From the NCBI RefSeq assembly GCF_002234535.1, contig NZ_CP022521.1:3906001-3970000 (forward strand): a DNA stretch of 64,000 nucleotides. The letters run 5' to 3'. The stretch's first letter is position 1. Each line of letters opens with the position of its first letter. Positions 1 to 64,000 of the stretch are shown here, piece by piece. The position numbers and the translations under genes were made by a program. Below the pieces are notes generated by a model. The model ran no database searches. It was not told the origin of the DNA and saw only the letters and a program-made list of their open reading frames with translations. The stretch is from Actinoalloteichus hoggarensis (lineage in GTDB: Bacteria > Actinomycetota > Actinomycetes > Mycobacteriales > Pseudonocardiaceae).

Positions 1-7
1 TATCACC

Positions 8-1516
8 ATGTCCGAGAACGGTGCCGTGATCGTCACGCCCCAGGACCCCCGCTACGCCCGTCTGGCGGAGTGTTACAACCATCGTTTCGTCGGCAGACCG
101 GACGAGATACGTCTCGTCGCGACGACAGCCCAGGTCGTCGACGCGCTCGCCGAGGCGGTGGCGACCGGACGGCGGCCCGCCGTGCGCAGCGGCGGGCACT
201 GCTTCGAGGACTTCACCGCCGCGGGCGACGTCCGGATGCTCCTGGACCTCTCCCCCATGGCGGCGGTACGACACGATCCGGAACGTCGGGCCTTCATGAT
301 CGAGGCCGGCGCCACGCTGGGGCAGGTGTATCAGGTCCTGCACGACGGCTGGGGCGTCACCATCCCGGCCGGCACCTGCTTCGAGGTCGGGGTCGGCGGG
401 CACATCACCGGTGGCGGGTACGGACACCTCTCCCGCCGGGACGGCCTGGTGGTCGACCACCTGTACGCGATCGAGATCGTCGTCGTCGACGCTGCCGGGC
501 GGCCGGAGGTGATCGTGGCGACGCGCGACCCCGAGGACCCCCACCGCGCCCTGTGGTGGGCGCACACCGGCGGCGGCGGCGGCAACTTCGGTGTCGTGAC
601 GCGCTTCTGGCTGCGCTCCCCCGGCGTCGAGTCCGACGATCCCGCCGATCTACTGCCCCGCGCGCCGCGCGCCGTACGCAGGCGCTTCGTCCAGTGGTCC
701 TGGGACACGATGACCGAAGAACGGTTCGCCCGGCTCGTCGACGGCTACTGCTCCTGGCTGGCCGCCCACAGCGCGCCGGACTCGCCGTACCGGCACCTGT
801 GGAGCAATCTCATCATCACCCATCGATCGTCGGAGACGTTCGGCATCACCTCGGTGATCGACGCCGACGTGCCCGAGGCGGCCCGGCTGTTGAGCGACCA
901 CCTCGCCTCGATGACCGAGGCGGTCGACGTCGACCCCGTCGTCGACACCGAGGACGTCGCGGCGTGGATGAGCGAGTGGATGCCCTCCTATAGCTGGCCG
1001 AGCGATCCGCGGGGCCGATACAAGCACAAGGCCGCCTATCTTCGACGTCCGTACTCGCGCGGACAGCTCACGGCGATCTACGACGCCCTCACCGACCCTG
1101 AGTACCACAATCCGGCGGCGTGCCTGGTGCTCACCGCCTTCGGCGGCCGGGTGAACTCGGTGGCACGCGACGCGACCGCGATCCCGCAACGCGACTCGAT
1201 CCTCAAGGCCTCCTATAGCGCCGGGGCGTGGTTCGACGCGGCGGAGGATGACGTCCACATCGCCTGGGTGCGCAGGTACTACCGGAGCGTCTACGCCGAG
1301 AGCGGCGGCGTCCCGGTTCCCGACGATCGATCCGACGGCTCCTACATCAGCTATCCGGACGCCGATCTGGCCGATCCCGAGTGGAACACCTCGGGAGTCC
1401 CCTGGCACGTCCTCTATTACAAGGACAACTATCACCGTCTCGCGCGGGTCAAGGCGAGGTACGACCCCCGTGACGTATTCCGTCACGCTCTCTCGGTGCG
1501 GCCGGCGTCGGACTGA
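8..1516 (+). CDS. FAD-binding (berberine-bridge-type) oxidoreductase
   Basis: A 502-residue flavoprotein of the PCMH/BBE class, which oxidises alcohols, sugars or phenolic natural products with O2. Residues about 30-200 form the FAD domain. RSGGH places the 8-alpha FAD-linking His at 64, and GTCFEVG places a Cys at 124 where 6-S-cysteinyl linkage occurs, so both residues for bicovalent FAD attachment are present. The C-terminal BBE segment (YYKDNYHRLARVK) is intact. The ATG lies 8 bases into the window, so its ribosome site and any upstream partner cannot be judged. Its position beside enediyne genes suggests a tailoring oxidase, which is inference; the substrate is unknown. Confidence 0.88.
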   Translation: MSENGAVIVTPQDPRYARLAECYNHRFVGRPDEIRLVATTAQVVDALAEAVATGRRPAVRSGGHCFEDFTAAGDVRMLLDLSPMAAVRHDPERRAFMIEAGATLGQVYQVLHDGWGVTIPAGTCFEVGVGGHITGGGYGHLSRRDGLVVDHLYAIEIVVVDAAGRPEVIVATRDPEDPHRALWWAHTGGGGGNFGVVTRFWLRSPGVESDDPADLLPRAPRAVRRRFVQWSWDTMTEERFARLVDGYCSWLAAHSAPDSPYRHLWSNLIITHRSSETFGITSVIDADVPEAARLLSDHLASMTEAVDVDPVVDTEDVAAWMSEWMPSYSWPSDPRGRYKHKAAYLRRPYSRGQLTAIYDALTDPEYHNPAACLVLTAFGGRVNSVARDATAIPQRDSILKASYSAGAWFDAAEDDVHIAWVRRYYRSVYAESGGVPVPDDRSDGSYISYPDADLADPEWNTSGVPWHVLYYKDNYHRLARVKARYDPRDVFRHALSVRPASD

Positions 1517-1581
1517 GCCCCGGCCGGGTCGCCGTGAACCGGCGTGCGCACCTCGCCGTCCGGGACCGGCGCCCTGGCCGG

Positions 1582-2859
1582 TCACCCCTCCGCACGACTC
1601 GGCGGGGCCGGGTCGGCTCGTCGTCGACCACGCAGCCGCAGTGCGGGACGTTCGACGGCGTGCAGGCTGATCAACGACACCACGATGCTGCCGGCGAGCA
1701 CGAAGGCGAGCAGTTCCCAGAAGCCGACCTGGCCGCGGAACATCTGTGACGGCACCGGAACGTTGCCGAAGGCGCTTCCGTTGGCGAACCACAGGTGGAT
1801 GAACAGCACGTGCCACAGATACATGCCGTACGAGATGCGGCCGAGGAACAGCACCACCCGGTTGCCGAGGACGGCCGTCATCAGTCGTGATCGCGCGGCG
1901 GGCACCGTCAACGGCAGGATGATCAGCACGGCGAACGCCAGCAGCAGGACGTTCTCCACCAACTCCTGAGTCATGCCGCCCCACGTCCCGTCCCCGGGCT
2001 GGCCGAAGGGCTTGGGAACGTTGGCCGCGAAGACGAACAGCGCGATCAGCCAGGTCAGGTTCGGCATCCTGATGATCAGACGGTGCAGCGCGGGCGGCCT
2101 GGACGTCGCCTCGGACTGCACCGACAAGATCGCCAGGGCCATTCCGGCGGCGAAGAACCCGGTGAAGCCGAACGGCCAGAAGGAGAAGTACCACACCGAG
2201 TCCGCCATCACCGGAAGATGACAGAACGCGATCCAGGCGAAGCCGATCACCACGAGTGCCGCCAAGGGCGTCAGCATCCGTCGTGCCCGCCGTGCCGGGT
2301 CCGCGACGCCACGTGCGTGACGATGGATCGCCCAGGCGAACACCGGCAGCAGCAGATAGAAGAACATCTCCGTCGGGACGGTCCAGGTGGGTTCCATCCC
2401 GGTGAGCCACTGCGTGGAGTCCGGTGTCAGCAGGAAGTGCAACAGGAGGAACGGCTTGAGCACGTCCCAGGCGTCGTCGATGCCGCTGAGGTTCAACGTC
2501 GACAGGGCCACGATCGTCAGGACCCAGTACGCGGGCAGGATACGGAGCACTCGGCCGACGAAGAAGGATCTGAGGTCCGGGCGGGGTGTCTCAAGGATGG
2601 TCGTTCGGGCGAAGCCTCGGTACAGCAGGAACCCGGACAACACGAAGAACGGCGGCAGGCAGACCGTCAGGCCCTCCGTGATGAATCCCCAGATGCCGTA
2701 ACCCGCGTCGCCGATGTGGTTGGCCACGCCGGCCTGGAAGGCGACGTGGAAGACGATCACGCCGAGGGCGCACACGCCGCGCAGGCCGTCGAGAAGCGGT
2801 TCCCGTCTTCGGTGCGTGGTGCCACTCGTCGTGTCGATAGCGCCGTCCGTCGCGGTCAT
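1582..2859 (-). CDS. Acyltransferase 3 family membrane protein (OafA/YrhL-like)
   Basis: A 425-residue integral membrane O-acyltransferase with about ten hydrophobic segments. The N-terminal LDGLRGVCALGVIVFH block is the family hallmark, with its essential His, followed by LSGFLLYRGFAR. The family transfers acetyl or longer acyl groups to exported carbohydrates or to natural products. The ATG is preceded by GAGGGGGC at about 6 nt. It converges on the BBE oxidase with a 65-base gap, so it is not in that transcript. Acylation of the enediyne product or of cell-surface glycans are both possible; the sequence does not decide between them. Confidence 0.85.
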   Translation of the reverse strand: MTATDGAIDTTSGTTHRRREPLLDGLRGVCALGVIVFHVAFQAGVANHIGDAGYGIWGFITEGLTVCLPPFFVLSGFLLYRGFARTTILETPRPDLRSFFVGRVLRILPAYWVLTIVALSTLNLSGIDDAWDVLKPFLLLHFLLTPDSTQWLTGMEPTWTVPTEMFFYLLLPVFAWAIHRHARGVADPARRARRMLTPLAALVVIGFAWIAFCHLPVMADSVWYFSFWPFGFTGFFAAGMALAILSVQSEATSRPPALHRLIIRMPNLTWLIALFVFAANVPKPFGQPGDGTWGGMTQELVENVLLLAFAVLIILPLTVPAARSRLMTAVLGNRVVLFLGRISYGMYLWHVLFIHLWFANGSAFGNVPVPSQMFRGQVGFWELLAFVLAGSIVVSLISLHAVERPALRLRGRRRADPAPPSRAEG

Positions 2860-3262
2860 GGCTGCCCCCTCGGTGCGTGTCAGACGAGGACAGCTTCGAC
2901 CTCACCTGGTCGCCGGCACATCTCCGGGAATGCGGCATCCGAGGTGTCCCGCACGACGGGGGAAGCACGATCTGCGGTGGTCGTCGTCGACATGTCGACC
3001 TTGACCCGTCCCGTGAGTCGCCGTACTGCCGAGGCCGCCCGCGCCGGGTCCCGACGACAAGACGATCACCGCTTCGACGTCGGCGCGGCGACGCACCGGC
3101 TGGAGAACGGCCGGCCCGCGCCGGCACACCGGCTGCCGCCCGCCGGGCGCCGCTTCGACGTCACCCGGCTTTCGCGCCCGACGCGGTGCCCGCGGTGGTC
3201 GGCGAGGGCGAAGTCCGACGGAGCACCGCGGACCTCCGAGCCGCCGGTGTGGACTCGCGAGG
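2860..3262. other. Intergenic, no gene seen
   Basis: This 403-base stretch lies between the acyltransferase start and the sigma factor stop, both on the minus strand. Open frames here are Arg/Pro/Gly-rich with no ribosome site and no recognisable domain. It should hold the acyltransferase promoter, but I see no convincing -35/-10 pair. Confidence 0.5.
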
Positions 3263-4513
3263 TCATCCGTCCGCGTCGCCGAGCCGTTCGGCACGGCCCT
3301 TGAGATAGCGCTGCTCCGGTGCGCTGGTGGTCAGCTTCGCCGCACGCAGGTAGGCATCTCGGGCTGCGACTCGATCGCCCGCGGTCTCCAACAGGTGGGC
3401 ACGCACGGCGGCCAGGCGATGGTGCCCTGCGATCCGGTCGTCGGCGTCCAGCGTCGCCAGGAGGGCCAACCCGCTGCGCGGTCCCTCGACCATCGCCAGC
3501 GCCACCGCGTGGTTCAACGTCACCATGGGGTTGGGCGACACGCCTTCCAGCAGCTGGTACAGCGCGACGATCTGCGGCCAGTCGGTGTCCTCCGCCTGCT
3601 CGGCCTCGGCATGCACGGCGGCGATGGCGGCCTGGAGTTTGTAGGGCCCGAGCGGTGGACGTGCCAGCGTCTCCGTGATCAACTCGACACCCTCTTTGAT
3701 CGCGATCGCGTCCCAGAGCCGCCTGTCCTGTTCGGCAAGGGGGACCAGGGCGCCGTCCGCTCTGGTACGGGCGGGCCGCCGTGAGTCCGTGAGCAGCATG
3801 AGCGCCAGCAGCCCCGCCACCTCGCCCTCCTCGGGCAGCAGTTCACGAACCGCCCTGGTCAGTCGGATCGCCTCCCGCGTCAGCTCGATCCGGTGCAGGT
3901 CGGGGCCGGACGTCGCCGTGTATCCCTCGTTGAAGATCAGGTACAGCACGTGCAGCACCACTCGCAGCCTGCTCGCCCGCTCCGCTTCGGGCGGCATCCG
4001 GAACGGCGTCGCCGACTTCTTGATCCGCTGTTTCGCCCGGCTGATGCGCTGTGCCATCGTCGCCTCGGGGACCAGGAACGCACTGGCGATCTGCGCCGTG
4101 GTCAGGCCGCCGACGGCGCGGAGAGTGAGCGCGACCTGCGACGTCGGCGTCAACTCGGGATGGCAGCACAGGAAGAGCAACGCCAGCGTGTCGTCGTGGT
4201 CCGCGGCCTGATCATGATCCGGACCCGGCGCGACGGTCGCATCGGCGGGGACCATCGCGGCGGCGGCGGCCTCGCGTCGACGGCGGGCCTGTTCGCTGCG
4301 CCACTGATCGGTGAGCCTGCGGGACGCCACCGTGATCAGCCAGGCCAACGGCTTCGTCGGCGTTCCCTGCTGGGGCCATGTCAGAGCGGCGTCCAATAAC
4401 GCCTCCTGCACGGCGTCCTCGCAGGCGTCGAACTGACCATGCCGGCGAATCAGTGTGCTGAGCACCTGCGGCGTCAGCCTCCGCAGCAGGTCTTCCACGC
4501 GGTCGTCGCTCAC
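3263..4513 (-). CDS. ECF42-type RNA polymerase sigma factor
   Basis: A 416-residue sigma factor. Region 2 is near residues 5-80 (DACEDAVQEALLDAAL, then WLITVASRRLTDQWR). Region 4 is near 125-185 (LTLRAVGGLTTAQIASAFLV, then RISRAKQRIK). A long C-terminal TPR-like extension (DUF6596 type) follows, and such length is diagnostic of group ECF42, which has no classical anti-sigma factor. The GTG at 4513 overlaps the stop of the DGPF/YCII gene by 4 bases (GTGA), so translation is coupled. The reading frame stays open farther upstream, but that extension is Arg/Gly-rich and unlike the family. ECF42 factors are usually encoded with DGPF proteins, as here. Confidence 0.88.
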   Translation of the reverse strand: MSDDRVEDLLRRLTPQVLSTLIRRHGQFDACEDAVQEALLDAALTWPQQGTPTKPLAWLITVASRRLTDQWRSEQARRRREAAAAAMVPADATVAPGPDHDQAADHDDTLALLFLCCHPELTPTSQVALTLRAVGGLTTAQIASAFLVPEATMAQRISRAKQRIKKSATPFRMPPEAERASRLRVVLHVLYLIFNEGYTATSGPDLHRIELTREAIRLTRAVRELLPEEGEVAGLLALMLLTDSRRPARTRADGALVPLAEQDRRLWDAIAIKEGVELITETLARPPLGPYKLQAAIAAVHAEAEQAEDTDWPQIVALYQLLEGVSPNPMVTLNHAVALAMVEGPRSGLALLATLDADDRIAGHHRLAAVRAHLLETAGDRVAARDAYLRAAKLTTSAPEQRYLKGRAERLGDADG

Positions 4514-4872
4514 CCCTCCAGCCCGGCGGCGAACACGACCGGCCGTACCTCCATGGCGTTGACCTCGGCGTCGGGAACCAGCCCGGCCAGTTCGCGGGCC
4601 CGGTTCATGTCGGCGCACTCGACGAGGTAATAACCCGCCAGGTACTCCTTCGCCTCCACGTACGGGCCGTCCGTCGCGGTCATCTCACCCGCACGGACCC
4701 GCACGACCGCACTCGCACTCGGCCCGTCGAGCGCGACCGTGCTGATCATCTCTCCCGACTCGGTGATCGTCTTCTGAAAGGTCTGATGGCCCGCCCGAAC
4801 CTCGGCCTGCCGTTCCGCCGTGAGCGAGCCCCAGATCTCGGGATTGAGATAGATCAACAGCAGGTACTTCAC
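4510..4872 (-). CDS. DGPF/YCII-domain protein, partner of ECF42 sigma
   Basis: A 120-residue ferredoxin-like-fold protein starting MKYLLLIYLNPE with the signature DGPY at residues 68-71 (ATDGPYVEAKEYLAGYY). The GTG at 4872 is chosen because GAGGA sits 6 nt upstream and the family begins at exactly this motif; the frame is open farther 5' but in low-complexity sequence. It overlaps the sigma gene by 4 bases. DGPF proteins are the conserved genomic partners and known targets of ECF42 factors; their biochemical role is unsettled. Confidence 0.87.
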   Translation of the reverse strand: MKYLLLIYLNPEIWGSLTAERQAEVRAGHQTFQKTITESGEMISTVALDGPSASAVVRVRAGEMTATDGPYVEAKEYLAGYYLVECADMNRARELAGLVPDAEVNAMEVRPVVFAAGLEG

Positions 4873-5107
4873 GTCTGTCCTCACGGGTCGCGGCACCGAG
4901 CGGGACGGACGGGCCCGGCCGTCCCGGCCACCGACGCCGTCCCGCGGAACGGCTCCGGCGGCGCGCACCCGACCGTTCCTGCGGTGGAGATGCTACCCGA
5001 GGAGGCCGACGCAACGAGGACACACGGTGACCCGCGGAACACTCGTCGCAGCGTGCGGCCGGCGGTCGGCGGGCGGTGCGCGTCGCGGCCGTCGCGACGG
5101 GATCGCA

Positions 5108-6271
5108 TCACCGAGTCGCGATCCTGCGCGCGAAGTCCCGCAGGTCACGGACGAACAGCTCCGGCTGTTCCAGGGCCGCGAAGTGTCCGCCCCGGTCGAA
5201 TTCGGTCCAGTGCACCAGATTCGGAATGATCCGTTCGGCGAAGGCACGGATCGGCAGTACCACGTCCGAGGGGAACACCGCCACCCCCACCGGTGCGGCG
5301 ACCGCCCACGGTCCGCCCCAGGTCCGGACGAAATCGACGTCGAGCCTGCTGGACTCGTAGTAGAGCTGCGCGCTCGACCCGGCGGTGGCGGTGAACCAGT
5401 AGATCGAGGCGATGGTGAGCATCGCATCGCGGTCGACGGCGTCCGACGGCGTCGTGGTGGCCGCAGACCACTCCTGGAACTTCTCGACGATCCAGGCGAG
5501 CTGCCCGACCGGCGAGTCGGTGAGTCCATAGGCGAGGGTCTGCGGTCGCGTCGACTGGAGCTTGCGCCAGCCCGAGCCGTCCTGCTCGAAGTACGCGGCG
5601 GCGGCCAGTCGAGCGCGATCGACCTCGCCGAGGCCGTCCACGGCGTCGGGATCGGCAGGCGGGAAGGTCACCAGCATGTTCAGGTGTACCCCCAGGACCT
5701 GCTCGGGCGCCGCGGCGGCCAGTTCCAGCGAGATGGGCATCCCCCAGTCCCCGCCCTGCGCCAGATACCGGTCGTATCCGAGACGACGCATCAGCTCCGC
5801 CCAGGTGCGGCCCACCCGACGGGTGTCCCAGCCACGCTCGGTGGTCGGGCCGCTCAATCCATAGCCGGGGATCGACGGGATCACCAGATGAAAGGCGTCG
5901 GCGGGGTCGCCGCCGTGCGCGGCCGGATCGCTCAGCGGCCCGGCGACGTCCAGGAACTCGGCGACCGAGCCCGGCCACCCGTGCGTCAGGATCAACGGTG
6001 TCGCATCCGCCTCCGGTGATCGCACGTGCAGGAAGTGCACGGTCGTGCCGTCGATCTCCGTTCGGAACTGCGGGTGCCGATTCAGCCGTCGCTCGGCCGC
6101 CCGCCAGTCGAACTCCGTGCGCCAGTACTCCGCGAGTTCGCGGAGCTGGTCGAGCGGCACGCCGCGGTCCCAGCCGACGCCGGGCAGTTCGACGGGCCAG
6201 CGCGTCATGGCGAGTCTGCGTCGCAGATCGTCCAGCTCCGACTGTGGGACGTCGATGTGGAAGGGAAGCAT
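5108..6271 (-). CDS. Epoxide hydrolase (EHN plus alpha/beta hydrolase)
   Basis: A 387-residue alpha/beta-hydrolase epoxide hydrolase with the N-terminal EHN domain ([17 protein letters not shown], about 1-105). HGWPGS at 97-102 forms the oxyanion/cap loop, the nucleophile Asp175 lies in GGDWG, and the C-terminal base His363 lies in [10 protein letters not shown]. The ATG has AGAGGA 7 nt upstream. Nine-membered enediyne clusters encode homologous enzymes (SgcF, NcsF2) that open an epoxide on the enediyne core to a vicinal diol. That family knowledge plus the PKSE 5 kb away make this role likely, though inferred. Confidence 0.9.
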
Positions 6272-6380
6272 TCGTAGTCCTCTCGAAGACGGCCGGCGGT
6301 GCGGCGAGCCGGCGGGGCGGACGAGGCCGTTGTCGCGGACCGTCCGGACGGATCGACCGCGGCCGCCTGTGTGGACGGCG

Positions 6381-7763
6381 TCATGGTTCTCGACGGGCCG
6401 CGTCGAGGGGTCTGGGCGTCGATTTCTCCGCGGTGCCGCGCCGTGGTCCGCGCAGCACTCGGATGAGGTTGCGAGGTCGCATCAGCGCGGCGGGCTCGTC
6501 GATCAGGCCCGCGACGCGGAAGAAGGCGGTGGAGAGGGCGGAGTCTCCTACTGCGGCGGCCCGCAACCGTGTGACGTAGGAGTTGACGAACCGCGTCTTC
6601 GCCGTGCGTCGGCCCTCGACCCCGGCGTAGCCGAGATCCGCGACGGCGGCGAAGTCCCAAGGCGAGTCGATCACTTGGGAGGCATCGCGGAAGAAGTCCA
6701 GGGGTCGCGGCTCTCGGCCCTCCGCGAGGTGACGCCGCAGGACGAGCGCCTGGAGTGCGGCCACCGTCATGCCCTGTGCGTAGACCGGATTGAAGCTGCA
6801 CACGGCGTCGCCGAGGACGACGAATCCGTCGGGAGCGCTCGGCAGCAGATCGAAGCGGCGACGAACACTTGCCGGAAAGCGGAACCGCACCGGATCATCG
6901 ATCGGCTCGGCCCTGCGCACCGCCTCGTAGATCTCCGGCACGGGCAGCGACTTGACGTAGGCCAGGAAGCCGTCGGGGTCGGTCGGCGCGTGGTCGCCGA
7001 GGATTCCGGTGAGCGAGAGCTCCAGACGGCCGTCATCGCCGGGCAACCGGTAGAAGAACGCGCCTCTCGGATGCGCGGGAGTAGCGGCCGGGATGATCGC
7101 CTGGTCTGTGCCGAACGGGTCGACGTCGATCCGATAATGACGTGTCGTGTAGGAGAGGTCGATCTTGATCCGCTCCTGGCTGGGACGCGGGTAGCCCAGC
7201 TCGGCGAGCCATCCTTCCGCCCGACCACCGCGGCCGGTGCAGGCGACCACCAGATCGGCGGACAGGACCTCCGCGGTGCCCGCGTCGATGCGCTGGACGC
7301 GCGCGCCGGTGACCCGCCGCCGGTCGGCGTCGTAGGCGAGTCCCAGAACCTCGGTGCGGTCCACGAAGGTCACCTCCGGGATGGCGCGGACCCGCTCGCG
7401 CACGTGGTGTTCCAGGACCGGACGTGTCGCGGGGACGGCGACGAGTCCCGAGTGGGCGGGTGCCAGGCGCAGTCCCTCGAAATACCAGCGGATGTCGCCG
7501 CTGAAGTCGCCGGGGCGCACACCGGCCTCGCCCAGTTCCTGAGTGAGGCCCGGAAACTGCGCCTCCAGGATCTGCTGTCCTCGGGCGACGAGGCCGTGGG
7601 CGTGCCTGCCATGCGGCACGCCACGCCGGTATCCGCTGCCGCCCAGTTCGTCGCGGTCCACCACGAGCACCTCGGCGTAGCTCTCGGCGAGCACTCGGGC
7701 GACGAGCAGCCCCGCCATGCTGCCGCCCAGCACCACCGCCCGCTGTCCGACGTGACTGCCCAT
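6381..7763 (-). CDS. FAD-dependent monooxygenase (PHBH/geranylgeranyl reductase-like)
   Basis: A 460-residue single-component flavoprotein. The Rossmann FAD motif is at residues 10-19 ([10 protein letters not shown]), then the ribose-binding acid VVDRDELGG. The second FAD-contact block [17 protein letters not shown] (G-D near residue 310) is typical of hydroxylases and epoxidases. The ATG at 7763 is preferred because GGGGAG lies 9 nt upstream; an ATG at 7772 abuts that ribosome site. It lies 109 bases upstream of the epoxide hydrolase gene on the same strand, so the pair may form an epoxidation/hydrolysis module. Its substrate is not visible from sequence. Confidence 0.86.
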
Positions 7764-8200
7764 CGTGATCATCTCCCCATCCGGTGTGTCGATCCGACGT
7801 CGGCGGTGGTCGCGGGAGCCCGTGTCTCGCGCCGAGTGCACTCGGACCTGCCTCGCGTCTCCTCGCCTCAGCGCGGCGCTGTCGCCCCACCGCGATCGCG
7901 TCCCGCTCGGGGAGGCCGTTCGGCGGCTCGTCAAGTCCGTCGATTCGCATCGTGCGGGCCCAGGAGTCCGCCCGGCACCTTCCCGATTGCGGTGCCGTGC
8001 CTCGGCGACGGACCGCGACGGAGGAGGGCACGTCGGGAGGGGACACCCCGCGCGGTCGCCGGGCAGGCTCGGCACGACGGCGGCGGCGGGCGTGACGTGG
8101 TGCCGCCGTCGCCGCCGATCGGCTCGGCGCGTGAGGCGTCGGGCGATCCGGACCGTCGCGCATCGGCGATGCGTCGCATTCGAGATGAGAGGACACGAGC
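7764..8200. other. Divergent intergenic region
   Basis: This 437-base region separates the FAD monooxygenase and the TIGR03084-type gene, which start at its two ends, so it must carry both promoters. I find no consensus promoter pair and no convincing small gene. Confidence 0.5.
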
Positions 8201-9004
8201 ATGGCCCAGCTTCAGGACGTCATCTCCGCGTTGAAGGCGGAGGGCGACGCCGTCGATCGCCTGGTGGCCGGTCTCGCCGAGGCCGACTGGGATCGGCCCA
8301 CCCCCGCGCCGGGCTGGACGATCGCGCATCAGATCGCCCACCTGACCGCGACGTTTCGGATGGCGGCGGCGGCCGCCGCCGAACCCGCCCTCTTCACCCG
8401 GATGACGTCGACCGTGCAGGGCGACTTCGACGCCGCGGTCGACTCGGCGCTCGCGCCGTTCCTCGCCCTGCCCCGACCAGAGCTGCTCGCGAGCTGGCGC
8501 GAGCAGCGCACCGCCGCCGAAGACGCCCTCGCGGCCGTGCCACCGGATCAGACGGTGCCGTGGCTGGTGAACCCGTTGCCTCCTGCCGTACTGGCCTCGG
8601 CGGGGATGATGGAGCTGTTCGGGCACGGCCAGGACATCGCCGACACTCTCGGCATTCGCCGCGAGCACACCGATCGGATCCGACCGCTCGTCGTCTTCGG
8701 TGCCCGCACCAGGGACTTCGGGTATCTCGCCAGGGGGCTCCAGCCGCCATCGGAGGAGTTCCGCTTCGAGCTGACCGCACCCTCCGGCGAACGGTGGTCG
8801 CTCGGGGACGCCGCCGCGTCGCAACAGGTCAGCGGACCCGCCGTGGACTTCTGTCTGCTCGTCACCCGCCGCAGGCACCGTGACGACCTGGCGCTGGTGG
8901 CACAGGGAGACGAAGCCCGGCGCTGGCTGGACATCGCGCAGGCCTACCGCGGACCCGCGGGAGCGGGCCGTGTCCCCGGGCAGTTCGCCGCCATGCCGCG
9001 CTGA
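8201..9004 (+). CDS. TIGR03084-type metal-binding protein (MDMPI/DinB fold)
   Basis: A 267-residue protein. Residues 1-140 form a four-helix DinB/MDMPI bundle (PTPAPGWTIAHQIAHL carries the first metal-binding His). The C-terminal signature CLLVTRRRHRDDLALV then DEARRWLDIAQAY is characteristic of TIGR03084. Members are thought to be divalent-metal, mycothiol-linked enzymes of unknown substrate. AGAGGA lies 7 nt before the ATG. It could detoxify or conjugate reactive compounds beside the enediyne genes, but nothing in the sequence proves that. Confidence 0.85.
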   Translation: MAQLQDVISALKAEGDAVDRLVAGLAEADWDRPTPAPGWTIAHQIAHLTATFRMAAAAAAEPALFTRMTSTVQGDFDAAVDSALAPFLALPRPELLASWREQRTAAEDALAAVPPDQTVPWLVNPLPPAVLASAGMMELFGHGQDIADTLGIRREHTDRIRPLVVFGARTRDFGYLARGLQPPSEEFRFELTAPSGERWSLGDAAASQQVSGPAVDFCLLVTRRRHRDDLALVAQGDEARRWLDIAQAYRGPAGAGRVPGQFAAMPR

Positions 9005-9664
9005 GGCCCCCGCCGCGCTGCCGATCGAACGCCCCGCGGGCCGGTCCGATCCTCGACCGGCCTGCGGGGCGCCGCGCTGCTCGGGGAGTCGACACGCGCC
9101 ACCCGCACGACGTCGCCGTCGGGCTGCTGCCCTGCGCGGCGGTGGCCGTGGCGATCCTGCTCGCCGGGACAGGCCGGGAGCGTGACGACCGGGACGGGTG
9201 ACGCGGAAGCGAGCTCCCAGGCCCCCCGCACCGGCGGCGGGCGTCCCTCAGGCTCCGGCATGGCGATCGGGCTCGGTGGGGCGGTCCGGCACACACGCGA
9301 AGTCGGCATCGCTCCCGTGCCGTCCGCACCGCGGCCCGCGACGGCCTCGGTGAACGGTGAGCGGGCCCGACACGGGCGTTCGGCGTCGCCGACACGGAAC
9401 CCGGCCCCTCGGCAGCGGCGGCTCCATACCGGAGAGGGGCATGCCATGCCCGACGCTCGGCCGGCCCGGCGAGGCCCGGCGCCTCGTCGGCGGACGGCCG
9501 CGCCGGGCGCAGTCGGACGCGTCGAGCGTCGGGCCGCCGACACGGCCGTCGCCGATGGAGCCGCACGCGCGGAACGGCCGCTCAGGCCGCCCGACCGAGC
9601 GTCGCCGACTCGGCCCCGTCGTCCCCCTCGGTCGACGCGGCCGGGTGCGGCGTCGCCACCACGC
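9005..9664. other. Intergenic, hairpin only
   Basis: This 660-base stretch lies between convergent genes. Apart from the hairpin at 9030-9071 I see only biased open frames without ribosome sites or family motifs. Confidence 0.5.
9030..9071 (+). terminator. Strong GC hairpin after the TIGR03084 gene
   Basis: The arms at 9030-9046 and 9055-9071 pair over 17 bp with a single G-T wobble around an 8-base loop, 26 bases after the stop. There is no U tract, as usual for high-GC actinomycete terminators. Confidence 0.65.
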
Positions 9665-10087
9665 TCACGGCGCGACGGCGGGGGTGTTCTGGTACGCCGT
9701 GAGGAGCCATCGGCCGTCGTCCTGCTTCACGAGCAGCCAGGAGGCGTGGACGGCGCGTTCCGGCGCGACCTCGGCCTCGCCGGGGGCCCGGACCCCGCCT
9801 CGGGTGAGCAGCTGGCAGACCGCGGCGCCGAGGAACTTCACGGCGACGGGCTCCCCGAAGACCCGGGTCCCCTGATAGGGCCCGGCGAAGGCGGCGTTCA
9901 TGTACGCGCCGATCTCCTCCCGGCCTCGGAGCAGCACGTCGCCCGGCAGGATCAGGGTGCCGTCCTCGGTGAAGACGTCGGCGAAGGCCTGGCCGTCGTG
10001 CGCGGCCCAGGCGTCCATGATGCGCTGCGGGAGCAGGCGCACCGCCGCCGTGTCGTCGTCCACAGTGGTGGAATCAGTCGTGGTCAT
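9665..10087 (-). CDS. SgcJ/EcaC-family NTF2-like protein
   Basis: A 140-residue SnoaL/NTF2-like protein (RIMDAWAAHDGQAFADVF, then FTEDGTLILPGDVLLRGRE, and a C-terminal WLLVKQDDGRWLLTAYQN strand). This is the SgcJ/EcaC family (TIGR02246). SgcJ itself comes from the C-1027 enediyne cluster and is needed, with E10 and others, for nine-membered core formation. The ATG at 10087 has AAGGA 8 nt upstream; the longer open frame upstream lacks the family pattern. It is downstream of the PKSE-TE-reductase operon on the same strand but 479 bases away, so it probably has its own promoter. Confidence 0.87.
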   Translation of the reverse strand: MTTTDSTTVDDDTAAVRLLPQRIMDAWAAHDGQAFADVFTEDGTLILPGDVLLRGREEIGAYMNAAFAGPYQGTRVFGEPVAVKFLGAAVCQLLTRGGVRAPGEAEVAPERAVHASWLLVKQDDGRWLLTAYQNTPAVAP

Positions 10088-10566
10088 ACCGGAGTCCTTT
10101 CGAACACGGGGTCCAGTCGGAGTCGACCGGCTCGCGCACCACACCGGCACGCGCTTTCATCGTGATCGGGCGCCAGGGGCATCGCACCTTCCTGATTGCC
10201 CCACCGCCGGACGCGACCGCGCACGTCGGCGGGGCCGTCCGGCGGGGCGAGCCCAGACCTGGCCGCGGGCGCTGCCGTTGAGGGGGCGACGGGGCGACGG
10301 TGGAGCGCACCGGATCCAGCCGGGCAGCAGGCACGCCGGTCGGGGCGAGGAGGCGATCTGTCGGCGGGCGGGCGCAGGCAGGCATGTGCCGCGTCCGTGC
10401 CGCCGGCAGGCCGTCCGCACCCGATGTGTCACCGTCCGACGGACGGGTTCCCGTCGACCGGTCTCCGCTGCCTGAGCAGGAACCCGTGGCGGCGAGAACG
10501 TCGGAACGGCGCAGCCCGTCCCGGCAGGCACGAGAGCACCCGCCGCTCGTTCGCCACGACACCGCC
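10088..10566. other. Intergenic, no gene seen
   Basis: This 479-base gap lies between the flavin reductase stop and the SgcJ-like start. It has no coding pattern that I can support and presumably contains the sgcJ-like promoter. Confidence 0.45.
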
Positions 10567-11118
10567 TCAGCGGTAGCCGCCGCCGAAGAACAGCAGTCCG
10601 CCGTCCCCCGAACCCCGGGTGGCGGCCAGCACGGCACCCACGAAGATCGAGTGGTCACCGCCGGGAAACGACTCCGTCAGCTCGCACTCCAACCAGGCGA
10701 GCGCGCCGGCCAGCAGCGGCGCGCCGGTGCGGGGGCCCGGCAGCCAGTCGACGGCGTCGAACTGGGCGAGCCCGCGCGGTCTGCGTTTGTCGGCGAAGTA
10801 CCGCGCGGTGTCCTCCTGTGTCGAGGCCAGGATCGAGACGCCGAAACTCCCCGCGGCGGTGATGGCGCCGTGCATCGTCGCGTCGCGTGCCACACAGCAC
10901 AAGGCCAGCGGCGGGCGCAGGGACACCGAGCTGACGGCGTTGGCCGTCATCCCGTGGACGTGGTCCCCGCCCACCGTGAGGACCACGACCCCGGTGGCGA
11001 ACCAGGACATCGCCTCCCGCAGCTCCGCGGCCGAGACGACGCGACGGGCGTCCCGGCCCGGCGTCGGCGACGCGGTGGCGGGCCACGCCAGCCCGGCCGT
11101 GCGGCTGTCGTCGACCAC
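10567..11118 (-). CDS. Flavin reductase (SgcE6-like)
   Basis: A 183-residue flavin reductase domain protein (MSWFATGVVVLTVGGDHVHG, then MTANAVSSVSLRPPLALCCV; late motif HSIFVGAVLAA). It reduces FAD or FMN with NAD(P)H to supply a partner monooxygenase; SgcE6 does this for SgcC in C-1027. The GTG at 11118 follows GGGAGG at about 5 nt, one base after the thioesterase stop, so it is the third gene of the PKSE operon. An internal GTG before SAAELREAM is the alternative start. The two-component partner hydroxylase is not seen in the window. Confidence 0.88.
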   Translation of the reverse strand: MVDDSRTAGLAWPATASPTPGRDARRVVSAAELREAMSWFATGVVVLTVGGDHVHGMTANAVSSVSLRPPLALCCVARDATMHGAITAAGSFGVSILASTQEDTARYFADKRRPRGLAQFDAVDWLPGPRTGAPLLAGALAWLECELTESFPGGDHSIFVGAVLAATRGSGDGGLLFFGGGYR

Positions 11119-11119
11119 G

Positions 11120-11590
11120 TCAGCCTCCCGCCCGAGACACGGCGGCGGGAAGGGGACGCGGCCCCGGCGGCGTGTACTCCACCAGCGCCGCACGGAGTTC
11201 GCTCGGCACCCTGGCGGGCGCCGTGGCCGCGTTCGGCCCCCGCATGCAGGCGATGCGCTGACGACCCCGCGCCACCAGATGCTCCTGCCCGTCCGCCAGG
11301 TGCACGTAGTCGAACACGAACTGGATCTGGGTCTGGGTCAGCTCCTCCAGCCGCATGCGCACCGCCAGCTCGTCGAAGGCGGTGATCTCGGCGAAGAACT
11401 CGCACTCCGCCTTGAGCGTGAACAGCTTGAGGTCGCCTTGGAGCTCGGCCAGCACCCCCGGCGCCTTCTCCATGAGGAACAACTCGCGGCAACGGCCCTG
11501 CCAGCGCAGATAGTTCACGTAGTAGACGTTGCCGACCAGGTTGGTCTCCTCGAAGCCCACGACGTGACGGATCTCGTAGTACCCGGCCAT
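11120..11590 (-). CDS. Enediyne hot-dog thioesterase (E10/TEBC)
   Basis: A 156-residue single hot-dog thioesterase of the CalE7/SgcE10 family. The opening EIRHVVGFEETNLVGNVYY and WQGRCRELFLMEKAPGV are diagnostic; the Asn and Arg of these blocks line the active site, and the family lacks the usual acidic nucleophile. It releases the nascent polyene from the PKSE ACP as a conjugated polyene such as 1,3,5,7,9,11,13-pentadecaheptaene. One base separates the PKSE stop from its ATG, and GAGGGGAG lies inside the PKSE tail, so the two are tightly coupled. Confidence 0.95.
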   Translation of the reverse strand: MAGYYEIRHVVGFEETNLVGNVYYVNYLRWQGRCRELFLMEKAPGVLAELQGDLKLFTLKAECEFFAEITAFDELAVRMRLEELTQTQIQFVFDYVHLADGQEHLVARGRQRIACMRGPNAATAPARVPSELRAALVEYTPPGPRPLPAAVSRAGG

Positions 11591-11591
11591 G

Positions 11592-14500
11592 TCATCTCCC
11601 CTCTCCTACGAGTACGGCGAAGACCGTCGGAACGGGACGCCCCTCGACGGTGGTCACCCAGGTTCCGACGCGGGCTCGTCCCGCCGAGAACACCGTCCAG
11701 CCGTCGGGGTGGACCCGGTCCACCGTGAGGGTGATCGCCGCGGTCCCCGCCTTCCTGGCGCACTCCACCGCGGCCCACACCCGGGTGCTCGCGACCGCCC
11801 GGTCCTCCCCCGCCTCGGCGGCCGCGAGATCACGGACCGGCAGCAGCTCCGCGCCGAGCAGTCCCGCCCAGTCCGCCTCGGGCCGGTCGACGGCGGGCTC
11901 CACGTCACAGCCCAGCGGGCCCGCGCCCGCGACGACCATGGTCAGGCCCGCGCCGTGGGAGGCCGACATCTCCAACGGTGCGCTCGACTCCGACCGAGCC
12001 TGCCGACGTCCCGCGGCGGGAGCGGTCTCGGCGGGCGCGGACTCGATCTCCGGGCGGCCGTCGGGTCGGTGGTGGACCCGCGCTCGTCGGCCCAGTGCCC
12101 GGCTCACGGCCAGCTCGGTCTGCTCGCGTCGCCCGACGTCCCGGCCGGGTCCCCCGCTCGGCGGGTCCGGCTCGACGACCGTCGAGGGCGCCGATCCCAG
12201 GACCCGTTCGAGGCTGCGTTCCAGGTGCGGGCCGAGCAGGGCGGGCGCCCAGGGACCGGTGCCGTCGCGTCGGGCGACCGCGCGCAGGACCAGGCCCTCC
12301 CAGCGTTCGACGAGCACGCCGTGCGGGTCGCGCAGGTCGAGGTCGTAGGTGTGGCTGTCGCCGTCCTGTGACCGTTCGCGGGCGTCGAGCACCACGTACT
12401 CCGGCGTCGCCGCGGCGGGATCGGCGAGATGCAGTCGCTCGATGCGCTCCGGCAGCAGGGTGGCGTCGGGCACGCAGCACTGGAGAGCGTGCATCGCGGC
12501 GTCCCTGGTGCCGGGGTCGGCGAGCAGGAGTCGCTGCGGCAGGAACTCGGCGAACCAGGGTGCCGTCGGCCGGGTGGACAGCTCGGCGACCGCGTGCCGG
12601 GCGGCGGCCCGCCGATAACGCAGGAGCCGCTGGAATCGTCTGCCCTGGAACAGGACGTCGCCGTACAGCTCGGTGTCCGGGTCGAGCGGCACCGCGGGCA
12701 GCTCGTCCGCCCTCGGCGCGCGGTCGACCGGCCGATCGCCTCGCGGGAGCCGCAGGCGCGCCCGGAAGTGGTCCGCGCCGAATCCGGTCTCCTCGCTGCG
12801 GATCACCACGTCGACCGTCTCGGCGTCGACGACCAGGCCGGCCAGCCGCACGGTCGTCGTCCCGTCCGGCCGGACGACCACCGGGCGGAGGAACTCGGCG
12901 TCGTGGAGCACCGGCGTCGGCGTGTCGCCGAGGAGGACGGCGGCGACCTGTGCCATGGCCTCCATCCCGACCACGGCGGGCAGCAGCAGATCCCCGGCCA
13001 GGAGGTGGTCGGCGAGGTAGGGGTCGCTGCCCGCGGACAGGGTCGTCTCGGTGACCAGCTCGACTCCCGGGTAGTGCACGAGGACCCGATCGACGAAGCG
13101 CAGCAGCGGCGGCTCGACCCGTTCCACGGCCAGCGTCGGCAGACCCGACATCCGGCCGCCGATCACCACGACCGGCCCGGCGTCGGGATCGGCGAGGACC
13201 TGGCGCAGCATCGCGATGCCGTCCTCGGCGGGCACGGCGGTGACGCCCTCCCGCCGCAGGGCCTCCACGACGCCGAGTCGTTCGCCCATTCCCGCGCCGG
13301 ACCACACCGACCACTCCAGGGCGAGGGCGCGGGCGCGGGGATGCTCCCGCTGGAAACGCACGGTCAGCTCGGTCATCCAGTCGTTGGCCGTCGCGTAGTG
13401 TGCCTCGCCGCGCAGCCCCGCCCGACCGATGACACTGCCGAAGGTGAGCAGCAGTCGGAGTCGGTCGGGGTCCACGGCGGCGAGGACGGCACGCAGTCCC
13501 GCCACCTTCGGGGCGAGCGTCGCGCGGAACTCCTCCTCGGTGAGCCCGGCCAGCGACGACGGCTCGTTCCGGCCCGCGCCGTGCAGGACGGCGGTGACCG
13601 GACCGAGGTCCTGCACGGCCCGGCCGACGGCGGCGGCGACCTCCTCGGCGGAGGTCACGTCGGCACGTTCGTACCGGTGGCGAACGCCCTTGGCCGTCAG
13701 GCGCGCGAGGTTGGCCGCGAGTTCGGCGTCGGTGTCCGGGTCGGAGCGGCCGAGCAGGACCAGCGCGGCCGAGGAGTCCTCCGCCAGGGCCAGCGCGCAC
13801 TCGGCGGTGATGCCCTTGCCACCGCCGGTGACCAGCAGGACGTCGGCGGGCCCGAGTGCCCCGGCGGCCGCGGTGTCGGCGGCGCGGGCGGCGGACGGGC
13901 GGACGGGGCGGGCGCGCAGCACCGGCACCCGACGCGTGCCGTCGGCGTCGAAGCGCACCTCGGCGAAGCCGGTGGTGGCCGCGACCTCGGTGCGGACTCG
14001 ACTCACGGCTCGTTCGAGGTCGGCGGGCGCGACGGGTGCGACGTCGGGCAGTTCCACGATCGTCGTGGGCACCGACGGCGCCTCCAGGTGCAGCGTCTTG
14101 GCCAGTCCCGAGGCGCCGAACCGATGCTGGACCACGACCAGCCGCGTGCCGGCCGGGCGGCCGAGCACGTCACGGCTCGCCGCCAGCAGCAGGGCGAGGT
14201 CCTGATCGTCGCAGCGCTCGGGCAGGCACAGCAGCACGCCGTCGCCCAGACCGGCGTGGGCGAGGGCGTCGCCCAGCGGCGCCGCCAGCGGATGATCCGA
14301 GGGCGCGTGCACCGCCCAGTCGCCCGGACTCGTCGCGCCCGCCGCGGGCGGACGCCCGATCGGAGCGGGTTCCGCGACGTGGTCGACGGTGAAGGCACGC
14401 ACCCAGGGACCTGCACCCGCGGCCTCGTCGACGACGGTCTCCTCGGCGTGTGCCGTCTCGGCGAGATCGTCGATGAGGGCGGCCAGCTCGCCGAGCCGCA

Positions 14501-17500
14501 CGGTCGCGAAGCTCGGCGCCGAGGTCAGCGGCGGCCTGCCCAGGTCGCGTACGGCCTGGTTCACGATCTGGCCGACGGTGATGGAGCTGAGGTGCAGGTC
14601 GTCCAGCGGATGGGTGTCGGCGGTGATCGTGGCGGACGGCAGCTCGGCGCGCGCGGCGGCCAGCTCGCGAAGCAGCTCCAGAGTGGAGCGTGCCGAGTCG
14701 GCGTGAGCGGGAGGTGCCGACCCGTTCACCGCGATGAGCGGGTCGGCGGCCGTCGCCTCGGCCGCCACGACGGGCGCGACCGTGCCGACGTCGATCGCCG
14801 GGGCCTGCTCGCACGGACTGGCCAGGAACGTCATGGGTCCGTCGATCGAGAGCGGGCGGATCACCCGATGTGTGAACAGCGTCTCGGTGCGCACCGGGGC
14901 ACCGAGCACGAACGCGGCGGCGACCACCGACAGCAGCGGCCGGAGCGAATCCGACTCGGTGTCCACGGCGAACGCGGGCGTCCCCGGCGTGATCTCGGCG
15001 ACCAGCCCGGTCAGGACGCGACCGGGACCGACCTCGATCAGCAGGTCCGCGTCGGCGGCGACCCGCACGGCGGCCTGGTGGAAGCGCACCGGTCGGACGA
15101 CCTGGTCGCGCAGCAGCGTGGCGAGGTCCTCGGCGGCGTCCAGGGGCCCGCCGGTGACGGTGGAGACGACGCGGCGCCGCACCGGCTGGAGGGCGAGGGT
15201 CTCCAGGTGCGCGGCCAGCGCCCTCGAGGCGGGGGCCACCAACGGCGAGTGGAAGGCGTGGGAGACGGACAGCCGGGTGGCGCCGTGTCCGGCGGCCCGT
15301 GCCTTGGCGCAGACGCGGTCCACGGCCGTCGCCGGGCCGGAGACGACCGTCTGCCGGGGCCCGTTGTAGCCTGCGACGACCACGTCGTCCTCGTCGGCGA
15401 CGAGCAGTGCCGTCTCCTCACCGGTCGCCGTCAGGCTCGCCATCCCGCCGCCCGTGCGGCTCGCGCTCGCCATGGCCTTTCCCCGCGCGGCGGCGAGCGC
15501 GCCGAGATCGGGTGCGGTCAGGGCGCCTGCCCAGTGCAGCGCGGTCAGTTCACCGAGACTGTGCCCGACGGCGGCGGTGGCCTCGATGCCCAGATCACGC
15601 AGCACGCGCAGTCCCGCGAGGGACCCCGCCACGATGCGCGGCTGGGCCACCTGCGTGGCGATCGGATCTCCGTCCTCGGCCGGCCCGGCGGCGGCGAAGG
15701 CCTCGGCGGCCGAGCCGAATCGACGACGCAGCACGCCCGCACCACCGCGCCCGGAGCCCTGACCGGGGAACAGGAAGGAGATCCTCGGCTCGTCCGAGGG
15801 CTCGCCGAGGAAGATGCCGTCGGTGACGGAGTGGATCCGAGTGCGTCCATCGTCGACGGCGGCCAGCAGGAGGCCCAGCCTGCGCTCGGCGTCGGCGGGC
15901 GAGTCGGCCACCACCGCCGCGCGAACGGGGCCGTCGGCCGCCTCCGTGGCGAGGGCGTAGGCCAGGTCGGCCAGCTCGGCGTACGCCAGCCTCCCGGTCA
16001 GCTCGCGCAGCCGGGCGAGCCGTTCGCGCACGTCGGCGAGGTCGGCTCCGGCCACCAGCAGCAGCTCCACGTCCTGTCGCGCCGCGACCGTCGCCAGGGT
16101 GGCCGCGTCGACGGCGGTGCGGCGTGGGGTGCCCGGCGGCTGCTCGACGGTGAGGTGCGTGTTGATCCCCCCGAATCCCATGGCCGAGACGCCCGCGCGG
16201 ACCGGCTGGTCCTCCGGCCACGCGCGGGCGTCTCGGGGGACGTAGACGGCGGCGTCGGGAGTGAGCAGGCTCGGATGCGGGTCGCGGTGTCCCGTCGCGG
16301 GCGGGATCACCTGGTGGTGCACGGCGAGAGTCGCCTTGATCAATCCGACGACTCCCGCCGCGGCCTTGGTGTGGCCGAGGTTGCCCTTGATGCTGCTGAC
16401 CGCCGCGGGGGGCGCGTCGGGCGCCGCCGCGTGCCGGGCGGTGGACAGCGCCGTCAGCTCCGTGGCGTCGCCGAGCGCGGTGCCGGTGCCGTGTCCTTCG
16501 AAGTAGGACACCGTCTCCACGCCGTAGCCCGCCCGGCCGTAGGCACGGGCCAGCGCACGGCGGTGGCCGCTCGCCTCGGGGCGGGTGATGCCGCCCTTGC
16601 CGTCGGAGGAGATCCCCCATCCCGCGATGGACGCGTAGATCCGTCTGTCCTGCGCGACCGCGTCGGCCTCCCGCATCAGCACCAGGACGCCCGCGCCCTC
16701 CCCCGGCCAGAAGCCGTTGGAGTCCCGGTCGTAGACCACCATCTCCCCGGTGGCCAGCGCACCGGTCTTGGCGAATCCGATGACCTCGAACGGGTCGATC
16801 GACAGATCGACCCCGCCCGCCAGAGCCACGTCCAGATCCTCGTCGACGAGCGCCTTGGCGGCGGTGGCGATCGAGAGCAGCGACGACGAGCAGGCCCCGT
16901 CCACGATGTAGCCGCCACCACCGAGGTCGAAGTGGTTGCAGATCCGTCCGGCGATGGTGTTGGCCAGGCCGCCTGCGAGGGAGTCCTCGTCCACGGCGGG
17001 GAACGGCGCCTTGTACCGGGTCTCGAGGTCGCCCAGGAACGCGGCGGTCTCCGCGTCGGACCAGCCCTTGTCCGCGAGCGCCGCGGCGAGGGTGCGCCGA
17101 ACGTAGGGCCATCGCAGCCGCAGGGTGTTGGCGCGGGAGAACTCCCCGGTCAGGCTGTTGCCGAGCACCACCCCGGTCGTCGCCGTCGGAAGACCCTCGC
17201 CCCGGGGGAAACCGGCGTCGGCCAGGGCACGAGCCGCCACGTCGAGGGCGAGCCAATGGGTGAGGTCGGTGGAACGGTAGGTACTGCCCGCCACCTGATA
17301 CGCCACGCGGTCGAATTCGAAATCGCGCAGCACCGCCGCCATGGTGGAGTAGAAGCGATCGGGCGCCTCGGGATCAGGCGACCAGTAGTCGGCGCGGTTC
17401 ATCCGCTCGTTCGGCAGCCGTCGGAAGGCGCGACGGCCCGCGAGTACGTTCTCCCACAGTTCATCGGGCGTCGCGGCATCGGGATAGCGGAGCCCGATTC

Positions 17501-17528
17501 CCACGATTGCGATTCGCTCGCTGCTCAT
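11592..17528 (-). CDS. pksE: Enediyne iterative type I polyketide synthase (PKSE)
   Basis: A 1978-residue enediyne PKS building the polyene precursor of the warhead. Domain order is KS (1-460: Cys213 in DGACSSSL, His346 in HGTGT, His386 in NLGHTKAAAG), AT (585-900: Ser657 in GHSLGE, AFHSPLV at 758-764), ACP (965-1025: Ser981/982 in DDLHLSSITVG), KR (1225-1470: VTGGGKGI, Tyr1378 in HYATAND), DH (1485-1750: His1508 in YLADHLLAG) and a C-terminal phosphopantetheinyl transferase (1800-1978: Asp1875/Glu1877 in GCDVEP, Trp1918 to Lys1926). Every catalytic residue I looked for is present, and the length is normal for the family. The ATG at 17528 has GGTGGGAAG upstream and matches the family start MSSERIAIVG; the open frame upstream of it is not PKS-like. 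Confidence 0.97.
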   Translation of the reverse strand: MSSERIAIVGIGLRYPDAATPDELWENVLAGRRAFRRLPNERMNRADYWSPDPEAPDRFYSTMAAVLRDFEFDRVAYQVAGSTYRSTDLTHWLALDVAARALADAGFPRGEGLPTATTGVVLGNSLTGEFSRANTLRLRWPYVRRTLAAALADKGWSDAETAAFLGDLETRYKAPFPAVDEDSLAGGLANTIAGRICNHFDLGGGGYIVDGACSSSLLSIATAAKALVDEDLDVALAGGVDLSIDPFEVIGFAKTGALATGEMVVYDRDSNGFWPGEGAGVLVLMREADAVAQDRRIYASIAGWGISSDGKGGITRPEASGHRRALARAYGRAGYGVETVSYFEGHGTGTALGDATELTALSTARHAAAPDAPPAAVSSIKGNLGHTKAAAGVVGLIKATLAVHHQVIPPATGHRDPHPSLLTPDAAVYVPRDARAWPEDQPVRAGVSAMGFGGINTHLTVEQPPGTPRRTAVDAATLATVAARQDVELLLVAGADLADVRERLARLRELTGRLAYAELADLAYALATEAADGPVRAAVVADSPADAERRLGLLLAAVDDGRTRIHSVTDGIFLGEPSDEPRISFLFPGQGSGRGGAGVLRRRFGSAAEAFAAAGPAEDGDPIATQVAQPRIVAGSLAGLRVLRDLGIEATAAVGHSLGELTALHWAGALTAPDLGALAAARGKAMASASRTGGGMASLTATGEETALLVADEDDVVVAGYNGPRQTVVSGPATAVDRVCAKARAAGHGATRLSVSHAFHSPLVAPASRALAAHLETLALQPVRRRVVSTVTGGPLDAAEDLATLLRDQVVRPVRFHQAAVRVAADADLLIEVGPGRVLTGLVAEITPGTPAFAVDTESDSLRPLLSVVAAAFVLGAPVRTETLFTHRVIRPLSIDGPMTFLASPCEQAPAIDVGTVAPVVAAEATAADPLIAVNGSAPPAHADSARSTLELLRELAAARAELPSATITADTHPLDDLHLSSITVGQIVNQAVRDLGRPPLTSAPSFATVRLGELAALIDDLAETAHAEETVVDEAAGAGPWVRAFTVDHVAEPAPIGRPPAAGATSPGDWAVHAPSDHPLAAPLGDALAHAGLGDGVLLCLPERCDDQDLALLLAASRDVLGRPAGTRLVVVQHRFGASGLAKTLHLEAPSVPTTIVELPDVAPVAPADLERAVSRVRTEVAATTGFAEVRFDADGTRRVPVLRARPVRPSAARAADTAAAGALGPADVLLVTGGGKGITAECALALAEDSSAALVLLGRSDPDTDAELAANLARLTAKGVRHRYERADVTSAEEVAAAVGRAVQDLGPVTAVLHGAGRNEPSSLAGLTEEEFRATLAPKVAGLRAVLAAVDPDRLRLLLTFGSVIGRAGLRGEAHYATANDWMTELTVRFQREHPRARALALEWSVWSGAGMGERLGVVEALRREGVTAVPAEDGIAMLRQVLADPDAGPVVVIGGRMSGLPTLAVERVEPPLLRFVDRVLVHYPGVELVTETTLSAGSDPYLADHLLAGDLLLPAVVGMEAMAQVAAVLLGDTPTPVLHDAEFLRPVVVRPDGTTTVRLAGLVVDAETVDVVIRSEETGFGADHFRARLRLPRGDRPVDRAPRADELPAVPLDPDTELYGDVLFQGRRFQRLLRYRRAAARHAVAELSTRPTAPWFAEFLPQRLLLADPGTRDAAMHALQCCVPDATLLPERIERLHLADPAAATPEYVVLDARERSQDGDSHTYDLDLRDPHGVLVERWEGLVLRAVARRDGTGPWAPALLGPHLERSLERVLGSAPSTVVEPDPPSGGPGRDVGRREQTELAVSRALGRRARVHHRPDGRPEIESAPAETAPAAGRRQARSESSAPLEMSASHGAGLTMVVAGAGPLGCDVEPAVDRPEADWAGLLGAELLPVRDLAAAEAGEDRAVASTRVWAAVECARKAGTAAITLTVDRVHPDGWTVFSAGRARVGTWVTTVEGRPVPTVFAVLVGEGR

Positions 17529-18772
17529 ACTTCCCACCGTCTCTGGAGCTGAGCCTCCGATTACGGAACGGGCAGGACATCGCGGCTCTGCGCGATCCGG
17601 CAGCCGTAACCGGGTCGGCGTCAAGGATGTCGCTGATTTACCGGACGCCGGCTCGGTGTGGCACACTTCCGCCGCCGTGATCCGATCGTGCAGGAGTCGC
17701 GCCGCCGTTGTCTTCTCCGATTGTGCGGCGGCCGGGAATGACATTCCATAACACTGTGACGACCGTTCCGCCCGGGGGGAATCCACGGCTGGGCGGTCGG
17801 GGCGGCCACTCGACGACCGACGCCCCGACAGCGCAGGCCGGGCCGCCGGAGCCGCCTGTCGCGCCGGTCACTCCCCGCTCACTTTCCCAGGATCCCACTC
17901 GACCATTCGAATGAAAGAACAGCGGTCCGGTCAGTGCGCATGCTGGAAGAAGATGCCGCGCCGGAACCGCAACATGCTGGAAAGAGCCGCGGATCCGACG
18001 CTGCGAGCTGCCCGCCTTGGAGGAGGCCCGCCGATGGCGATCACCGACCCTGTCCACCGATCGTACGGCATGATCACCCGGCTGACTCAGTCGTCGATGC
18101 CGTCGGCGGCGGTGGTCCCAGGACCGCTCCGGAGGGCACGAGCGCGGTGTCGTCTCGGCAGGCTCGACCGCGATCCGGACGGTCGATCGGCCGCCTGCGC
18201 GTCGGGAGGCGCGGAACATTCCTGTGTTCGAGGGGCGGCGGCGACGTGTCCGCCCTGGTCGGAACGCTCAGCGGGCATCCGCGCCCGCAGGGGGCCCGGC
18301 GTGGCCGCGGGACGTCGTGATCACGATGCCGTCGGGCACACCCGGCCTCGGCGGGCCGACCGCCGGATCGCCGTGTACGTGCGCAGGCGCAGGCAGGAAG
18401 GCGACCACGGCGCCCGGTCGTCGCCGGCGGAGGACGTCCCGCGAGACTCAGGCGCGCGCAATTCGCTCTCGGGCGCCGACGGCACGGCACGGCGAGGAAC
18501 GACGGTGCTTGATCGGTACCGCAATCGGCCGCAAAGCCGAATCCCGTCCGACCAATCGGATCACTGCTATCGGTACACATCATCGGCGATATCCGACCAA
18601 TGAGCCGATCGAAGGCCCGGCCGATACCGCCATTCGACGGCATCCCCGAAGAAGGAGAATGTTGACAATTCAATGAGAAAGTCTGAAAATCGAAATCGGC
18701 ACCCGGCTCTTGCGACGATCAGGTCCGTCACCAACACAGCCGAGTGACCTCACCATGGCATTGGGAGGGGCT
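17529..18772. other. Large divergent regulatory gap between PKSE and second UnbL
   Basis: This is the longest non-coding stretch in the window (1244 bases). It is less GC-rich than its surroundings near 17630-17990 and 18530-18770. It must hold the PKSE promoter (reading left), but I found no convincing consensus for it; a TTGACG near 17620 on the minus strand lacks a good -10. The 10-mer TCCGACCAAT occurs twice, at 18547-18556 and 18592-18601, 45 bases apart, and could be a regulator site. An open frame at 17911-18603 has no ribosome site and no family likeness. Confidence 0.5.
18662..18690 (+). promoter_or_regulatory. Candidate sigma-70-type promoter for the second UnbL gene
   Basis: A perfect -35 TTGACA (18662-18667) stands 17 bases before GAAAAT (18685-18690, 4 of 6 matches to TATAAT). 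This predicts a transcript start near 18697 and a leader of about 75 bases. Just upstream, AAGGAG precedes a five-codon frame at 18659-18676, probably by chance. Confidence 0.55.
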
Positions 18773-19852
18773 ATGCCTGCGATTCTCGGCACCTTGCGCC
18801 GACTCATACTGGCACCGTCGTTGGACGAGGTGACGTTCGCCCGTCGCGGTTTTCCCGGCCCGCGAACGAAGGACACCGGCCGACTGGAGGCGATCCCGGC
18901 GGCCGTGGTCTGTGGATTCGAGTGGGCGGTAGAGACACCGAGAATCAGGGAGATCGAGCGCAGACTGGAGCTGGTGGACACGGACATGCGGGGCTTCGCC
19001 TACGAAGGCGCCGCGATGGCGCTCACCATCCTGGACGCCACCTCGGGCGGACACCGCACCCGAGACCTGTTGAGCGGCCCGGGAGCGCCGCACCTCCTGC
19101 TCTCCTACATCGGGGTCGGATTCGCCATGGCGCGCCTGCCTCGGCCGCTGTGGCGACGCGTACTCCCCGATCTGACCGACTCCTCGCCGTATCACCCGAC
19201 GATGAGCTGGCTGGTGGTGGACGGCTACGGGTTCGATCTCGCCTACTTCCACCAGAAGCGATGGGTCGAGCGGCAGCAGGTTCCCGCCGCATACCCGTGG
19301 CAGGGTGCGCCCGACTACTTCCCGAGGGCCGTGGACCAGGGAATCGGCCGGGCGCTGTGGTTCATCCATAGCGGACGAACCCGCGACGTCGCCGCCGCCG
19401 TCGCCCGCTTCGCCACGACCCGACACGCCGACCTGTGGAGCGGAGTCGGGCTCGCCGCCGCCTTCGCGGGCGGCAGCACCCCCACCGCGCTGGCGGAGCT
19501 GCGAACGCAGGCCGGACCTCACGGGCTCGAACTCGGTCTCGGCGCGGTCTTCGCCACGCAGGCGCGCTCGATGGCGGGGGCGGTCCCGCCGCACACCCAC
19601 CCCGCGCTCACCGCCTTCGCGGGCGTCACCGCACCGGAGGCGCTGCGGATCGTACGCACGACGGCCGGAGTCGACCCGACCTCGGCGACACCCGCTTACG
19701 AAGCGTGGCGACAGCGAATCCGCGATCGGCTCGCCGCGACGAACGCGGCGGGCACGGCACAGACGGACGGATCCGGGGCCCACCCGCCACCGAGCGACGT
19801 CCCCGCCCCCAGAGCGGTCGCCGACGACGAACCTCCGGACTCCTCGAGTTGA
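18773..19852 (+). CDS. Second UnbL-like DUF1702 enediyne protein (paralogue)
   Basis: A 359-residue DUF1702 protein, paralogous to the UnbL at 25663-26634. The shared blocks are RGFAYEGAAM, YIGVGFAMAR (YIGVGWAMAR there), WLVVDGYGF, AYFH and DQGIGRALWF. DUF1702/E3 proteins are signature enediyne-core genes of unsettled biochemistry. This copy has a longer, Pro/Ala-rich C-terminal tail. The ATG at 18773 is chosen because GGGAGG lies 4 nt upstream; an ATG at 18755 has no ribosome site. It stands alone on the plus strand with its own likely promoter and is followed by the AraC gene 322 bases on. Confidence 0.87.
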   Translation: MPAILGTLRRLILAPSLDEVTFARRGFPGPRTKDTGRLEAIPAAVVCGFEWAVETPRIREIERRLELVDTDMRGFAYEGAAMALTILDATSGGHRTRDLLSGPGAPHLLLSYIGVGFAMARLPRPLWRRVLPDLTDSSPYHPTMSWLVVDGYGFDLAYFHQKRWVERQQVPAAYPWQGAPDYFPRAVDQGIGRALWFIHSGRTRDVAAAVARFATTRHADLWSGVGLAAAFAGGSTPTALAELRTQAGPHGLELGLGAVFATQARSMAGAVPPHTHPALTAFAGVTAPEALRIVRTTAGVDPTSATPAYEAWRQRIRDRLAATNAAGTAQTDGSGAHPPPSDVPAPRAVADDEPPDSSS

Positions 19853-20174
19853 ACATCCGCGGCGACGCACGGCCAGAGCCGCGGCCGGTCGCTCCCGAAT
19901 CGGCGGCGAACGACATCATTCCGATACCCGAAGGCAGAACTCACCTCTCACATACCATCTCTCATGACGATGCCATCCTATCTGATTCCGCCACTGAACC
20001 TTGATTTCCCTGTGGCGACGTCGAACTATCAGAGTGACAGAACCCGACTCCACTGATTGCCACACGTACTGGGGCGAACAACTGATACGGAATGCTTGAT
20101 TTCAGGCATGCCGCGCTTCATCGAGCGCCGCCTCGCCACTGGGGAACTCCACTGTCTGAACATTAGGGGAGAGA
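19853..20174. other. Upstream region of the AraC gene
   Basis: This 322-base gap is clearly more AT-rich than the neighbouring genes, typical of a regulated promoter. TTGATTTC occurs twice (20001-20008 and 20096-20103). A TTGATT at 20001 with a weak AACTAT 17 bases later is the best promoter guess, but it is poor. Confidence 0.4.
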
Positions 20175-20963
20175 ATGCAGCGAGCAGCCACCACCTCGAC
20201 GATAGACGAACGTGTACCGGCCGGTATCGAGCAGGCCGTGTCCCGAGTGATCACCGCGATGCGCGAGAATCTCGGGGAGACGCTCACCATCGATGACATG
20301 GCCCGCGCCGCGATGTACAGCAAGTTCCACTTCTCCCGCGCCTTCCAGCGGGTCACCGGTGTCTCGCCGGGGCGCTTCCTCTCCGCCATGCGGTTGCAGG
20401 AGGCGAAGCGACTCCTGGTCACGACCTCGCTGTCGGTCACGGAGATCAGTCATCGGGTCGGCTACTCCAGCGTGGGCACCTTCGGCTCCCGATTCTGCAG
20501 CACGGTCGGCGTCTCGCCGACCACGTACCGCAGACTCGGCGGCTACTGCTCCAAGATCGTGACCGATGACCGCCGTCCGGTCCGCGTCGACCACACCGTG
20601 ACGCTGCGGGGCACCGTGCACAGTTCGTCGCCGGAGTACGAGTCCTCGGTGTTCATCGGTCTGTTCCGTGAACCCATCCCGCAGGGCAGACCACTACGGT
20701 GTGCCGTGCTGGACGCCCCCGGTGCATTCGAACTGGCCGACGTCCCCCAGGGCACCTGGTACGTCCTGGCCCAGTCGGTCATGACGGACCCGGCCGAGCA
20801 GACCGACGGCGGGCAGGACGGGCAGGTCTCCGTCGGCTCACACGGGCCGATCACCGTGCGGCCCGGCCAGCCGATCCACACCGTCGACATCGCCCTGCGG
20901 CCGCTCCGACAGCTGGACCCGCCGGTACTGATGGCACTGCTGGACGCGCGCACGCCACGCTGA
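20175..20963 (+). CDS. AraC/XylS-family transcriptional regulator
   Basis: A 262-residue regulator with the AraC DNA-binding domain at the N terminus (residues 18-120: first helix-turn-helix LTIDDMARAAMYSKFHFSRAF, preceding GVSPGRFL; second VTEISHRVGYSSVGTFGSRF, ending in GVSPTTYRR). The C-terminal part (about 125-262) is a beta-rich domain that may sense ligand. AGGGGAG lies 3-4 nt before the ATG. The C-1027 cluster also encodes an AraC/XylS activator (SgcR2), so a pathway-specific role is likely. Confidence 0.88.
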   Translation: MQRAATTSTIDERVPAGIEQAVSRVITAMRENLGETLTIDDMARAAMYSKFHFSRAFQRVTGVSPGRFLSAMRLQEAKRLLVTTSLSVTEISHRVGYSSVGTFGSRFCSTVGVSPTTYRRLGGYCSKIVTDDRRPVRVDHTVTLRGTVHSSSPEYESSVFIGLFREPIPQGRPLRCAVLDAPGAFELADVPQGTWYVLAQSVMTDPAEQTDGGQDGQVSVGSHGPITVRPGQPIHTVDIALRPLRQLDPPVLMALLDARTPR

Positions 20964-20978
20964 TCGACGCCCGTACGT

Positions 20979-21008
20979 CGTCGCCCCGGCCGCCTGGTCG
21001 GGGCGACG
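20979..21008 (+). terminator. Hairpin after the AraC gene
   Basis: The arms CGTCGCCCCGGCC and GGTCGGGGCGACG pair over 13 bp (one G-T) around a 4-base loop, 16 bases after the stop. It lies between convergent genes and could serve both strands. Confidence 0.6.
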
Positions 21009-21259
21009 GCGTCGTCACCCCGGCCACCGGCACCCCGGTCAACGTCATCCCGGTCGACATCGCCCGGCACCCGCCGCGTCTCGGCGGCCGCCCGGCCAAC
21101 GGCGACCGGAACGGGAGCACCCCGCGGCATCCACCCGAACCCCGTCGCACGGACAACCCGAGATCCGGTCCCTCCGGCCGCGACGGCCGCGACCGAGCCG
21201 CGCCTGCCCCGGCGGACTCGGTCACCGATCCGCGCCAGGGCGGCGCAGCCCGCCCGCGG

Positions 21260-22627
21260 TCAGGCCACACGGTGCACGGACATCTCCAGGCCGCCCCGAA
21301 CCCGCAGGGACAGCATCGGCTCCGGCACCACCGGCCTGCCCGGGACCGCCGTCAGCCGCAGCTCTCGCGTGATCATCGCGATGACCAGCACCGCCTCCAT
21401 CATCCCGAGGCTGCTGCCGACGCAGAACCTCGGCCCCGCGCCGAACGGCAGATACGAGTAACGAGACCGCTTCGCCTTCTGCTCCGGCGCGAACCGCTCG
21501 GGCCGGAACAGCTCGGGCTCGTCCCAGAACTCAGGATGGCGATGCAGCGTGTAGGGACAGATCAGCACGTCGGCACCCGCGGGAACGTGATAGCCGCCGA
21601 CCTCGTCGTCCCGCTGTGCCTCCCTGGGCAGGATCCACACGGGCGGATACAGCCGCATGGCCTCCTCGACGACCATCGTCGTGTAGGGCAGCAGGCGGAG
21701 GTCCTCATGTGTCGGCTGTCGGTCGCCCAGCACCGCAGCGGCCTCCGCCCGCAGCCGTGCGCCGACCTCGGGATGTCGATCGATCAGATGCAGCGTCCAG
21801 CCCAGCGTGCTCGCCGTGGTCTCGTGCCCGGCGAGCAGCAGGGTGACCACCTCGTCCCGCATCCGACGGCGCCCGACCTCGGGATCGCTCTCCTGCCCGG
21901 TCGACTCGATCAGCCGCGAGAGGACGTCGTCGCCGTCGCCCGTCTGCCCCGCGCTCCGCTCGGCGACCAGCCGGTCGACCACGCGATACAGCTCGGCACG
22001 GGCCCGCCGGAAGCGGCGCTGCCGAGGCAGCGGAATCCAGGTCGGCACCATGCCCATCGACACCATCTCGAACATGGCCTGGTCCTGCACCGCCTCGAAG
22101 GCATGGCCCACCGCGTCATAGGCGCTGAGGTCCGCGTCGAGCAGTGCCCGGCCGAGCACACCGAGGGTGAACACGGTCATCTCGTCCAGGACGTCGACCG
22201 GCTCGCCCGCCCGCCTGGATCGCAGCCGGTCGACGAGTCGGGCGGCCTCCGCCACGACGGCCCCCGCCTGACTCGCGATCCGCCGGGGGGTGAACGCGGG
22301 CTGGATCACCTTGCGCTGTGTGCGCCACAGCGCGCCCTCACTGGTCAGCAGCCCGTCGCCCAATGCCCGTCTGGCCTGTACCAGCCCGATCCCCTTGTGA
22401 TAGTTCGCGCTGTTGTCGGTGAGGACGTGCCGGGCGTGGTCGGGATGGTTGAAGAAGTACAGCGACTTCGGTCCGATCGTCAGCTTCGAGGCGTCGCCGT
22501 AGCGGGACGCCGCCGAGGACATCAGTCCGAGGCGGTCGCCCGCCAGTCTCCGAAGCATGGCCAGGGTCTCCGAGCGCGGCGGGCCCGGCGGCGTCCGGCC
22601 GCGCCGCGCGGCCTCCGGCCCGTTCAC
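21260..22627 (-). CDS. Cytochrome P450 (E7-like)
   Basis: A 455-residue P450. The I-helix oxygen motif AGHETTAST, the K-helix ExxR in EEAMRLYPP, the PERF meander (FRPERFAPE) and the heme loop FGAGPRFCVG with Cys402 as thiolate ligand are all present. The long N terminus and LYPPVWILPRE resemble the CYP102/CYP4-like bacterial type. The GTG at 22627 overlaps the UnbU stop by 4 bases (GTGA), making this the last gene of the unbL-unbV-unbU operon. Nine-membered enediyne clusters carry such a P450 (SgcE7), thought to act during core maturation. Confidence 0.93.
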   Translation of the reverse strand: MNGPEAARRGRTPPGPPRSETLAMLRRLAGDRLGLMSSAASRYGDASKLTIGPKSLYFFNHPDHARHVLTDNSANYHKGIGLVQARRALGDGLLTSEGALWRTQRKVIQPAFTPRRIASQAGAVVAEAARLVDRLRSRRAGEPVDVLDEMTVFTLGVLGRALLDADLSAYDAVGHAFEAVQDQAMFEMVSMGMVPTWIPLPRQRRFRRARAELYRVVDRLVAERSAGQTGDGDDVLSRLIESTGQESDPEVGRRRMRDEVVTLLLAGHETTASTLGWTLHLIDRHPEVGARLRAEAAAVLGDRQPTHEDLRLLPYTTMVVEEAMRLYPPVWILPREAQRDDEVGGYHVPAGADVLICPYTLHRHPEFWDEPELFRPERFAPEQKAKRSRYSYLPFGAGPRFCVGSSLGMMEAVLVIAMITRELRLTAVPGRPVVPEPMLSLRVRGGLEMSVHRVA

Positions 22628-23691
22628 GTCCGGACGACCCGGTTCTCGGTGGGCACCGGGGCAGGCTCGGCCGCGGCGGTCGACCCGACGTCGGACGTCT
22701 CGGCGGGGACCTCCTCGCCGGACCCGCCCGTCGCCGTGCTCGGCTCCCGTTCCGCCTGCTCGGTCGCCCGCCGCTGCGCGGCCTCGTACTGTTCCCGAGC
22801 CTGGTTCGTGTAGTGCAGGGCCCACAGGAACAGGCCGCGCACCAGACACACGATGGCCGTGGCGAAGAAGATCCCGTAGGCGATGTGCATCGCGGTCAGC
22901 ACGCCGTAGGCGACCGCCACGCCGCCGCCGAAGGCGACCTGGGAGGCGGGACGGGACGGGGTGGTGCCGGGGTCGGTGATCATGTAGTTGGTGAACAGGA
23001 TGAACGCGATGCCGGTCATGGTCCCCAACGCGCCGGGGATCGACACGCCTTCCACGACGCCTCGGACGACGGCCTGCAGGGCGAAGCCGCCGACCCAGCC
23101 CGCGATCAGCCACATCCGTCCGGTGAGCTTCCCGTTGATCATCGTGCCGCCGACGATGATCAGTGCCGGGATCAGCCAGTCGATCCAGCCGTCCACGTGC
23201 TCGCTGAAGTGGTACGGCGGCGCGATGCTCCCCCAGGGGAACAACAGCAGGATGACGGCGATGCCGAAGTTCGACGGGTTCATGAAGTGCCGCAGCCTGC
23301 CGCGCACCGGGGCCCGCAGGATCCACTTGGCCCCCACCGCCACCAGCACGCCGAACATCATCACGAACACCTGGTCGTTGACGTAGATCAACATGTTGAG
23401 CGCCAGGCTGGTGATGTGCGCCGGGTACAGGAACTCCATCAGGCCGCGTGCTCCGTTGCCCGCGAACCGCGGCGCCCGGCCCTCCGACCTGGCGGCGACC
23501 CACTCCAGGACTATCTCCACCGTGTAACCGGTGGCCAGGGCGATGAACGGCCACAGCCAGGGTTGCTCGAAGCCCAGCACCGTGTAGCCGAGCAGGTTGA
23601 AGATCGTGATCGAGATGGCGAACCGGCGCAGTGCCGTGATCACCTTCGGGTCGTGTCGTGGCGGCGAGGCCGCCTGCTGCCGTCCTGCCAT
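22624..23691 (-). CDS. unbU: UnbU/E5 RnfD-like enediyne membrane protein
   Basis: A 355-residue polytopic protein of the UnbU family, related to RnfD/NqrB electron-transport subunits. About eight to nine transmembrane segments fill residues 20-290; FMNPSNFGIAVILLLFPWGS and FTNYMITDPGTTPSRPA are the RnfD-like blocks. In Rnf proteins the SGAT-type Thr binds flavin; here TDPGTTPSRP is the equivalent. The C-terminal 60 residues are a charged cytosolic tail. The ATG at 23691 has AGGAGGGG 8 nt upstream; a GTG at 23700 overlaps the UnbV stop but sits on the ribosome site. UnbU is conserved in enediyne clusters; its reaction is unknown. Confidence 0.93.
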   Translation of the reverse strand: MAGRQQAASPPRHDPKVITALRRFAISITIFNLLGYTVLGFEQPWLWPFIALATGYTVEIVLEWVAARSEGRAPRFAGNGARGLMEFLYPAHITSLALNMLIYVNDQVFVMMFGVLVAVGAKWILRAPVRGRLRHFMNPSNFGIAVILLLFPWGSIAPPYHFSEHVDGWIDWLIPALIIVGGTMINGKLTGRMWLIAGWVGGFALQAVVRGVVEGVSIPGALGTMTGIAFILFTNYMITDPGTTPSRPASQVAFGGGVAVAYGVLTAMHIAYGIFFATAIVCLVRGLFLWALHYTNQAREQYEAAQRRATEQAEREPSTATGGSGEEVPAETSDVGSTAAAEPAPVPTENRVVRT

Positions 23692-23696
23692 GTCCG

Positions 23697-25658
23697 TCAC
23701 CCCTCCTGCGCGGTGGTGCCGAGCTGGAGCGAGTGCCAGCCGGGTTCGAGTCTCAGGTTGTCCTCACGCACCTGGCCGGTGCGGTCCCGCCATCTCAGGT
23801 TCACGTCCACCGGCCCGGTCACCCCGGAGCCGAGTCCCACGTGGGCCTCGTGGCTGCGCTTGCCGGAGTGGCCGCTGCCCCCGTCGACCCGCGTGATGAA
23901 GCGCCTGCCGTCCTCTCTGGTCACCGTGACCTGCGCGCCGACCACCGGGGAGCCCGGCGCGGCGAGATCGCCGTCGGAGGGCTCCTCGTCGTGGGTGAGC
24001 CGCAGGCCGAGGAAGCTGTTCTCGGCGGGGCTGACGTTGTGGTGGTACAACGGCGCGTCCCACTGCCGGGCGATGGCGAAGTCGAGCAGACCGTCGCCGT
24101 CCGAGTCGCCGGTGGCGATGCCCCTGGTCGGTACCGGGATCGCCAGGCCGAGTTCGACCGAGAGGTCGACGTACCGCCCGTCGTCGCCCTTGACGAAGAA
24201 CGCCATGTGCTGGTCGCCCGCGAGGTCGTCGCCCTCGGTGATCTGGGGCCAGGCCAGCGGATTGCTGAGCAGCTGGTCGTTCGCGGTGGCCAGCTCCTGA
24301 AGCTGGGGCCAGCGGTTGGTCCGGCCCTTGACGAACCCGGTCGCCTGCGCGACCACGAGGTCGCCGCCGTTGTCGAAGTCGGCGATCTTGGCGTCCCAGC
24401 CCCATCCGGACCACGCCAGGCCCAGGGGCGCGCTCTCGTCGGTCCACGGCGCCTCGCCCGCCTGGAGCCGAGCCCGCAGCTCGGCGGGGTCGTCGGCGTC
24501 GCTGACGAACGCGAAGTGGCTCTCCTCGATGCCGAAGGACGTCGTGATGTTGCTGACGAACATGTCGTACAGGCCGTCGCCGTCGAGGTCACCGAAGTCG
24601 ATGCCCATGCCCTTGAACGAATCCAGGCCCACGTGCTTGGACTTGGGCACCATCGGATGTCTGGCGCCCTCCACCACGGAGAACCGGATGTCGCCGGGGG
24701 TGGAGCGGTTGTAGAGCAGCCGGTCGGGCCCGAAGTCGTTGCCGACGTACAGCTCCGGAAGCAGGTCGCCGTCCACGTCGGTGGCCCCCGCGGCCAGCGC
24801 CCAGCCCTTGGAGACGTCGACGGGCAGCACGTCCTCCAGGAGCTCGAACTCGACCGCGGGTTCGTCGTCGTCGGTGACGCCCGCCCAGCGCAGGAAGTAG
24901 TCCTCGCCGCCGTTGAAGGCCTGGGACATGGAGTGGTTCATCTGTACGCCGCCGCTGACGGAGTCGTCGAGCACCGGACCGTGCGGGAAGTAGTTGCCGA
25001 CGAAGACGTCCAGGTGCCCGTCGCCGTCGAAGTCGTCGACCGCCACCGTGTTGGTGTTCCACTGAGGCCCGTCGTAGACCTCGCCCTGCCTGCCGGGCAC
25101 GACCTCGGTGGCGCGGTAGGTCTCCGGGCCCAGCGTGGCGGCGTCCGGGTCGGCCAGGTAGAGGATCGGGGTGCGACCCCAGAGGTACACGAGGAGATCC
25201 AGCCTGCCGTCCTCGTCGAAGTCGCCGGGGACGCATCCCATCGGCGCCATCACGTCGTTCATCGGCAGGTCGCCGGGGTCCAGGACGAAGGGCTCATAGC
25301 GGTCCGAGCGTTCGTCGGGGACCGGTGTCACGATCACCTCGTCGGAGCGGGGATCGGTCAGGCACAGGTCGTTGGCCAACCCGTCGCCGTCGAGATCGTT
25401 CATGGCGATCGACGCGCCGACCGACGAGATCCAGGCGTCGATGTGGCTGTAGTCCTGATTGACCCGGCGGATGGTCTGCTGCGGCAGCCCGCCGGGCAGC
25501 GCGATCGAGCGAGGCTCGAATCCGTAGTCGGCGGCCAGCCGCTCGATCTCGGCGGCCGACGAGGTGGGCAGCCGGACGACGACGAACGTCGCCGCGATCA
25601 GTGCCAGCGCGAGCACTCCGGCCAGCTGCCTGCGCATCATCTTGACGATGGACGACAT
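23697..25658 (-). CDS. unbV: UnbV/E4 FG-GAP/VCBS-repeat enediyne protein
   Basis: A 653-residue exported-type protein. An N-terminal hydrophobic segment (residues 12-30) could be a signal peptide or anchor. Repeated calcium-type DxDxDG loops of a beta-propeller follow, as in DLDGDG (Asp88-90-92), GDFDEDGRLDL, DDFDGDGHLDVF, GDLDGDGLYDMF and GDSDGDGLLDF. The last 110 residues match the ASPIC/UnbV domain. UnbV (E4) is a hallmark of enediyne clusters; its role is undefined. The ATG at 25658 has GGGGAGG at 10 nt and lies 4 bases after the UnbL stop, so the two genes are co-transcribed. Confidence 0.94.
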   Translation of the reverse strand: MSSIVKMMRRQLAGVLALALIAATFVVVRLPTSSAAEIERLAADYGFEPRSIALPGGLPQQTIRRVNQDYSHIDAWISSVGASIAMNDLDGDGLANDLCLTDPRSDEVIVTPVPDERSDRYEPFVLDPGDLPMNDVMAPMGCVPGDFDEDGRLDLLVYLWGRTPILYLADPDAATLGPETYRATEVVPGRQGEVYDGPQWNTNTVAVDDFDGDGHLDVFVGNYFPHGPVLDDSVSGGVQMNHSMSQAFNGGEDYFLRWAGVTDDDEPAVEFELLEDVLPVDVSKGWALAAGATDVDGDLLPELYVGNDFGPDRLLYNRSTPGDIRFSVVEGARHPMVPKSKHVGLDSFKGMGIDFGDLDGDGLYDMFVSNITTSFGIEESHFAFVSDADDPAELRARLQAGEAPWTDESAPLGLAWSGWGWDAKIADFDNGGDLVVAQATGFVKGRTNRWPQLQELATANDQLLSNPLAWPQITEGDDLAGDQHMAFFVKGDDGRYVDLSVELGLAIPVPTRGIATGDSDGDGLLDFAIARQWDAPLYHHNVSPAENSFLGLRLTHDEEPSDGDLAAPGSPVVGAQVTVTREDGRRFITRVDGGSGHSGKRSHEAHVGLGSGVTGPVDVNLRWRDRTGQVREDNLRLEPGWHSLQLGTTAQEG

Positions 25659-25662
25659 GTGT

Positions 25663-26634
25663 TCACGACCTCCCCAGCGAGACGAACTCCTCGGCGATGC
25701 GCCGCCGCCACGTCTCGAAGGCGGGCACCGCCTCGGACGTGGACGGCGCGGGTCGGGCCGCCCGTGAGACATCGGCGGCGCCGTCGGGGTCCGCGGCACA
25801 GAACACCCGCGTGGCGACCCCCGTGTGCTCGACCACCAGCCCGGCCCGCACCCTGGCCTCCGCCGCGAACGCCGCGCCCTGCGCCACCTGCGGCCGGTGC
25901 TGCCCCGCCCGCTCGGCGAACAGCCGCAGCTCGGCCTCGTCCACGCCCCCGAGGTAGGTGGCGGCCAGCCCCGCTCCGCTGAAGAGATCCGCTCGGCGCG
26001 CCGCGGGGAAGGCGTCGATCAGGTCGGCGACGCGGGCGGCGTCGGTACCGCCGACGAACCACAGGGCACGGCCGATGCCCTGGTCGATGGCGTTGTCGGC
26101 GTAGGGATGCGGCGCGTTCGACGGCCACGGAAAACGCGGTTCGCGGAACTGCTCGTGGACGTACCGCCGCGTATGAAAGTAGGCCTGGTGGAACCCGTAG
26201 CCGTCGAGGACCAGCCAGCGCAGCAGCGGATCGGGCGGCAGCATCCTCGGCCAGCGGAATCTCGGGACCCTCGCCATCGCCCAGCCCACGCCGATGTAGG
26301 CCATGTACACGTGCTCGCCGCCCCGGCCCGCGAGGAACCGCTCCACGTTCCCGCCGCCCCACGGCAGCCCGTCGAGCACCGCATATCCCATCGCGGCGCC
26401 CTCGTAGGCGAAACCCCGGAAGAACGTCGGAAGCGTCTCCAGCCGTGCCTCGGCCTCGGCGGCGGACCGCGACTCCATGGCGTGGGCATAACCGGTGAGG
26501 AACATCCGACCCACCGTCTCTATCAACTCGCGTGCCGCGGGCGACTTGTCGTGGAATCCACGGGTGGCGAGCTCCGTCTCCGACACGTTCGGCGTCAGAA
26601 CACGGCGTCTGAATCTCCGAAGTAATGTGCTCAA
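25663..26634 (-). CDS. unbL: UnbL/E3 DUF1702 enediyne protein, TTG start
   Basis: A 323-residue DUF1702 protein, the canonical UnbL because it heads the unbL-unbV-unbU-P450 operon. Conserved blocks are FRGFAYEGAAMGYAVLDG, YIGVGWAMARVPRF, WLVLDGYGFHQAYFHTRR and DQGIGRALWFVGG. The best start is the TTG at 26634: AAGGAG ends 6 nt before it and no ATG or GTG fits the conserved N terminus. Another TTG, 15 bases upstream, has no ribosome site. A TTG start at the head of the operon may limit expression. Confidence 0.92.
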   Translation of the reverse strand: MSTLLRRFRRRVLTPNVSETELATRGFHDKSPAARELIETVGRMFLTGYAHAMESRSAAEAEARLETLPTFFRGFAYEGAAMGYAVLDGLPWGGGNVERFLAGRGGEHVYMAYIGVGWAMARVPRFRWPRMLPPDPLLRWLVLDGYGFHQAYFHTRRYVHEQFREPRFPWPSNAPHPYADNAIDQGIGRALWFVGGTDAARVADLIDAFPAARRADLFSGAGLAATYLGGVDEAELRLFAERAGQHRPQVAQGAAFAAEARVRAGLVVEHTGVATRVFCAADPDGAADVSRAARPAPSTSEAVPAFETWRRRIAEEFVSLGRS

Positions 26635-27075
26635 CGTGCGCTCCTTCAACCGGAATGAGTCGGACTATCCTTGTCTGCCGCACCGGTTGTTCCGACCATC
26701 ACAGCCGCCTCGGGATCTCGGCTACTTCTTTCGTGCGCAGGCGCCGTCCCCAGTTATGAGCCGCAGTTCCACAGGAGTCGCTGCGCAATGGAGAAGGTGC
26801 GGTGCCGCCGCCGTCGAACGGACGATGAGTTCGATCGCGCATCGGATTCCGACACTTCCGATGATCAGCTGACGGCGGTTCGGCATGAGACGGGTGAACG
26901 CGCGGATTCGTCGTCGAACGCTCATCGTGACGCCGACGATTCGACGGTTGCTGTCGGCGGAACGGCGGGACCGCGTGGTTCGCGGATCGCGCGGAGAACC
27001 GAACCGTTCGCGGTGGAAACACCGAATCGGGCCGCCCTCTCGTCGGATGTCGCCGACAACGAAGGAGGAGATGGT
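26635..27075. other. Divergent promoter region between unbL operon and DUF5987-GMC pair
   Basis: This 441-base region separates two divergent enediyne operons and should hold both promoters. The plus-strand frame of the DUF5987-like gene stays open upstream through it, but that stretch is Arg/Ser-rich and lacks a ribosome site. No clear consensus promoter is seen. Confidence 0.5.
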
Positions 27076-27645
27076 GTGACCTCGGATCAGCCGACTCTGG
27101 ATCGGATCACGACGACGACGCTGGAGGCGTTCGCCGACACGATCGTCCCCGGGGAGAAGCGAGCCCCGGACGACCATGCCGTGGCGGGAGTCGCCGAGGG
27201 CGGCGGCGCCGTGGCGTCGGGCGCCCTCGCGCTGTTGAACGATCCGGCGAGCGGCTTCGGACCGGCGCTGGCGTCGCTGGCGGGCCTGTTGAACGAGCAT
27301 GCGGACAGGTTCGCCGCCGAACGCGGGGTGGCACTCGACGAGACGCTGCCCGCCTTCGTCGCGCTGTCCTATGCCGACCGCGCGGCCCTGATGCTGCGTC
27401 TGACCGCCGTGGACAACGGGGAACGCGACGGCTGGGTCGCGCTGGCGATGCTCAGCAACATGGCCTTCGACACCGCCGCGCACCTCCACACCGCCGACGC
27501 CTTCGCCCAGGGCCACCCGGGCCTGTCGATCCTCGGCTTCGCCCGCCCCGAGGCGGACGGCCTCTGGCGGTTCCGCGACCACTCGTACGGCGGCACCCCC
27601 GCCGCCACCCATCCCGACACCAGCCCCTCAGGGAGTCCGGCATGA
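27076..27645 (+). CDS. DUF5987-like small partner of GMC oxidoreductase (E8-like?)
   Basis: A 189-residue protein. Its opening LEAFADTIVPGEKRAPDDHA resembles the gluconate-2-dehydrogenase subunit 3 family, small partners of FAD dehydrogenases. The C-terminal half is mostly helical with GLSILGFARPEADGLWRFRD. The GTG at 27076 has AAGGAGG 7 nt upstream, which decides the start. Its last bases overlap the ATG of the GMC gene (ATGA), so they are translated together and probably form a complex. In C-1027 the unknown protein E8 precedes oxidoreductase E9 in the same way; equating them is my inference. Confidence 0.8.
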   Translation: MTSDQPTLDRITTTTLEAFADTIVPGEKRAPDDHAVAGVAEGGGAVASGALALLNDPASGFGPALASLAGLLNEHADRFAAERGVALDETLPAFVALSYADRAALMLRLTAVDNGERDGWVALAMLSNMAFDTAAHLHTADAFAQGHPGLSILGFARPEADGLWRFRDHSYGGTPAATHPDTSPSGSPA

Positions 27646-29342
27646 GCAGCACGGAGCGCACCGACGTCCTCGTGATCGGCAGCGGGTTCGGCGGCGCCGT
27701 GACCGCGTATCACCTGGCGGCAGGCGGGGCGAAGGTGGTGGTCCTCGAACGCGGGCCCTGGCTGACGGGCGAGGAGTTCGACCACGACTTCAAACTCGGC
27801 TCGTCGTACACGAGGGTGTTCGACTTCGTCGTCGGCGACGGGATGAGCCTGCTGGGCGGCAACTGCGTCGGCGGCGGCAGCGTCGTGTACTTCGCGGCGA
27901 TGCCGAGGGCCCCCCGGTTCGCCTTCGAACGCCACGGCGGCATCGGACGCCGCATGTGGCCCGCGGCGATCAGCCGGGACACCCTGGACCCGTGGTATGA
28001 CAGGGTGTCGGAGGCACTGCCGGTGACGCGGCAGACCTGGGACGACGTCAGCTACGCCGCAGGGCTCTTCGGCGCCGCCTGCTCACACGCGGGCCGCACC
28101 GCCAATCCGGTCCCCGTCGCGATCGACACGGCGCTGTGCACCAACTGCAACTGGATGATGGCGGGCTGCCGTTTCGACGCCAAACGCTCCCTGTTGTTGA
28201 ACTATCTGCCCGCCGCCGTCGCCCACGGCGCCGAGATCCGGCCGCTGCACGAGGTGCAGCGCCTGTCCAGGACAGACGACGGGGACTACCGAGTCCACTA
28301 CGACACGATCGACGCCGAGGACTACCGGATCAGCACCGGCAGCGGCACGATCGACGCCCGGATCGTCGTGCTGGCGGCGGGCGCGGGCGCCACGCCGATG
28401 ATCCTGCAACGCTCCGAGGCGACGCTGGGCCCGATGCCGCACGCGGTCGGACGCTACTTCTCCGGCAACGGGGAACGGCTCAACACCGCGGTCGTCGACG
28501 AGGAACGCGCCCACGAGCTGTTCGGCCTGTCCCGCCCCGACGGCCGGGTCTACGCGGCGAATCAGATCGGTCGAGGCCCCGCCGTGGCCAGCTGGGACGA
28601 TCTCGACGGCACCAAGCCGGAGTACTCCCGCTTCTCCCTGGAGCAGCTCTACTTCCCGCCCGGTCTCGGCACGATCCTGGCGCAGACGCCCGACCCGACC
28701 GGCGCGACCTGGTTCGGGCCGAGGAAGAAGGAGCTGCTGCGGCGATGGCCGTCGTGGCTCACGATCTTCGCCATGACCGAGGACGACAACGAGGGCGTCT
28801 TCGGGCCGCCGCCGCCCACGGGCAACGCCTACCGCATCTCCCAGCAGATGCTCGGGCGCGGCACCCTCTCGTACCGGCCCACGGCGAACACTCTGCGCGG
28901 CTGGGCCGCGTCGGACGCCGAGATCAAGCGGATCATGGAGCGCGACGGCCTGTCGACGGTGCTGCCCTGGACCAACGACGTCGTCGGCGCCTACACGGTC
29001 CACCCGTTGGCCTCGTGTCGCCTCGGCGACGACCCCGCGACCTCGGCGCTGGACGACCGCCACGAACTGCGCGGGCATCCGGGCGTCTTCGTCACCGACG
29101 GCTCCGCGGTGCCCGGCGCTCTCACGGTCAATCCGGCGCTGACCATCGCGGCGCTCGCCGAGCGTGCCGTTCCCGGGATCGTCCGCGCCGCACGCGAGCG
29201 CGGCGTCGCGGTGACCTACGGGGCACCGGGGCCGGGCGGGGAGACGAGCGGGCGGGCGGCGACGGCCCGCGCGGCGGCGACGCTGTTCGAGCGGCCCGGT
29301 CACGACGGTCGCGTGATCACCTCGCCGGGTGAGACGGGGTGA
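27642..29342 (+). CDS. GMC-family FAD oxidoreductase (E9-like)
   Basis: A 566-residue glucose-methanol-choline-type flavoprotein of the cholesterol-oxidase/dehydrogenase branch. The FAD motif IGSGFGG is at residues 12-18, the FAD-contact GNCVGGGSVVYFAAMP near 75-90, and the C-terminal HPLASCRLGDD and DGSAVPGALTVNPALTIAAL carry the family His/Asn region. A cysteine set C166-C169-C176 (CTNCNWMMAGC) is unusual and could bind metal or form disulfides. It is coupled to the preceding gene by a 4-base overlap. Its 3' end runs 43 bases into the convergent HxlR gene. It is probably the E9-type oxidoreductase of enediyne core maturation. Confidence 0.9.
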   Translation: MSSTERTDVLVIGSGFGGAVTAYHLAAGGAKVVVLERGPWLTGEEFDHDFKLGSSYTRVFDFVVGDGMSLLGGNCVGGGSVVYFAAMPRAPRFAFERHGGIGRRMWPAAISRDTLDPWYDRVSEALPVTRQTWDDVSYAAGLFGAACSHAGRTANPVPVAIDTALCTNCNWMMAGCRFDAKRSLLLNYLPAAVAHGAEIRPLHEVQRLSRTDDGDYRVHYDTIDAEDYRISTGSGTIDARIVVLAAGAGATPMILQRSEATLGPMPHAVGRYFSGNGERLNTAVVDEERAHELFGLSRPDGRVYAANQIGRGPAVASWDDLDGTKPEYSRFSLEQLYFPPGLGTILAQTPDPTGATWFGPRKKELLRRWPSWLTIFAMTEDDNEGVFGPPPPTGNAYRISQQMLGRGTLSYRPTANTLRGWAASDAEIKRIMERDGLSTVLPWTNDVVGAYTVHPLASCRLGDDPATSALDDRHELRGHPGVFVTDGSAVPGALTVNPALTIAALAERAVPGIVRAARERGVAVTYGAPGPGGETSGRAATARAAATLFERPGHDGRVITSPGETG

Positions 29343-29755
29343 GAACAGCGTGAACAGTGCAGCATGGTCGCCACCTGCCCGCCGCACGCGGCATGCTCGG
29401 CGACGCGCGGTGGTCCCGCCTCGTCGGCCAGGTGTCGATCACCCCATTCCATCAACGCCGTGACCACGGTGGCCAGCTCCCGTCCCCTGGGGGTGATGCG
29501 GTACTCATGTCGCACCGGGCGGTCCTGATACGGGACCCGGTCCAGCACGCCGTGTTCGACGAGGCGGTGGAGACGGTCGGTCAGGACGTTCCTGGCGATC
29601 GCCAGCTGGTCGAGGAACCGGTCGAAACGGGTGACCCCGTGCAGCGCCTCGCGCACGATGAGCAGGGTCCAGCGCTCACCCACCACTTCGAGAGTGCGGG
29701 CAACCGAGCAACGCTGGTCGTAGGTCCGTCTCAGCACCTGATCGATGCTAACCAT
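29300..29755 (-). CDS. HxlR-family transcriptional regulator (SgcE1-like)
   Basis: A 151-residue winged-helix HxlR protein: CSVARTLEVVGERWTLLIVR, then RFDRFLDQLAIARNVLTDRL as recognition region and EYRITPRGRELATVV as wing. It is shifted from typical HxlR members by a C-terminal tail with three Cys and a His (CGG, CSRCSH), possibly a redox or metal site. The start is the ATG at 29755; the ribosome site is poor. It is divergent from the CMD gene 59 bases away and converges on the GMC gene. C-1027 has an HxlR-type regulator (SgcE1), so a pathway role is plausible. Confidence 0.85.
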   Translation of the reverse strand: MVSIDQVLRRTYDQRCSVARTLEVVGERWTLLIVREALHGVTRFDRFLDQLAIARNVLTDRLHRLVEHGVLDRVPYQDRPVRHEYRITPRGRELATVVTALMEWGDRHLADEAGPPRVAEHAACGGQVATMLHCSRCSHPVSPGEVITRPS

Positions 29756-29814
29756 TCCCTGGGGGTCGCTACCGCACGTCGAGTGAGTTGTCTGACGAAA
29801 CCAAGGAGGCGGCG

Positions 29815-30888
29815 ATGACCGGACCGTTCATCAGATCGGCATCACGCAGGGCGCTGAACCGGACGCGGCACATCAGTCCCGTGCCGCCGTCCGCGGCCGT
29901 CGGGATGGTCGCCGACGTCTACCGGCAGGTGGAACGCGAGTTCGGCCTGCTGGCCCCGCCGATCGCGGTGCACTCGCCCTCGCCCGCCGTGCTGGCCGCG
30001 TCCTGGGTGCTGCTGCGCGAGACGCTGCTGGCCGCGGGCGCGGTGGACCGGGCGACCAAGGAGGCGGTCGCGGCGGCGGTGTCACAGAGCAACGCCTGCC
30101 CGTACTGCGTGGAGGTGCACAGCACGACCCTGCGCGGTCTCGGTGCCCGGACGGCGAGCGCGGCGATCGTCGCGGATCGGCCCGCCGACGTCGCGGACGA
30201 CCGCCTGCGCGCCGTCGTCGAGTGGGCTCGCCACGGCGGGACGGCGGACGGGGCGCTGCGCACGGTGCCGCCGCCCGCCGTGCATCGACCGGAGCTGATC
30301 GGCGTGGCGGTGGCGTTCCACTACCTCAACCGCGTCGTCACCGTGTTCCTCGACGACTCCGCGCTGCCGGGTACGACCCCGAGTCTGCGCACCGGACTGG
30401 GCAGACTGCTCAGCCGACACCTCGGCGCCACCGCGGATGCGCGCTGTGCGCCGGGCCGGTCACTGTCGCTGCTGCCCACGGCACCCCTGCCGTCCGAGCT
30501 GTCCTGGGCGGCGGAGAGCCGGCCGGTGGCGGACGCCCTCGCGCGCACCGCGGCCGAGCTGGACCTGGCGGGCGTCCGTGCCGTGCCCGCGTCCGTCCGG
30601 GCGCTGATCGTCGCCGAGCTGGCGGTCTGGCGCGGCGGGCCGCGCGGTCTGAGTCGATCATGGGTGTCGGACGGCGTCGCGAGCCTGCCCGAGGAGGACC
30701 GAGCCGTCGGGCGGCTCGCCCTGCTCGTCGCCTTCGCCCCCTTCCAGGTGGACCCGGCGGTGGTGGCCGACGTGCGACGGCGGCAGGCGAACGACGCCTC
30801 GATCGTCGACGTCACCGCATGGGCGGCCTTCGCCGCCGCCCGGCGAGTCGGCTCGTGGCTGCACGAGGCGGCCGTCCGGACGCGATGA
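29815..30888 (+). CDS. Carboxymuconolactone decarboxylase/AhpD-fold protein
   Basis: A 357-residue AhpD-like protein. The N-terminal domain has the redox/proton-relay motif NACPYCVEVHSTTLRGLG with Cys95, Cys98 and His102. The C-terminal half (about 215-357) looks like a second, degenerate CMD domain without the CxxC. The ATG at 29815 is set by AAGGAGG 5 nt upstream; a TTG 27 bases earlier has none. It lies divergent from the HxlR gene, a common arrangement for regulator and target. Peroxide or quinone handling near a radical-generating warhead is conceivable; the function is unproven. Confidence 0.82.
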   Translation: MTGPFIRSASRRALNRTRHISPVPPSAAVGMVADVYRQVEREFGLLAPPIAVHSPSPAVLAASWVLLRETLLAAGAVDRATKEAVAAAVSQSNACPYCVEVHSTTLRGLGARTASAAIVADRPADVADDRLRAVVEWARHGGTADGALRTVPPPAVHRPELIGVAVAFHYLNRVVTVFLDDSALPGTTPSLRTGLGRLLSRHLGATADARCAPGRSLSLLPTAPLPSELSWAAESRPVADALARTAAELDLAGVRAVPASVRALIVAELAVWRGGPRGLSRSWVSDGVASLPEEDRAVGRLALLVAFAPFQVDPAVVADVRRRQANDASIVDVTAWAAFAAARRVGSWLHEAAVRTR

Positions 30889-31236
30889 CCCGCGCGGCGA
30901 CCCGGTGCGGCAGGACGAGGCCGACGGACGGGCGGTCGACGGTTCGGCGTGTCACTCGGCGACACCGTCGACGTGGCGTGCTCGGGAAGGTGTTTCTCCG
31001 AGATTGCCCATTACGCCCCGAGTTCCACGGAGACCTTCATTCTCGGTTCCCCCGACACTACGGTGAGGTGAGCCGAGGAGGACGCCGGGGTATTCCCACA
31101 CCGCGCCGATTCGACGGCGTCGTGCGCCGCGGAGATCGGTCCCATTCGGCTGCGATGACGTGCGGATTCCCTCGGTCACGAATCGACGACGTGATCGACG
31201 GCGCGTCCGCTGCCGTTTCGACGAGTCAGGAGAACG
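30889..31236. other. Intergenic, no gene seen
   Basis: This 348-base stretch lies upstream of the HxxEH membrane protein. It is moderately less GC-rich from 30990 on, suggesting a promoter, but no consensus pair is recognisable. Confidence 0.4.
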
Positions 31237-31845
31237 ATGATGTCGACGTCGATGGTGCGTAGACGGGTTCCCCGGCCCGGCAGTCTGTTGGAGACGCTGA
31301 ACACGAGTCGGCATGGCGCCGCCTTGGCGATCTACGGCATCGTGGTCCTACTGCACTGGGTGGAACACCTGGCGCAGGCCGCGCAGATCTATCTCTGGGA
31401 CTGGCCGATTCCGGAGGCGGGCGGCGCACTGGGTCTGGTGTTTCCCTCGCTGGTGCAGAACGAGCTGCTCCACTATGGGTTCGCACTGATCATGATCGTA
31501 GCGTTCTTCATGCTGCGCCACGGTTTCACCGGGCGATCTCGGACCTGGTGGGGAATCGCGCTCGGCATTCAGTTCTGGCATCACATCGAACACCTGCTGC
31601 TGCTCATCCAGTCATGGAGCGGCGCCTATCTGCTGGGCAAGTCGGTCCCGACGAGCATGATCCAGCTGTTGATCCCGAGGGTGGAGCTGCACCTGCTCTA
31701 CAACGCGATCGTCTTCGCTCCGATGGTGGTGGCGATGGTGCTGCATCGACGAGCGACGACGGCCGAGCAGGCGATGATGCGGTGCGACTGCGCCCACCCG
31801 CCCGCACGGCGAGACCGCAGGGCCTCGGCACGGGCGTCGGTGTGA
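31237..31845 (+). CDS. Four-helix membrane protein with HxxEH histidine motifs
   Basis: A 202-residue protein with about four membrane segments (residues 29-48, 74-93, 105-125, 141-169). Each carries histidines near its end: His40/His44 (LHWVEHLAQ), His79 (ELLHYGF), His115/116/119 (FWHHIEH) and His152 (RVELHLLYN), with Glu43, Glu76, Glu118 and Glu150 nearby. This pattern suggests a membrane-embedded metal or heme site. I do not recognise the family. AGGAG lies 4 nt before this ATG (7 nt before the next ATG). The downstream membrane gene overlaps its stop by 4 bases, so the pair likely works together. Confidence 0.75.
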   Translation: MMSTSMVRRRVPRPGSLLETLNTSRHGAALAIYGIVVLLHWVEHLAQAAQIYLWDWPIPEAGGALGLVFPSLVQNELLHYGFALIMIVAFFMLRHGFTGRSRTWWGIALGIQFWHHIEHLLLLIQSWSGAYLLGKSVPTSMIQLLIPRVELHLLYNAIVFAPMVVAMVLHRRATTAEQAMMRCDCAHPPARRDRRASARASV

Positions 31846-33401
31846 TCGGGGCGATCCTCCTGGCCGCGGACTCCGCTCCGCAGGCGGCGGTGGTCGGCGG
31901 GCACGGTCACGGAGGCTCGCCGACACCCGCCGGAGCGCTCGGGCTGACGCTCGCGCTCCTGACGACGACGATCGTCGCCGCCGCGGCGGGGCTGCTCCGT
32001 CCCGCCTCGCGGCTGGACCGGCGCGGCACGACCGCGCTGGCCACGACGGCAGCACTCGGCGGAATCCTCTCGCTGCTGTTCACCGACGCTTCGTGGATCC
32101 CCGACCCGATGGCCTTCCTGCTGCTGGTCTGTCTGGGCGCCCCGGTGTCGCTGGCGTTCTCCCGCACCCGGCCGGGGCTGTCCGGACTCACCATGACCGC
32201 GCTCGTCCTCACGACGTCGGTGGCCGTGGGGGCGCAGGCGGCAGGCCTGCTCGCCGTCGTCGAGCCGCCCGACGCCGTCGCCGACACGGCGGTGCTCGCG
32301 GCGTTCGCCGCCGTGACCTGGCTGATGGTCTGCACTCCGACGGGGAGACGCTCGGCGTTGGTCGTGCGTGTCAGCGGCATCGTGGCCTCGGTCGCCCTGC
32401 TCGCGGGTACGGCGCAGGTGATCGTGCTCGGTCGGCTCGACGTTCCCGTGACCGGCCAGCCGCTGCTGGTCTCGGCGCCGGTCGGCGGACGGGCGGTGGA
32501 CCTGCTGATCGTGCCGCACCGGCCGGGGCCGAACCTGGTCCATGTCGGGGCGGCCGACGTGTCGGTCGGGACGTCGCCCTCCACGATGGTGCCCGCCACG
32601 GCCCGGCCCGGTGCGCCGGGCGGGTGGGCGCTGATCGAGCTGGCCGAGGGGCGGGACCGGCTGCGGGTGGAGGTCGAGGGGCGGGTGGGGACGGTGTCGG
32701 TCGACCCCGGCGAGGAGCCCTGGGACGGCCCGGACCCGCGTGATCCCGACGCGCCGGAGTACGCGAGCGCGGTGCTGGGGCAGGCGTTGATCGATCCCCG
32801 TGTCGCCGTCCCCCGGCCCTCGGCCGAGCTGACGGCCGACGACGCGGCGGAGCTGGGTTCGCTCATGCGGTCGTTGGCGGGGCGCACGATCGAGATCGTC
32901 GGCGACGACTCGCCTCGATCCGCTCAGGCGACGCGAGTGCTACGAAATCAGGCGGCCCGCCACGGAGTGACGGTGCGGGACGAGCCGACCGAGTCGGTGA
33001 CCGACGTCGTGGTGGTCGCGGGCTGGACCGGAGCCGCCGCGGCGCGGCGATCGGCATCGCGCGCCGCGGAGCCGCGATCGCTGCACCTGGCCCCGTGGCT
33101 GGTGACCTCGACGCTGCTGTCGACGACGGAGGTGGAGCAGACCTTCCCACTCCGACACGCGCCGGACGATCCGGCCGTTCGTCGTCATCTCCTGGCGCTG
33201 CCCGCGGACTTCCGGGCCGCGGCGCCCACGGCCGTCGCGTTCGACACGTGGCGGACCGCGATCCGATATCCGACGACGCCGACGAATCGGCGGTACCGGA
33301 TGAGCGAGTCGCCGGGCGTGCCCGATCCCGAACAGCCGGGGTGGCTGCGCGCGGAGAGCCTCACGCCCGCCTTCGGCGCGTCGCCTCGGCCGGGGCGCTG
33401 A
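31842..33401 (+). CDS. Polytopic membrane protein with CopD/YtkA-like exported domain
   Basis: A 519-residue protein: six to seven membrane segments over residues 1-192, then a large extracytoplasmic part. The N-terminal GGHGHGG is a short His-rich stretch. Residues about 205-290 (VPHRPGPNLVHVGAADVSVG, then VEVEGRVGTVSV) resemble the beta-sandwich that ends CopD/YcnJ copper proteins. Residues 330-519 are a mixed alpha/beta domain I cannot place. The GTG at 31842 overlaps the previous stop (GTGA), which fixes the start. Copper or heme handling with the His-rich neighbour is a reasonable guess, not shown. Confidence 0.7.
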   Translation: MIGAILLAADSAPQAAVVGGHGHGGSPTPAGALGLTLALLTTTIVAAAAGLLRPASRLDRRGTTALATTAALGGILSLLFTDASWIPDPMAFLLLVCLGAPVSLAFSRTRPGLSGLTMTALVLTTSVAVGAQAAGLLAVVEPPDAVADTAVLAAFAAVTWLMVCTPTGRRSALVVRVSGIVASVALLAGTAQVIVLGRLDVPVTGQPLLVSAPVGGRAVDLLIVPHRPGPNLVHVGAADVSVGTSPSTMVPATARPGAPGGWALIELAEGRDRLRVEVEGRVGTVSVDPGEEPWDGPDPRDPDAPEYASAVLGQALIDPRVAVPRPSAELTADDAAELGSLMRSLAGRTIEIVGDDSPRSAQATRVLRNQAARHGVTVRDEPTESVTDVVVVAGWTGAAAARRSASRAAEPRSLHLAPWLVTSTLLSTTEVEQTFPLRHAPDDPAVRRHLLALPADFRAAAPTAVAFDTWRTAIRYPTTPTNRRYRMSESPGVPDPEQPGWLRAESLTPAFGASPRPGR

Positions 33402-33603
33402 CCGGCGGAGGCGGCGACGGCCGGGTGGGACTCCCTCTCGTCGTAGAACCCGATCGCGGCCCGCCGAAACGGACCGGGCGAAATCGGACGATCGGACGGT
33501 CTCGCCCTTTCGTTCACCGCCTGCGCTAATCCGTCGGACGACGCGCGCCCGTATTCGAGATCCGTGTCGACACGCCCGGAATCGATCGAGTCGCCGCCGC
33601 ATG

Positions 33604-33617
33604 CTTGCCTTGGCAAG
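33604..33617 (+). promoter_or_regulatory. Operator-like inverted repeat
   Basis: CTTGCC-TT-GGCAAG is a perfect 6+2+6 palindrome about 276 bases before the GSDH gene. A regulator site is inferred. Confidence 0.3.
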
Positions 33618-33644
33618 GAACGTGTCCCTATGGTGGACGCATCC

Positions 33645-33660
33645 GGGAAAGCGCTTACCG
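33645..33660 (+). promoter_or_regulatory. LacI-type operator candidate
   Basis: GGGAAAGCGCTTACCG has the palindromic core AAGCGCTT with a central CG, as in LacI/GalR-family operators that control sugar genes. It lies upstream of the putative sugar dehydrogenase; no LacI gene is in the window. Confidence 0.35.
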
Positions 33661-33892
33661 AAAATCGCGTGAGTATTCGAGCAAGAAGATTTCGGCGAAC
33701 CACTCCGCGGCGACGGCCACGATCCCGACAGAACCGGGCGACGGCCGTGCGGCGCGGACGTCCTGACCCGCCTTCGGTCCGATCGACCCGTCGTGCTTCC
33801 GCGCACCGGAACGCGTCGGGGTCGACGGTGCTCGAAGGCGCGGACCGTGTCGACCGCCACCGGCGTCGACCGACACCAACCGCAGGGATGGA

Positions 33893-36238
33893 GTGAGAGC
33901 AGTGGGCAAGCGCAGCTGGTGGGTCCCCGTGCTGACCGCGATGGCGGTCACGGCGACCCTGCCCGCGCCGGCGACGGCGACAGGCGTCGAGACGGCGTCG
34001 TCCGCCGCCGCCTCGGCCGACGAGGCGATCAGGGACCCGATCCCCGAGGACCCGATCCAGTCCCGCCTCGGACTGGTCCTCGAGGAGTACGTGCGACTCC
34101 CGGCGACGGAGGCGACGCCGCCCGCGACCGACCCCCGGTTGATCCGACACAACAGGATCAACTTCATCGGCGAGGTGCCCGACGGGACGGGGCGCCACTA
34201 CGTCCCCGATCTCAACGGGCCGCTCTACCTCATCGACGAGGGACGCGAGCACCTCTACCTGGACTTCTCCGAGCGTTTCGAGCACTTCTTCTCCGGCCGA
34301 GGCATGGGCAGCGGCTTCGGCTTCGTCACCTTCCACCCGGAGTTCGCCGACAACGGCCGCTTCTACACGGTGCACAGCGAGAACGAGAAGGCGATCGAGA
34401 GCGAGGAGCCCACCTACCCGAATCAGCCGAACTCGGTCGTGCAGAGCGTCGTCACCGAGTGGACCGCCCACGATCCCGCCGCCGACGAGTTCGCCGGAAC
34501 GCGACGGGAGATCTTCCGCTTCGGCTTCGCCACCTACATCCACGCCGTCCAGCAGATCGACTTCAACACCACCGCGAAGCCGGGCGACGAGGACTACGGC
34601 CTGCTGTACCTCGCCGTCGGCGACGGCGGACTCGGCGTCCGCTCCGACGTCGCGCAGGAGATGGACAACCCCGCGGGCAAGATCCTGCGCATCGACCCGG
34701 CGGGCACCGACGGCCCGAACGGCCGCTACGGCATTCCCGAGTCCAATCCGTTCGTCGACACCCCCGGCGCGCTCGGCGAGATCTACGCGATCGGGATGCG
34801 CGACCCGCACCGGTTCACCTGGGACCCCGAGGGCGACAACGCGATGTACCTCGGCCACATCGGCCAGCACGCCATCGAGGCGGTGTACGAGGTGCGGGCG
34901 GGCGACGACTTCGGCTGGAGCAGGCGCGAGGGCGACTACGAGTACCGCCGCGAGGAACAGTGCCATCTCTTCCCGCTGCCCGAGAACGACGCCGAGTTCG
35001 GCTATGTCTATCCGGTGGCCGCCTACGATCACGATCCGCCCGCCAACTGGCCCTGCGACTCCGACAGCGGACACGCGATCTCCGGCGGCCAGGTGTATCG
35101 CGGAACGGACCTGCCCCGACTGCGCGGCAAGTACGTCTTCGGTGACCTGGTCGACGGCAAGGTCTTCTACACCGAGGTCGACGAGATGAGGCGCGGCGAG
35201 CAGCGGGCGCCGCTGCACGAACTCCAGCTCTTCGACACCGACGGCAACCGGAAGAAGATGACGGACTTCGTCGGTGAGGGCCGCGTCGACCTGCGCTTCG
35301 GCATCGACTCGGACCGCCACCTCTACCTGCTCGCCAAGTCCAACGGCATGATCTGGCGGGTCGTCGACACGAAGCAGGGACCCGGCTCGGAGGTCACCGA
35401 CCGCGTGAGGCGGAACCTGGTGGCCCACTACGACTTCGAGAACCCGTTCGCCGTCGACGGCACGCGGGAGAGCGACCTCGGCTCGTCGAACACCCTGCTG
35501 ACGCTGATCAACGGCGGAGTGGACATGCGCGTCGCCGACGGCGCCTTCCCCGGCAGCAACAACGCGCTACAGGTCAGGCAGGTCGACCCGGAGAACCCGG
35601 GCAACGACGACTGGAAGGCAGGCGTCTGGGACGACGGACCCGACGGTGTGGCCTCCTTCGACGCCTTCAACGGCACCGACGGCGCGACGGTCATGGGCTG
35701 GTTCAAGATGACCGGCGAGAACCCCGCACCCGACTCCAACACCACCGACCCCGACGATCGCTACAACGCGGTCGGCCTGGCGGGCATCCTCTCCGGAGGC
35801 TCCGACGGGCACGAGGTCCGCGCGTTGCTGGAGTTGATCGAGGTGGACGGCGAGCTGCGGCTCGTCGCGCTGGGCAGGCGCATCGACGGCGGAGCCTCGC
35901 AGACCTTCGCCGCCCGCCAGGACTGGCGTGAGCTGCTCCCGAGGGACGAGTGGGTGCACCTGGCCGCGACGTTCGACTACACCACCGGCGAGATGGCCCT
36001 CTACCGCAATGGAAGGCCGCTGCGCGGCTTCTACACGAATCCCGGCGATCCGTGGGAGGTCGACGGAACGGGCGCCTCCGCGACCAACCCGCGCGGGCTC
36101 AAGATCGGCGGCAGCTTCCCGCGGAACGACCGCGAGCGCAATCCGTGCGACTGTCGGATGGACTCGCTGATGTTCCTGGACACGGCCGCGTCCGGCGCCA
36201 CGATCGCGCAGCAGTACCGACGCTTCCTGCACCACTGA
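33893..36238 (+). CDS. Secreted PQQ-type sugar dehydrogenase (GSDH) fused to LamG domain
   Basis: A 781-residue secreted protein: signal peptide (VPVLTAMAVTATLPAPATA, about 10-30), a six-bladed GSDH/sorbosone dehydrogenase propeller (about 50-500), and a C-terminal laminin-G/concanavalin-like jelly roll (about 515-781: LVAHYDFENPF and WVHLAATFDYTTGEMALYRN). Propeller motifs include YLAVGDGGLG, DNPAGKILRIDP and YAIGMRDPHRFTWD. It probably oxidises a sugar outside the cell with PQQ, the LamG domain binding glycan. The GTG at 33893 is preceded by AGGGA; a GTG at 33902 with GGAG at 8 nt is equally possible. It ends at a strong shared terminator. Confidence 0.88.
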   Translation: MRAVGKRSWWVPVLTAMAVTATLPAPATATGVETASSAAASADEAIRDPIPEDPIQSRLGLVLEEYVRLPATEATPPATDPRLIRHNRINFIGEVPDGTGRHYVPDLNGPLYLIDEGREHLYLDFSERFEHFFSGRGMGSGFGFVTFHPEFADNGRFYTVHSENEKAIESEEPTYPNQPNSVVQSVVTEWTAHDPAADEFAGTRREIFRFGFATYIHAVQQIDFNTTAKPGDEDYGLLYLAVGDGGLGVRSDVAQEMDNPAGKILRIDPAGTDGPNGRYGIPESNPFVDTPGALGEIYAIGMRDPHRFTWDPEGDNAMYLGHIGQHAIEAVYEVRAGDDFGWSRREGDYEYRREEQCHLFPLPENDAEFGYVYPVAAYDHDPPANWPCDSDSGHAISGGQVYRGTDLPRLRGKYVFGDLVDGKVFYTEVDEMRRGEQRAPLHELQLFDTDGNRKKMTDFVGEGRVDLRFGIDSDRHLYLLAKSNGMIWRVVDTKQGPGSEVTDRVRRNLVAHYDFENPFAVDGTRESDLGSSNTLLTLINGGVDMRVADGAFPGSNNALQVRQVDPENPGNDDWKAGVWDDGPDGVASFDAFNGTDGATVMGWFKMTGENPAPDSNTTDPDDRYNAVGLAGILSGGSDGHEVRALLELIEVDGELRLVALGRRIDGGASQTFAARQDWRELLPRDEWVHLAATFDYTTGEMALYRNGRPLRGFYTNPGDPWEVDGTGASATNPRGLKIGGSFPRNDRERNPCDCRMDSLMFLDTAASGATIAQQYRRFLHH

Positions 36239-36250
36239 GGCCGAGGGGAT

Positions 36251-36280
36251 CGACGTCGGGGCCGGACGGCTCCGACGTCG
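36251..36280. terminator. Bidirectional terminator hairpin
   Basis: The arms CGACGTCGGGGCC and GGCTCCGACGTCG pair over 13 bp (one G-T) with a GGAC tetraloop, 12 bases after the GSDH stop. The convergent PASTA gene ends 70 bases to the right, so it can serve both. Confidence 0.65.
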
Positions 36281-36349
36281 CCGCCGCCCCGTGTGCTCGT
36301 CCGACGCGGACGGCCGCGGGGCGCGTCGGCGGGTATGAGAGATCGGCGT

Positions 36350-36601
36350 CTAGACGGCCGACTCCTTCGTGAAGTCGACCACGACGAGCGAGCCCCGGTG
36401 GACCAGCGTGCCAGGGCGGGGCACCTGTGCGGTGACGACCCAGACTCCCGGCCAGGCCCGCGAGATCAGCGGCGGTCCGTCGAGATCGGTGCCCGCCACC
36501 ACCAGCCCGACCTCGTGGCCCATCGCGATCGCCATCCGCACGGTCCGACCGACGAGACGGGGCACCTCGACGCGGACGGCGTCGCGGCTCGGTGGTGTCA
36601 T
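36350..36601 (-). CDS. Small stand-alone PASTA-domain protein
   Basis: An 83-residue protein that is almost only one PASTA domain: VEVPRLVGRTVRMAIAMG opens it, and VTAQVPRPGTLVHRGS then LVVVDF close it. PASTA modules normally sit outside the cell on penicillin-binding proteins and Ser/Thr kinases and bind muropeptide or beta-lactam-like ligands. Here there is no signal peptide or membrane segment, so the product should be cytosolic. GGGAGG lies 6 nt before the ATG, and the family match makes this short gene credible. It is divergent from the proteasome beta gene with 369 bases between. Confidence 0.8.
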   Translation of the reverse strand: MTPPSRDAVRVEVPRLVGRTVRMAIAMGHEVGLVVAGTDLDGPPLISRAWPGVWVVTAQVPRPGTLVHRGSLVVVDFTKESAV

Positions 36602-36970
36602 GGGCGACCTCCCGAGATGAGACTCCCCCGAATCCGCCGCGCGAGGCAGCGACCATCTCGGGTAATCCGTCCCGCCTTCCGTTGCTCCCGCCGGCGCCGC
36701 CGTCGGTCCTCGGCTGGGAACGGCGTGGGCTGACGGCCTCACGGCGACGGCGTCCGGCGACGGCGTCCGGGCGGAACCGACGACCGGAGGCCGGAGATCA
36801 CGACGACGCATCGGCGCACCGCCCATGCGGTACGGACCGTGCCCCGAGCCTGCCGAGCGACGCCGCCCTGGTGTCCGTCGGGTCGCGGCGATACGGTGAT
36901 CACGGTCGTCGGCACGACCGTGTCCGCACGGTGCATGCCGGCCGCGGAGCGACGAACGAGAGGACGGCTC
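36602..36970. other. Divergent region between PASTA and proteasome beta genes
   Basis: This 369-base region holds the start regions of both genes. The proteasome frame is open 5' to 36839, but that extension is not proteasome-like. No clear promoter consensus. Confidence 0.4.
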
Positions 36971-37765
36971 GTGACGCTGAGGGCACCGCAGGCTTCCACG
37001 AACCCGCACGCCGCGCTGATGTCGATCGGCGGCTCGTCCTTCTACCAGCTCGTCCGGGAACACGCGCCGCAGACGCTCCCCCAGTACCAGGCAGGCGGCG
37101 CCGACCCGGAGTACCGCCACGGCACCACCGTGCTCGCGCTGCACTACCGCGACGGCGTGATCATGGCGGGCGACCGCAGGGCGACGATGGGGAATCTGAT
37201 CGCCCAGCGCGACCTGCGCAAGGTCGAGCCCGCCGACAGCCATTCGGGCATCGCCTTCGCGGGCGCCGTCGGCGTCGCCATTCGCATGGTGGCGTTGTTC
37301 CAGGTGGAGCTCCGGCATTACGAGAAGATCGAGGGCGTGGAGCTCAGCCTGCCCGCCAAGGTCAATCGCATCTCGGTGATGATGCGCGGGAATCTGCCGC
37401 AGGCCATGCAGGGGCTCGCCGTGGTGCCGCTGTTCGCCGGCTGGGATCATCACGAGGGGGCGGCTCGGATCTTCACCTTCGACATCGCCGGATCGACTTC
37501 GGAGAAGACCGACTTCGGCGGCGCGGGCTCCGGCAGCCAGTTCGCGCTGAGTTCGCTCAAGAAGCTGTACCGCCCCGGCCTGTCTCGCGACGAGGCGGTG
37601 CGGATCATGCTGGAGTCGCTCGTGGACGCCGCCGACGACGACACGGCCACCGGCGGGCCGGACGCGACTCACGGGCGGTATCCCGTCGTCGCCGCGATCA
37701 CCGAGGGCGGCTACTCGGAGATCGCCGAGGACGAGCTGGCCACGCTCGCCTCCCCCCGCGACTGA
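36971..37765 (+). CDS. prcB: Orphan 20S proteasome beta subunit with Val49 substitution
   Basis: A 264-residue PrcB-type precursor with a 51-residue propeptide ending HG, then mature Thr1 (HGTTVLAL; precursor Thr52). Catalytic Asp17 (GDRRAT) and Lys33 (DLRKV) are in exact register, and GSGSQFA and DAADDDTATGGPD are conserved, so it should be active. Mature residue 49 is Val and residue 45 is Phe (IAFAGAVGVA); actinobacterial PrcB normally has Ala49. GTG at 36971 follows AGAGG by about 7-8 nt. No prcA, pup, dop, pafA or ARC/Mpa gene is nearby, so it is probably a second copy. SalI, the salinosporamide self-resistance subunit, carries A49V; a resistance role here is inference. Confidence 0.92.
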   Translation: MTLRAPQASTNPHAALMSIGGSSFYQLVREHAPQTLPQYQAGGADPEYRHGTTVLALHYRDGVIMAGDRRATMGNLIAQRDLRKVEPADSHSGIAFAGAVGVAIRMVALFQVELRHYEKIEGVELSLPAKVNRISVMMRGNLPQAMQGLAVVPLFAGWDHHEGAARIFTFDIAGSTSEKTDFGGAGSGSQFALSSLKKLYRPGLSRDEAVRIMLESLVDAADDDTATGGPDATHGRYPVVAAITEGGYSEIAEDELATLASPRD

Positions 37766-38067
37766 TCCCGGCGACGGGGCGGGGCCCGGCCGCGGGCAGC
37801 CGACGTGGCATCGAGGTCCGCGTCATCGCCGACACCAGGCAGGCGATGCCGTCGAGCGCGATCGATGCGGCCGGGTCGAACAGGCGCGTGGGCGGCCGGC
37901 GTCGGACGCGCCGAGCCGGGCGTCCCGGCCGGAGTCTTCCGGTGTGCGTCGATGCGGGGCACACACGCGACGTGCGGTCGTGCCCGCCGCCGGGCCTGCC
38001 CGGTCACGAAGCGTCAGTCCCACTCTTCCGGATGATCCTCCTTGACCTCAAGCATTCTTCAGGTTGA
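37766..38067. other. Intergenic upstream of transketolase genes
   Basis: This 302-base gap is GC-rich and featureless until about 38020, then less GC-rich with the inverted repeat described at 38051-38072. Confidence 0.4.
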
Positions 38068-38072
38068 ATGCT
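38042..38072 (+). promoter_or_regulatory. Promoter/operator overlapping transketolase start
   Basis: TTGACC (38042-38047) stands 16 bases before TTGAAT (38064-38069), a fair promoter pair. AGCATTC (38051-38057) and GAATGCT (38066-38072) form a perfect 7-bp inverted repeat with an 8-base spacer across it, suggesting a repressor site. If this -10 is real, the transcript starts near 38076 and the ATG at 38080 would be the true start. Confidence 0.4.
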
Positions 38073-38784
38073 GGTCCGCATGAGTGCACCAAACCAGGCC
38101 TCCCACGGCTACGACGATCTCGCCGCGCTGCTCACCCTGATGACGGGGGATGAGAAGCACGATGCCAGCGCCACTTCGACGCTGGACGTCCTCTGGGTGC
38201 TGTACGACCGCATCCTGCGGGTCGCCCCCGACCGAGTCGACGATCCCGACCGCGATCGCTTCCTCCTGTCCAAGGGCCACGGGCCGATGGCGTACTACGC
38301 GGTACTGGCCGCGAAGCACTTCCTTCCCGTGGCCGATCTGCCCGCCTTCGGCGGCTTCGACTCGCCGTTGGGCTACCACCCCGACCGGACCCTCGTTCCC
38401 GGAGTCGAGATCGGCTCCGGCTCGCTCGGGCACGGTCTCGGGCTGGCCGTCGGCACCGCGCTCGGCCTGCGTATGACCGGGCGAGACCGGGCCGCGGTCG
38501 TCGTGCTCGTCGGCGACGCGGAGCTGGAGGAGGGCAGCAACGCCGAGGCGATCCAGGTCGCGGGGCGCCGTCACCTCGGCAACCTGACGACGGTCGTCAT
38601 CGACAACTCCTCCGCCTCGGCCGGGTGGCCGGGCGGCATCGCGGCCCGGTTCGCCGTCGAGGGCTGGTCCACCCGGGACGTCGACGGGCGCGACCACGAC
38701 GCCTTGGAGCGCGCCTTCACCGCCGCGACGGACGACCGGCCGCACGTCGTCGTCGCCCACGTCGACCCCGAGGAGCCCCGATGA
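38068..38784 (+). CDS. Transketolase, N-terminal (TPP-binding) subunit
   Basis: A 238-residue half-transketolase: FLLSKGHGPMAYYAVLA is the TPP/His region, GSGSLGHGLGLAVGTALG the cofactor loop, and VGDAELEEGSNAEAI to VIDNSS the GDG-N-type TPP/Mg motif. Split transketolases use a second polypeptide for the pyrimidine-binding half, encoded next with a 4-base overlap. The ATG at 38068 has only a weak AGG; the ATG at 38080 is the alternative (see promoter entry). Split pairs are common in archaea, anaerobes and secondary-metabolite loci; a dedicated role making a C5 or C7 sugar unit is possible. Confidence 0.88.
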   Translation: MLVRMSAPNQASHGYDDLAALLTLMTGDEKHDASATSTLDVLWVLYDRILRVAPDRVDDPDRDRFLLSKGHGPMAYYAVLAAKHFLPVADLPAFGGFDSPLGYHPDRTLVPGVEIGSGSLGHGLGLAVGTALGLRMTGRDRAAVVVLVGDAELEEGSNAEAIQVAGRRHLGNLTTVVIDNSSASAGWPGGIAARFAVEGWSTRDVDGRDHDALERAFTAATDDRPHVVVAHVDPEEPR

Positions 38785-39713
38785 GTGCCGACACCGCGAC
38801 CACGCGCACCGTGCCGGGCGAGAACCAGCGTGACCGCTTCTACCGGCTGCTGCCGGGACTGCTCGCCGACCAGCCGCGGCTGGTCGCCGTGCTCGCCGAG
38901 ATCAGCGTGAACTACCTGGAGGAGGTACCGCCGTCGATCGCCGACCGCGTCGTGAACGTCGGAATCCGCGAGCAGCTGCTCGTCGGCGCCGCAGGCGGAC
39001 TCGCACTCACCGGTATGCGGCCGATCGTGCACACCTTCGCCGCCTTCCTCGTCGAACGGGCCTGGGAACAGGTCAAACTCGACCTCGGGCATCAGGGCGT
39101 CGGCGCCGTGCTCGTCAGCGCGGGCGCCTCCTACGACTGGCCGGAGGGCGGCGAGACGCATTTCGGACACCGTGACGTGGCGCTCCTCGACACGCTCGAC
39201 GGCTGGACGGTGCACGTGCCGGGTCATCCCGACGAGGCCGAGGCGCTGCTCCGGGCCGCGTTGCCGGGCGACGACCGGGTCTACCTGCGGCTGGCCTCGG
39301 ACAGCAACCGCCTGCCGCGGGACGTGAGCGACGGACGCATGCGGGTGCTGCGGCGGGGCTCCCGAGGCACGGTCATCGCGGTGGGGCCGCTCGCCGACCG
39401 CACACTGGCCGCCACCGAGGGACTCGACGTCACCGTCCTCTACGCGGCCACCGTCCGCCCGTTCGACGCCGAGACGCTGCGCACGACGCTGGACAGCCCG
39501 GACGTGGTGCTCGTCGAGCCCTACCTGCGCGGCACCTCCACCGCCGAGGTGACCGCGGCGCTGCGCGGCCTGCGGCATCGGGTGCTGGGGCTGGGCGTGG
39601 GGCGGAACGAGTCGCGCCGCTACGGCGTTCCCGCCGACCACGATCGCCTGCACGGCATCGACGAGGCCGGGCTGCGCCGGGCGATCACCGGATTCATCAC
39701 CGAGTTCGACTGA
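38781..39713 (+). CDS. Transketolase, C-terminal (pyrimidine-binding) subunit
   Basis: A 310-residue partner of the preceding gene. RVVNVGIREQLLVGAAGGLAL carries the catalytic Glu (about residue 64) that activates TPP. SYDWPEGGETHFGHRDVALL and the C-terminal domain (VAVGPLADRTLAA, VLYAATVRPFD) complete the fold, though it is somewhat compact. The ATG overlaps the previous stop (ATGA), giving stoichiometric translation. Together the two reconstruct one transketolase of about 550 residues, near the shorter DXS-like length. Confidence 0.88.
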   Translation: MSADTATTRTVPGENQRDRFYRLLPGLLADQPRLVAVLAEISVNYLEEVPPSIADRVVNVGIREQLLVGAAGGLALTGMRPIVHTFAAFLVERAWEQVKLDLGHQGVGAVLVSAGASYDWPEGGETHFGHRDVALLDTLDGWTVHVPGHPDEAEALLRAALPGDDRVYLRLASDSNRLPRDVSDGRMRVLRRGSRGTVIAVGPLADRTLAATEGLDVTVLYAATVRPFDAETLRTTLDSPDVVLVEPYLRGTSTAEVTAALRGLRHRVLGLGVGRNESRRYGVPADHDRLHGIDEAGLRRAITGFITEFD

Positions 39714-40486
39714 CGGCCTCGCGGCCTGGGCGTCGACGCCGAAGCACCGGACAGCGCGAGACCGGGCCGAGCATGCCGCGGCAGGAGACGCCGCACGCCG
39801 ACGGCCCGACAGACCCCGACCCGTGTCGTCTCCGCGACACGGTCCGCTCCGAGGGTGTGTCATGACCCCCGGGCCACCCGGACAGGACGTCCCGTCCGAC
39901 GCGGCGACGCACGGCCCGTCCCGACGCATCTCGCATCGGCTCACTCGGTGTGTCACCACCGCCTCGTCGACGGGCGGGATGCAGCCGGCTCCGCCGAGCG
40001 ACATCGGCAGCGACGTCGCCCGACCGCGGACTCGTCGGGCCGCCTCGCATCGCCGCGGTGCGGTCTCGGCTCCCTGATGGGCGCCGTTCCTCGAGATCGG
40101 CCGGTCCTCGGTCCGGCGGACGGCGGTGGAGGTCGCGCCGCGTACGACATGCGGCGCGAACCCGCCGACGACAGCCGCACGCCGCCGAGCCGCCCGTCCA
40201 GCGGGGGAGGCGACGCGGCCGTACTCCGTGGGAACGACGGGTCGATCTCGGAGGATGCGCACGCGGGCACTGGGCAGGCCCGACGCAGGACGGACGAGCC
40301 GCGGTGCCGCGTCGAACCACCGTGCGAGCCGCCGAAGAACCGGCGCGGCGATCCGGGCGGCGGCCATCACGGTCGCATGCGGAGCGCCTCAAACCCGACG
40401 GAACGCCCGCGAACCCCGGCCGGGGACGTCCGCCGGTCGACGCCGTCGGCCCACGGTGCCGCGGATCGACGGCGGGGAGGCCTGGC
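39714..40486. other. Long intergenic gap, no gene seen
   Basis: A 773-base gap between convergent genes. All six frames show only Arg/Pro/Ser-rich composition without ribosome sites or family motifs. It may be degenerated sequence, but nothing identifiable remains. Confidence 0.5.
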
Positions 40487-40936
40487 TCAGGCGGACGTCT
40501 CGGCGGCCACCGGCGTCAGGCGGACCACCGCCAACGGGCGGCGCAGCTTCGTCGCGTACTGGCGGTAGAGATCCCGATTCACGCGGTTGACGGCCGCCCA
40601 CAGGCGCGGGTGATCCGGATGGTCGGGCAGGCACTCCTCGGCGACGGCCGCCGTCCGCCACCGCGCGACCTGGACCTCCGATCGCGGTGTGGCCCGCAGA
40701 TTGTGCAGCCAGGCCGGGGCACGCTCCGAACCCCAGTTGGAGGCTACGACGAGGAGGTCCGCTCCGTCTCTCGCGTACACCAGGCACGCCGTCCGCGGCG
40801 CCCCCGTGCGGCGTCCGGTGGTGGTCAGCAGCAGAGTCGGGCGGGTCAGCAGCCGATGGCCCACCCGGCCGTCCGTGCGTCGATAGACCGCCTGATGCGC
40901 CGAGGTGATCCAGTGCAGGACTCGTTGTGCTTTCAC
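40487..40936 (-). CDS. F420-dependent nitroreductase-family (DDN-like) protein
   Basis: A 149-residue split-barrel protein of the deazaflavin-dependent nitroreductase family: PTLLLTTTGRRTGAPRTACL and VASNWGSERAPAWLHNL are hallmark blocks, with VQVARWRTAAVAEE after. Such enzymes use reduced F420 to reduce quinones or activated alkenes. The start is the GTG at 40936 with no ribosome site, but TAGCGT lies 6 bases upstream, which fits a leaderless transcript. Quinone detoxification is a typical role. Confidence 0.88.
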   Translation of the reverse strand: MKAQRVLHWITSAHQAVYRRTDGRVGHRLLTRPTLLLTTTGRRTGAPRTACLVYARDGADLLVVASNWGSERAPAWLHNLRATPRSEVQVARWRTAAVAEECLPDHPDHPRLWAAVNRVNRDLYRQYATKLRRPLAVVRLTPVAAETSA

Positions 40937-41439
40937 ATATCAACGCTAGCCCGCCTGGTCCGCCCGCACACCGGCTGCCCGCCGACCGCTCACCCGGCTG
41001 CCGCCGCTCCGGTGGCACGTGTCATCGGAGGCCTGCGAGGTGCACGAAACGGCGACCGCCGCGCCGAGTCGACCCACCGGGACACGCGGGCCCGGCGTCG
41101 GCCTCACGACGTCGAGCGGGCCACACCTGCGTATCCCTTCCCCGTGCATCCCCGCCCGCGACCCCGCCGCGGGCAGCTCTCCTTCCGACGGGCCCGAACC
41201 CTAGGACTCCGGGCACCTCGCGCCCGGGCGCTTCCGACACCGAGTACTCCCGACACCGGGCGGTTCCGGCAGCGGGTGCGGCTGGCCGCGGACACGCCGG
41301 ACACCGAGTACAGCCGGTTGCGAGTACCGCCACCGTCGGCTCCGAGGGCCCGGCTCAGGATTCCGCATCCCGGCGTTCGGACGTCACGCTTCGGGGACAC
41401 CGACGCAACGGCATCGACGCAACGGCATCGGCGCCCGAT
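40937..41439. other. Intergenic with a repeated 12-mer
   Basis: This 503-base gap upstream of the DDN-like gene and after the uppS stop shows no gene. GACACCGAGTAC occurs twice here, at 41236-41247 and 41300-41311, and a third time at 51331-51342 inside the amidohydrolase linker. Confidence 0.4.
40943..40948 (-). promoter_or_regulatory. Leaderless -10 box of the DDN-like gene
   Basis: TAGCGT (TAnnnT) ends 6 bases before the GTG start. This spacing puts the transcript start at the start codon. Confidence 0.45.
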
Positions 41440-42264
41440 TCACGACGCCGCCGTCCCGCCCGGCATCACCTCCGCCGTGCCGCCGAACCGGCGCTGCCGC
41501 ACGGTGTAGGTCTGCATCGCGCGCCACAGATGACGGCGATCGAACTCCGGCCACAGCGTGTCCTCGAAGACCAGCTCGGCGTAGGCCGCCTGCCACAGCT
41601 GGAAGTTGCTGATCCGCTGTTCACCGCCGGTGCGCACCAGGAGATCGATCTCGGCCATGTCCGGCTGATACAGATAGCCCGCGAGATCCTGCTCCACCAA
41701 CGCGGCGGGGTCGACCCGCCCCGTGGCGACGTCGACGGCCATCCGCCGGACGGCGTCGAGCAGTTCGGTGCGGCTGCCGTAGTCGAAGCACACCGCGACG
41801 GTCAGCACGTCGTTGTGTCGTGTGAGGTCTTCGGCGGCCTCCAGTTCGGCACGGAGCGCGGGGGCGGCGCGGGTCCGGCGACCCGACCAGCGCACCCGGA
41901 TGCCCTGCTCGTGCCACCGCTCGATGTTGTCGCGCAGGACCTCGTGCAACAGCAGCATGATCCCGTCGACCTCGGCGGCGGGCCGCGCCCAGTTCTCCGT
42001 GGAGAAGGCATAGAGGCTGAGCTGCGCCAGGCCGATCTCGACGGCACCGTCGACGACGTCGACCGTCGCCCGCGAGCCGCCGCGATGCCCGCGTGTCCTG
42101 GCGGCGCCGTGGCTCGCGGCCCAACGACCGTTGCCGTCCATGATGATCGCGACGTGACGCGGCAGCCTGCGCTCCGGAATCCGCGGCGCCCGCGCGCCGG
42201 AGGGATGGGCGGGAGGCGGCAGTGGACGCCGAGGACGCGGCATCGGCTCGACGGGCAGGCTCAC
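41440..42264 (-). CDS. uppS: cis-Prenyltransferase (undecaprenyl diphosphate synthase family)
   Basis: A 274-residue isoprenyl transferase. HVAIIMDGNGRWA places the catalytic Asp at 43, GHRGGSRATVDVV the phosphate loop, LYAFSTENW the next block, and RTGGEQRISNFQLWQ then ELVFEDTLWPEF the C-terminal substrate region. The first 30 residues are a Pro-rich extension. The GTG overlaps the phytoene-synthase-like stop by 4 bases, so the two are co-translated. Housekeeping polyprenyl synthesis usually has no such partner, so this copy may make a specific cis-prenyl chain; product length cannot be read from sequence. Confidence 0.92.
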   Translation of the reverse strand: MSLPVEPMPRPRRPLPPPAHPSGARAPRIPERRLPRHVAIIMDGNGRWAASHGAARTRGHRGGSRATVDVVDGAVEIGLAQLSLYAFSTENWARPAAEVDGIMLLLHEVLRDNIERWHEQGIRVRWSGRRTRAAPALRAELEAAEDLTRHNDVLTVAVCFDYGSRTELLDAVRRMAVDVATGRVDPAALVEQDLAGYLYQPDMAEIDLLVRTGGEQRISNFQLWQAAYAELVFEDTLWPEFDRRHLWRAMQTYTVRQRRFGGTAEVMPGGTAAS

Positions 42265-43286
42265 GGGTTCTCCCCCTCGGTCGGGATGCCGGACGGCTGT
42301 TCGGTGTGTCCGTCGTGCACCGAGGCGAGGTGACGAGATCCGGTTCTCCCGACGTCGCCGCGACCCGGTGCCCCGAGGCGCCCCCGGCCCGCATGCGCCT
42401 GTCCCCGGCCGAGGAGCAGTTGCGGCAGCGCCAGCCGAAGGAGTCGGGCACGGCTCAGCGTGGCTCGATCCCGCAACGCTCTGGCCCCCATCCGGTCCAC
42501 GAGGTCGAGATACTCGGCGTGGATCTCCACCGCCGTCAGCACGAACGGCCGGTATCGACCGGGCAGCAGCGCCACGAGGCCGATCGACTCCCGATGGAGT
42601 CCGCGTGCCCGCCGCACCTGGTGCCGGACCAGCTCGTCCAGGGCGCGGCTGGGCGGACCCCAGCGCAGCATCGTGCGGTCGGCGCCCACCCGCTCCATGT
42701 CCTCGGCCGCCACGTAGACCCGGTCCTGCGGCAGATCCTCGGGGTAGTCGCAGAAGACGTCGATAAGGTGGTGCACCTCGCCCATCAGGGAGGCCAGGCG
42801 CTCGAGTTCCGGGTCCGGGCGGTTCAACAGGCTGACGCCGGCGACGGCGGCGGTCCCGGAGACGCCGCGCAGGAACCGCCGGAGGTCCTCGAAGGTCTGG
42901 AAGCCGGACGAGCCGGTCAGATCCGCCCGGGTCTCCTCCAGGAACCTGCCGAACAGCTCGGGAGGCAGGTCGTGCACCCGACTGGTGTTGATCAGCGCAC
43001 GACGCAGCGGATGTCGGCTCTCACCACGTCTGAGCTCGTCCATCGACGCTGCCGACCAACGACGGAAGGCACGCTCGCGAACGCGGAGCTGTCCGACGTC
43101 GGCGATCCGGTCGCTGGCGGCGAAGAATGCCAGCAGCGCGTGCGCGTGCGGCCGGATCGACGGCGGCAGCAGCAGTCGGGTGGCGAGGTAGGTCGGGCGA
43201 TGCGTGGCATGGACACGCCGACACAACGCATAGGACTCGCGGAGCGCGGGGTCGATGCTCCGCACAGGTGCCATGTGCACCGCCAT
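42261..43286 (-). CDS. Squalene/phytoene synthase-family protein
   Basis: A 341-residue class I prenyl-condensing-fold protein. The first Asp motif is Asp59-Asp63 (SDRIAD) and the second Asp176-Asp180 (DVFCD), followed by YPEDLPQDRVYV, so both metal sites look intact though the flanking sequence diverges from true squalene synthase. The C-terminal 55 residues are Gly/Arg-rich and probably disordered. The ATG at 43286 has GAGGT 8 nt upstream. Members make squalene, phytoene or presqualene diphosphate, and some prenylate aromatic natural products. The tight link to a cis-prenyltransferase points to a dedicated prenyl pathway. Confidence 0.88.
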   Translation of the reverse strand: MAVHMAPVRSIDPALRESYALCRRVHATHRPTYLATRLLLPPSIRPHAHALLAFFAASDRIADVGQLRVRERAFRRWSAASMDELRRGESRHPLRRALINTSRVHDLPPELFGRFLEETRADLTGSSGFQTFEDLRRFLRGVSGTAAVAGVSLLNRPDPELERLASLMGEVHHLIDVFCDYPEDLPQDRVYVAAEDMERVGADRTMLRWGPPSRALDELVRHQVRRARGLHRESIGLVALLPGRYRPFVLTAVEIHAEYLDLVDRMGARALRDRATLSRARLLRLALPQLLLGRGQAHAGRGRLGAPGRGDVGRTGSRHLASVHDGHTEQPSGIPTEGENP

Positions 43287-44198
43287 CGTCGGTGACCTCA
43301 CAGACTTCGACAGCGCCCGAGCCGCGCGGGCCGGCCGGGAGCGGGCAGGGAGACGGGAGGCAGGGAGGGCTTCGGGGCCGGCATGGGGTCGCGGACTCAG
43401 GCGGGGCTGGTGGGGAACACGGGACGCGGGGATCGGCGGGGTCGGCGAGACGGCGGGGGTGTGTGGGAGAGCGGTCGGGCCGCGGTGCGCGGCCGGCGTG
43501 ATCGGAGGGTGCCGCGCCGGCGTGCGGCCGGCACGGCCCCGGAGCGGAGGACGGGAGGACGAGGACTGGTGCGCCGGGCTCTCGCATGTGAGGCCGGCCG
43601 CGGCCGCCAGCCCCACGACACCACGTTAACGAGGCGGTTCCCGCCCTGCCATCACACGATCGATCATGATTTCTCCAGCGTGGCGCGATCAGCCGTGTCC
43701 GTGCTCCCGGGACGCGCCCGTGTGCCGGACCTCGAGTGCTCGCCGCCCTGTCCCCCGCCGCACCGGCGCGGACTCGGGATGCGGCCGTGCCGGGGCGGAG
43801 AGGACACGGCCCGATCATCACCTCCGAGGAGGGTCATGACCCGGTGCGGGCACCGGGTCGTCGGACTCGACCTCCCTGGTGGGCGCCGAGCCTCGGCGCC
43901 CCGACACGACGCCGATCGGCGCACCGGCACGGGCCGCTGCTCGGCCGGCGGTCGAACGACGGTCGGCCGCCACGGCCGGCCCGCGGGTCGACGGTCGTCC
44001 GCGTGCCGATCGGTTCCCGACGCCGTGACCACAGCGACCGTGCGCAGCGGGGAGATCGTCTCGCGGGTGGGCGACGGGCCGCGAACATCGGCCGCACGGC
44101 GGAATCCTTGACTTCCCCACGACGGCGTGGCTAATTTCGGCCCCGTCCTTAAAGGGCTCGGCGGCGGTCGGTCGTCGTCACACCAGGGAGGACCAGCC
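43287..44198. other. Long divergent intergenic gap
   Basis: A 912-base region between the phytoene-synthase-like start and the beta-propeller start. The frames here are compositionally biased, with no ribosome site or family match. A less GC-rich patch at about 44125-44155 (TAATTT, TTAAAG) may be the promoter of the beta-propeller gene. Confidence 0.45.
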
Positions 44199-46397
44199 AT
44201 GTCGATCCCCTCGTGCTCACGAATCCTCGGCGGGGCTCGGCCGCCGCGCACCGCGGCCGTCGCCGTCGCGGCGCTGCTCGCGTTGTCCGGTGTCGCGGCG
44301 GGCTCGACACGGCCCGCCTCGGCCGCGGCGGAATCGACACCGCCGATCCCCGTCCACTCGGTCGAAGGCGACTCGACCGGGCCGAGCCGCCTGTCGACCG
44401 CGGACTCCGTCGCCCCGCACGGCGGCGAGTCTGCCGCACACCGCACCGCGTCCGCCGACGCCTCGTCCGTCGTCTCGCTCGGCACGCCGATGCTGGCCAC
44501 CACGACGATCGGCGGGGCGGTCGGCGTCGCCGAGGACGGCACTCCCGAGATCTACACGGTGTCCAGCCGCGACGACGACATGGGCGTCTTCTCCGTGCTG
44601 CACGGGGACACCGGAGCGGTCAAGCACAGCATCGATCTCGGCAGGGGCGCGCACTCCTACGGCGTGGCGGTGGCGCCCGACGGCGGAGTCTGGATCGCGA
44701 CCACCAGCACGGGAAGGCTCCTGCGATGGGAGCCCGGCTCCGACGACCTGGCCGATCACGGCAGGCTCTTCGCCTCCGAGAGCCATCTGTACAAGCTCGC
44801 CTTCGACGACGCGGGCGTCGTCTACGGCGGCACGTACCCGAACGGCAAGGCCTTCCGCTACGATCCCGCCACCGCCGAGCTGCGCGACTACGGGACCGTG
44901 GCCGACGGGCAGAGCTACGTCCGCAGCGTCGGACTGTACGGCGACACGCTCTACGCGGGCACGCAGCCGCATGCGCATCTGGTGGCGATCGACGTCGACA
45001 GCGGGGACCGCGCCGAGGTGGCCCTGCCCGAGGGCACCGACCTCGATCAGGTCGTCTACGACGTCAACGTGGTCGGCGACCGGCTGTTCGTGCGGGTCAC
45101 CAAGACCGGCCTCAACGGTACCCTGCTGGTCCGCGACCTGATCAACGGCGAATGGCTGGCGGAGTTCCCCGGCGTCAGCGGTCTGGACGTCACCCCGGTC
45201 GCCGAGGACGGTCGGGTGTACTTCTCCCAGAACGGCGTCCTCACCGGTTACGACGTCACCACCGGCGAGACGGCGGCCACCGGCCTGGTCTTCCCCTACA
45301 CCGCGCAGCTCCGGTCCCTCGGGCTGGGCAGCCTGGCCGACCCGGAGTTCCCCGGTCAGTCGGTGCTCGGACTGCTGCTCACCGGCGACGTCTTCTGGTT
45401 CAACCCCGAGACCGGCGCGCACCGGATCTTCGCCTCGGACATAGAGTTGAACCCGGTGCGGATGCGCTCTCTGGCCGAGGGGCCGGACGGCTCGGTGCTC
45501 ACGGGCGGCACCGGGACCGGTGCCTTCGCCATGGTCGACGGCGAGACCGGCGACGTGCTGACGTCGGAGCGCTTCTCCGAGGTCATGGGCATGCTCACCA
45601 CCGACGACGGCGTCTACCTCGGCGCCTACCCCCGTGGCCGGGTCTACGCATGGGACCGCGATCGGCCCTGGGAATGGGCCAACATCGACGACGGCGGGAA
45701 GGTCAACCCGGCCGAGGTCTACAACGGCGACGACTCCTTCGGTGATCGCACGTTCGCCCTCGTCGAGGCGGGCCCGGACACCATCGCCGTCGGCACGGTG
45801 AACAAGAGCGGTTATCTCGGGGGCTCGCTGGTGCTGCACGACACCGTCGACGGCACCAGCGAGGTGCACTCCGACCTGGTGGCCGACCAGAGCGTGATGG
45901 CGCTGGCCTACCGCGACGGCGTGCTCTACGTGGGCACCTCCGTCTACGGCGGATACGGCGCGGTGGAGACCGAGACCGACGCGCGACTGCTGGCCTGGGA
46001 CGTCGAGAACGGCGAGAAGCTGTGGGAGACGATCCCGGTGGCGGGCGAGCGGACCGTCTCGGACCTGACCTTCGACGGCGAGGGCAGGCTTTGGGGCGTC
46101 ACGGCCGGGCTGGTGTTCCAGGTCGATCCCGAGGACGGCACGCTGCTCGGCTCGCAGCGCCACGCCGCGTACTCCTGGCCGGTCGACGGCGGCTACGCGT
46201 TGGCCGATCTCGACTACAACGCGGTCGACGGCGATCTCTACGCCTCGATGCCCGGTGTCGGTCTGGCCAGGATCGACGCGGCCGACGGGAGCCTGGAGGT
46301 CCTGACCGATCGGGGCGTGTACCGGATGTTCGTGCACTCCAGCGGTGACGTCTTCGCCAACGACGGCGCCGAGCTGCTGCGGTACCGGCCGAGCTGA
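44199..46397 (+). CDS. Secreted beta-propeller (PQQ-like/YVTN-type) protein
   Basis: A 732-residue exported protein with a signal peptide near residues 15-45 (AAVAVAALLALSGVAAGS). It is then built of repeating strands such as GVAVAPDGGVWIATT, YLGAYPRGRVYAWD, GVLYVGTSVYGGYG and AWDVENGEKLWETIP, which look like PQQ/quinoprotein-type propeller blades; probably two propellers. No catalytic signature is visible, so it may bind glycan or act as a scaffold. GGGAGG lies 7 nt before the ATG at 44199; the frame is open a little farther 5' without a site. Confidence 0.8.
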   Translation: MSIPSCSRILGGARPPRTAAVAVAALLALSGVAAGSTRPASAAAESTPPIPVHSVEGDSTGPSRLSTADSVAPHGGESAAHRTASADASSVVSLGTPMLATTTIGGAVGVAEDGTPEIYTVSSRDDDMGVFSVLHGDTGAVKHSIDLGRGAHSYGVAVAPDGGVWIATTSTGRLLRWEPGSDDLADHGRLFASESHLYKLAFDDAGVVYGGTYPNGKAFRYDPATAELRDYGTVADGQSYVRSVGLYGDTLYAGTQPHAHLVAIDVDSGDRAEVALPEGTDLDQVVYDVNVVGDRLFVRVTKTGLNGTLLVRDLINGEWLAEFPGVSGLDVTPVAEDGRVYFSQNGVLTGYDVTTGETAATGLVFPYTAQLRSLGLGSLADPEFPGQSVLGLLLTGDVFWFNPETGAHRIFASDIELNPVRMRSLAEGPDGSVLTGGTGTGAFAMVDGETGDVLTSERFSEVMGMLTTDDGVYLGAYPRGRVYAWDRDRPWEWANIDDGGKVNPAEVYNGDDSFGDRTFALVEAGPDTIAVGTVNKSGYLGGSLVLHDTVDGTSEVHSDLVADQSVMALAYRDGVLYVGTSVYGGYGAVETETDARLLAWDVENGEKLWETIPVAGERTVSDLTFDGEGRLWGVTAGLVFQVDPEDGTLLGSQRHAAYSWPVDGGYALADLDYNAVDGDLYASMPGVGLARIDAADGSLEVLTDRGVYRMFVHSSGDVFANDGAELLRYRPS

Positions 46398-46536
46398 CCG
46401 CGGGCTGGGCGGCCGGACGGCGGCGGGGATGTCCTCCCTCCCACGGCGGGCGGCGCGACGGCGTCGGCGGGCGTTCCTGTTCTCGGGCACGCGCCGCCTC
46501 GGCGCGCCCGCCGCCGACCTCGCGGGCCCCGCGCGA

Positions 46537-47796
46537 CTAGTCGGCCGCCCGCGGCCGTGCGGTGAGCGTGTCGAGACAGTCCGACACGGCCTGGCGGTCG
46601 CCCGGCGGCAGCGCGGGGCCGTACGGATCGTGCGCGGCGTGCTCGGCGAGGAGTCCCTCGTGGACCGCCGCCCAGAACATGCGCTGCACATAGCCCTCGA
46701 TGGGTGCGAAGAACGTCACGGCGGCGAACCGGTCCAGCGCCGCGGAGTCCCGGTGGAACGCCGCGTGGGCGCCGGTGTGCCAGGACCGCAGCACCGAGGC
46801 CGTCAGGTCCGCGCGGGCGGCGGCGATGCCGGCCAGGGCGGCGTCGGCGCCCCACATCAACGACGGCCCGAACATGCGGTCCTCGCCCGTGACGGCGAGT
46901 CTGCCGTGTCGTCGGATCTCGATGATGGCGTCCTGGCAGGCCATCGCGCGGTCCAGGGTGGCCAGCTTGACGCCCGCGACGGACGGCAGGGTCGACAGCT
47001 CCCCGAGCAGGGACGTCGGGTACTCGTAACCGCCCGCCTCGCCGTGCAGGTAGAAACCGAGCAGCGGGAGGTCCACGGCCGCCGCGATCCGCTCGTGCAG
47101 CCGCAGCACCTCGGCGTCCCGGCGAGCCGATCCGCGCAGGGCCGCGGGCGGATACACCATCACCGCGTCCGCGCCGTGTTCGGCGGCGTCCACGGCCATC
47201 CGCACGGTCTCGTCCTCGGCGGTGCCGGTCCCGTCGTCGGGGGTCCCCGCCCCCGCGACGATCGGCAGGGTGGTGACCTGCCGGAAGGTCTGAAGCACCC
47301 TCAGCCGGTCGGCGCGGGCCAGCCGCAGGCCGCGCCCGGTGTGCGCCCAGACGGCGACGCCGCCCAGGGCACCGTTCCCGGCGTCGCCGAGGCGCCCCGC
47401 CGCCGGCGAGCCGCTCATCGAGGGCGTCGGAGTGTCCGGTGTCTCACCGAATCCCGGTCCGCGCCGCGGGTCGTCGATCATGCTCCCGGCGGCGTCGGCG
47501 ACGCACGCGACGTCGGCCGCCGGACCCGTCGGGAGTCCCGACGCTCCCATGCCGGGCGGCCCGCCGAGCGGGTCGACTCGGTCGGCGGCGAGGAGGCCCG
47601 TCGCGTAGCGCTCCAGTTCGCCGAGGTCGACCCGTCCGTCGGCGTGCATCGGGGTGAGCACGGCGGGCAGCAGGCGATACCGCAGGGCGTCGATCAGGGC
47701 CTCGGCGGCGGGCCCAGGCGTGCCGTCGAACGGCGGTGGCGGGTGTCCCGACGGCGGGGTGGTCCCGCGGCCCGGCGGGGTCTGCTGTGTCGTCAT
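46537..47796 (-). CDS. DHDPS/NAL-family aldolase with low-complexity insertion
   Basis: A 419-residue class I aldolase of the dihydrodipicolinate synthase/N-acetylneuraminate lyase superfamily, about 100 residues longer than usual. LLPAVLTPMHADGRVDLGEL opens the barrel, Tyr in GFYLHGEAGG is the proton-relay Tyr, and Lys near residue 276 (VAGVKLATLD) forms the Schiff base. The extra length is a Gly/Pro/Asp-rich stretch at about 75-145 inside the barrel, plus a Pro-rich N terminus. AGGGAG lies 5-6 nt before the ATG. A sugar-acid aldolase role fits the catabolic locus to the right; the true substrate is unknown. Confidence 0.84.
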   Translation of the reverse strand: MTTQQTPPGRGTTPPSGHPPPPFDGTPGPAAEALIDALRYRLLPAVLTPMHADGRVDLGELERYATGLLAADRVDPLGGPPGMGASGLPTGPAADVACVADAAGSMIDDPRRGPGFGETPDTPTPSMSGSPAAGRLGDAGNGALGGVAVWAHTGRGLRLARADRLRVLQTFRQVTTLPIVAGAGTPDDGTGTAEDETVRMAVDAAEHGADAVMVYPPAALRGSARRDAEVLRLHERIAAAVDLPLLGFYLHGEAGGYEYPTSLLGELSTLPSVAGVKLATLDRAMACQDAIIEIRRHGRLAVTGEDRMFGPSLMWGADAALAGIAAARADLTASVLRSWHTGAHAAFHRDSAALDRFAAVTFFAPIEGYVQRMFWAAVHEGLLAEHAAHDPYGPALPPGDRQAVSDCLDTLTARPRAAD

Positions 47797-47826
47797 CTGG
47801 ACTCCCTACCAGAGTCGGACGGATTC

Positions 47827-49056
47827 TCAGAGGGTCAGCTCGTAGACGACCAACGGCCTGCCCGGACCGCTGATCCGCCTGCCGCTCGGCACCGCGATGC
47901 CCGCCCGCTCCAGTTGTTTGACGAGTCGCCGCGCGCTGCGTTCGTGAATGCCGAAGGCATCGGCGACGTCGTGTGCGGTGACCTGGGTGCTCTCAGTGCG
48001 TTCGAGCAGATCGCGGATCACCAGCAGCGTCCGGGGGCTCACCCCTGCCCGACCCGCGAGCTGGCGCAGGTCGGCGGCGGGTTCGAGCCCTCGGCCGCCC
48101 TCCTCGGCGTACAGCATCCTGGGCGCCTCGTTGGGCAGCAGGAGCGCGGCGGCGACCGGCCCCCCGTCGACGGCCTTGCCCAGCGCGGTGCCCGCGGCGG
48201 ACTCGGCGGCCGACGCGGACCGTCCGATGCCGATGCCCAGGTGCGCGCGGGCGGCGTTCTCGGCGAGCTCGGCGAGTACCGGCAGCCGGGTGAACCGATG
48301 CGTCACCGTCCACAACGGACCCCGAGTGGTGACGAAGGCCGACCGGCCCTCGCCCACGTCGAATCGGCTGGCGCCGAGCCTGCTGAAGAGGCCGGTGAGC
48401 GGCGTGTCGTCGCCGTCGACCTCGGCGAGGCCGACGGCGACCTGCGCGTCCGAGTAACGATGGCTCTGTGTCTTGAGGACCAGCGAGGCGACCGCCTCTC
48501 GGGTGTCTCGCCGCGACGGGACCATCCGCACCGTCGGATGGTCGGCCCGCAGCGCGGCGAAGGCCGAACCGAGGCAGGTGAGGATCACCGTGTCGGGGCC
48601 GAGCCGGTCCACCGCCCGCCGGTGGAAGGCCACCACGTCCGCTCCGGTCTGGCCGCCGCGATACTCCAGGATCTCGGTGGCCGTGGCCTCCAGGCCCGCG
48701 GCGGTCAGCGTCTCGCGGACCTCGGCCGCCTCCAGCGTGTCGATGCTCAACGCCCGGATCTCCCGGCCGTCCCGCAGCAGCCGGATGACGTCGCTGAGCA
48801 GCGTCACGCCGCTGTAGGACACGTGCTCGGCCGGGTGTCCGACGACCCCGGCGTCCTCGGCGATCGTGTGCGGCACCACTCCGGTGAACAGCCAGGCGTC
48901 GACCTCGTCGTGATGCTCGGCGACCAGCGACGAGGCGTCGTCCTCGTGCTGGTAGGCGATCCGTATCGCCCGATTGCGCCTGCCGTCCTCGGCGACGACC
49001 GCGATCGGATCGACGAGGTCTCCTGGCCCGACCACCCCGATGGTCAGTCCGCCCAC
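47827..49056 (-). CDS. Transcriptional regulator with C-terminal HTH
   Basis: A 409-residue regulator. The first 200 residues resemble an alpha/beta ligand-binding domain (TIGVVGPGDLVDPI). The C-terminal 90 residues contain a winged-helix-like DNA-binding region (VTAHDVADAFGIHERSARRL then VKQLERAGIAV). GAGGGGG lies 5 nt before the GTG. It stops 30 bases before the aldolase start on the same strand, so the two may be one transcript, with the regulator first. It probably controls this catabolic locus; the effector is not recognisable. Confidence 0.76.
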   Translation of the reverse strand: MGGLTIGVVGPGDLVDPIAVVAEDGRRNRAIRIAYQHEDDASSLVAEHHDEVDAWLFTGVVPHTIAEDAGVVGHPAEHVSYSGVTLLSDVIRLLRDGREIRALSIDTLEAAEVRETLTAAGLEATATEILEYRGGQTGADVVAFHRRAVDRLGPDTVILTCLGSAFAALRADHPTVRMVPSRRDTREAVASLVLKTQSHRYSDAQVAVGLAEVDGDDTPLTGLFSRLGASRFDVGEGRSAFVTTRGPLWTVTHRFTRLPVLAELAENAARAHLGIGIGRSASAAESAAGTALGKAVDGGPVAAALLLPNEAPRMLYAEEGGRGLEPAADLRQLAGRAGVSPRTLLVIRDLLERTESTQVTAHDVADAFGIHERSARRLVKQLERAGIAVPSGRRISGPGRPLVVYELTL

Positions 49057-49246
49057 GACGCCCCCTCGCCCTCGATCACGTCCGGGGAGTCTACGGCCTG
49101 TCGACCGTCACTCATCCGGTCCGCGATCCACACGATCGGCGGAATGTGCGCGGTTTGTCGGCGCGGCGCCGCGCTGCCGTGCCGGCCCCGCCTCGGTCCC
49201 GATCCGGCCGTCCGGCCGGGTCTCACCCACGCACCGGAGGTCACCG

Positions 49247-50212
49247 ATGAGAAGATCCAGATTCTGGCGGGCGCTGCTCGCCACCGCGCTGACGACGGCG
49301 CTCGCCGGACTCACGCTCGCGCCCTCGGCCGTCGCCCAGTCCGGCGCCCCGGCGGGGATGCACCGGTTCGTGGTGGCGATCGGCGGTCTCGACGCCGGAT
49401 CGCGACAGAACTGGGTTCGGCTCGGGAACTACTCGCTCACCGCGGACGGCGAGGTGTTCGAGTCGCACTTCCACTGGAGTCAGCGCAATCGGGTACGGCG
49501 GACCGGAACCGGCGTGCGCGGCGTGGACTGCGTGGCGCGCGCCTGCCAGGTGTACACCGCCAACGGCTTTCAGGCGTCGTCTCCGCCTCAGCGGTTGGAG
49601 GGCACCTACACGGTGACCGGCTCGGTGCTGCGGATCACCTGGGTCGGCGCGGGCTGGGAGGAGTGGACGGTCAGCGAGCCGATCGACGGCAAGCTCGCGG
49701 CGCTGGGCTTCAGAGGCAGCTCCTTCGGGGCGACGCACGGATACGGCTACGGCAGCAACGCGGCGTGGCATGAGCGGGCGTCCATGGCGGAGATCGCCGC
49801 CTTCGATCACACCACGCTCGATCACGACTACCACCTCTGGAAGACCGACGCGGGGCGGCCGTATCTGGACGAGGGGTCGGGCGGCCCGTTCTGGATGCGG
49901 GACTGGCAGCGGTGTGACAGTGCGCGCTGTCTGGGCGGCCGGACTCCGGCGACCGAGTACTACCTGTCCACCGCCAACCCGACCGCGACGGATCGACGTG
50001 ACACCCTGTGGCACTGGCGGACCGCCTTGGCCGACGGGCGCGGCGAGCACTGTTACACCGGAAACTCCCACGTCAAGCCGATGATGCAGATCATCGACAG
50101 CGACGGCGGCTTCCACGGCTGGGTGGCGGTGGAGGCGTCGCTGAACGAGTCCGTCCCGGATCAGGGCACCTCGGCGGACGACATCGGGGTCTTCCAGATC
50201 AGCGCCTTCTGA
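49247..50212 (+). CDS. Secreted protein of unknown function
   Basis: A 321-residue exported protein: Arg-rich N terminus, then hydrophobic core LLATALTTALAGLTLAPSAVA and a likely cleavage after AVAQS. The mature part is Trp/Tyr-rich (HFHWSQRNRVRR, WVGAGWEEWTV, FWMRDWQRCD) with Cys pairs (CVARAC, CDSARC) that suggest disulfides in a beta-rich domain. I do not recognise the family. GGAGG lies 6-7 nt before the ATG at 49247. It diverges from the regulator across 190 bases, and a terminator follows. Confidence 0.8.
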   Translation: MRRSRFWRALLATALTTALAGLTLAPSAVAQSGAPAGMHRFVVAIGGLDAGSRQNWVRLGNYSLTADGEVFESHFHWSQRNRVRRTGTGVRGVDCVARACQVYTANGFQASSPPQRLEGTYTVTGSVLRITWVGAGWEEWTVSEPIDGKLAALGFRGSSFGATHGYGYGSNAAWHERASMAEIAAFDHTTLDHDYHLWKTDAGRPYLDEGSGGPFWMRDWQRCDSARCLGGRTPATEYYLSTANPTATDRRDTLWHWRTALADGRGEHCYTGNSHVKPMMQIIDSDGGFHGWVAVEASLNESVPDQGTSADDIGVFQISAF

Positions 50213-50218
50213 TCGGCG

Positions 50219-50244
50219 CCCGCGCGGTGTGACTGCCGCGCGGG
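50219..50244 (+). terminator. Hairpin after the secreted protein
   Basis: CCCGCGCGG (50219-50227) and CCGCGCGGG (50236-50244) form a perfect 9-bp stem with an 8-base loop, starting 6 bases after the stop. Confidence 0.6.
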
Positions 50245-50398
50245 TGTGATTACTCGCTCCGGTGTGCCCCGCCGATCGGCGTCCGCCGGACGGCGCCGTC
50301 GGGACTCGCCGGACGAGTCGGCGGCCACTGAGCCCGCCCGTCGCGCACGGCGGAACGGACCGGACGATCCCGGCTTCCGGGTGTCCGGTCCGTTCGTC

Positions 50399-50424
50399 CG
50401 CCGGGCCGAGGTCTCGGCCCGGCG
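50399..50424 (-). terminator. Palindromic hairpin after the amidohydrolase
   Basis: The arms CGCCGGGCCGAG and CTCGGCCCGGCG are perfect 12-base complements separated by GT, about 38 bases beyond the stop of the minus-strand amidohydrolase. Confidence 0.55.
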
Positions 50425-50462
50425 CTCCGCCGGTGTTCGCCGTCGCCGCGCGTCGCGTCGGG

Positions 50463-52268
50463 TCACAGCCGGAAGAGACGTCGGGCGTTGCCGCCGAGCA
50501 CCGCCGTGAGTTCGTCGGCGGGCAGCCCGGCCGCCTCGACGGCGCCGAGCGCCGAGGCGGGATCGGTGAGCGTGGCGTCCGTGCCGAACAACAGCCGGTC
50601 GACGCCGATCCGATCGCGGACCCACCGCAGCCGGCCGCCGGGCGCGCGAGACAGGCTGGGCTCGAACCACAGTCGGTCGCAGCGTGCCGCGGCCGCGGGC
50701 ACCAGCCGCCAGGCCGGGCCGCCCATGTGTCCGGCTATCGCCCGCAGGCCGGGCACCATCGCCACCACCTCGGCCAGGTCCAGCAGGTCCTCGCCCCAGG
50801 TGTGCACCAGTACGGGGACGTCGTGCTCCGCGACCAGTTCCAGCGCCGCCCGCATCTCCGGGGCGGCGATCGGCACGTGGGCCAGCGGCGGGTGGATCTT
50901 CGCGCCGACGAAGCCCGTGCCGATCAGCTCGCGCAGGTCGCGGCGTGCCTCGGGCAGCCTGCGCGGGTCGACGACGACCATGCCGCGCAGCCGAGGCTCC
51001 CGAGGCAGCAGGGCGGCCAGCGTCCGGTTTCCGGCCACGGCGTCGTAGAAGATCGCCTCGGTGTGCGAGACGAGCTGGCAGTCGATGCCATGCCGGTCCA
51101 GCACCGCGCCGGTGACGGCGAGATCGCCTACCGCGCAGTCGAAGGGCTGGGGGCCGACGTGGCCATGGACGTCGACGACGCGGGCGACGTCGACGGCCGA
51201 CTCCGCTGTCCGAGTCGCCGCCGCCGTCCTCACCGCGGCGAGTCCCGCCGACACAGCCCCCACCACAGCGGTTCCCGCCGACGCTCTGGCGCCCGACGGA
51301 CTCGCCGCCGGGGAGATCTCCGCCGGGTCCGACACCGAGTACACCGGCGCGGGCGGGCGCGCCGGTGTGGCAGGCATGCCGCCTCGCGCCCCGTCCGTCC
51401 ACGGCGGGACGCGCGGTCGTGCTGGATCGGCGGTCGTGGACACCTCGGCCACGCCCGCACCGGCCGCTCCCGTGCTCCGCGGGTCGGCCCCCCGTGCCGC
51501 GGCCCCGCGCCCCGGGTGATCGGCGGTACCGAACAACCGCGCCGCGTTGCCCGCTCCGACCAGTTCCGCCTCGGCCTGCGACAGACCGGATCGGCGCAGC
51601 CGCAACGCCACCGGCTCGGCGTCGAACGTCGGCGTCGCGGTGCCGAACAGCAGACGGTCGGCTCCCACCGTCGCGGCGAGTCGCTCCAGCGAGTCGGGAC
51701 CGACGAGCTGCCGGACACACGCATGGAAGCCGGGCTCGTCCGCGCAGAGCAGCCGAAGGTCGCCGAGATGGTAGGCGTGCGCGTCCAGGAACACCACCTG
51801 TGCGTCGCGCCCGACGAAGGGCTGCCAGCCGACCCGCAGGTCGCCCTCGACGAGGGCGACGAGGCCGCGCTCGGCCAGTTCCCGCGCGATCCGCCGCAGT
51901 CCGGGCGCCGTCGACGGGACGTGCTGGGCGTCGGGCAGCAGGCGGAAGGCCCGGACGCCGAGGACGGCCAGCCGCTCGATCTCGGCCAGTGAGGCGTAGG
52001 GGTCGCGCAGGTCGAGCACGCCCGCCGCGATCAGCCCCGGCTGTTCCCGCGCGGCGGCCAGTGCCTCGTCGTTTCCGGCACGCAGCCCGAGGATCGCGGC
52101 CCGCAGCGAGCACACGAGCCCGCCGGTCGCCCCCAGGCCGGCGAGTCGGGCCGCCAGTGAGGCCGCGTCGGACTCCGTCGCGCTGCCGGGGTGTCGACCC
52201 AACAGGAGGTCGCAGTCGAATAACCGGGGTCCGTCGGCCTGCGCCTCCCCGGACATCGTTGCGGTCAC
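50463..52268 (-). CDS. Tandem amidohydrolase (N-domain degenerate, C-domain intact)
   Basis: A 601-residue fusion of two amidohydrolase_2-type TIM barrels. The C-terminal domain (from about 362) begins VVDVHGHVG with the HxH metal ligands, then KIHPPLAH, VLVHTWGE, AGHMGG and FGTDATLTDP, all expected for a zinc hydrolase or decarboxylase. The N-terminal domain (about 15-255) keeps the fold (LFGTATPTF, LVGAGNAARLF), but its HxH is replaced by LFDCDLLLG, so it is probably non-catalytic. The linker (about 255-360) is Ala/Pro/Arg-rich. The start is the GTG at 52268: TAGCTT lies 7 bases upstream, pointing to a leaderless transcript; ATG at 52256 is the alternative. Confidence 0.84.
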   Translation of the reverse strand: MTATMSGEAQADGPRLFDCDLLLGRHPGSATESDAASLAARLAGLGATGGLVCSLRAAILGLRAGNDEALAAAREQPGLIAAGVLDLRDPYASLAEIERLAVLGVRAFRLLPDAQHVPSTAPGLRRIARELAERGLVALVEGDLRVGWQPFVGRDAQVVFLDAHAYHLGDLRLLCADEPGFHACVRQLVGPDSLERLAATVGADRLLFGTATPTFDAEPVALRLRRSGLSQAEAELVGAGNAARLFGTADHPGRGAAARGADPRSTGAAGAGVAEVSTTADPARPRVPPWTDGARGGMPATPARPPAPVYSVSDPAEISPAASPSGARASAGTAVVGAVSAGLAAVRTAAATRTAESAVDVARVVDVHGHVGPQPFDCAVGDLAVTGAVLDRHGIDCQLVSHTEAIFYDAVAGNRTLAALLPREPRLRGMVVVDPRRLPEARRDLRELIGTGFVGAKIHPPLAHVPIAAPEMRAALELVAEHDVPVLVHTWGEDLLDLAEVVAMVPGLRAIAGHMGGPAWRLVPAAAARCDRLWFEPSLSRAPGGRLRWVRDRIGVDRLLFGTDATLTDPASALGAVEAAGLPADELTAVLGGNARRLFRL

Positions 52269-52275
52269 GACCGAA

Positions 52276-52281
52276 AAGCTA
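52276..52281 (-). promoter_or_regulatory. Leaderless -10 box of the amidohydrolase gene
   Basis: TAGCTT (TAnnnT) lies 7 bases before the GTG at 52268, and no ribosome site is present. Confidence 0.45.
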
Positions 52282-52380
52282 GCAGTCGTGCGGGATCGAC
52301 TCGGCGCCGCCGCCGACTCGACCGGCACGACGTCGGAGACCGGTTCCGGCGAGGACTCCCCGCTCCCGCGGGCGGCCCGT

Positions 52381-52386
52381 GATACT
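52381..52386 (+). promoter_or_regulatory. Leaderless -10 box of the Gfo/Idh gene
   Basis: GATACT (4 of 6 to TATAAT) ends 6 bases before the ATG at 52393, where no ribosome site is visible. Confidence 0.4.
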
Positions 52387-52392
52387 GCCGCC

Positions 52393-53298
52393 ATGCGGAT
52401 CGGATTCCTCGGCCTGGCTCACTCCCACCCGTTCACCGACGCGGGCGTCGCCCGTTCGCTCGGCGTCGACGACATCGTCGTGTGGTCCGACGAACCCGAG
52501 CGCCTGGCACGCTTCCGCGGCGACCACCCCTGTCGCGTCGTGGACTCCCCTGCCGCGCTGCTGGCCGCCCGACCGGACGTCGTCGTGGTGACGATGCGGC
52601 CCGCCGCCGCGCCGGAGGCGGTGCGGCGGGTGCTCGCCGCGGGCATCCCCTGCTTCGGCAACAAGCTGCTCGCCGTCGACGAGCGGGGACTCGACACGCT
52701 GGACGCGGCCGTCGCCCAGGCTCCGGACCGCTTCCTCACCACGTCGGTGCTGCGCTTCTCCCCCGCCGTGGCGGAGTTGTCCGCACGCGTCGCACCCGGC
52801 GACGTCCTGGCCGCCCGCGCCGAGGTGGCGCACGACATCGGGGCGTTCCTGGCCCCGGAACGGGCCTGGCAGGACGATCCGGCGACCGGCGGCGGGACGC
52901 TGCTCTCGGTGGGACTGCACGGCATCGAGCTGCTCGACGCGGTGCTGCGTCCGCAGACCGGCTTCTCCCCGGTCGCGGCGCTGGGTGCGGCGCGAGTGCA
53001 CGACACGGCGTCCGAGGACGTCGGCGTCCTGCTGTTGCGGGGACCCGACGGCCTGCCCGCGACGGTGGAGGTCGTGGGTGTCGGGCCGGGTGAGCGCTAC
53101 GCCGTCACGCTGCACACGAGCTCGGGGCGCGCCGAGGCGGTGCTCGAGGGCGCCGATCCGCGGGAGGCCCTGGGTTATCGGGGCACGATGCGCGCGGTGC
53201 TGCGCATGGCGGCGGGCGCGAGCAGCGAGGTCGACTGGACACGCAGCCGAGCGGTGCTGCACGCGGCGATCCGGTCCGCGCGAACAGCTCGTTCTTGA
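52393..53298 (+). CDS. Gfo/Idh/MocA-family oxidoreductase
   Basis: A 301-residue NAD(P)-dependent dehydrogenase-like protein. The Rossmann start MRIGFLGLAHSHPF deviates from the usual GxGxxG. FGNKLLAVD stands where family members have the EKP catalytic Lys loop, with the Lys kept. The C-terminal domain has VGLHGIELLDAVL, with the His near the expected active-site position. It is compact (typical length 330-380). It lies 52 bases upstream of the ABC substrate-binding gene, so it is probably in that operon, acting on an imported sugar or inositol derivative. Confidence 0.85.
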   Translation: MRIGFLGLAHSHPFTDAGVARSLGVDDIVVWSDEPERLARFRGDHPCRVVDSPAALLAARPDVVVVTMRPAAAPEAVRRVLAAGIPCFGNKLLAVDERGLDTLDAAVAQAPDRFLTTSVLRFSPAVAELSARVAPGDVLAARAEVAHDIGAFLAPERAWQDDPATGGGTLLSVGLHGIELLDAVLRPQTGFSPVAALGAARVHDTASEDVGVLLLRGPDGLPATVEVVGVGPGERYAVTLHTSSGRAEAVLEGADPREALGYRGTMRAVLRMAAGASSEVDWTRSRAVLHAAIRSARTARS

Positions 53299-53302
53299 CG
53301 CC

Positions 53303-53348
53303 CCACCACCACGAATATACGGTCGTGTCCGCAATTGGGAGGTGGTGG
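53303..53348 (+). promoter_or_regulatory. Inverted repeat covering the ABC binding-protein ribosome site
   Basis: CCACCACC (53303-53310) can pair with GGTGGTGG (53341-53348), which abuts the GGGAGG ribosome site (53337-53342) of the binding protein. The gap between genes is also AT-rich (GAATATAC). An mRNA hairpin here could tune expression. Confidence 0.35.
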
Positions 53349-53350
53349 CC

Positions 53351-54592
53351 ATGCGGAGGACGCGACTCGCGGCGGCGCTGACGGCGGTGGTCTCGGTGTG
53401 CGGCCTGCTCACCGGCTGCGGCAGCCCCGACGACGGCCGGGACACCGTGACGATGTGGACGTATCCGATCATCACCGATCCGACGGCCGATCGGGAGTTC
53501 TGGACGCGCACCGTGGCGGGATTCCGTGAGCGACACCCGGAGATCCGGGTCGAGGTCGTCTCCCAGCCGTGGTCCAACCGCGACGCCACCCTCACCACCG
53601 CCCTGCTCGCGGGCAAGGGACCCGACGTCGGCTATCTCATCCCCGACCAGGTGGGCCGCTACCACGCGCAGGACGTCCTGGCCCCGATCGAGGACTTCCT
53701 CCCCGAGGAGACCATGGCGGACTACCGGGACAACGCGTTGGCAGCGCTGAGCATCGACGAGATCCCGTACGTCGCTCCGATCCTGATGAGCGCGCTGGTG
53801 GGCTCCTGCGATCAGCGGGTGTTGGACGCCACCGGCGTGGAGCCGCCGAGCACCTGGGCGGAGTTACTCGAGATCGCGCCCGTGCTGCGAGAACAGGGCT
53901 ACTACGCCACCCACTACCAGGGCGATCTCCAGGCCGCGCTGAACATGAACTTCTACCAGTACCTGTGGCAGGCGGGCGGCACGGTCTTCACCGACGACGG
54001 CGACCGGCTAGCCGTGGACGGCCCCGAGGGCGTGGCCGCGCTCGAGTTCCTGACGACGCTGGTGGACGAGGAGTACGTCGACCGCTCGGCGCTGACCCAG
54101 GCCTACCAGCCGGACCAGTCGCCGATGGCCAGGGGCCGGGTCGCCTGCGTCTACAACATGGGTCCCACCGAGGCCGCCGCGGCGATGGGCGGCAGCGAGC
54201 ATCTGCGGATCACCCCGCCGCTGACCGGCGCCGTGCAGACCGCCTACGGGACGGTCGGCGGCTACGCGGTCTTCCACGAGGCACGCGACCCCGACGCGGT
54301 CCGGGCCTGGATGGCGTATCTGACCAGCACCGAGGTCATGTCCGACTACAACAGGGCGGCCGGGTACTTCTCGCCGAGGGAATCGGTGACCGACCTCTAC
54401 CCGGACGATCCGGTGCTCGCCGAGGCCGAGCAGTACCTGGAGCTGACCACACCGGGCGAACCGCACTCCCGCTATCGCGAGGTGCTCCAGATCGTGGCGC
54501 CGCTGGTGCAGTCCGCGCTGCTCGGCGAGCAGTCTCCGCAGGACGCGCTCACCGAGGCCGCGCGGGTCGCCGAGCCGTTGCTGGCGAGCTGA
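53351..54592 (+). CDS. Sugar ABC transporter substrate-binding lipoprotein
   Basis: A 413-residue cluster-B/MalE-type binding protein: lipobox LLTGC with acylated Cys23, then TVTMWTYPIITDPTADREFW, VEVVSQPWSNRD and LLAGKGPDVGYL, followed by PPSTWAELLEIAPVLR in the second lobe. It captures a carbohydrate outside the membrane for the two permeases that follow. GGGAGG lies about 8-10 nt before the ATG at 53351; the frame is open farther 5' but overlaps the upstream gene. The substrate is not predictable, but the neighbours suggest a sugar acid or amino sugar. Confidence 0.93.
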   Translation: MRRTRLAAALTAVVSVCGLLTGCGSPDDGRDTVTMWTYPIITDPTADREFWTRTVAGFRERHPEIRVEVVSQPWSNRDATLTTALLAGKGPDVGYLIPDQVGRYHAQDVLAPIEDFLPEETMADYRDNALAALSIDEIPYVAPILMSALVGSCDQRVLDATGVEPPSTWAELLEIAPVLREQGYYATHYQGDLQAALNMNFYQYLWQAGGTVFTDDGDRLAVDGPEGVAALEFLTTLVDEEYVDRSALTQAYQPDQSPMARGRVACVYNMGPTEAAAAMGGSEHLRITPPLTGAVQTAYGTVGGYAVFHEARDPDAVRAWMAYLTSTEVMSDYNRAAGYFSPRESVTDLYPDDPVLAEAEQYLELTTPGEPHSRYREVLQIVAPLVQSALLGEQSPQDALTEAARVAEPLLAS

Positions 54593-54672
54593 CCTCCGCG
54601 TCGCCGTCCTTCCCCGCCCCGATGTCCAGGCGGCGGATCACCGTCCGCCTCGCCACGAGGAGTCGCCGTCTG

Positions 54673-55563
54673 ATGACCACCATCGCGCGCCGCGCCCGAC
54701 GCGGCAGACCGCTGTCCCCCGGCTGGATCGGGCTCGGTTTCGTCCTGCCCTGCTTTCTGCTGTTCCTGATGTTCCGCTTCGGTCCCGCCATCGCGGGCGT
54801 GCTGCTGAGCTTCGCCAACTACACCGTCGGCGGAAACCTGGAGTGGAAGGGCCTGCTCAATTACCAGCGACTCGTCGCGGACCCCGGCTTCCTCAACGCC
54901 TTACGGGTGACGCTGGTCTACACGCTGATCTCGGTGCCGTTGACCATCGTCGCCGCCACCGGCCTGGCACTGCTGACGCGACGGGCCTTCCGCGGCGCGC
55001 GGCTGTACCGGTCGATCTTCTTCCTTCCGGTGGTCACCAGTCTCATCCTGGCGGGCGTCGTGTTCACCTGGATCTTCTCCAGCGGCGGGCCGTGGTCGAC
55101 GGTGTTGAGCGCCTTCGGGTTCCCGGTCACCGACTGGCTGGAGAGCGGCACCTTCGCCCTGCCCGCCGTGGCGCTGGTCGGCGTGTGGACGCGGTTCGGC
55201 TACGGCGTGCTCATCATCCTCGCCCGGCTTCAGGAGGTGCCCCGCGAACTCGAGGAGGCCGCGGTCGTCGACGGCGCGGGCCCGTGGCGTCGCTTCCGAC
55301 ACGTGGTGCTGCCGCAGCTCCGGCCCGCGGTGTTCTTCCTGGTGATCATCGAGACGACCTTCTCCTTCCAGGCGTTCGACACCATCTACGTGATGACCTC
55401 CGGCGGCCCGGTCGACGCCACCTACTCGCTGGTGTTCGACCTCTACCAGGAGAGCTTCGTCAACTTCGACTTCGGCTACGCCGGGGCGATCGGCGTCGTG
55501 CTGTTCGTGCTCACGCTCGTCATCGCCCTCATCCAGCGGGCCACCGTGGGCAGGGAGTCCTGA
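54673..55563 (+). CDS. ABC sugar permease, MalF/UgpA type
   Basis: A 296-residue six-segment permease. WIGLGFVLPCFLLFLMF is the first helix, and EEAAVVDGAGPWRRFRHVVL is the EAA loop that docks the ATPase. The ATG at 54673 is chosen because GAGGAG lies 10 nt upstream and the length then matches the family; the ATG at 54622 has no site. Its stop overlaps the next gene's ATG by one base (TGATG). No ATPase gene is in the locus, as usual in actinomycetes that share MsiK. Confidence 0.92.
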   Translation: MTTIARRARRGRPLSPGWIGLGFVLPCFLLFLMFRFGPAIAGVLLSFANYTVGGNLEWKGLLNYQRLVADPGFLNALRVTLVYTLISVPLTIVAATGLALLTRRAFRGARLYRSIFFLPVVTSLILAGVVFTWIFSSGGPWSTVLSAFGFPVTDWLESGTFALPAVALVGVWTRFGYGVLIILARLQEVPRELEEAAVVDGAGPWRRFRHVVLPQLRPAVFFLVIIETTFSFQAFDTIYVMTSGGPVDATYSLVFDLYQESFVNFDFGYAGAIGVVLFVLTLVIALIQRATVGRES

Positions 55564-56456
55564 TGTCGGTCGTCGACACGATCAACGGGCTGACCAGGCC
55601 CTCGGCCGGTCGTCGAACCACCGCCACGCGGGACCCGTTCGCGCCCCGAGGCGTGGCCAAGGTGCTCACCCACCTCATCGCCGCGGTGTGCGCCCTGGTC
55701 ACCATGTTCCCGCTGTACGCGATGGTGATCCTGTCGCTGCGCAGGCCGGGAGCCGTCGAGTTCCCGGCGAGCCTGGTGCCCTGGGATCTCTCCGTCGAAT
55801 CGTTCGGCCTCATCTTCGCGACGCCCGAGGTGTGGCGGTGGATGGCGAACACACTGGTCTACGCCCTGGTGTCGGTGGTGCTGATCCTGCTGATCTCGGC
55901 GATGGCCGGCTACGCCTTCGCCAAGCGGCGGTTCCGGGGCCGCGAGGTGATGTTCTGGTCGCTGGTCTCCATGCTGATGGTGCCGTACCAGGTGACGCTG
56001 ATCCCGCTGTTCATCCTCGTCGCACGCTCGGGCGGGGTGGACACCTACTGGGGGCTGATCCTGCCGGGGCTGGCCAACGTGCAGGCGGTGTTCCTGATGC
56101 GGCAGTTCATCATGGGCATCCCGGACGACCTGATCGAGGCCGCGCGCATCGACGGGTGCGGCGACTGGCGGATCTTCGCCCGCATCGTGCTGCCGCTGTG
56201 CAGGCCGATCCTGGCGACCCTGGGGATCTTCGTCTTTCTGTGGCACTGGAACGACTTCCTGTGGCCGCTGCTGGTCGGACAGGACCCGGCGATGCGCACG
56301 CTGACCACCGGCATCGCCTCCCTGCAGGCGGAGCAGATCCCGTTGTCGCAGGTGTTCGCCGGTTCGGTGGTGGCCTTCGTGCCGATCTTCCTGGCCTACC
56401 TCGTCGGTCAGCGCTACATCACCGACAACGCCGTGGCCGTGGGAATCAAGGGATAG
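55563..56456 (+). CDS. ABC sugar permease, MalG/UgpE type
   Basis: A 297-residue inner-membrane partner of the preceding permease, with a first helix at about 35-60 (IAAVCALVTMFPLYAMVILS) and the EAA loop IEAARIDGCGDWRIFARIVL. FLMRQFIMGIPDDLIEAARI is a near-invariant MalG-type block. It begins inside the upstream stop codon, and the next gene's ribosome site AGGGAG follows its stop directly, so the operon continues. Confidence 0.93.
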   Translation: MSVVDTINGLTRPSAGRRTTATRDPFAPRGVAKVLTHLIAAVCALVTMFPLYAMVILSLRRPGAVEFPASLVPWDLSVESFGLIFATPEVWRWMANTLVYALVSVVLILLISAMAGYAFAKRRFRGREVMFWSLVSMLMVPYQVTLIPLFILVARSGGVDTYWGLILPGLANVQAVFLMRQFIMGIPDDLIEAARIDGCGDWRIFARIVLPLCRPILATLGIFVFLWHWNDFLWPLLVGQDPAMRTLTTGIASLQAEQIPLSQVFAGSVVAFVPIFLAYLVGQRYITDNAVAVGIKG

Positions 56457-56464
56457 GGAGCGAC

Positions 56465-57487
56465 ATGTTCACCGACGAGATCGCACTGGAGACGGCGTTG
56501 TCCGCGCCGTCGGCCGCGCTGGTCGCCGAGGCGGCCGACTGGCCGGGCGACCTGGTGGTGCTGGGCGCGGGCGGGAAGATGGGCCCGACACTGTGCCGGA
56601 TGGCCCGGCGGGCCGCCGACGAGGCGGGCCGCACCGACCTGCGGGTGCACGCCGTGTCCCGCTGGACCGACGCCGCCGTCGCCGACCGGCTGCGCGCCGA
56701 GGGCGTCGAACCCGTGGTCTTCGACCTCACGCTCGACGCCGACCTGACCGCGCTGCCCGACGCGGCGGGCGTGGTGTTCATGGTGGGGGCCAAGTTCGGC
56801 AGCTCGGCGGCGCCGCACCACGCCTGGGCGGTCAACGCCGTGCTGCCCGCGCTGGTGGCCCGCCGCTATGCCGACAGCGCGATCGCGGCGTTCTCCACCG
56901 GCAACGTCTACCCGCTGGTCCCCGTGGCCGCCGGGGGCTGCACCGAGGACGACGCGCCGGGGCCGGTCGGCGAGTACGCGATGGCGTGCCTGGGCCGGGA
57001 GCGGGTCCTGGAGCACGCGGCGGACGCCAGGGGAACGCGGATCGCGGTGCTGCGGCTGAACTACGCCGTCGAACCCCGCTACGGCGTGCTCGCCGACGTC
57101 GGCAGGGCCGTGGCCGCCGCCGAGCCGGTCGACGTCACGACCTCCCACGTCAACGTCGTCTGGCAGCGCTACGCCAACGAGGTCGCCCTCCGAGCCATGA
57201 CCAGGGCGAGCAGCCCGCCGCTGGTCCTCAACCTCACCGGGCCGGAGACGGCCTCCACCCGCCGGATCGCCCTGGGACTCGCCGAGCGCCTCGGCGTGCC
57301 GGCCGTGTTCACCGGGGAGGAGGCGCCCAGCGCCCTGCTGAACGACGCGGGCCGCTGCCATGCCCTGTTCGGCTACCCCGACGTGGCCTTGGGGACGCTG
57401 CTGGACTGGCAGGCGGAGTGGATCGGCTCGGGCGGGGTGCTGTGGAACAAGCCGACGAAGTTCCAGCGTCGCGATGGGAGGTTCTGA
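56465..57487 (+). CDS. NAD-dependent epimerase/dehydratase-like (extended SDR)
   Basis: A 340-residue extended SDR-type protein. The nucleotide motif LGAGGKMGPTL is at about 33-43, and AFSTGNVYPLVP holds the Ser/Thr region. The expected YxxxK reads EYAMACLGRE: the Tyr is there, but Cys stands where Lys should be, so classical catalysis is doubtful. LNLTGPETASTRRIALGLAE is a conserved C-terminal block of this subgroup. AGGGAG lies 4 nt before the ATG. It is in the ABC operon and likely acts on the imported sugar. Confidence 0.82.
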   Translation: MFTDEIALETALSAPSAALVAEAADWPGDLVVLGAGGKMGPTLCRMARRAADEAGRTDLRVHAVSRWTDAAVADRLRAEGVEPVVFDLTLDADLTALPDAAGVVFMVGAKFGSSAAPHHAWAVNAVLPALVARRYADSAIAAFSTGNVYPLVPVAAGGCTEDDAPGPVGEYAMACLGRERVLEHAADARGTRIAVLRLNYAVEPRYGVLADVGRAVAAAEPVDVTTSHVNVVWQRYANEVALRAMTRASSPPLVLNLTGPETASTRRIALGLAERLGVPAVFTGEEAPSALLNDAGRCHALFGYPDVALGTLLDWQAEWIGSGGVLWNKPTKFQRRDGRF

Positions 57488-58527
57488 TGATCTCGACCGC
57501 CCTGCCCGAAGCCGAGGCCGCGCTGCTGGCCGACGGAACGGTGATTCCCGCGCATCCGCTGGCGCTGACCGCAGGCAGGCGACTCGACGAACGCCGCCAG
57601 CGCGCCCTGACCCGCTACTACGTCGACGCGGGCGCGGGCGGCCTGGCCGTGGCCGTGCACACCACTCAGTTCGCGATCCGCGAGCCGTCCGTCGGCCTGC
57701 TGCGGCCGGTGCTGGAACTGGCGGCCGAGACGATGGACGCCCACGTCGGCGACCGACCGTTCCTGCGCATCGCGGGCGCCTGCGGGCCGGTCGCCCAGGC
57801 CGTGGCCGAGGCGGAGCTGGCGGCCGAGCTCGGCTATCACGCGGTGCTGCTGTCCCCCGGCGGGCTCGCGAAGCTCGACGAGGCGGCGCTGCTGGATCGG
57901 GCCGCCGCCGTGGGCCGAGTGCTGCCCGTCATCGGCTTCTACCTTCAGGAGGCGGTGGGCGGCCGCAGGCTGACGGTGGACTTCTGGCGGCGGCTCGCCG
58001 ACCTGCCGTCGGTGGTGGCGGTCAAGGCCGCGCCCTTCGACCGCTACCGCACCCTCGACGTCGCCAGGGGCCTGGCCGAGTCCGATCGGGGCGGCGAGGT
58101 CGCCCTGTACACCGGCAACGACGACAACATCCTGCTTGACCTGCTCGGCGGCGGGGGCGGCCGGGTGGTGGGCGGCCTGCTCGGACAGTGGGCGGTGTGG
58201 ACGGCGGGCGCGGTGCGGACCTGGGAGCTGGCCCGCCGGGCCAGGCAGGGCGACGGCGCGGCACTGCGGCTGGCCGTCGAGCGCGCCCCGCAGCTCACCG
58301 ACGCCAACGGCGCGGTCTTCGACGTCGACAACGCCTTCCGCGGCTGCATCGCCGGGGTGCACGAGGTGCTGCGCGGGCAGGGCCTGCTGGCGGGCACCTG
58401 GTGTCTGGATCCCGCCGAGAGCCTCTCCCCCGGGCAGGCGGCCGAGATCGACCGGGTGCGCGCGGCCTATCCGTGGCTGCTGGACGACGAGTTCGTCGCG
58501 GCCAACCGGGATCGGTGGCTGCGATGA
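57487..58527 (+). CDS. DHDPS/NAL-family aldolase
   Basis: A 346-residue class I aldolase-like protein. GFYLQEAVGG supplies the Tyr and VVAVKAAPFD the Schiff-base Lys near residue 180; HPLALTAGRRLDERRQRALT replaces the usual TPF opening. Its ATG overlaps the epimerase stop (TGATG), and its own stop overlaps the next ATG (ATGA). It is related to the aldolase at 46537-47796 but has no insertion. It may cleave or form a 2-keto-3-deoxy sugar acid in this pathway. Confidence 0.85.
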   Translation: MISTALPEAEAALLADGTVIPAHPLALTAGRRLDERRQRALTRYYVDAGAGGLAVAVHTTQFAIREPSVGLLRPVLELAAETMDAHVGDRPFLRIAGACGPVAQAVAEAELAAELGYHAVLLSPGGLAKLDEAALLDRAAAVGRVLPVIGFYLQEAVGGRRLTVDFWRRLADLPSVVAVKAAPFDRYRTLDVARGLAESDRGGEVALYTGNDDNILLDLLGGGGGRVVGGLLGQWAVWTAGAVRTWELARRARQGDGAALRLAVERAPQLTDANGAVFDVDNAFRGCIAGVHEVLRGQGLLAGTWCLDPAESLSPGQAAEIDRVRAAYPWLLDDEFVAANRDRWLR

Positions 58528-59765
58528 GCATCGTGGTGGCGGTGCCCCGGCGGTGGCGCGAGGCGTTCTTCGACGCGGGAGCGGCGGTCGGGCGAGGCCG
58601 GGACGAGGACGGGGCCGCGCAGTCCGGTGTGGACGGATCGGCCGACGCCGGAGGGCCTGCGTCGAGCCTCGGTGCCGAGCGGGGGCCCGGCATCGGTACG
58701 CGGACGCGGTGCGGCACGGGCGAGGACGCCGGGGAGGATCCCCGTGAAGGCGGTGCCCGAGGCTCCGGCGAGCCCGAGGAACGGTCGCCGGTCCTCGACG
58801 GATCGGCGAGCGGCGTGGGGGACGTCGGCACGGCGGACGACCTCGGCACGCTCGCCGCGCTGACCGGACTCGGCACGCTGCGCGTCGTGCCCCAGTCCGA
58901 CCCGCTTCCCGCCGACACGCGGGTGCTGATCACCGGCTGGGGCGCCCCCGTGCTCGACGAGGTGACGCTGGCGGCGGCCCCGCGGCTGGCGTTGGTGGCT
59001 CATACCGGCGGCACGGTGAAGCCGTTCGTGACCGACGCCGTGTGGCGACGGGGCATCCGGGTGACACAGGCAGGCGCGGCGATGGCCTATCCCGTCGGCG
59101 AGGTCGCGTTGGCCTTCACCCTGGCGCTGCTGCACCGGATTCCCCGCTTCGACCACGCGCTGCACGCGGGAGCGGGCTGGGCGAGGGCGAAGGCCGCGCC
59201 GCCCCGGCACGAGCTGGCGGCCGGCCGGATCGGCGTCGTCGGGGCGTCGCGCACCGGGCGCGAGTACATCCGGCTGGTGCGGCTGCTCGGGGCGACGGTG
59301 ACCGTCGCCGATCCCTACCTGACCGAGGCCGAGGCCGAACAGCTGGGCGTGCGCGTCGCGACGCTCGACGAGGTGCTCGCCGAGAACCGGATCGTCGCCC
59401 TGCACGCCCCGGTGCTGCCGGAGACCCGACACCTGCTGGGTCCGCGTGAGCTGTCGCTGCTGCCCGACGGCGCCGGCCTGGTCAACACCGCCCGATCCTG
59501 GCTGGTGGACCCCGTCGCGCTGCTCGCCGAGCTGCGCAGCGGCCGGATCGACGCCGCCGTCGACGTCTTCGACGACGAGCCTCTCGCCGAGGACGATCCG
59601 CTGCGCGACCTGCCGAACGTGCTGCTCACCCCGCACGAGGCGGCGGGCACGGTGGAGGCTCGGCGACGGCAGGGCGATCTCGTGATCGCGGAGATCGAGC
59701 GATTCCACCGTGGTGAGCCACTGCGACACGAGGTGACGGCGGCGGACTGGCATCGGATCGGCTGA
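58524..59765 (+). CDS. D-isomer 2-hydroxyacid dehydrogenase with N-terminal insertion
   Basis: A 413-residue NAD-dependent dehydrogenase. The Rossmann motif GVVGASRTGREYI is near residue 235, the catalytic Arg is in VNTARSWLVD, the acid in DVFDDEPLA and the His in LLTPHEAAGT. Residues about 24-108, between the first strand and the rest of the substrate domain, are Gly/Asp/Ala-rich low-complexity sequence absent from typical members. The ATG overlaps the aldolase stop by 4 bases, ending the operon. It probably oxidises or reduces a 2-hydroxy or 2-keto acid made by the upstream enzymes. Confidence 0.88.
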   Translation: MSIVVAVPRRWREAFFDAGAAVGRGRDEDGAAQSGVDGSADAGGPASSLGAERGPGIGTRTRCGTGEDAGEDPREGGARGSGEPEERSPVLDGSASGVGDVGTADDLGTLAALTGLGTLRVVPQSDPLPADTRVLITGWGAPVLDEVTLAAAPRLALVAHTGGTVKPFVTDAVWRRGIRVTQAGAAMAYPVGEVALAFTLALLHRIPRFDHALHAGAGWARAKAAPPRHELAAGRIGVVGASRTGREYIRLVRLLGATVTVADPYLTEAEAEQLGVRVATLDEVLAENRIVALHAPVLPETRHLLGPRELSLLPDGAGLVNTARSWLVDPVALLAELRSGRIDAAVDVFDDEPLAEDDPLRDLPNVLLTPHEAAGTVEARRRQGDLVIAEIERFHRGEPLRHEVTAADWHRIG

Positions 59766-60265
59766 GCGGCCCCGCGCCGCGGCACACGAGGCGTTCTCAT
59801 CGTCGGCGGGCCGGAGGTTCCCGTGCGGCGTCGGCCGGGTCGGCGGCCGGGCGGGTCGGCGGCCGGTCGATGCGGCGGCCGGTCGAGGCGCCGGACGTCC
59901 CGCGCCGTCAACGCGGGCGCGGTGAAGGACGACGGGCCGCAGGCCGGGCGTACCGGTGTGGCACGACGGTCGCGAGTCGCACCGGGCACCCGCGATCGAG
60001 CGGCCGAGCCGGTGCCGTGCGGGCACGGGTGCCAGTGCCAGTGCCAGTGCCGGTGCCGGTGCCGGTGCCGGTGCCGAGCGGGTACGGGGGCGGACGTCGA
60101 TGCCGGACCGCACCGGCCGGGTGTCCGATCACGGGACCGACGGGACGGACGGGACGGACGACGGCAGTCCGGGATCTGCGGCGTCGAGGCGGCGGCCACG
60201 TCCTGGTGGATGCCGCGCCGCCCCGTCCCTTGCTGTCGCACCCACGGCGCGGGCATGGTCGAACC
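59766..60265. other. Intergenic with hexanucleotide repeat
   Basis: This 500-base gap has no supported gene; the only notable feature is the tandem repeat at 60029-60076. Confidence 0.45.
60029..60076 (+). repeat. Tandem hexamer repeat, eight units
   Basis: Three GTGCCA units are followed directly by five GTGCCG units. Such perfect short repeats can change in number by slippage. It lies about 190 bases upstream of the MDMPI-type gene. Confidence 0.85.
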
Positions 60266-61009
60266 GTGAGGATCGCCGACTACATCGAGACGCTCGACCA
60301 CGAGGGCAGGCTGGTCACCGAGGCCGCGCGCCCCGCCGACCTGGACGCCCCCGTCCCGGACTGTCCGCGATGGCTGGTGCGGGACCTCCTTCGACATCTG
60401 GGCGCCGTCCATCGCTGGGCCACCGCGTTCGTCGCCGAGGGACGAGACCAGCCGGTGGCACTGCCGACACCGCCCGCGATGTCCGACGACGCGCTCCTGC
60501 CCTGGCTGCGTGACGGGTTGGACCGGCTCGTCACGACGCTGCGGGCCGCGCCCCCCGACCTCGCCTGCTGGACGTTCCTCCCGGCACCCTCCCCGTCGAT
60601 CTTCTGGGCACGTCGCCAGGCCTACGAGACCGCCGTACACCGAGTGGACGTCGAGAAGGCCCGTGGTCTGCCGATCTCGCCGTTGGACCCGGAGTTCGCG
60701 GCGGGCGGCATCGACGAGCTGCTCACGGGGTTCCACGCACGACAGCGGAGTCCCGTGCGCACCGATTCGCCGAAGACGCTGCGGGTGCGGGTCACCGACG
60801 TCGCCGAGGCGGACTGGATCGTGCGGCTCTCCGACGAGCCGCCGCGGACCGTGCGTGTCTCGGCGGACCCGCCGGCCGCCGACTGCGTGTACGAGGGTCC
60901 GGCCGCCACGCTGTACCTGGTGTTGTGGAACCGGCTCCCGCCGGAGGCGGTGCGGATCACCGGCGACGTGAGTCTGGCGCACCGCTGGCGTGCCCTCACC
61001 AGCGACTGA
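60266..61009 (+). CDS. Maleylpyruvate isomerase (MDMPI)-family protein
   Basis: A 247-residue protein with the MDMPI N-terminal four-helix domain (CPRWLVRDLLRHLGAVHRWA with the first metal-binding His) and a second ligand in FWARRQAYETAVHRVDVE. A C-terminal MDMPI_C-type domain follows (VRVSADPPAADCVYEGPA, AVRITGDVSLAHRW). The family is mycothiol- and metal-dependent. The GTG at 60266 has no ribosome site and fits the family start, so translation may be leaderless. Its own substrate is unknown. Confidence 0.85.
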   Translation: MRIADYIETLDHEGRLVTEAARPADLDAPVPDCPRWLVRDLLRHLGAVHRWATAFVAEGRDQPVALPTPPAMSDDALLPWLRDGLDRLVTTLRAAPPDLACWTFLPAPSPSIFWARRQAYETAVHRVDVEKARGLPISPLDPEFAAGGIDELLTGFHARQRSPVRTDSPKTLRVRVTDVAEADWIVRLSDEPPRTVRVSADPPAADCVYEGPAATLYLVLWNRLPPEAVRITGDVSLAHRWRALTSD

Positions 61010-61400
61010 TCGACGCCTTCCCGCTCGGCGAGCCCCGGCGGCGGGGTCCAGCGGCGCGGCCCGCCATCGACGCCCCGTCGCCGTCGGCGGGCAGCATCGA
61101 TCTCGACGGCGGGGGCACGCGGGCGGGCGCAGGCCCGATCGGCGAATCCCGCGAGCGGCCCGACGTCCTCCCGCCCCGAATGCGGACATCGAGGAACACC
61201 CTCGTGGTCGACGCGGACCATCGGGGCAGCGGCGAGTGCTCCGGTCACGTGATCATCGCTGTCGGACGACCAGACTAAAGTCTTTCGATGATCAAGGACT
61301 TGACGGTCGAACGACCGGCGTGATCGACGGGCCGAACCGAGACGCACCCGCCGGACCACGCTCGCGCCGACGACGCCGTACCCCTCCCGAAGGAGCCGCC
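61010..61400. other. Intergenic, no gene seen
   Basis: A 391-base gap with several GC-rich small inverted repeats near 61035-61090 that could end the MDMPI transcript, then a less GC-rich stretch near 61240-61310 that may hold the next promoter. Confidence 0.4.
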
Positions 61401-64000
61401 GTGACCGCCGACGACGAGGACGTCCTCCGCATCCCGGTCGAATGGCACCCGCACATCGACCCACGTCGCGACGGGCGCAGCCTCCCAGCGCTCACGCCGG
61501 TGCCCAAGGCCGCGGCGAAGGCGGCGAAGCTGGTCGCCGACGCCGCCACCACGCTGGAAACGGTCCTGGCCGGGCCGACCGCCGACGGAGACTGCGTGGC
61601 GGCCGCACGTGACCAGCTCGCCGGGATCGCGACTCCGCTGGGCGCGGCCGTCGTCGCCGGAGTCGTGACCACCACCTTGGCGGACGCCAGGCTCGGCGGC
61701 CTCGCGGTGTTCGCCGACGCCTGGGCGTCGAGTCACGGGATCGTGTTCGCCGCCGAGGCCGTCGCCGAGCTCGCCGACCTCACCGTCTCGGCGGGCATCC
61801 CCAAGCAGTCGGGCTCGGCCAGGTCGGCCGAGACCACGGGCCCCGGCATGGACACGCAGGCACCCCCGCTGGGTCCTCGCCCGAGGAGCGCCGGTGAGCA
61901 GCATCCGGCGCGCTGGCCCGCCGAACCCGTCGCCCGGCGGGTCCGCGCCCTGCTGGCCCATGCGGACGAGGCGGACTACGTCGCCGCGGGCATCGCCTTG
62001 GCGGCGCGGCGACGCGGCGAGTTCCAGCGGACCGTCACCGCTTTTCTGCTGCCCACCGAGCAGTCCTGGCTCGGAGCCGGAGCAGCGGGCTCGGGTAGCA
62101 GGGGGATCACGGCCGTCGACTCCCTGCTGGCCCGCACCACTCGGTCCGCGGCCGACGGCTCCCGACTGCTCACCGCGCTGGCGGCCGACAGGAACGCGAG
62201 CACCGAACAGTGGTGGAGCCTGTTGTGCACGGCCGCGGACGGCCTCGACGACTACACCGTGCTGATCGGACTCGCCACCACGCTCCTTCACGGCAGACCC
62301 CTCGGCGACGGCCGGGTACCGGCGGTGCCGGCGGCACGGGACGTCGCCGCCGCGATCTTGGCGGCGCTTCCGGCGGATGCCGCCTTCACCGCGCTGACGC
62401 ACACCTCCGAGGAGGAGTGGGACGTGGGCGCGGCGGTGGCGACGGCGGTGCGCCGCTTCCCGCGCCGTGGCCTGCGGCTGCTGGCAGGCGTGCAGGCGAG
62501 CGCGTCGACGGCGGCCGGTCGGCTGTCCCGCAATCTCGCCGCGGCGAATCCGGCGCTCGCCGCCGAGGTCCTCAGCACGCTGTCCGGCGCGGCCGCCGAC
62601 CGGCTCGCGACGACGATCCAGGCGAACAACCGGTATCGAGTGGCAGCGGACGACGCCGTGCCCACGCCACTGACCGTCGTCCCGTGGACCCGGACCACGC
62701 CTGCGTCGCCGGTACCGGCGATCTTCGATCTGCCCGTGCCGCCCACCGAACCGCCGAGCGCACACTGGTTGCCGGGCGAACAGCACGCGTGGGCTCGGCA
62801 TCGAGCGGCCGAGGCCTATCACGATTGGGACGAAGCCTTCGCGGACTGGGCGTCGGTCGCCGATGCCCATCGCCGGGGCGCCCTGTCCGACTCGAAATCA
62901 GTCCGTCTGTTCGCCGAGGGGCCTGCCACACTGGTCGGCCCGATGCTCGCGGAGTGGCACCCCGACTACTCCTGGGACATCGGGCGCCACGCGCGGAGGC
63001 TCGCCGGTCGCCACGGCGTCGCAGTGCTGCCGACTCTCCGGCGGATGGCCGCCGAACAGCCTCTCACCTGCGCGGTATCCCTCTTACCCTTTCGCGACGC
63101 CGCGGTGGCCGAGTTGATGGCCGAGCTGTTCTCCCGGAGTGCCACGGTGCGGACCGTGGCGTCGGCCTGGCTGGCTCGGCACGGCGTCCATGCCGCGCGG
63201 CTGCTGCTGCCCGCGGCGCTCGGCGGCGACGGACGGGGGCGGACACGGGCGCGGGCCGCACTGCGCGTCGCCGCCGACGGACACGAGGAGGCCGTCACCG
63301 CCGATGCCGCGCGGTTGTACGGGGAGGCGGCGGGCGAGGTCGTCGCGAGACTGACGGCCGTCGACCCCCTGGACACCGATCCGATGTCCGGGCGTGCCGC
63401 GCGGCAGCCGGTGGTCGGCGACTGGGCGGATCCCGTGCTGCTGCCGCCGATCCTGCTCTCCGACGGGCGACATACCCTCCCCCGCACCGCGATCCTCACC
63501 TTGCTGACCGTCCTGGCGACGCGCGGCATGCGGCGATCCCATCCGCTCCTCGTGGCGATCCGGGCGTCCTGTGACACGGCGTCGCTGGGCGAGTTCGTCT
63601 GGCGGCTTCATCAGATCAAGGAGAAGACGGACCGACGGGAACGGACGGGATGGGAGCAGCGCGCGGGCGCCGACGTCTCGGACTGGGCGGTGACCGCGCT
63701 CGGGCTCCTAGGGGATGACGAGACGGCCCGCCGGATCGCCGGGATCATCTCGGGCCGTGCACGGGTCGTCGGGGCCGCCAGGAACGTCGCGGTCGTGCGC
63801 GCGCTCGCCGAGATCGGCACCGACGCCGCGCTCACCCACCTCCAGCGCGTCGACCGGCGTGACCGGACCGAACGTCAGCAGGATCAGGCACGACTCTGGT
63901 TGACCATCGAGGCCGGTCGACGCGGCCTCGGACTCGCCCAGCTGGCACAGCGGACGGTGCCCCGCCTCGGGTTCGGTCCCGACGGGCGGCAGACCGTGGA
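61401..64000 (+). CDS. DUF4132-type large protein, 5' part (runs off window)
   Basis: An open frame from the GTG at 61401 (AAGGAG 6 nt upstream) runs without a stop to the window edge, giving at least 866 residues. Most of it is helical, HEAT-like and Ala-rich. The segment near 685-865 (ADPVLLPPILLSDGRHTLP, ASLGEFVWRLHQI, WAVTALGLLGDDETA, QRTVPRLGFGPDG) matches the sequence that introduces the DUF4132 domain, often linked to MolR/WGR proteins. The C-terminal DUF4132 core would lie beyond the window. Function is unknown. Confidence 0.8.
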   Translation, partial: MTADDEDVLRIPVEWHPHIDPRRDGRSLPALTPVPKAAAKAAKLVADAATTLETVLAGPTADGDCVAAARDQLAGIATPLGAAVVAGVVTTTLADARLGGLAVFADAWASSHGIVFAAEAVAELADLTVSAGIPKQSGSARSAETTGPGMDTQAPPLGPRPRSAGEQHPARWPAEPVARRVRALLAHADEADYVAAGIALAARRRGEFQRTVTAFLLPTEQSWLGAGAAGSGSRGITAVDSLLARTTRSAADGSRLLTALAADRNASTEQWWSLLCTAADGLDDYTVLIGLATTLLHGRPLGDGRVPAVPAARDVAAAILAALPADAAFTALTHTSEEEWDVGAAVATAVRRFPRRGLRLLAGVQASASTAAGRLSRNLAAANPALAAEVLSTLSGAAADRLATTIQANNRYRVAADDAVPTPLTVVPWTRTTPASPVPAIFDLPVPPTEPPSAHWLPGEQHAWARHRAAEAYHDWDEAFADWASVADAHRRGALSDSKSVRLFAEGPATLVGPMLAEWHPDYSWDIGRHARRLAGRHGVAVLPTLRRMAAEQPLTCAVSLLPFRDAAVAELMAELFSRSATVRTVASAWLARHGVHAARLLLPAALGGDGRGRTRARAALRVAADGHEEAVTADAARLYGEAAGEVVARLTAVDPLDTDPMSGRAARQPVVGDWADPVLLPPILLSDGRHTLPRTAILTLLTVLATRGMRRSHPLLVAIRASCDTASLGEFVWRLHQIKEKTDRRERTGWEQRAGADVSDWAVTALGLLGDDETARRIAGIISGRARVVGAARNVAVVRALAEIGTDAALTHLQRVDRRDRTERQQDQARLWLTIEAGRRGLGLAQLAQRTVPRLGFGPDGRQTV

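Follow-up and report, generated by a model that had tools for sequence, protein, structure and literature searches.

The window analysed here, a stretch of 64,000 nucleotides of Actinoalloteichus hoggarensis DNA, carries at 36971..37765 (+) a gene for a second proteasome beta subunit, prcB2. Its 264-aa product belongs to PF00227 and is identified as a proteasome beta subunit by its match to the TIGR03690 profile (306.2 bits, cut-off 191.9). Behind a propeptide of 51 aa, the mature protein starts with Thr1 (codon 37124-37126) and retains intact catalytic residues T1, D17 and K33 (mature numbering, as throughout), and its S1 pocket holds Phe45 (codon 37256-37258) and Val49 (codon 37268-37270). 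A preliminary description of this DNA had placed here a proteasome beta reading frame with Asp17, Lys33, Phe45 and Val49, all of which were confirmed on re-reading. In family, propeptide and active site, prcB2 agrees with the housekeeping PrcB of actinobacteria (TIGR03690; structures solved for the relatives 1q5r and 2jay); it differs from it in its orphan position, its F45/V49 pair and its faster evolution.

Translation begins at a GTG codon at 36971, preceded by a ribosome-binding site, GAGAGGAC (36958..36965, +), that occupies the identical position in all three Actinoalloteichus genomes compared, namely that of the window (G000) and two relatives (G001 and G002). Further upstream lies a candidate promoter or operator, GATACGGTGATCACGG (36890..36905, +), which in the alignment is identical in G001 and has two mismatches in G002; a sigma-70 scan found no consensus promoter at these positions.

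Gene neighbourhood and copy number of prcB2

Family searches covered 26 of the 45 genes called in the window; between 27.1 and 52.3 kb, where 19 genes were called, they covered 18. The upstream neighbour of prcB2 (33902..36238, +) encodes a protein with a GSDH and a laminin-G domain and is kept in all three genus genomes. Between the two genes, a 71-aa ORF (36350-36565, -) is kept in G001 (71%) and appears PASTA-like by eye, with no Pfam match at 1e-4. Downstream, a transketolase is split into an N-terminal half, tk1 (38080..38784, +; PF00456), and a C-terminal half, tk2 (38781..39713, +; PF02779 above its cut-off, PF02780 slightly below), both found near prcB2 in 3/3 genus genomes; from conservation, we infer that tk1 starts at 38080 instead of 38068. 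An F420H2-dependent quinone reductase family protein (40487..40936, -) and a squalene/phytoene synthase family protein (42261..43286, -; best match HpnD at 100 bits, under the cut-off of 278.6) follow, each likewise present in all three.

Directly before tk1 stands an imperfect dyad, TTGACCTCAAGCATTCTTCAGGTT (TTGACCTCAA...TTCAGGTT; 38042..38065, +), kept with changes in the three genus genomes. Its pattern, which was derived from these same sequences, matches once in the window and in none of 100 shuffles. We take this dyad to resemble a MerR/SoxR-type operator, which suggests a redox-controlled transketolase. Because the conserved dyad stands immediately before tk1, the tk1-tk2 pair probably has its own promoter, separate from that of prcB2. 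A single prcB2-tk1-tk2 operon was considered, and the dyad speaks against it; sigma-70 and terminator scans gave nothing for or against such an operon.

The genome itself, a single contig of 6,606,717 bases, yielded three matches in a PF00227 search: prcB2, a housekeeping prcB located at 2.775 Mb and, adjoining the latter, a single prcA. Since the sole prcA adjoins the housekeeping prcB, none lies next to prcB2, and no pafA/dop-like match was found within about 1.5 kb on either side, in agreement with the orphan status first described. Around the housekeeping prcB-prcA pair are genes that we take, by resemblance, to be Dop/PafA-like. Thus prcB2 is extra to a complete housekeeping prcB-prcA pair, a redundancy characteristic of a SalI-type subunit, and the single PrcA is the only available partner for its product. 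The housekeeping PrcB reads I45/A49, and its mature part is 51% identical to that of prcB2. The preliminary description had left room for prcB2 being the only prcB of its genome, or for Val49 being common in housekeeping PrcBs of the genus; neither is the case, as the genome search returned a second, housekeeping prcB, and Val49 occurs in 0/3 housekeeping PrcBs (all A49). Indeed, both copies are present in 3/3 genus genomes, with prcB2 reading F45/V49 in every one.

Among these three genomes, dN/dS is 0.22-0.43 for prcB2 and 0.07-0.11 for the housekeeping prcB (gapped columns excluded, the housekeeping frame of G001 having an over-long N-terminus). The gene is therefore constrained by purifying selection, yet evolves faster than its housekeeping counterpart. 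The latter property is what would be expected of an ordinary duplicate under drift, with no function and with F45 and V49 as tolerated pocket variants, and the amino-acid identities among the three genus members (64-85% for prcB2, 91-96% for housekeeping PrcB) fit such drift; however, the dN/dS values, the conserved start region, the intact catalytic residues and the fixation of the identical pair in at least three separate origins, described below, make this explanation very improbable.

The Phe45/Val49 pair and its origins

A survey of PrcBs covered 279 loci with a match, two of which were discarded for insufficient length (L094, a truncated part of the G002 gene, and L208, a fragment), giving 221 distinct mature sequences. 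T1, D17 and K33 are present in all 221. The combination F45+V49 was read in 29 of the 33 PrcBs without an adjoining prcA (meaning none within the fetched locus, loci varying in length) and in 0/188 with one. The latter read I/A in 170 cases, F/A in nine, I/V in six, M/A in two and T/A in one, so that F45 appears in 9/188 and V49 in 6/188, never together. Because each residue occurs singly in prcA-adjoining PrcBs, neither F45 nor V49 alone marks a dedicated resistance gene. The earlier case had rested on Val49, with Phe45 noted; Val49 stands, but its role as sole signature passes to the F45+V49 pair, and Val49 alone was dropped as a marker on account of the six prcA-adjoining PrcBs that carry it. 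The set is non-random, most loci having been obtained by similarity to F45/V49 queries; such bias would favour the pair in housekeeping genes, where none was found despite it. Furthermore, 40 extra PrcBs, hand-picked before their sequences were inspected, all read I/A with prcA alongside (40/40).

Four orphan PrcBs lack the pair and read I/L, V/T (two Streptomyces), V/A (G115) and Y/V (G282). The two Streptomyces orphans (L009 and L056) carry I45/L49 and V45/T49; in human cells, Ala49Thr is a bortezomib-resistance change.

SalI is the characterised duplicated, inhibitor-resistant bacterial proteasome subunit. A single-contig genome of 5,183,331 bases with two PrcBs (G578) was read as Salinispora tropica on the strength of one protein that matches PDB 2q6i over all 283 residues (640 bits), an entry we take to be the S. 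tropica chlorinase SalL; the PrcB about 17 kb from this SalL gene was accordingly read as SalI. It was recovered by querying G578 (two matches) alongside 15 further genomes, and was not among the listed matches in 354 genomes of the G403 family (taken for Micromonosporaceae), a search in which SalI scores below housekeeping subunits. SalI reads F45/V49 and the S. tropica housekeeping PrcB M45/A49, so that the S1-pocket residues Phe45 and Val49 of prcB2 are identical to those of SalI. The resemblance extends further: both are second PrcBs beside a housekeeping one elsewhere in the genome, both lack an adjoining prcA, both keep T1/D17/K33, and the housekeeping subunit carries Ala49 in both genomes. 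Their mature parts are 49% identical. Unlike SalI, prcB2 lies outside any recognised inhibitor cluster, and its resistance is predicted from sequence, whereas that of SalI has been reported, at 30-fold for salinosporamide A in the accessible part of PMC6804068. The available text of PMC6449301 likewise places differences between SalI and the normal subunit at 45 and 49. The residue-45 change is described as of little importance in the excerpts at hand, and one review, also available in part, gives the first change in SalI as Met45Val; the SalI sequence fetched here reads Phe45. The PrcBs of epoxyketone clusters (Epn/TmcC and relatives) resemble prcB2 in being extra beta subunits with a proposed role in self-resistance, but differ in being sited within epoxyketone-type clusters; 9/17 such clusters carry an extra PrcB according to the portion consulted of PMC8988807.

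A family search of 390 genomes found a PrcB match in 384. F45/V49 was read in 15 genomes whose copies group with the window's (G000, G001, G002, G066, G084, G094, G184-G188, G213, G219, G366 and G367) and in eight genomes of genus g30 (G269, G272, G277, G290, G294, G295, G304 and G306). In g30, 18 genomes have two matches; the ten that were read comprise these eight F/V cases, one Y/V (G282), and G317, which has two I/A copies, each with an adjoining prcA. When 14 genomes were re-queried with the housekeeping sequence, 13 returned a housekeeping PrcB (I/A, prcA alongside). In a Crossiella draft (G187; L130, L233), no PrcB other than the F45/V49 copy was found, 27/27 candidates having been scored; its housekeeping prcB may have been lost, or may fall in an assembly gap.

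The relationships of these copies were followed on a tree of 72 rows (30 PrcBs without prcA and 42 with it) selected from 169, with columns 45 and 49 excluded. Copies with F45/V49 occupy four places on the tree: three Nocardia sequences, which nest within the Nocardia housekeeping clade (100/99); six from g30; SalI; and a 17-row group that includes prcB2 (support 86/92, not starred). The F45/V49 label requires four changes on this tree. AU tests rejected a single clade for all 27 F45/V49 rows (p 2.4e-5) and a clade of the window group with Nocardia (p 3.6e-6), and rejected neither the window group with g30 (p 0.051) nor SalI with g30 (p 0.335); these tests are less strict than their p values imply, as the groups were defined after the tree was seen, and SalI is a long branch. 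By these AU results, at least three separate origins of the F45/V49 pair are supported. Common descent with SalI, a question for which the preliminary description had proposed a PrcB tree, does not hold up: a clade of SalI with the 17-row window group was rejected (AU p 0.0017), ruling out prcB2 as a SalI orthologue. From its sequence, prcB2 is a beta subunit of SalI type by convergence, probably tolerant of inhibitors.

Biosynthetic clusters around prcB2 and its relatives

At the prcB2 locus, the family searches (18 of 19 genes between 27.1 and 52.3 kb) pointed to no cluster recognisable as one for a proteasome inhibitor. About 17-27 kb from prcB2, an enediyne-type cassette (9665-19852) comprises an SgcJ/EcaC-family protein (9665-10063, -), a YbgC/FadM-like thioesterase (11120-11590, -), an iterative PKS of 1978 aa (11592-17528, -), a DUF1702 protein (18821-19852, +) and a flavin reductase, all kept in G001. 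This cassette is probably the published "enediyne" cluster of the genus. Left of the window (G000:C1:3876000-3906000; L216, L217) are genes for a ~500-aa condensation-domain protein, an HpaB-2-type hydroxylase and a 90-aa probable carrier protein, and the enediyne cluster may extend past the window's left edge. In G002, which retains prcB2, the 78 kb compared contain no counterpart of the enediyne genes, and the cluster was therefore rejected as a necessary partner of prcB2.

The preliminary description had proposed prcB2 as a candidate gene for self-resistance to a proteasome-directed metabolite that this strain produces. The resistance-type part of that reading is strengthened, as F45/V49 is shared with SalI and has arisen repeatedly; the strain-made metabolite is not supported, there being no inhibitor cluster recognised at the locus, no enediyne genes in the G002 stretch, and several copies in other genera that lie, by gene calls, amid conserved genes with no evident cluster core adjoining. 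Were prcB2 nevertheless to guard strictly against an inhibitor of the strain's own making, the best local source would be the conserved block of split transketolase, F420-dependent reductase and squalene/phytoene-synthase-like enzyme, which is kept around prcB2 in 3/3 genus genomes. We know of no likeness between this block and known proteasome-inhibitor pathways, however, which counts against self-resistance, as does the transketolase pair with its own upstream dyad, for which co-transcription with prcB2 is not required. Moreover, a search of further orphan loci (about 10 kb on each side, g30 and SalI loci excluded) brought up no match to tk1 or tk2. On the favourable side, a "terpene, unknown" cluster is given next after the enediyne one for A. 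fjordicus, A. hymeniacidonis, A. hoggarensis and A. spitiensis in the part of PMC5676828 available, and the squalene/phytoene-synthase-like gene (42261..43286) is perhaps its core, if the published list follows the chromosome.

Besides the terpene-type block adjoining prcB2, the genome search covered condensation domains beyond the locus, with six matches in G000, 16 in G001 and 23 in G002. By length and score, all three appear to share a single large NRPS gene (frames of 3187, 3224 and 3276 aa), which would be the best remote source of a self-directed inhibitor. A literature link between tetramate macrolactams and the proteasome was not among the matches listed, at the level of titles and abstract openings.

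The relatives of prcB2 bear on the same question; for part of the F45/V49 loci, the flanks were assessed from the lengths and N-terminal sequences of their genes, from mutual BLAST and from a small number of family searches. In G084 (L125, 1-10380), PKS, NRPS-type, P450 and thioesterase genes immediately precede the F45/V49 prcB, with a gap of 124 bp, the PKS being recognised solely via a 30% match to the window's PKS; this run is a good candidate for a new proteasome-inhibitor cluster. Such a placement favours self-resistance, whereas the sister locus in G094 has the same ROK-side neighbours as G084 and does not share its NRPS-PKS side. In G219, a large NRPS-like gene follows one of the copies at a distance of about 3.7 kb, and a PKS gene lies about 8.5 kb from the Crossiella copy L130 (G187), likewise in part for L007 and L008; L134 (G185) is without one. 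The copies of Nocardia, g30, G366/G367 and Kibdelosporangium sit amid genes conserved between species, with no evident adjoining cluster core. Some F45/V49 copies are thus near clusters and others are not. We regard strict self-resistance against a product of this strain as unlikely. No report of F45/V49 copies outside clusters was found at the level of titles and abstract openings, which is not proof of absence, as the subscription literature was mostly out of reach.

Proposed role of PrcB2

We favour, at a probability of roughly 0.6, an inhibitor-tolerant spare PrcB that replaces housekeeping PrcB on the single PrcA and whose SalI-like pocket is of separate origin. PrcB2, with its active site intact, would substitute for housekeeping PrcB on PrcA rings; Val49, with neighbouring Phe45, would alter the S1 pocket used by active-site inhibitors; and the resulting mixed or alternative 20S particle would stay active in the presence of proteasome inhibitors. 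On this account, prcB2 would be a resident gene of the genus with its own conserved upstream region, apart from any recognised inhibitor cluster. Sequence, redundancy, the single PrcA, constraint, presence in 3/3 genus genomes and convergence with SalI are established by the data, whereas assembly with PrcA, the altered pocket and the tolerance of inhibitors are predictions.

The convergence might instead serve specificity, as Ala49Val in SalI also shifts substrate specificity, and this reported effect of the same change makes a specialised proteasome the main rival: F45/V49 would have been selected for an altered cleavage preference, in a subunit exchange like that of the immunoproteasome, with inhibitor tolerance as a by-product. 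The accessible part of PMC4177604 describes an effect of SalI Ala49Val on both substrate specificity and prosequence cleavage, and the resident copies amid conserved genes in Actinoalloteichus, the three Nocardia, Crossiella and genus g30, as well as the purifying selection on prcB2 within the window's genus, would suit such a role. However, SalI, the sole characterised bearer of the pair, is reported to confer resistance from within an inhibitor cluster, and positions 45 and 49 of human beta5 are also mutated in bortezomib- and marizomib-resistant cell lines, as far as the text of PMC9000344 was available; we regard the specialised proteasome as rather unlikely.

If the F45/V49 copies are indeed resistant, the pair would be a two-residue marker readable from any genome: inside a cluster it would point to a producer, and outside a cluster to exposure to proteasome inhibitors. 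A wider proposal, which we offer tentatively and at somewhat short of even odds, is that a resident, cluster-independent, inhibitor-tolerant proteasome has evolved at least three times in Actinobacteria through prcB duplication and Phe45/Val49, with the inhibitors of neighbours as a common selective force, and that the pair could serve as a marker both for new inhibitor clusters and for a proteasome resistome. Natural convergence would then reveal a pocket solution stable across long evolution, at positions that are mutated in resistant human cells (PMC9000344, in part).

The six PrcBs that combine I45/V49 with an adjoining prcA (L082, L136, L186, L191, L192 and L194) include one from Nocardia jinanensis and three from genus g65. 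For these housekeeping proteasomes, the Val49 residue makes a natural inhibitor tolerance possible.
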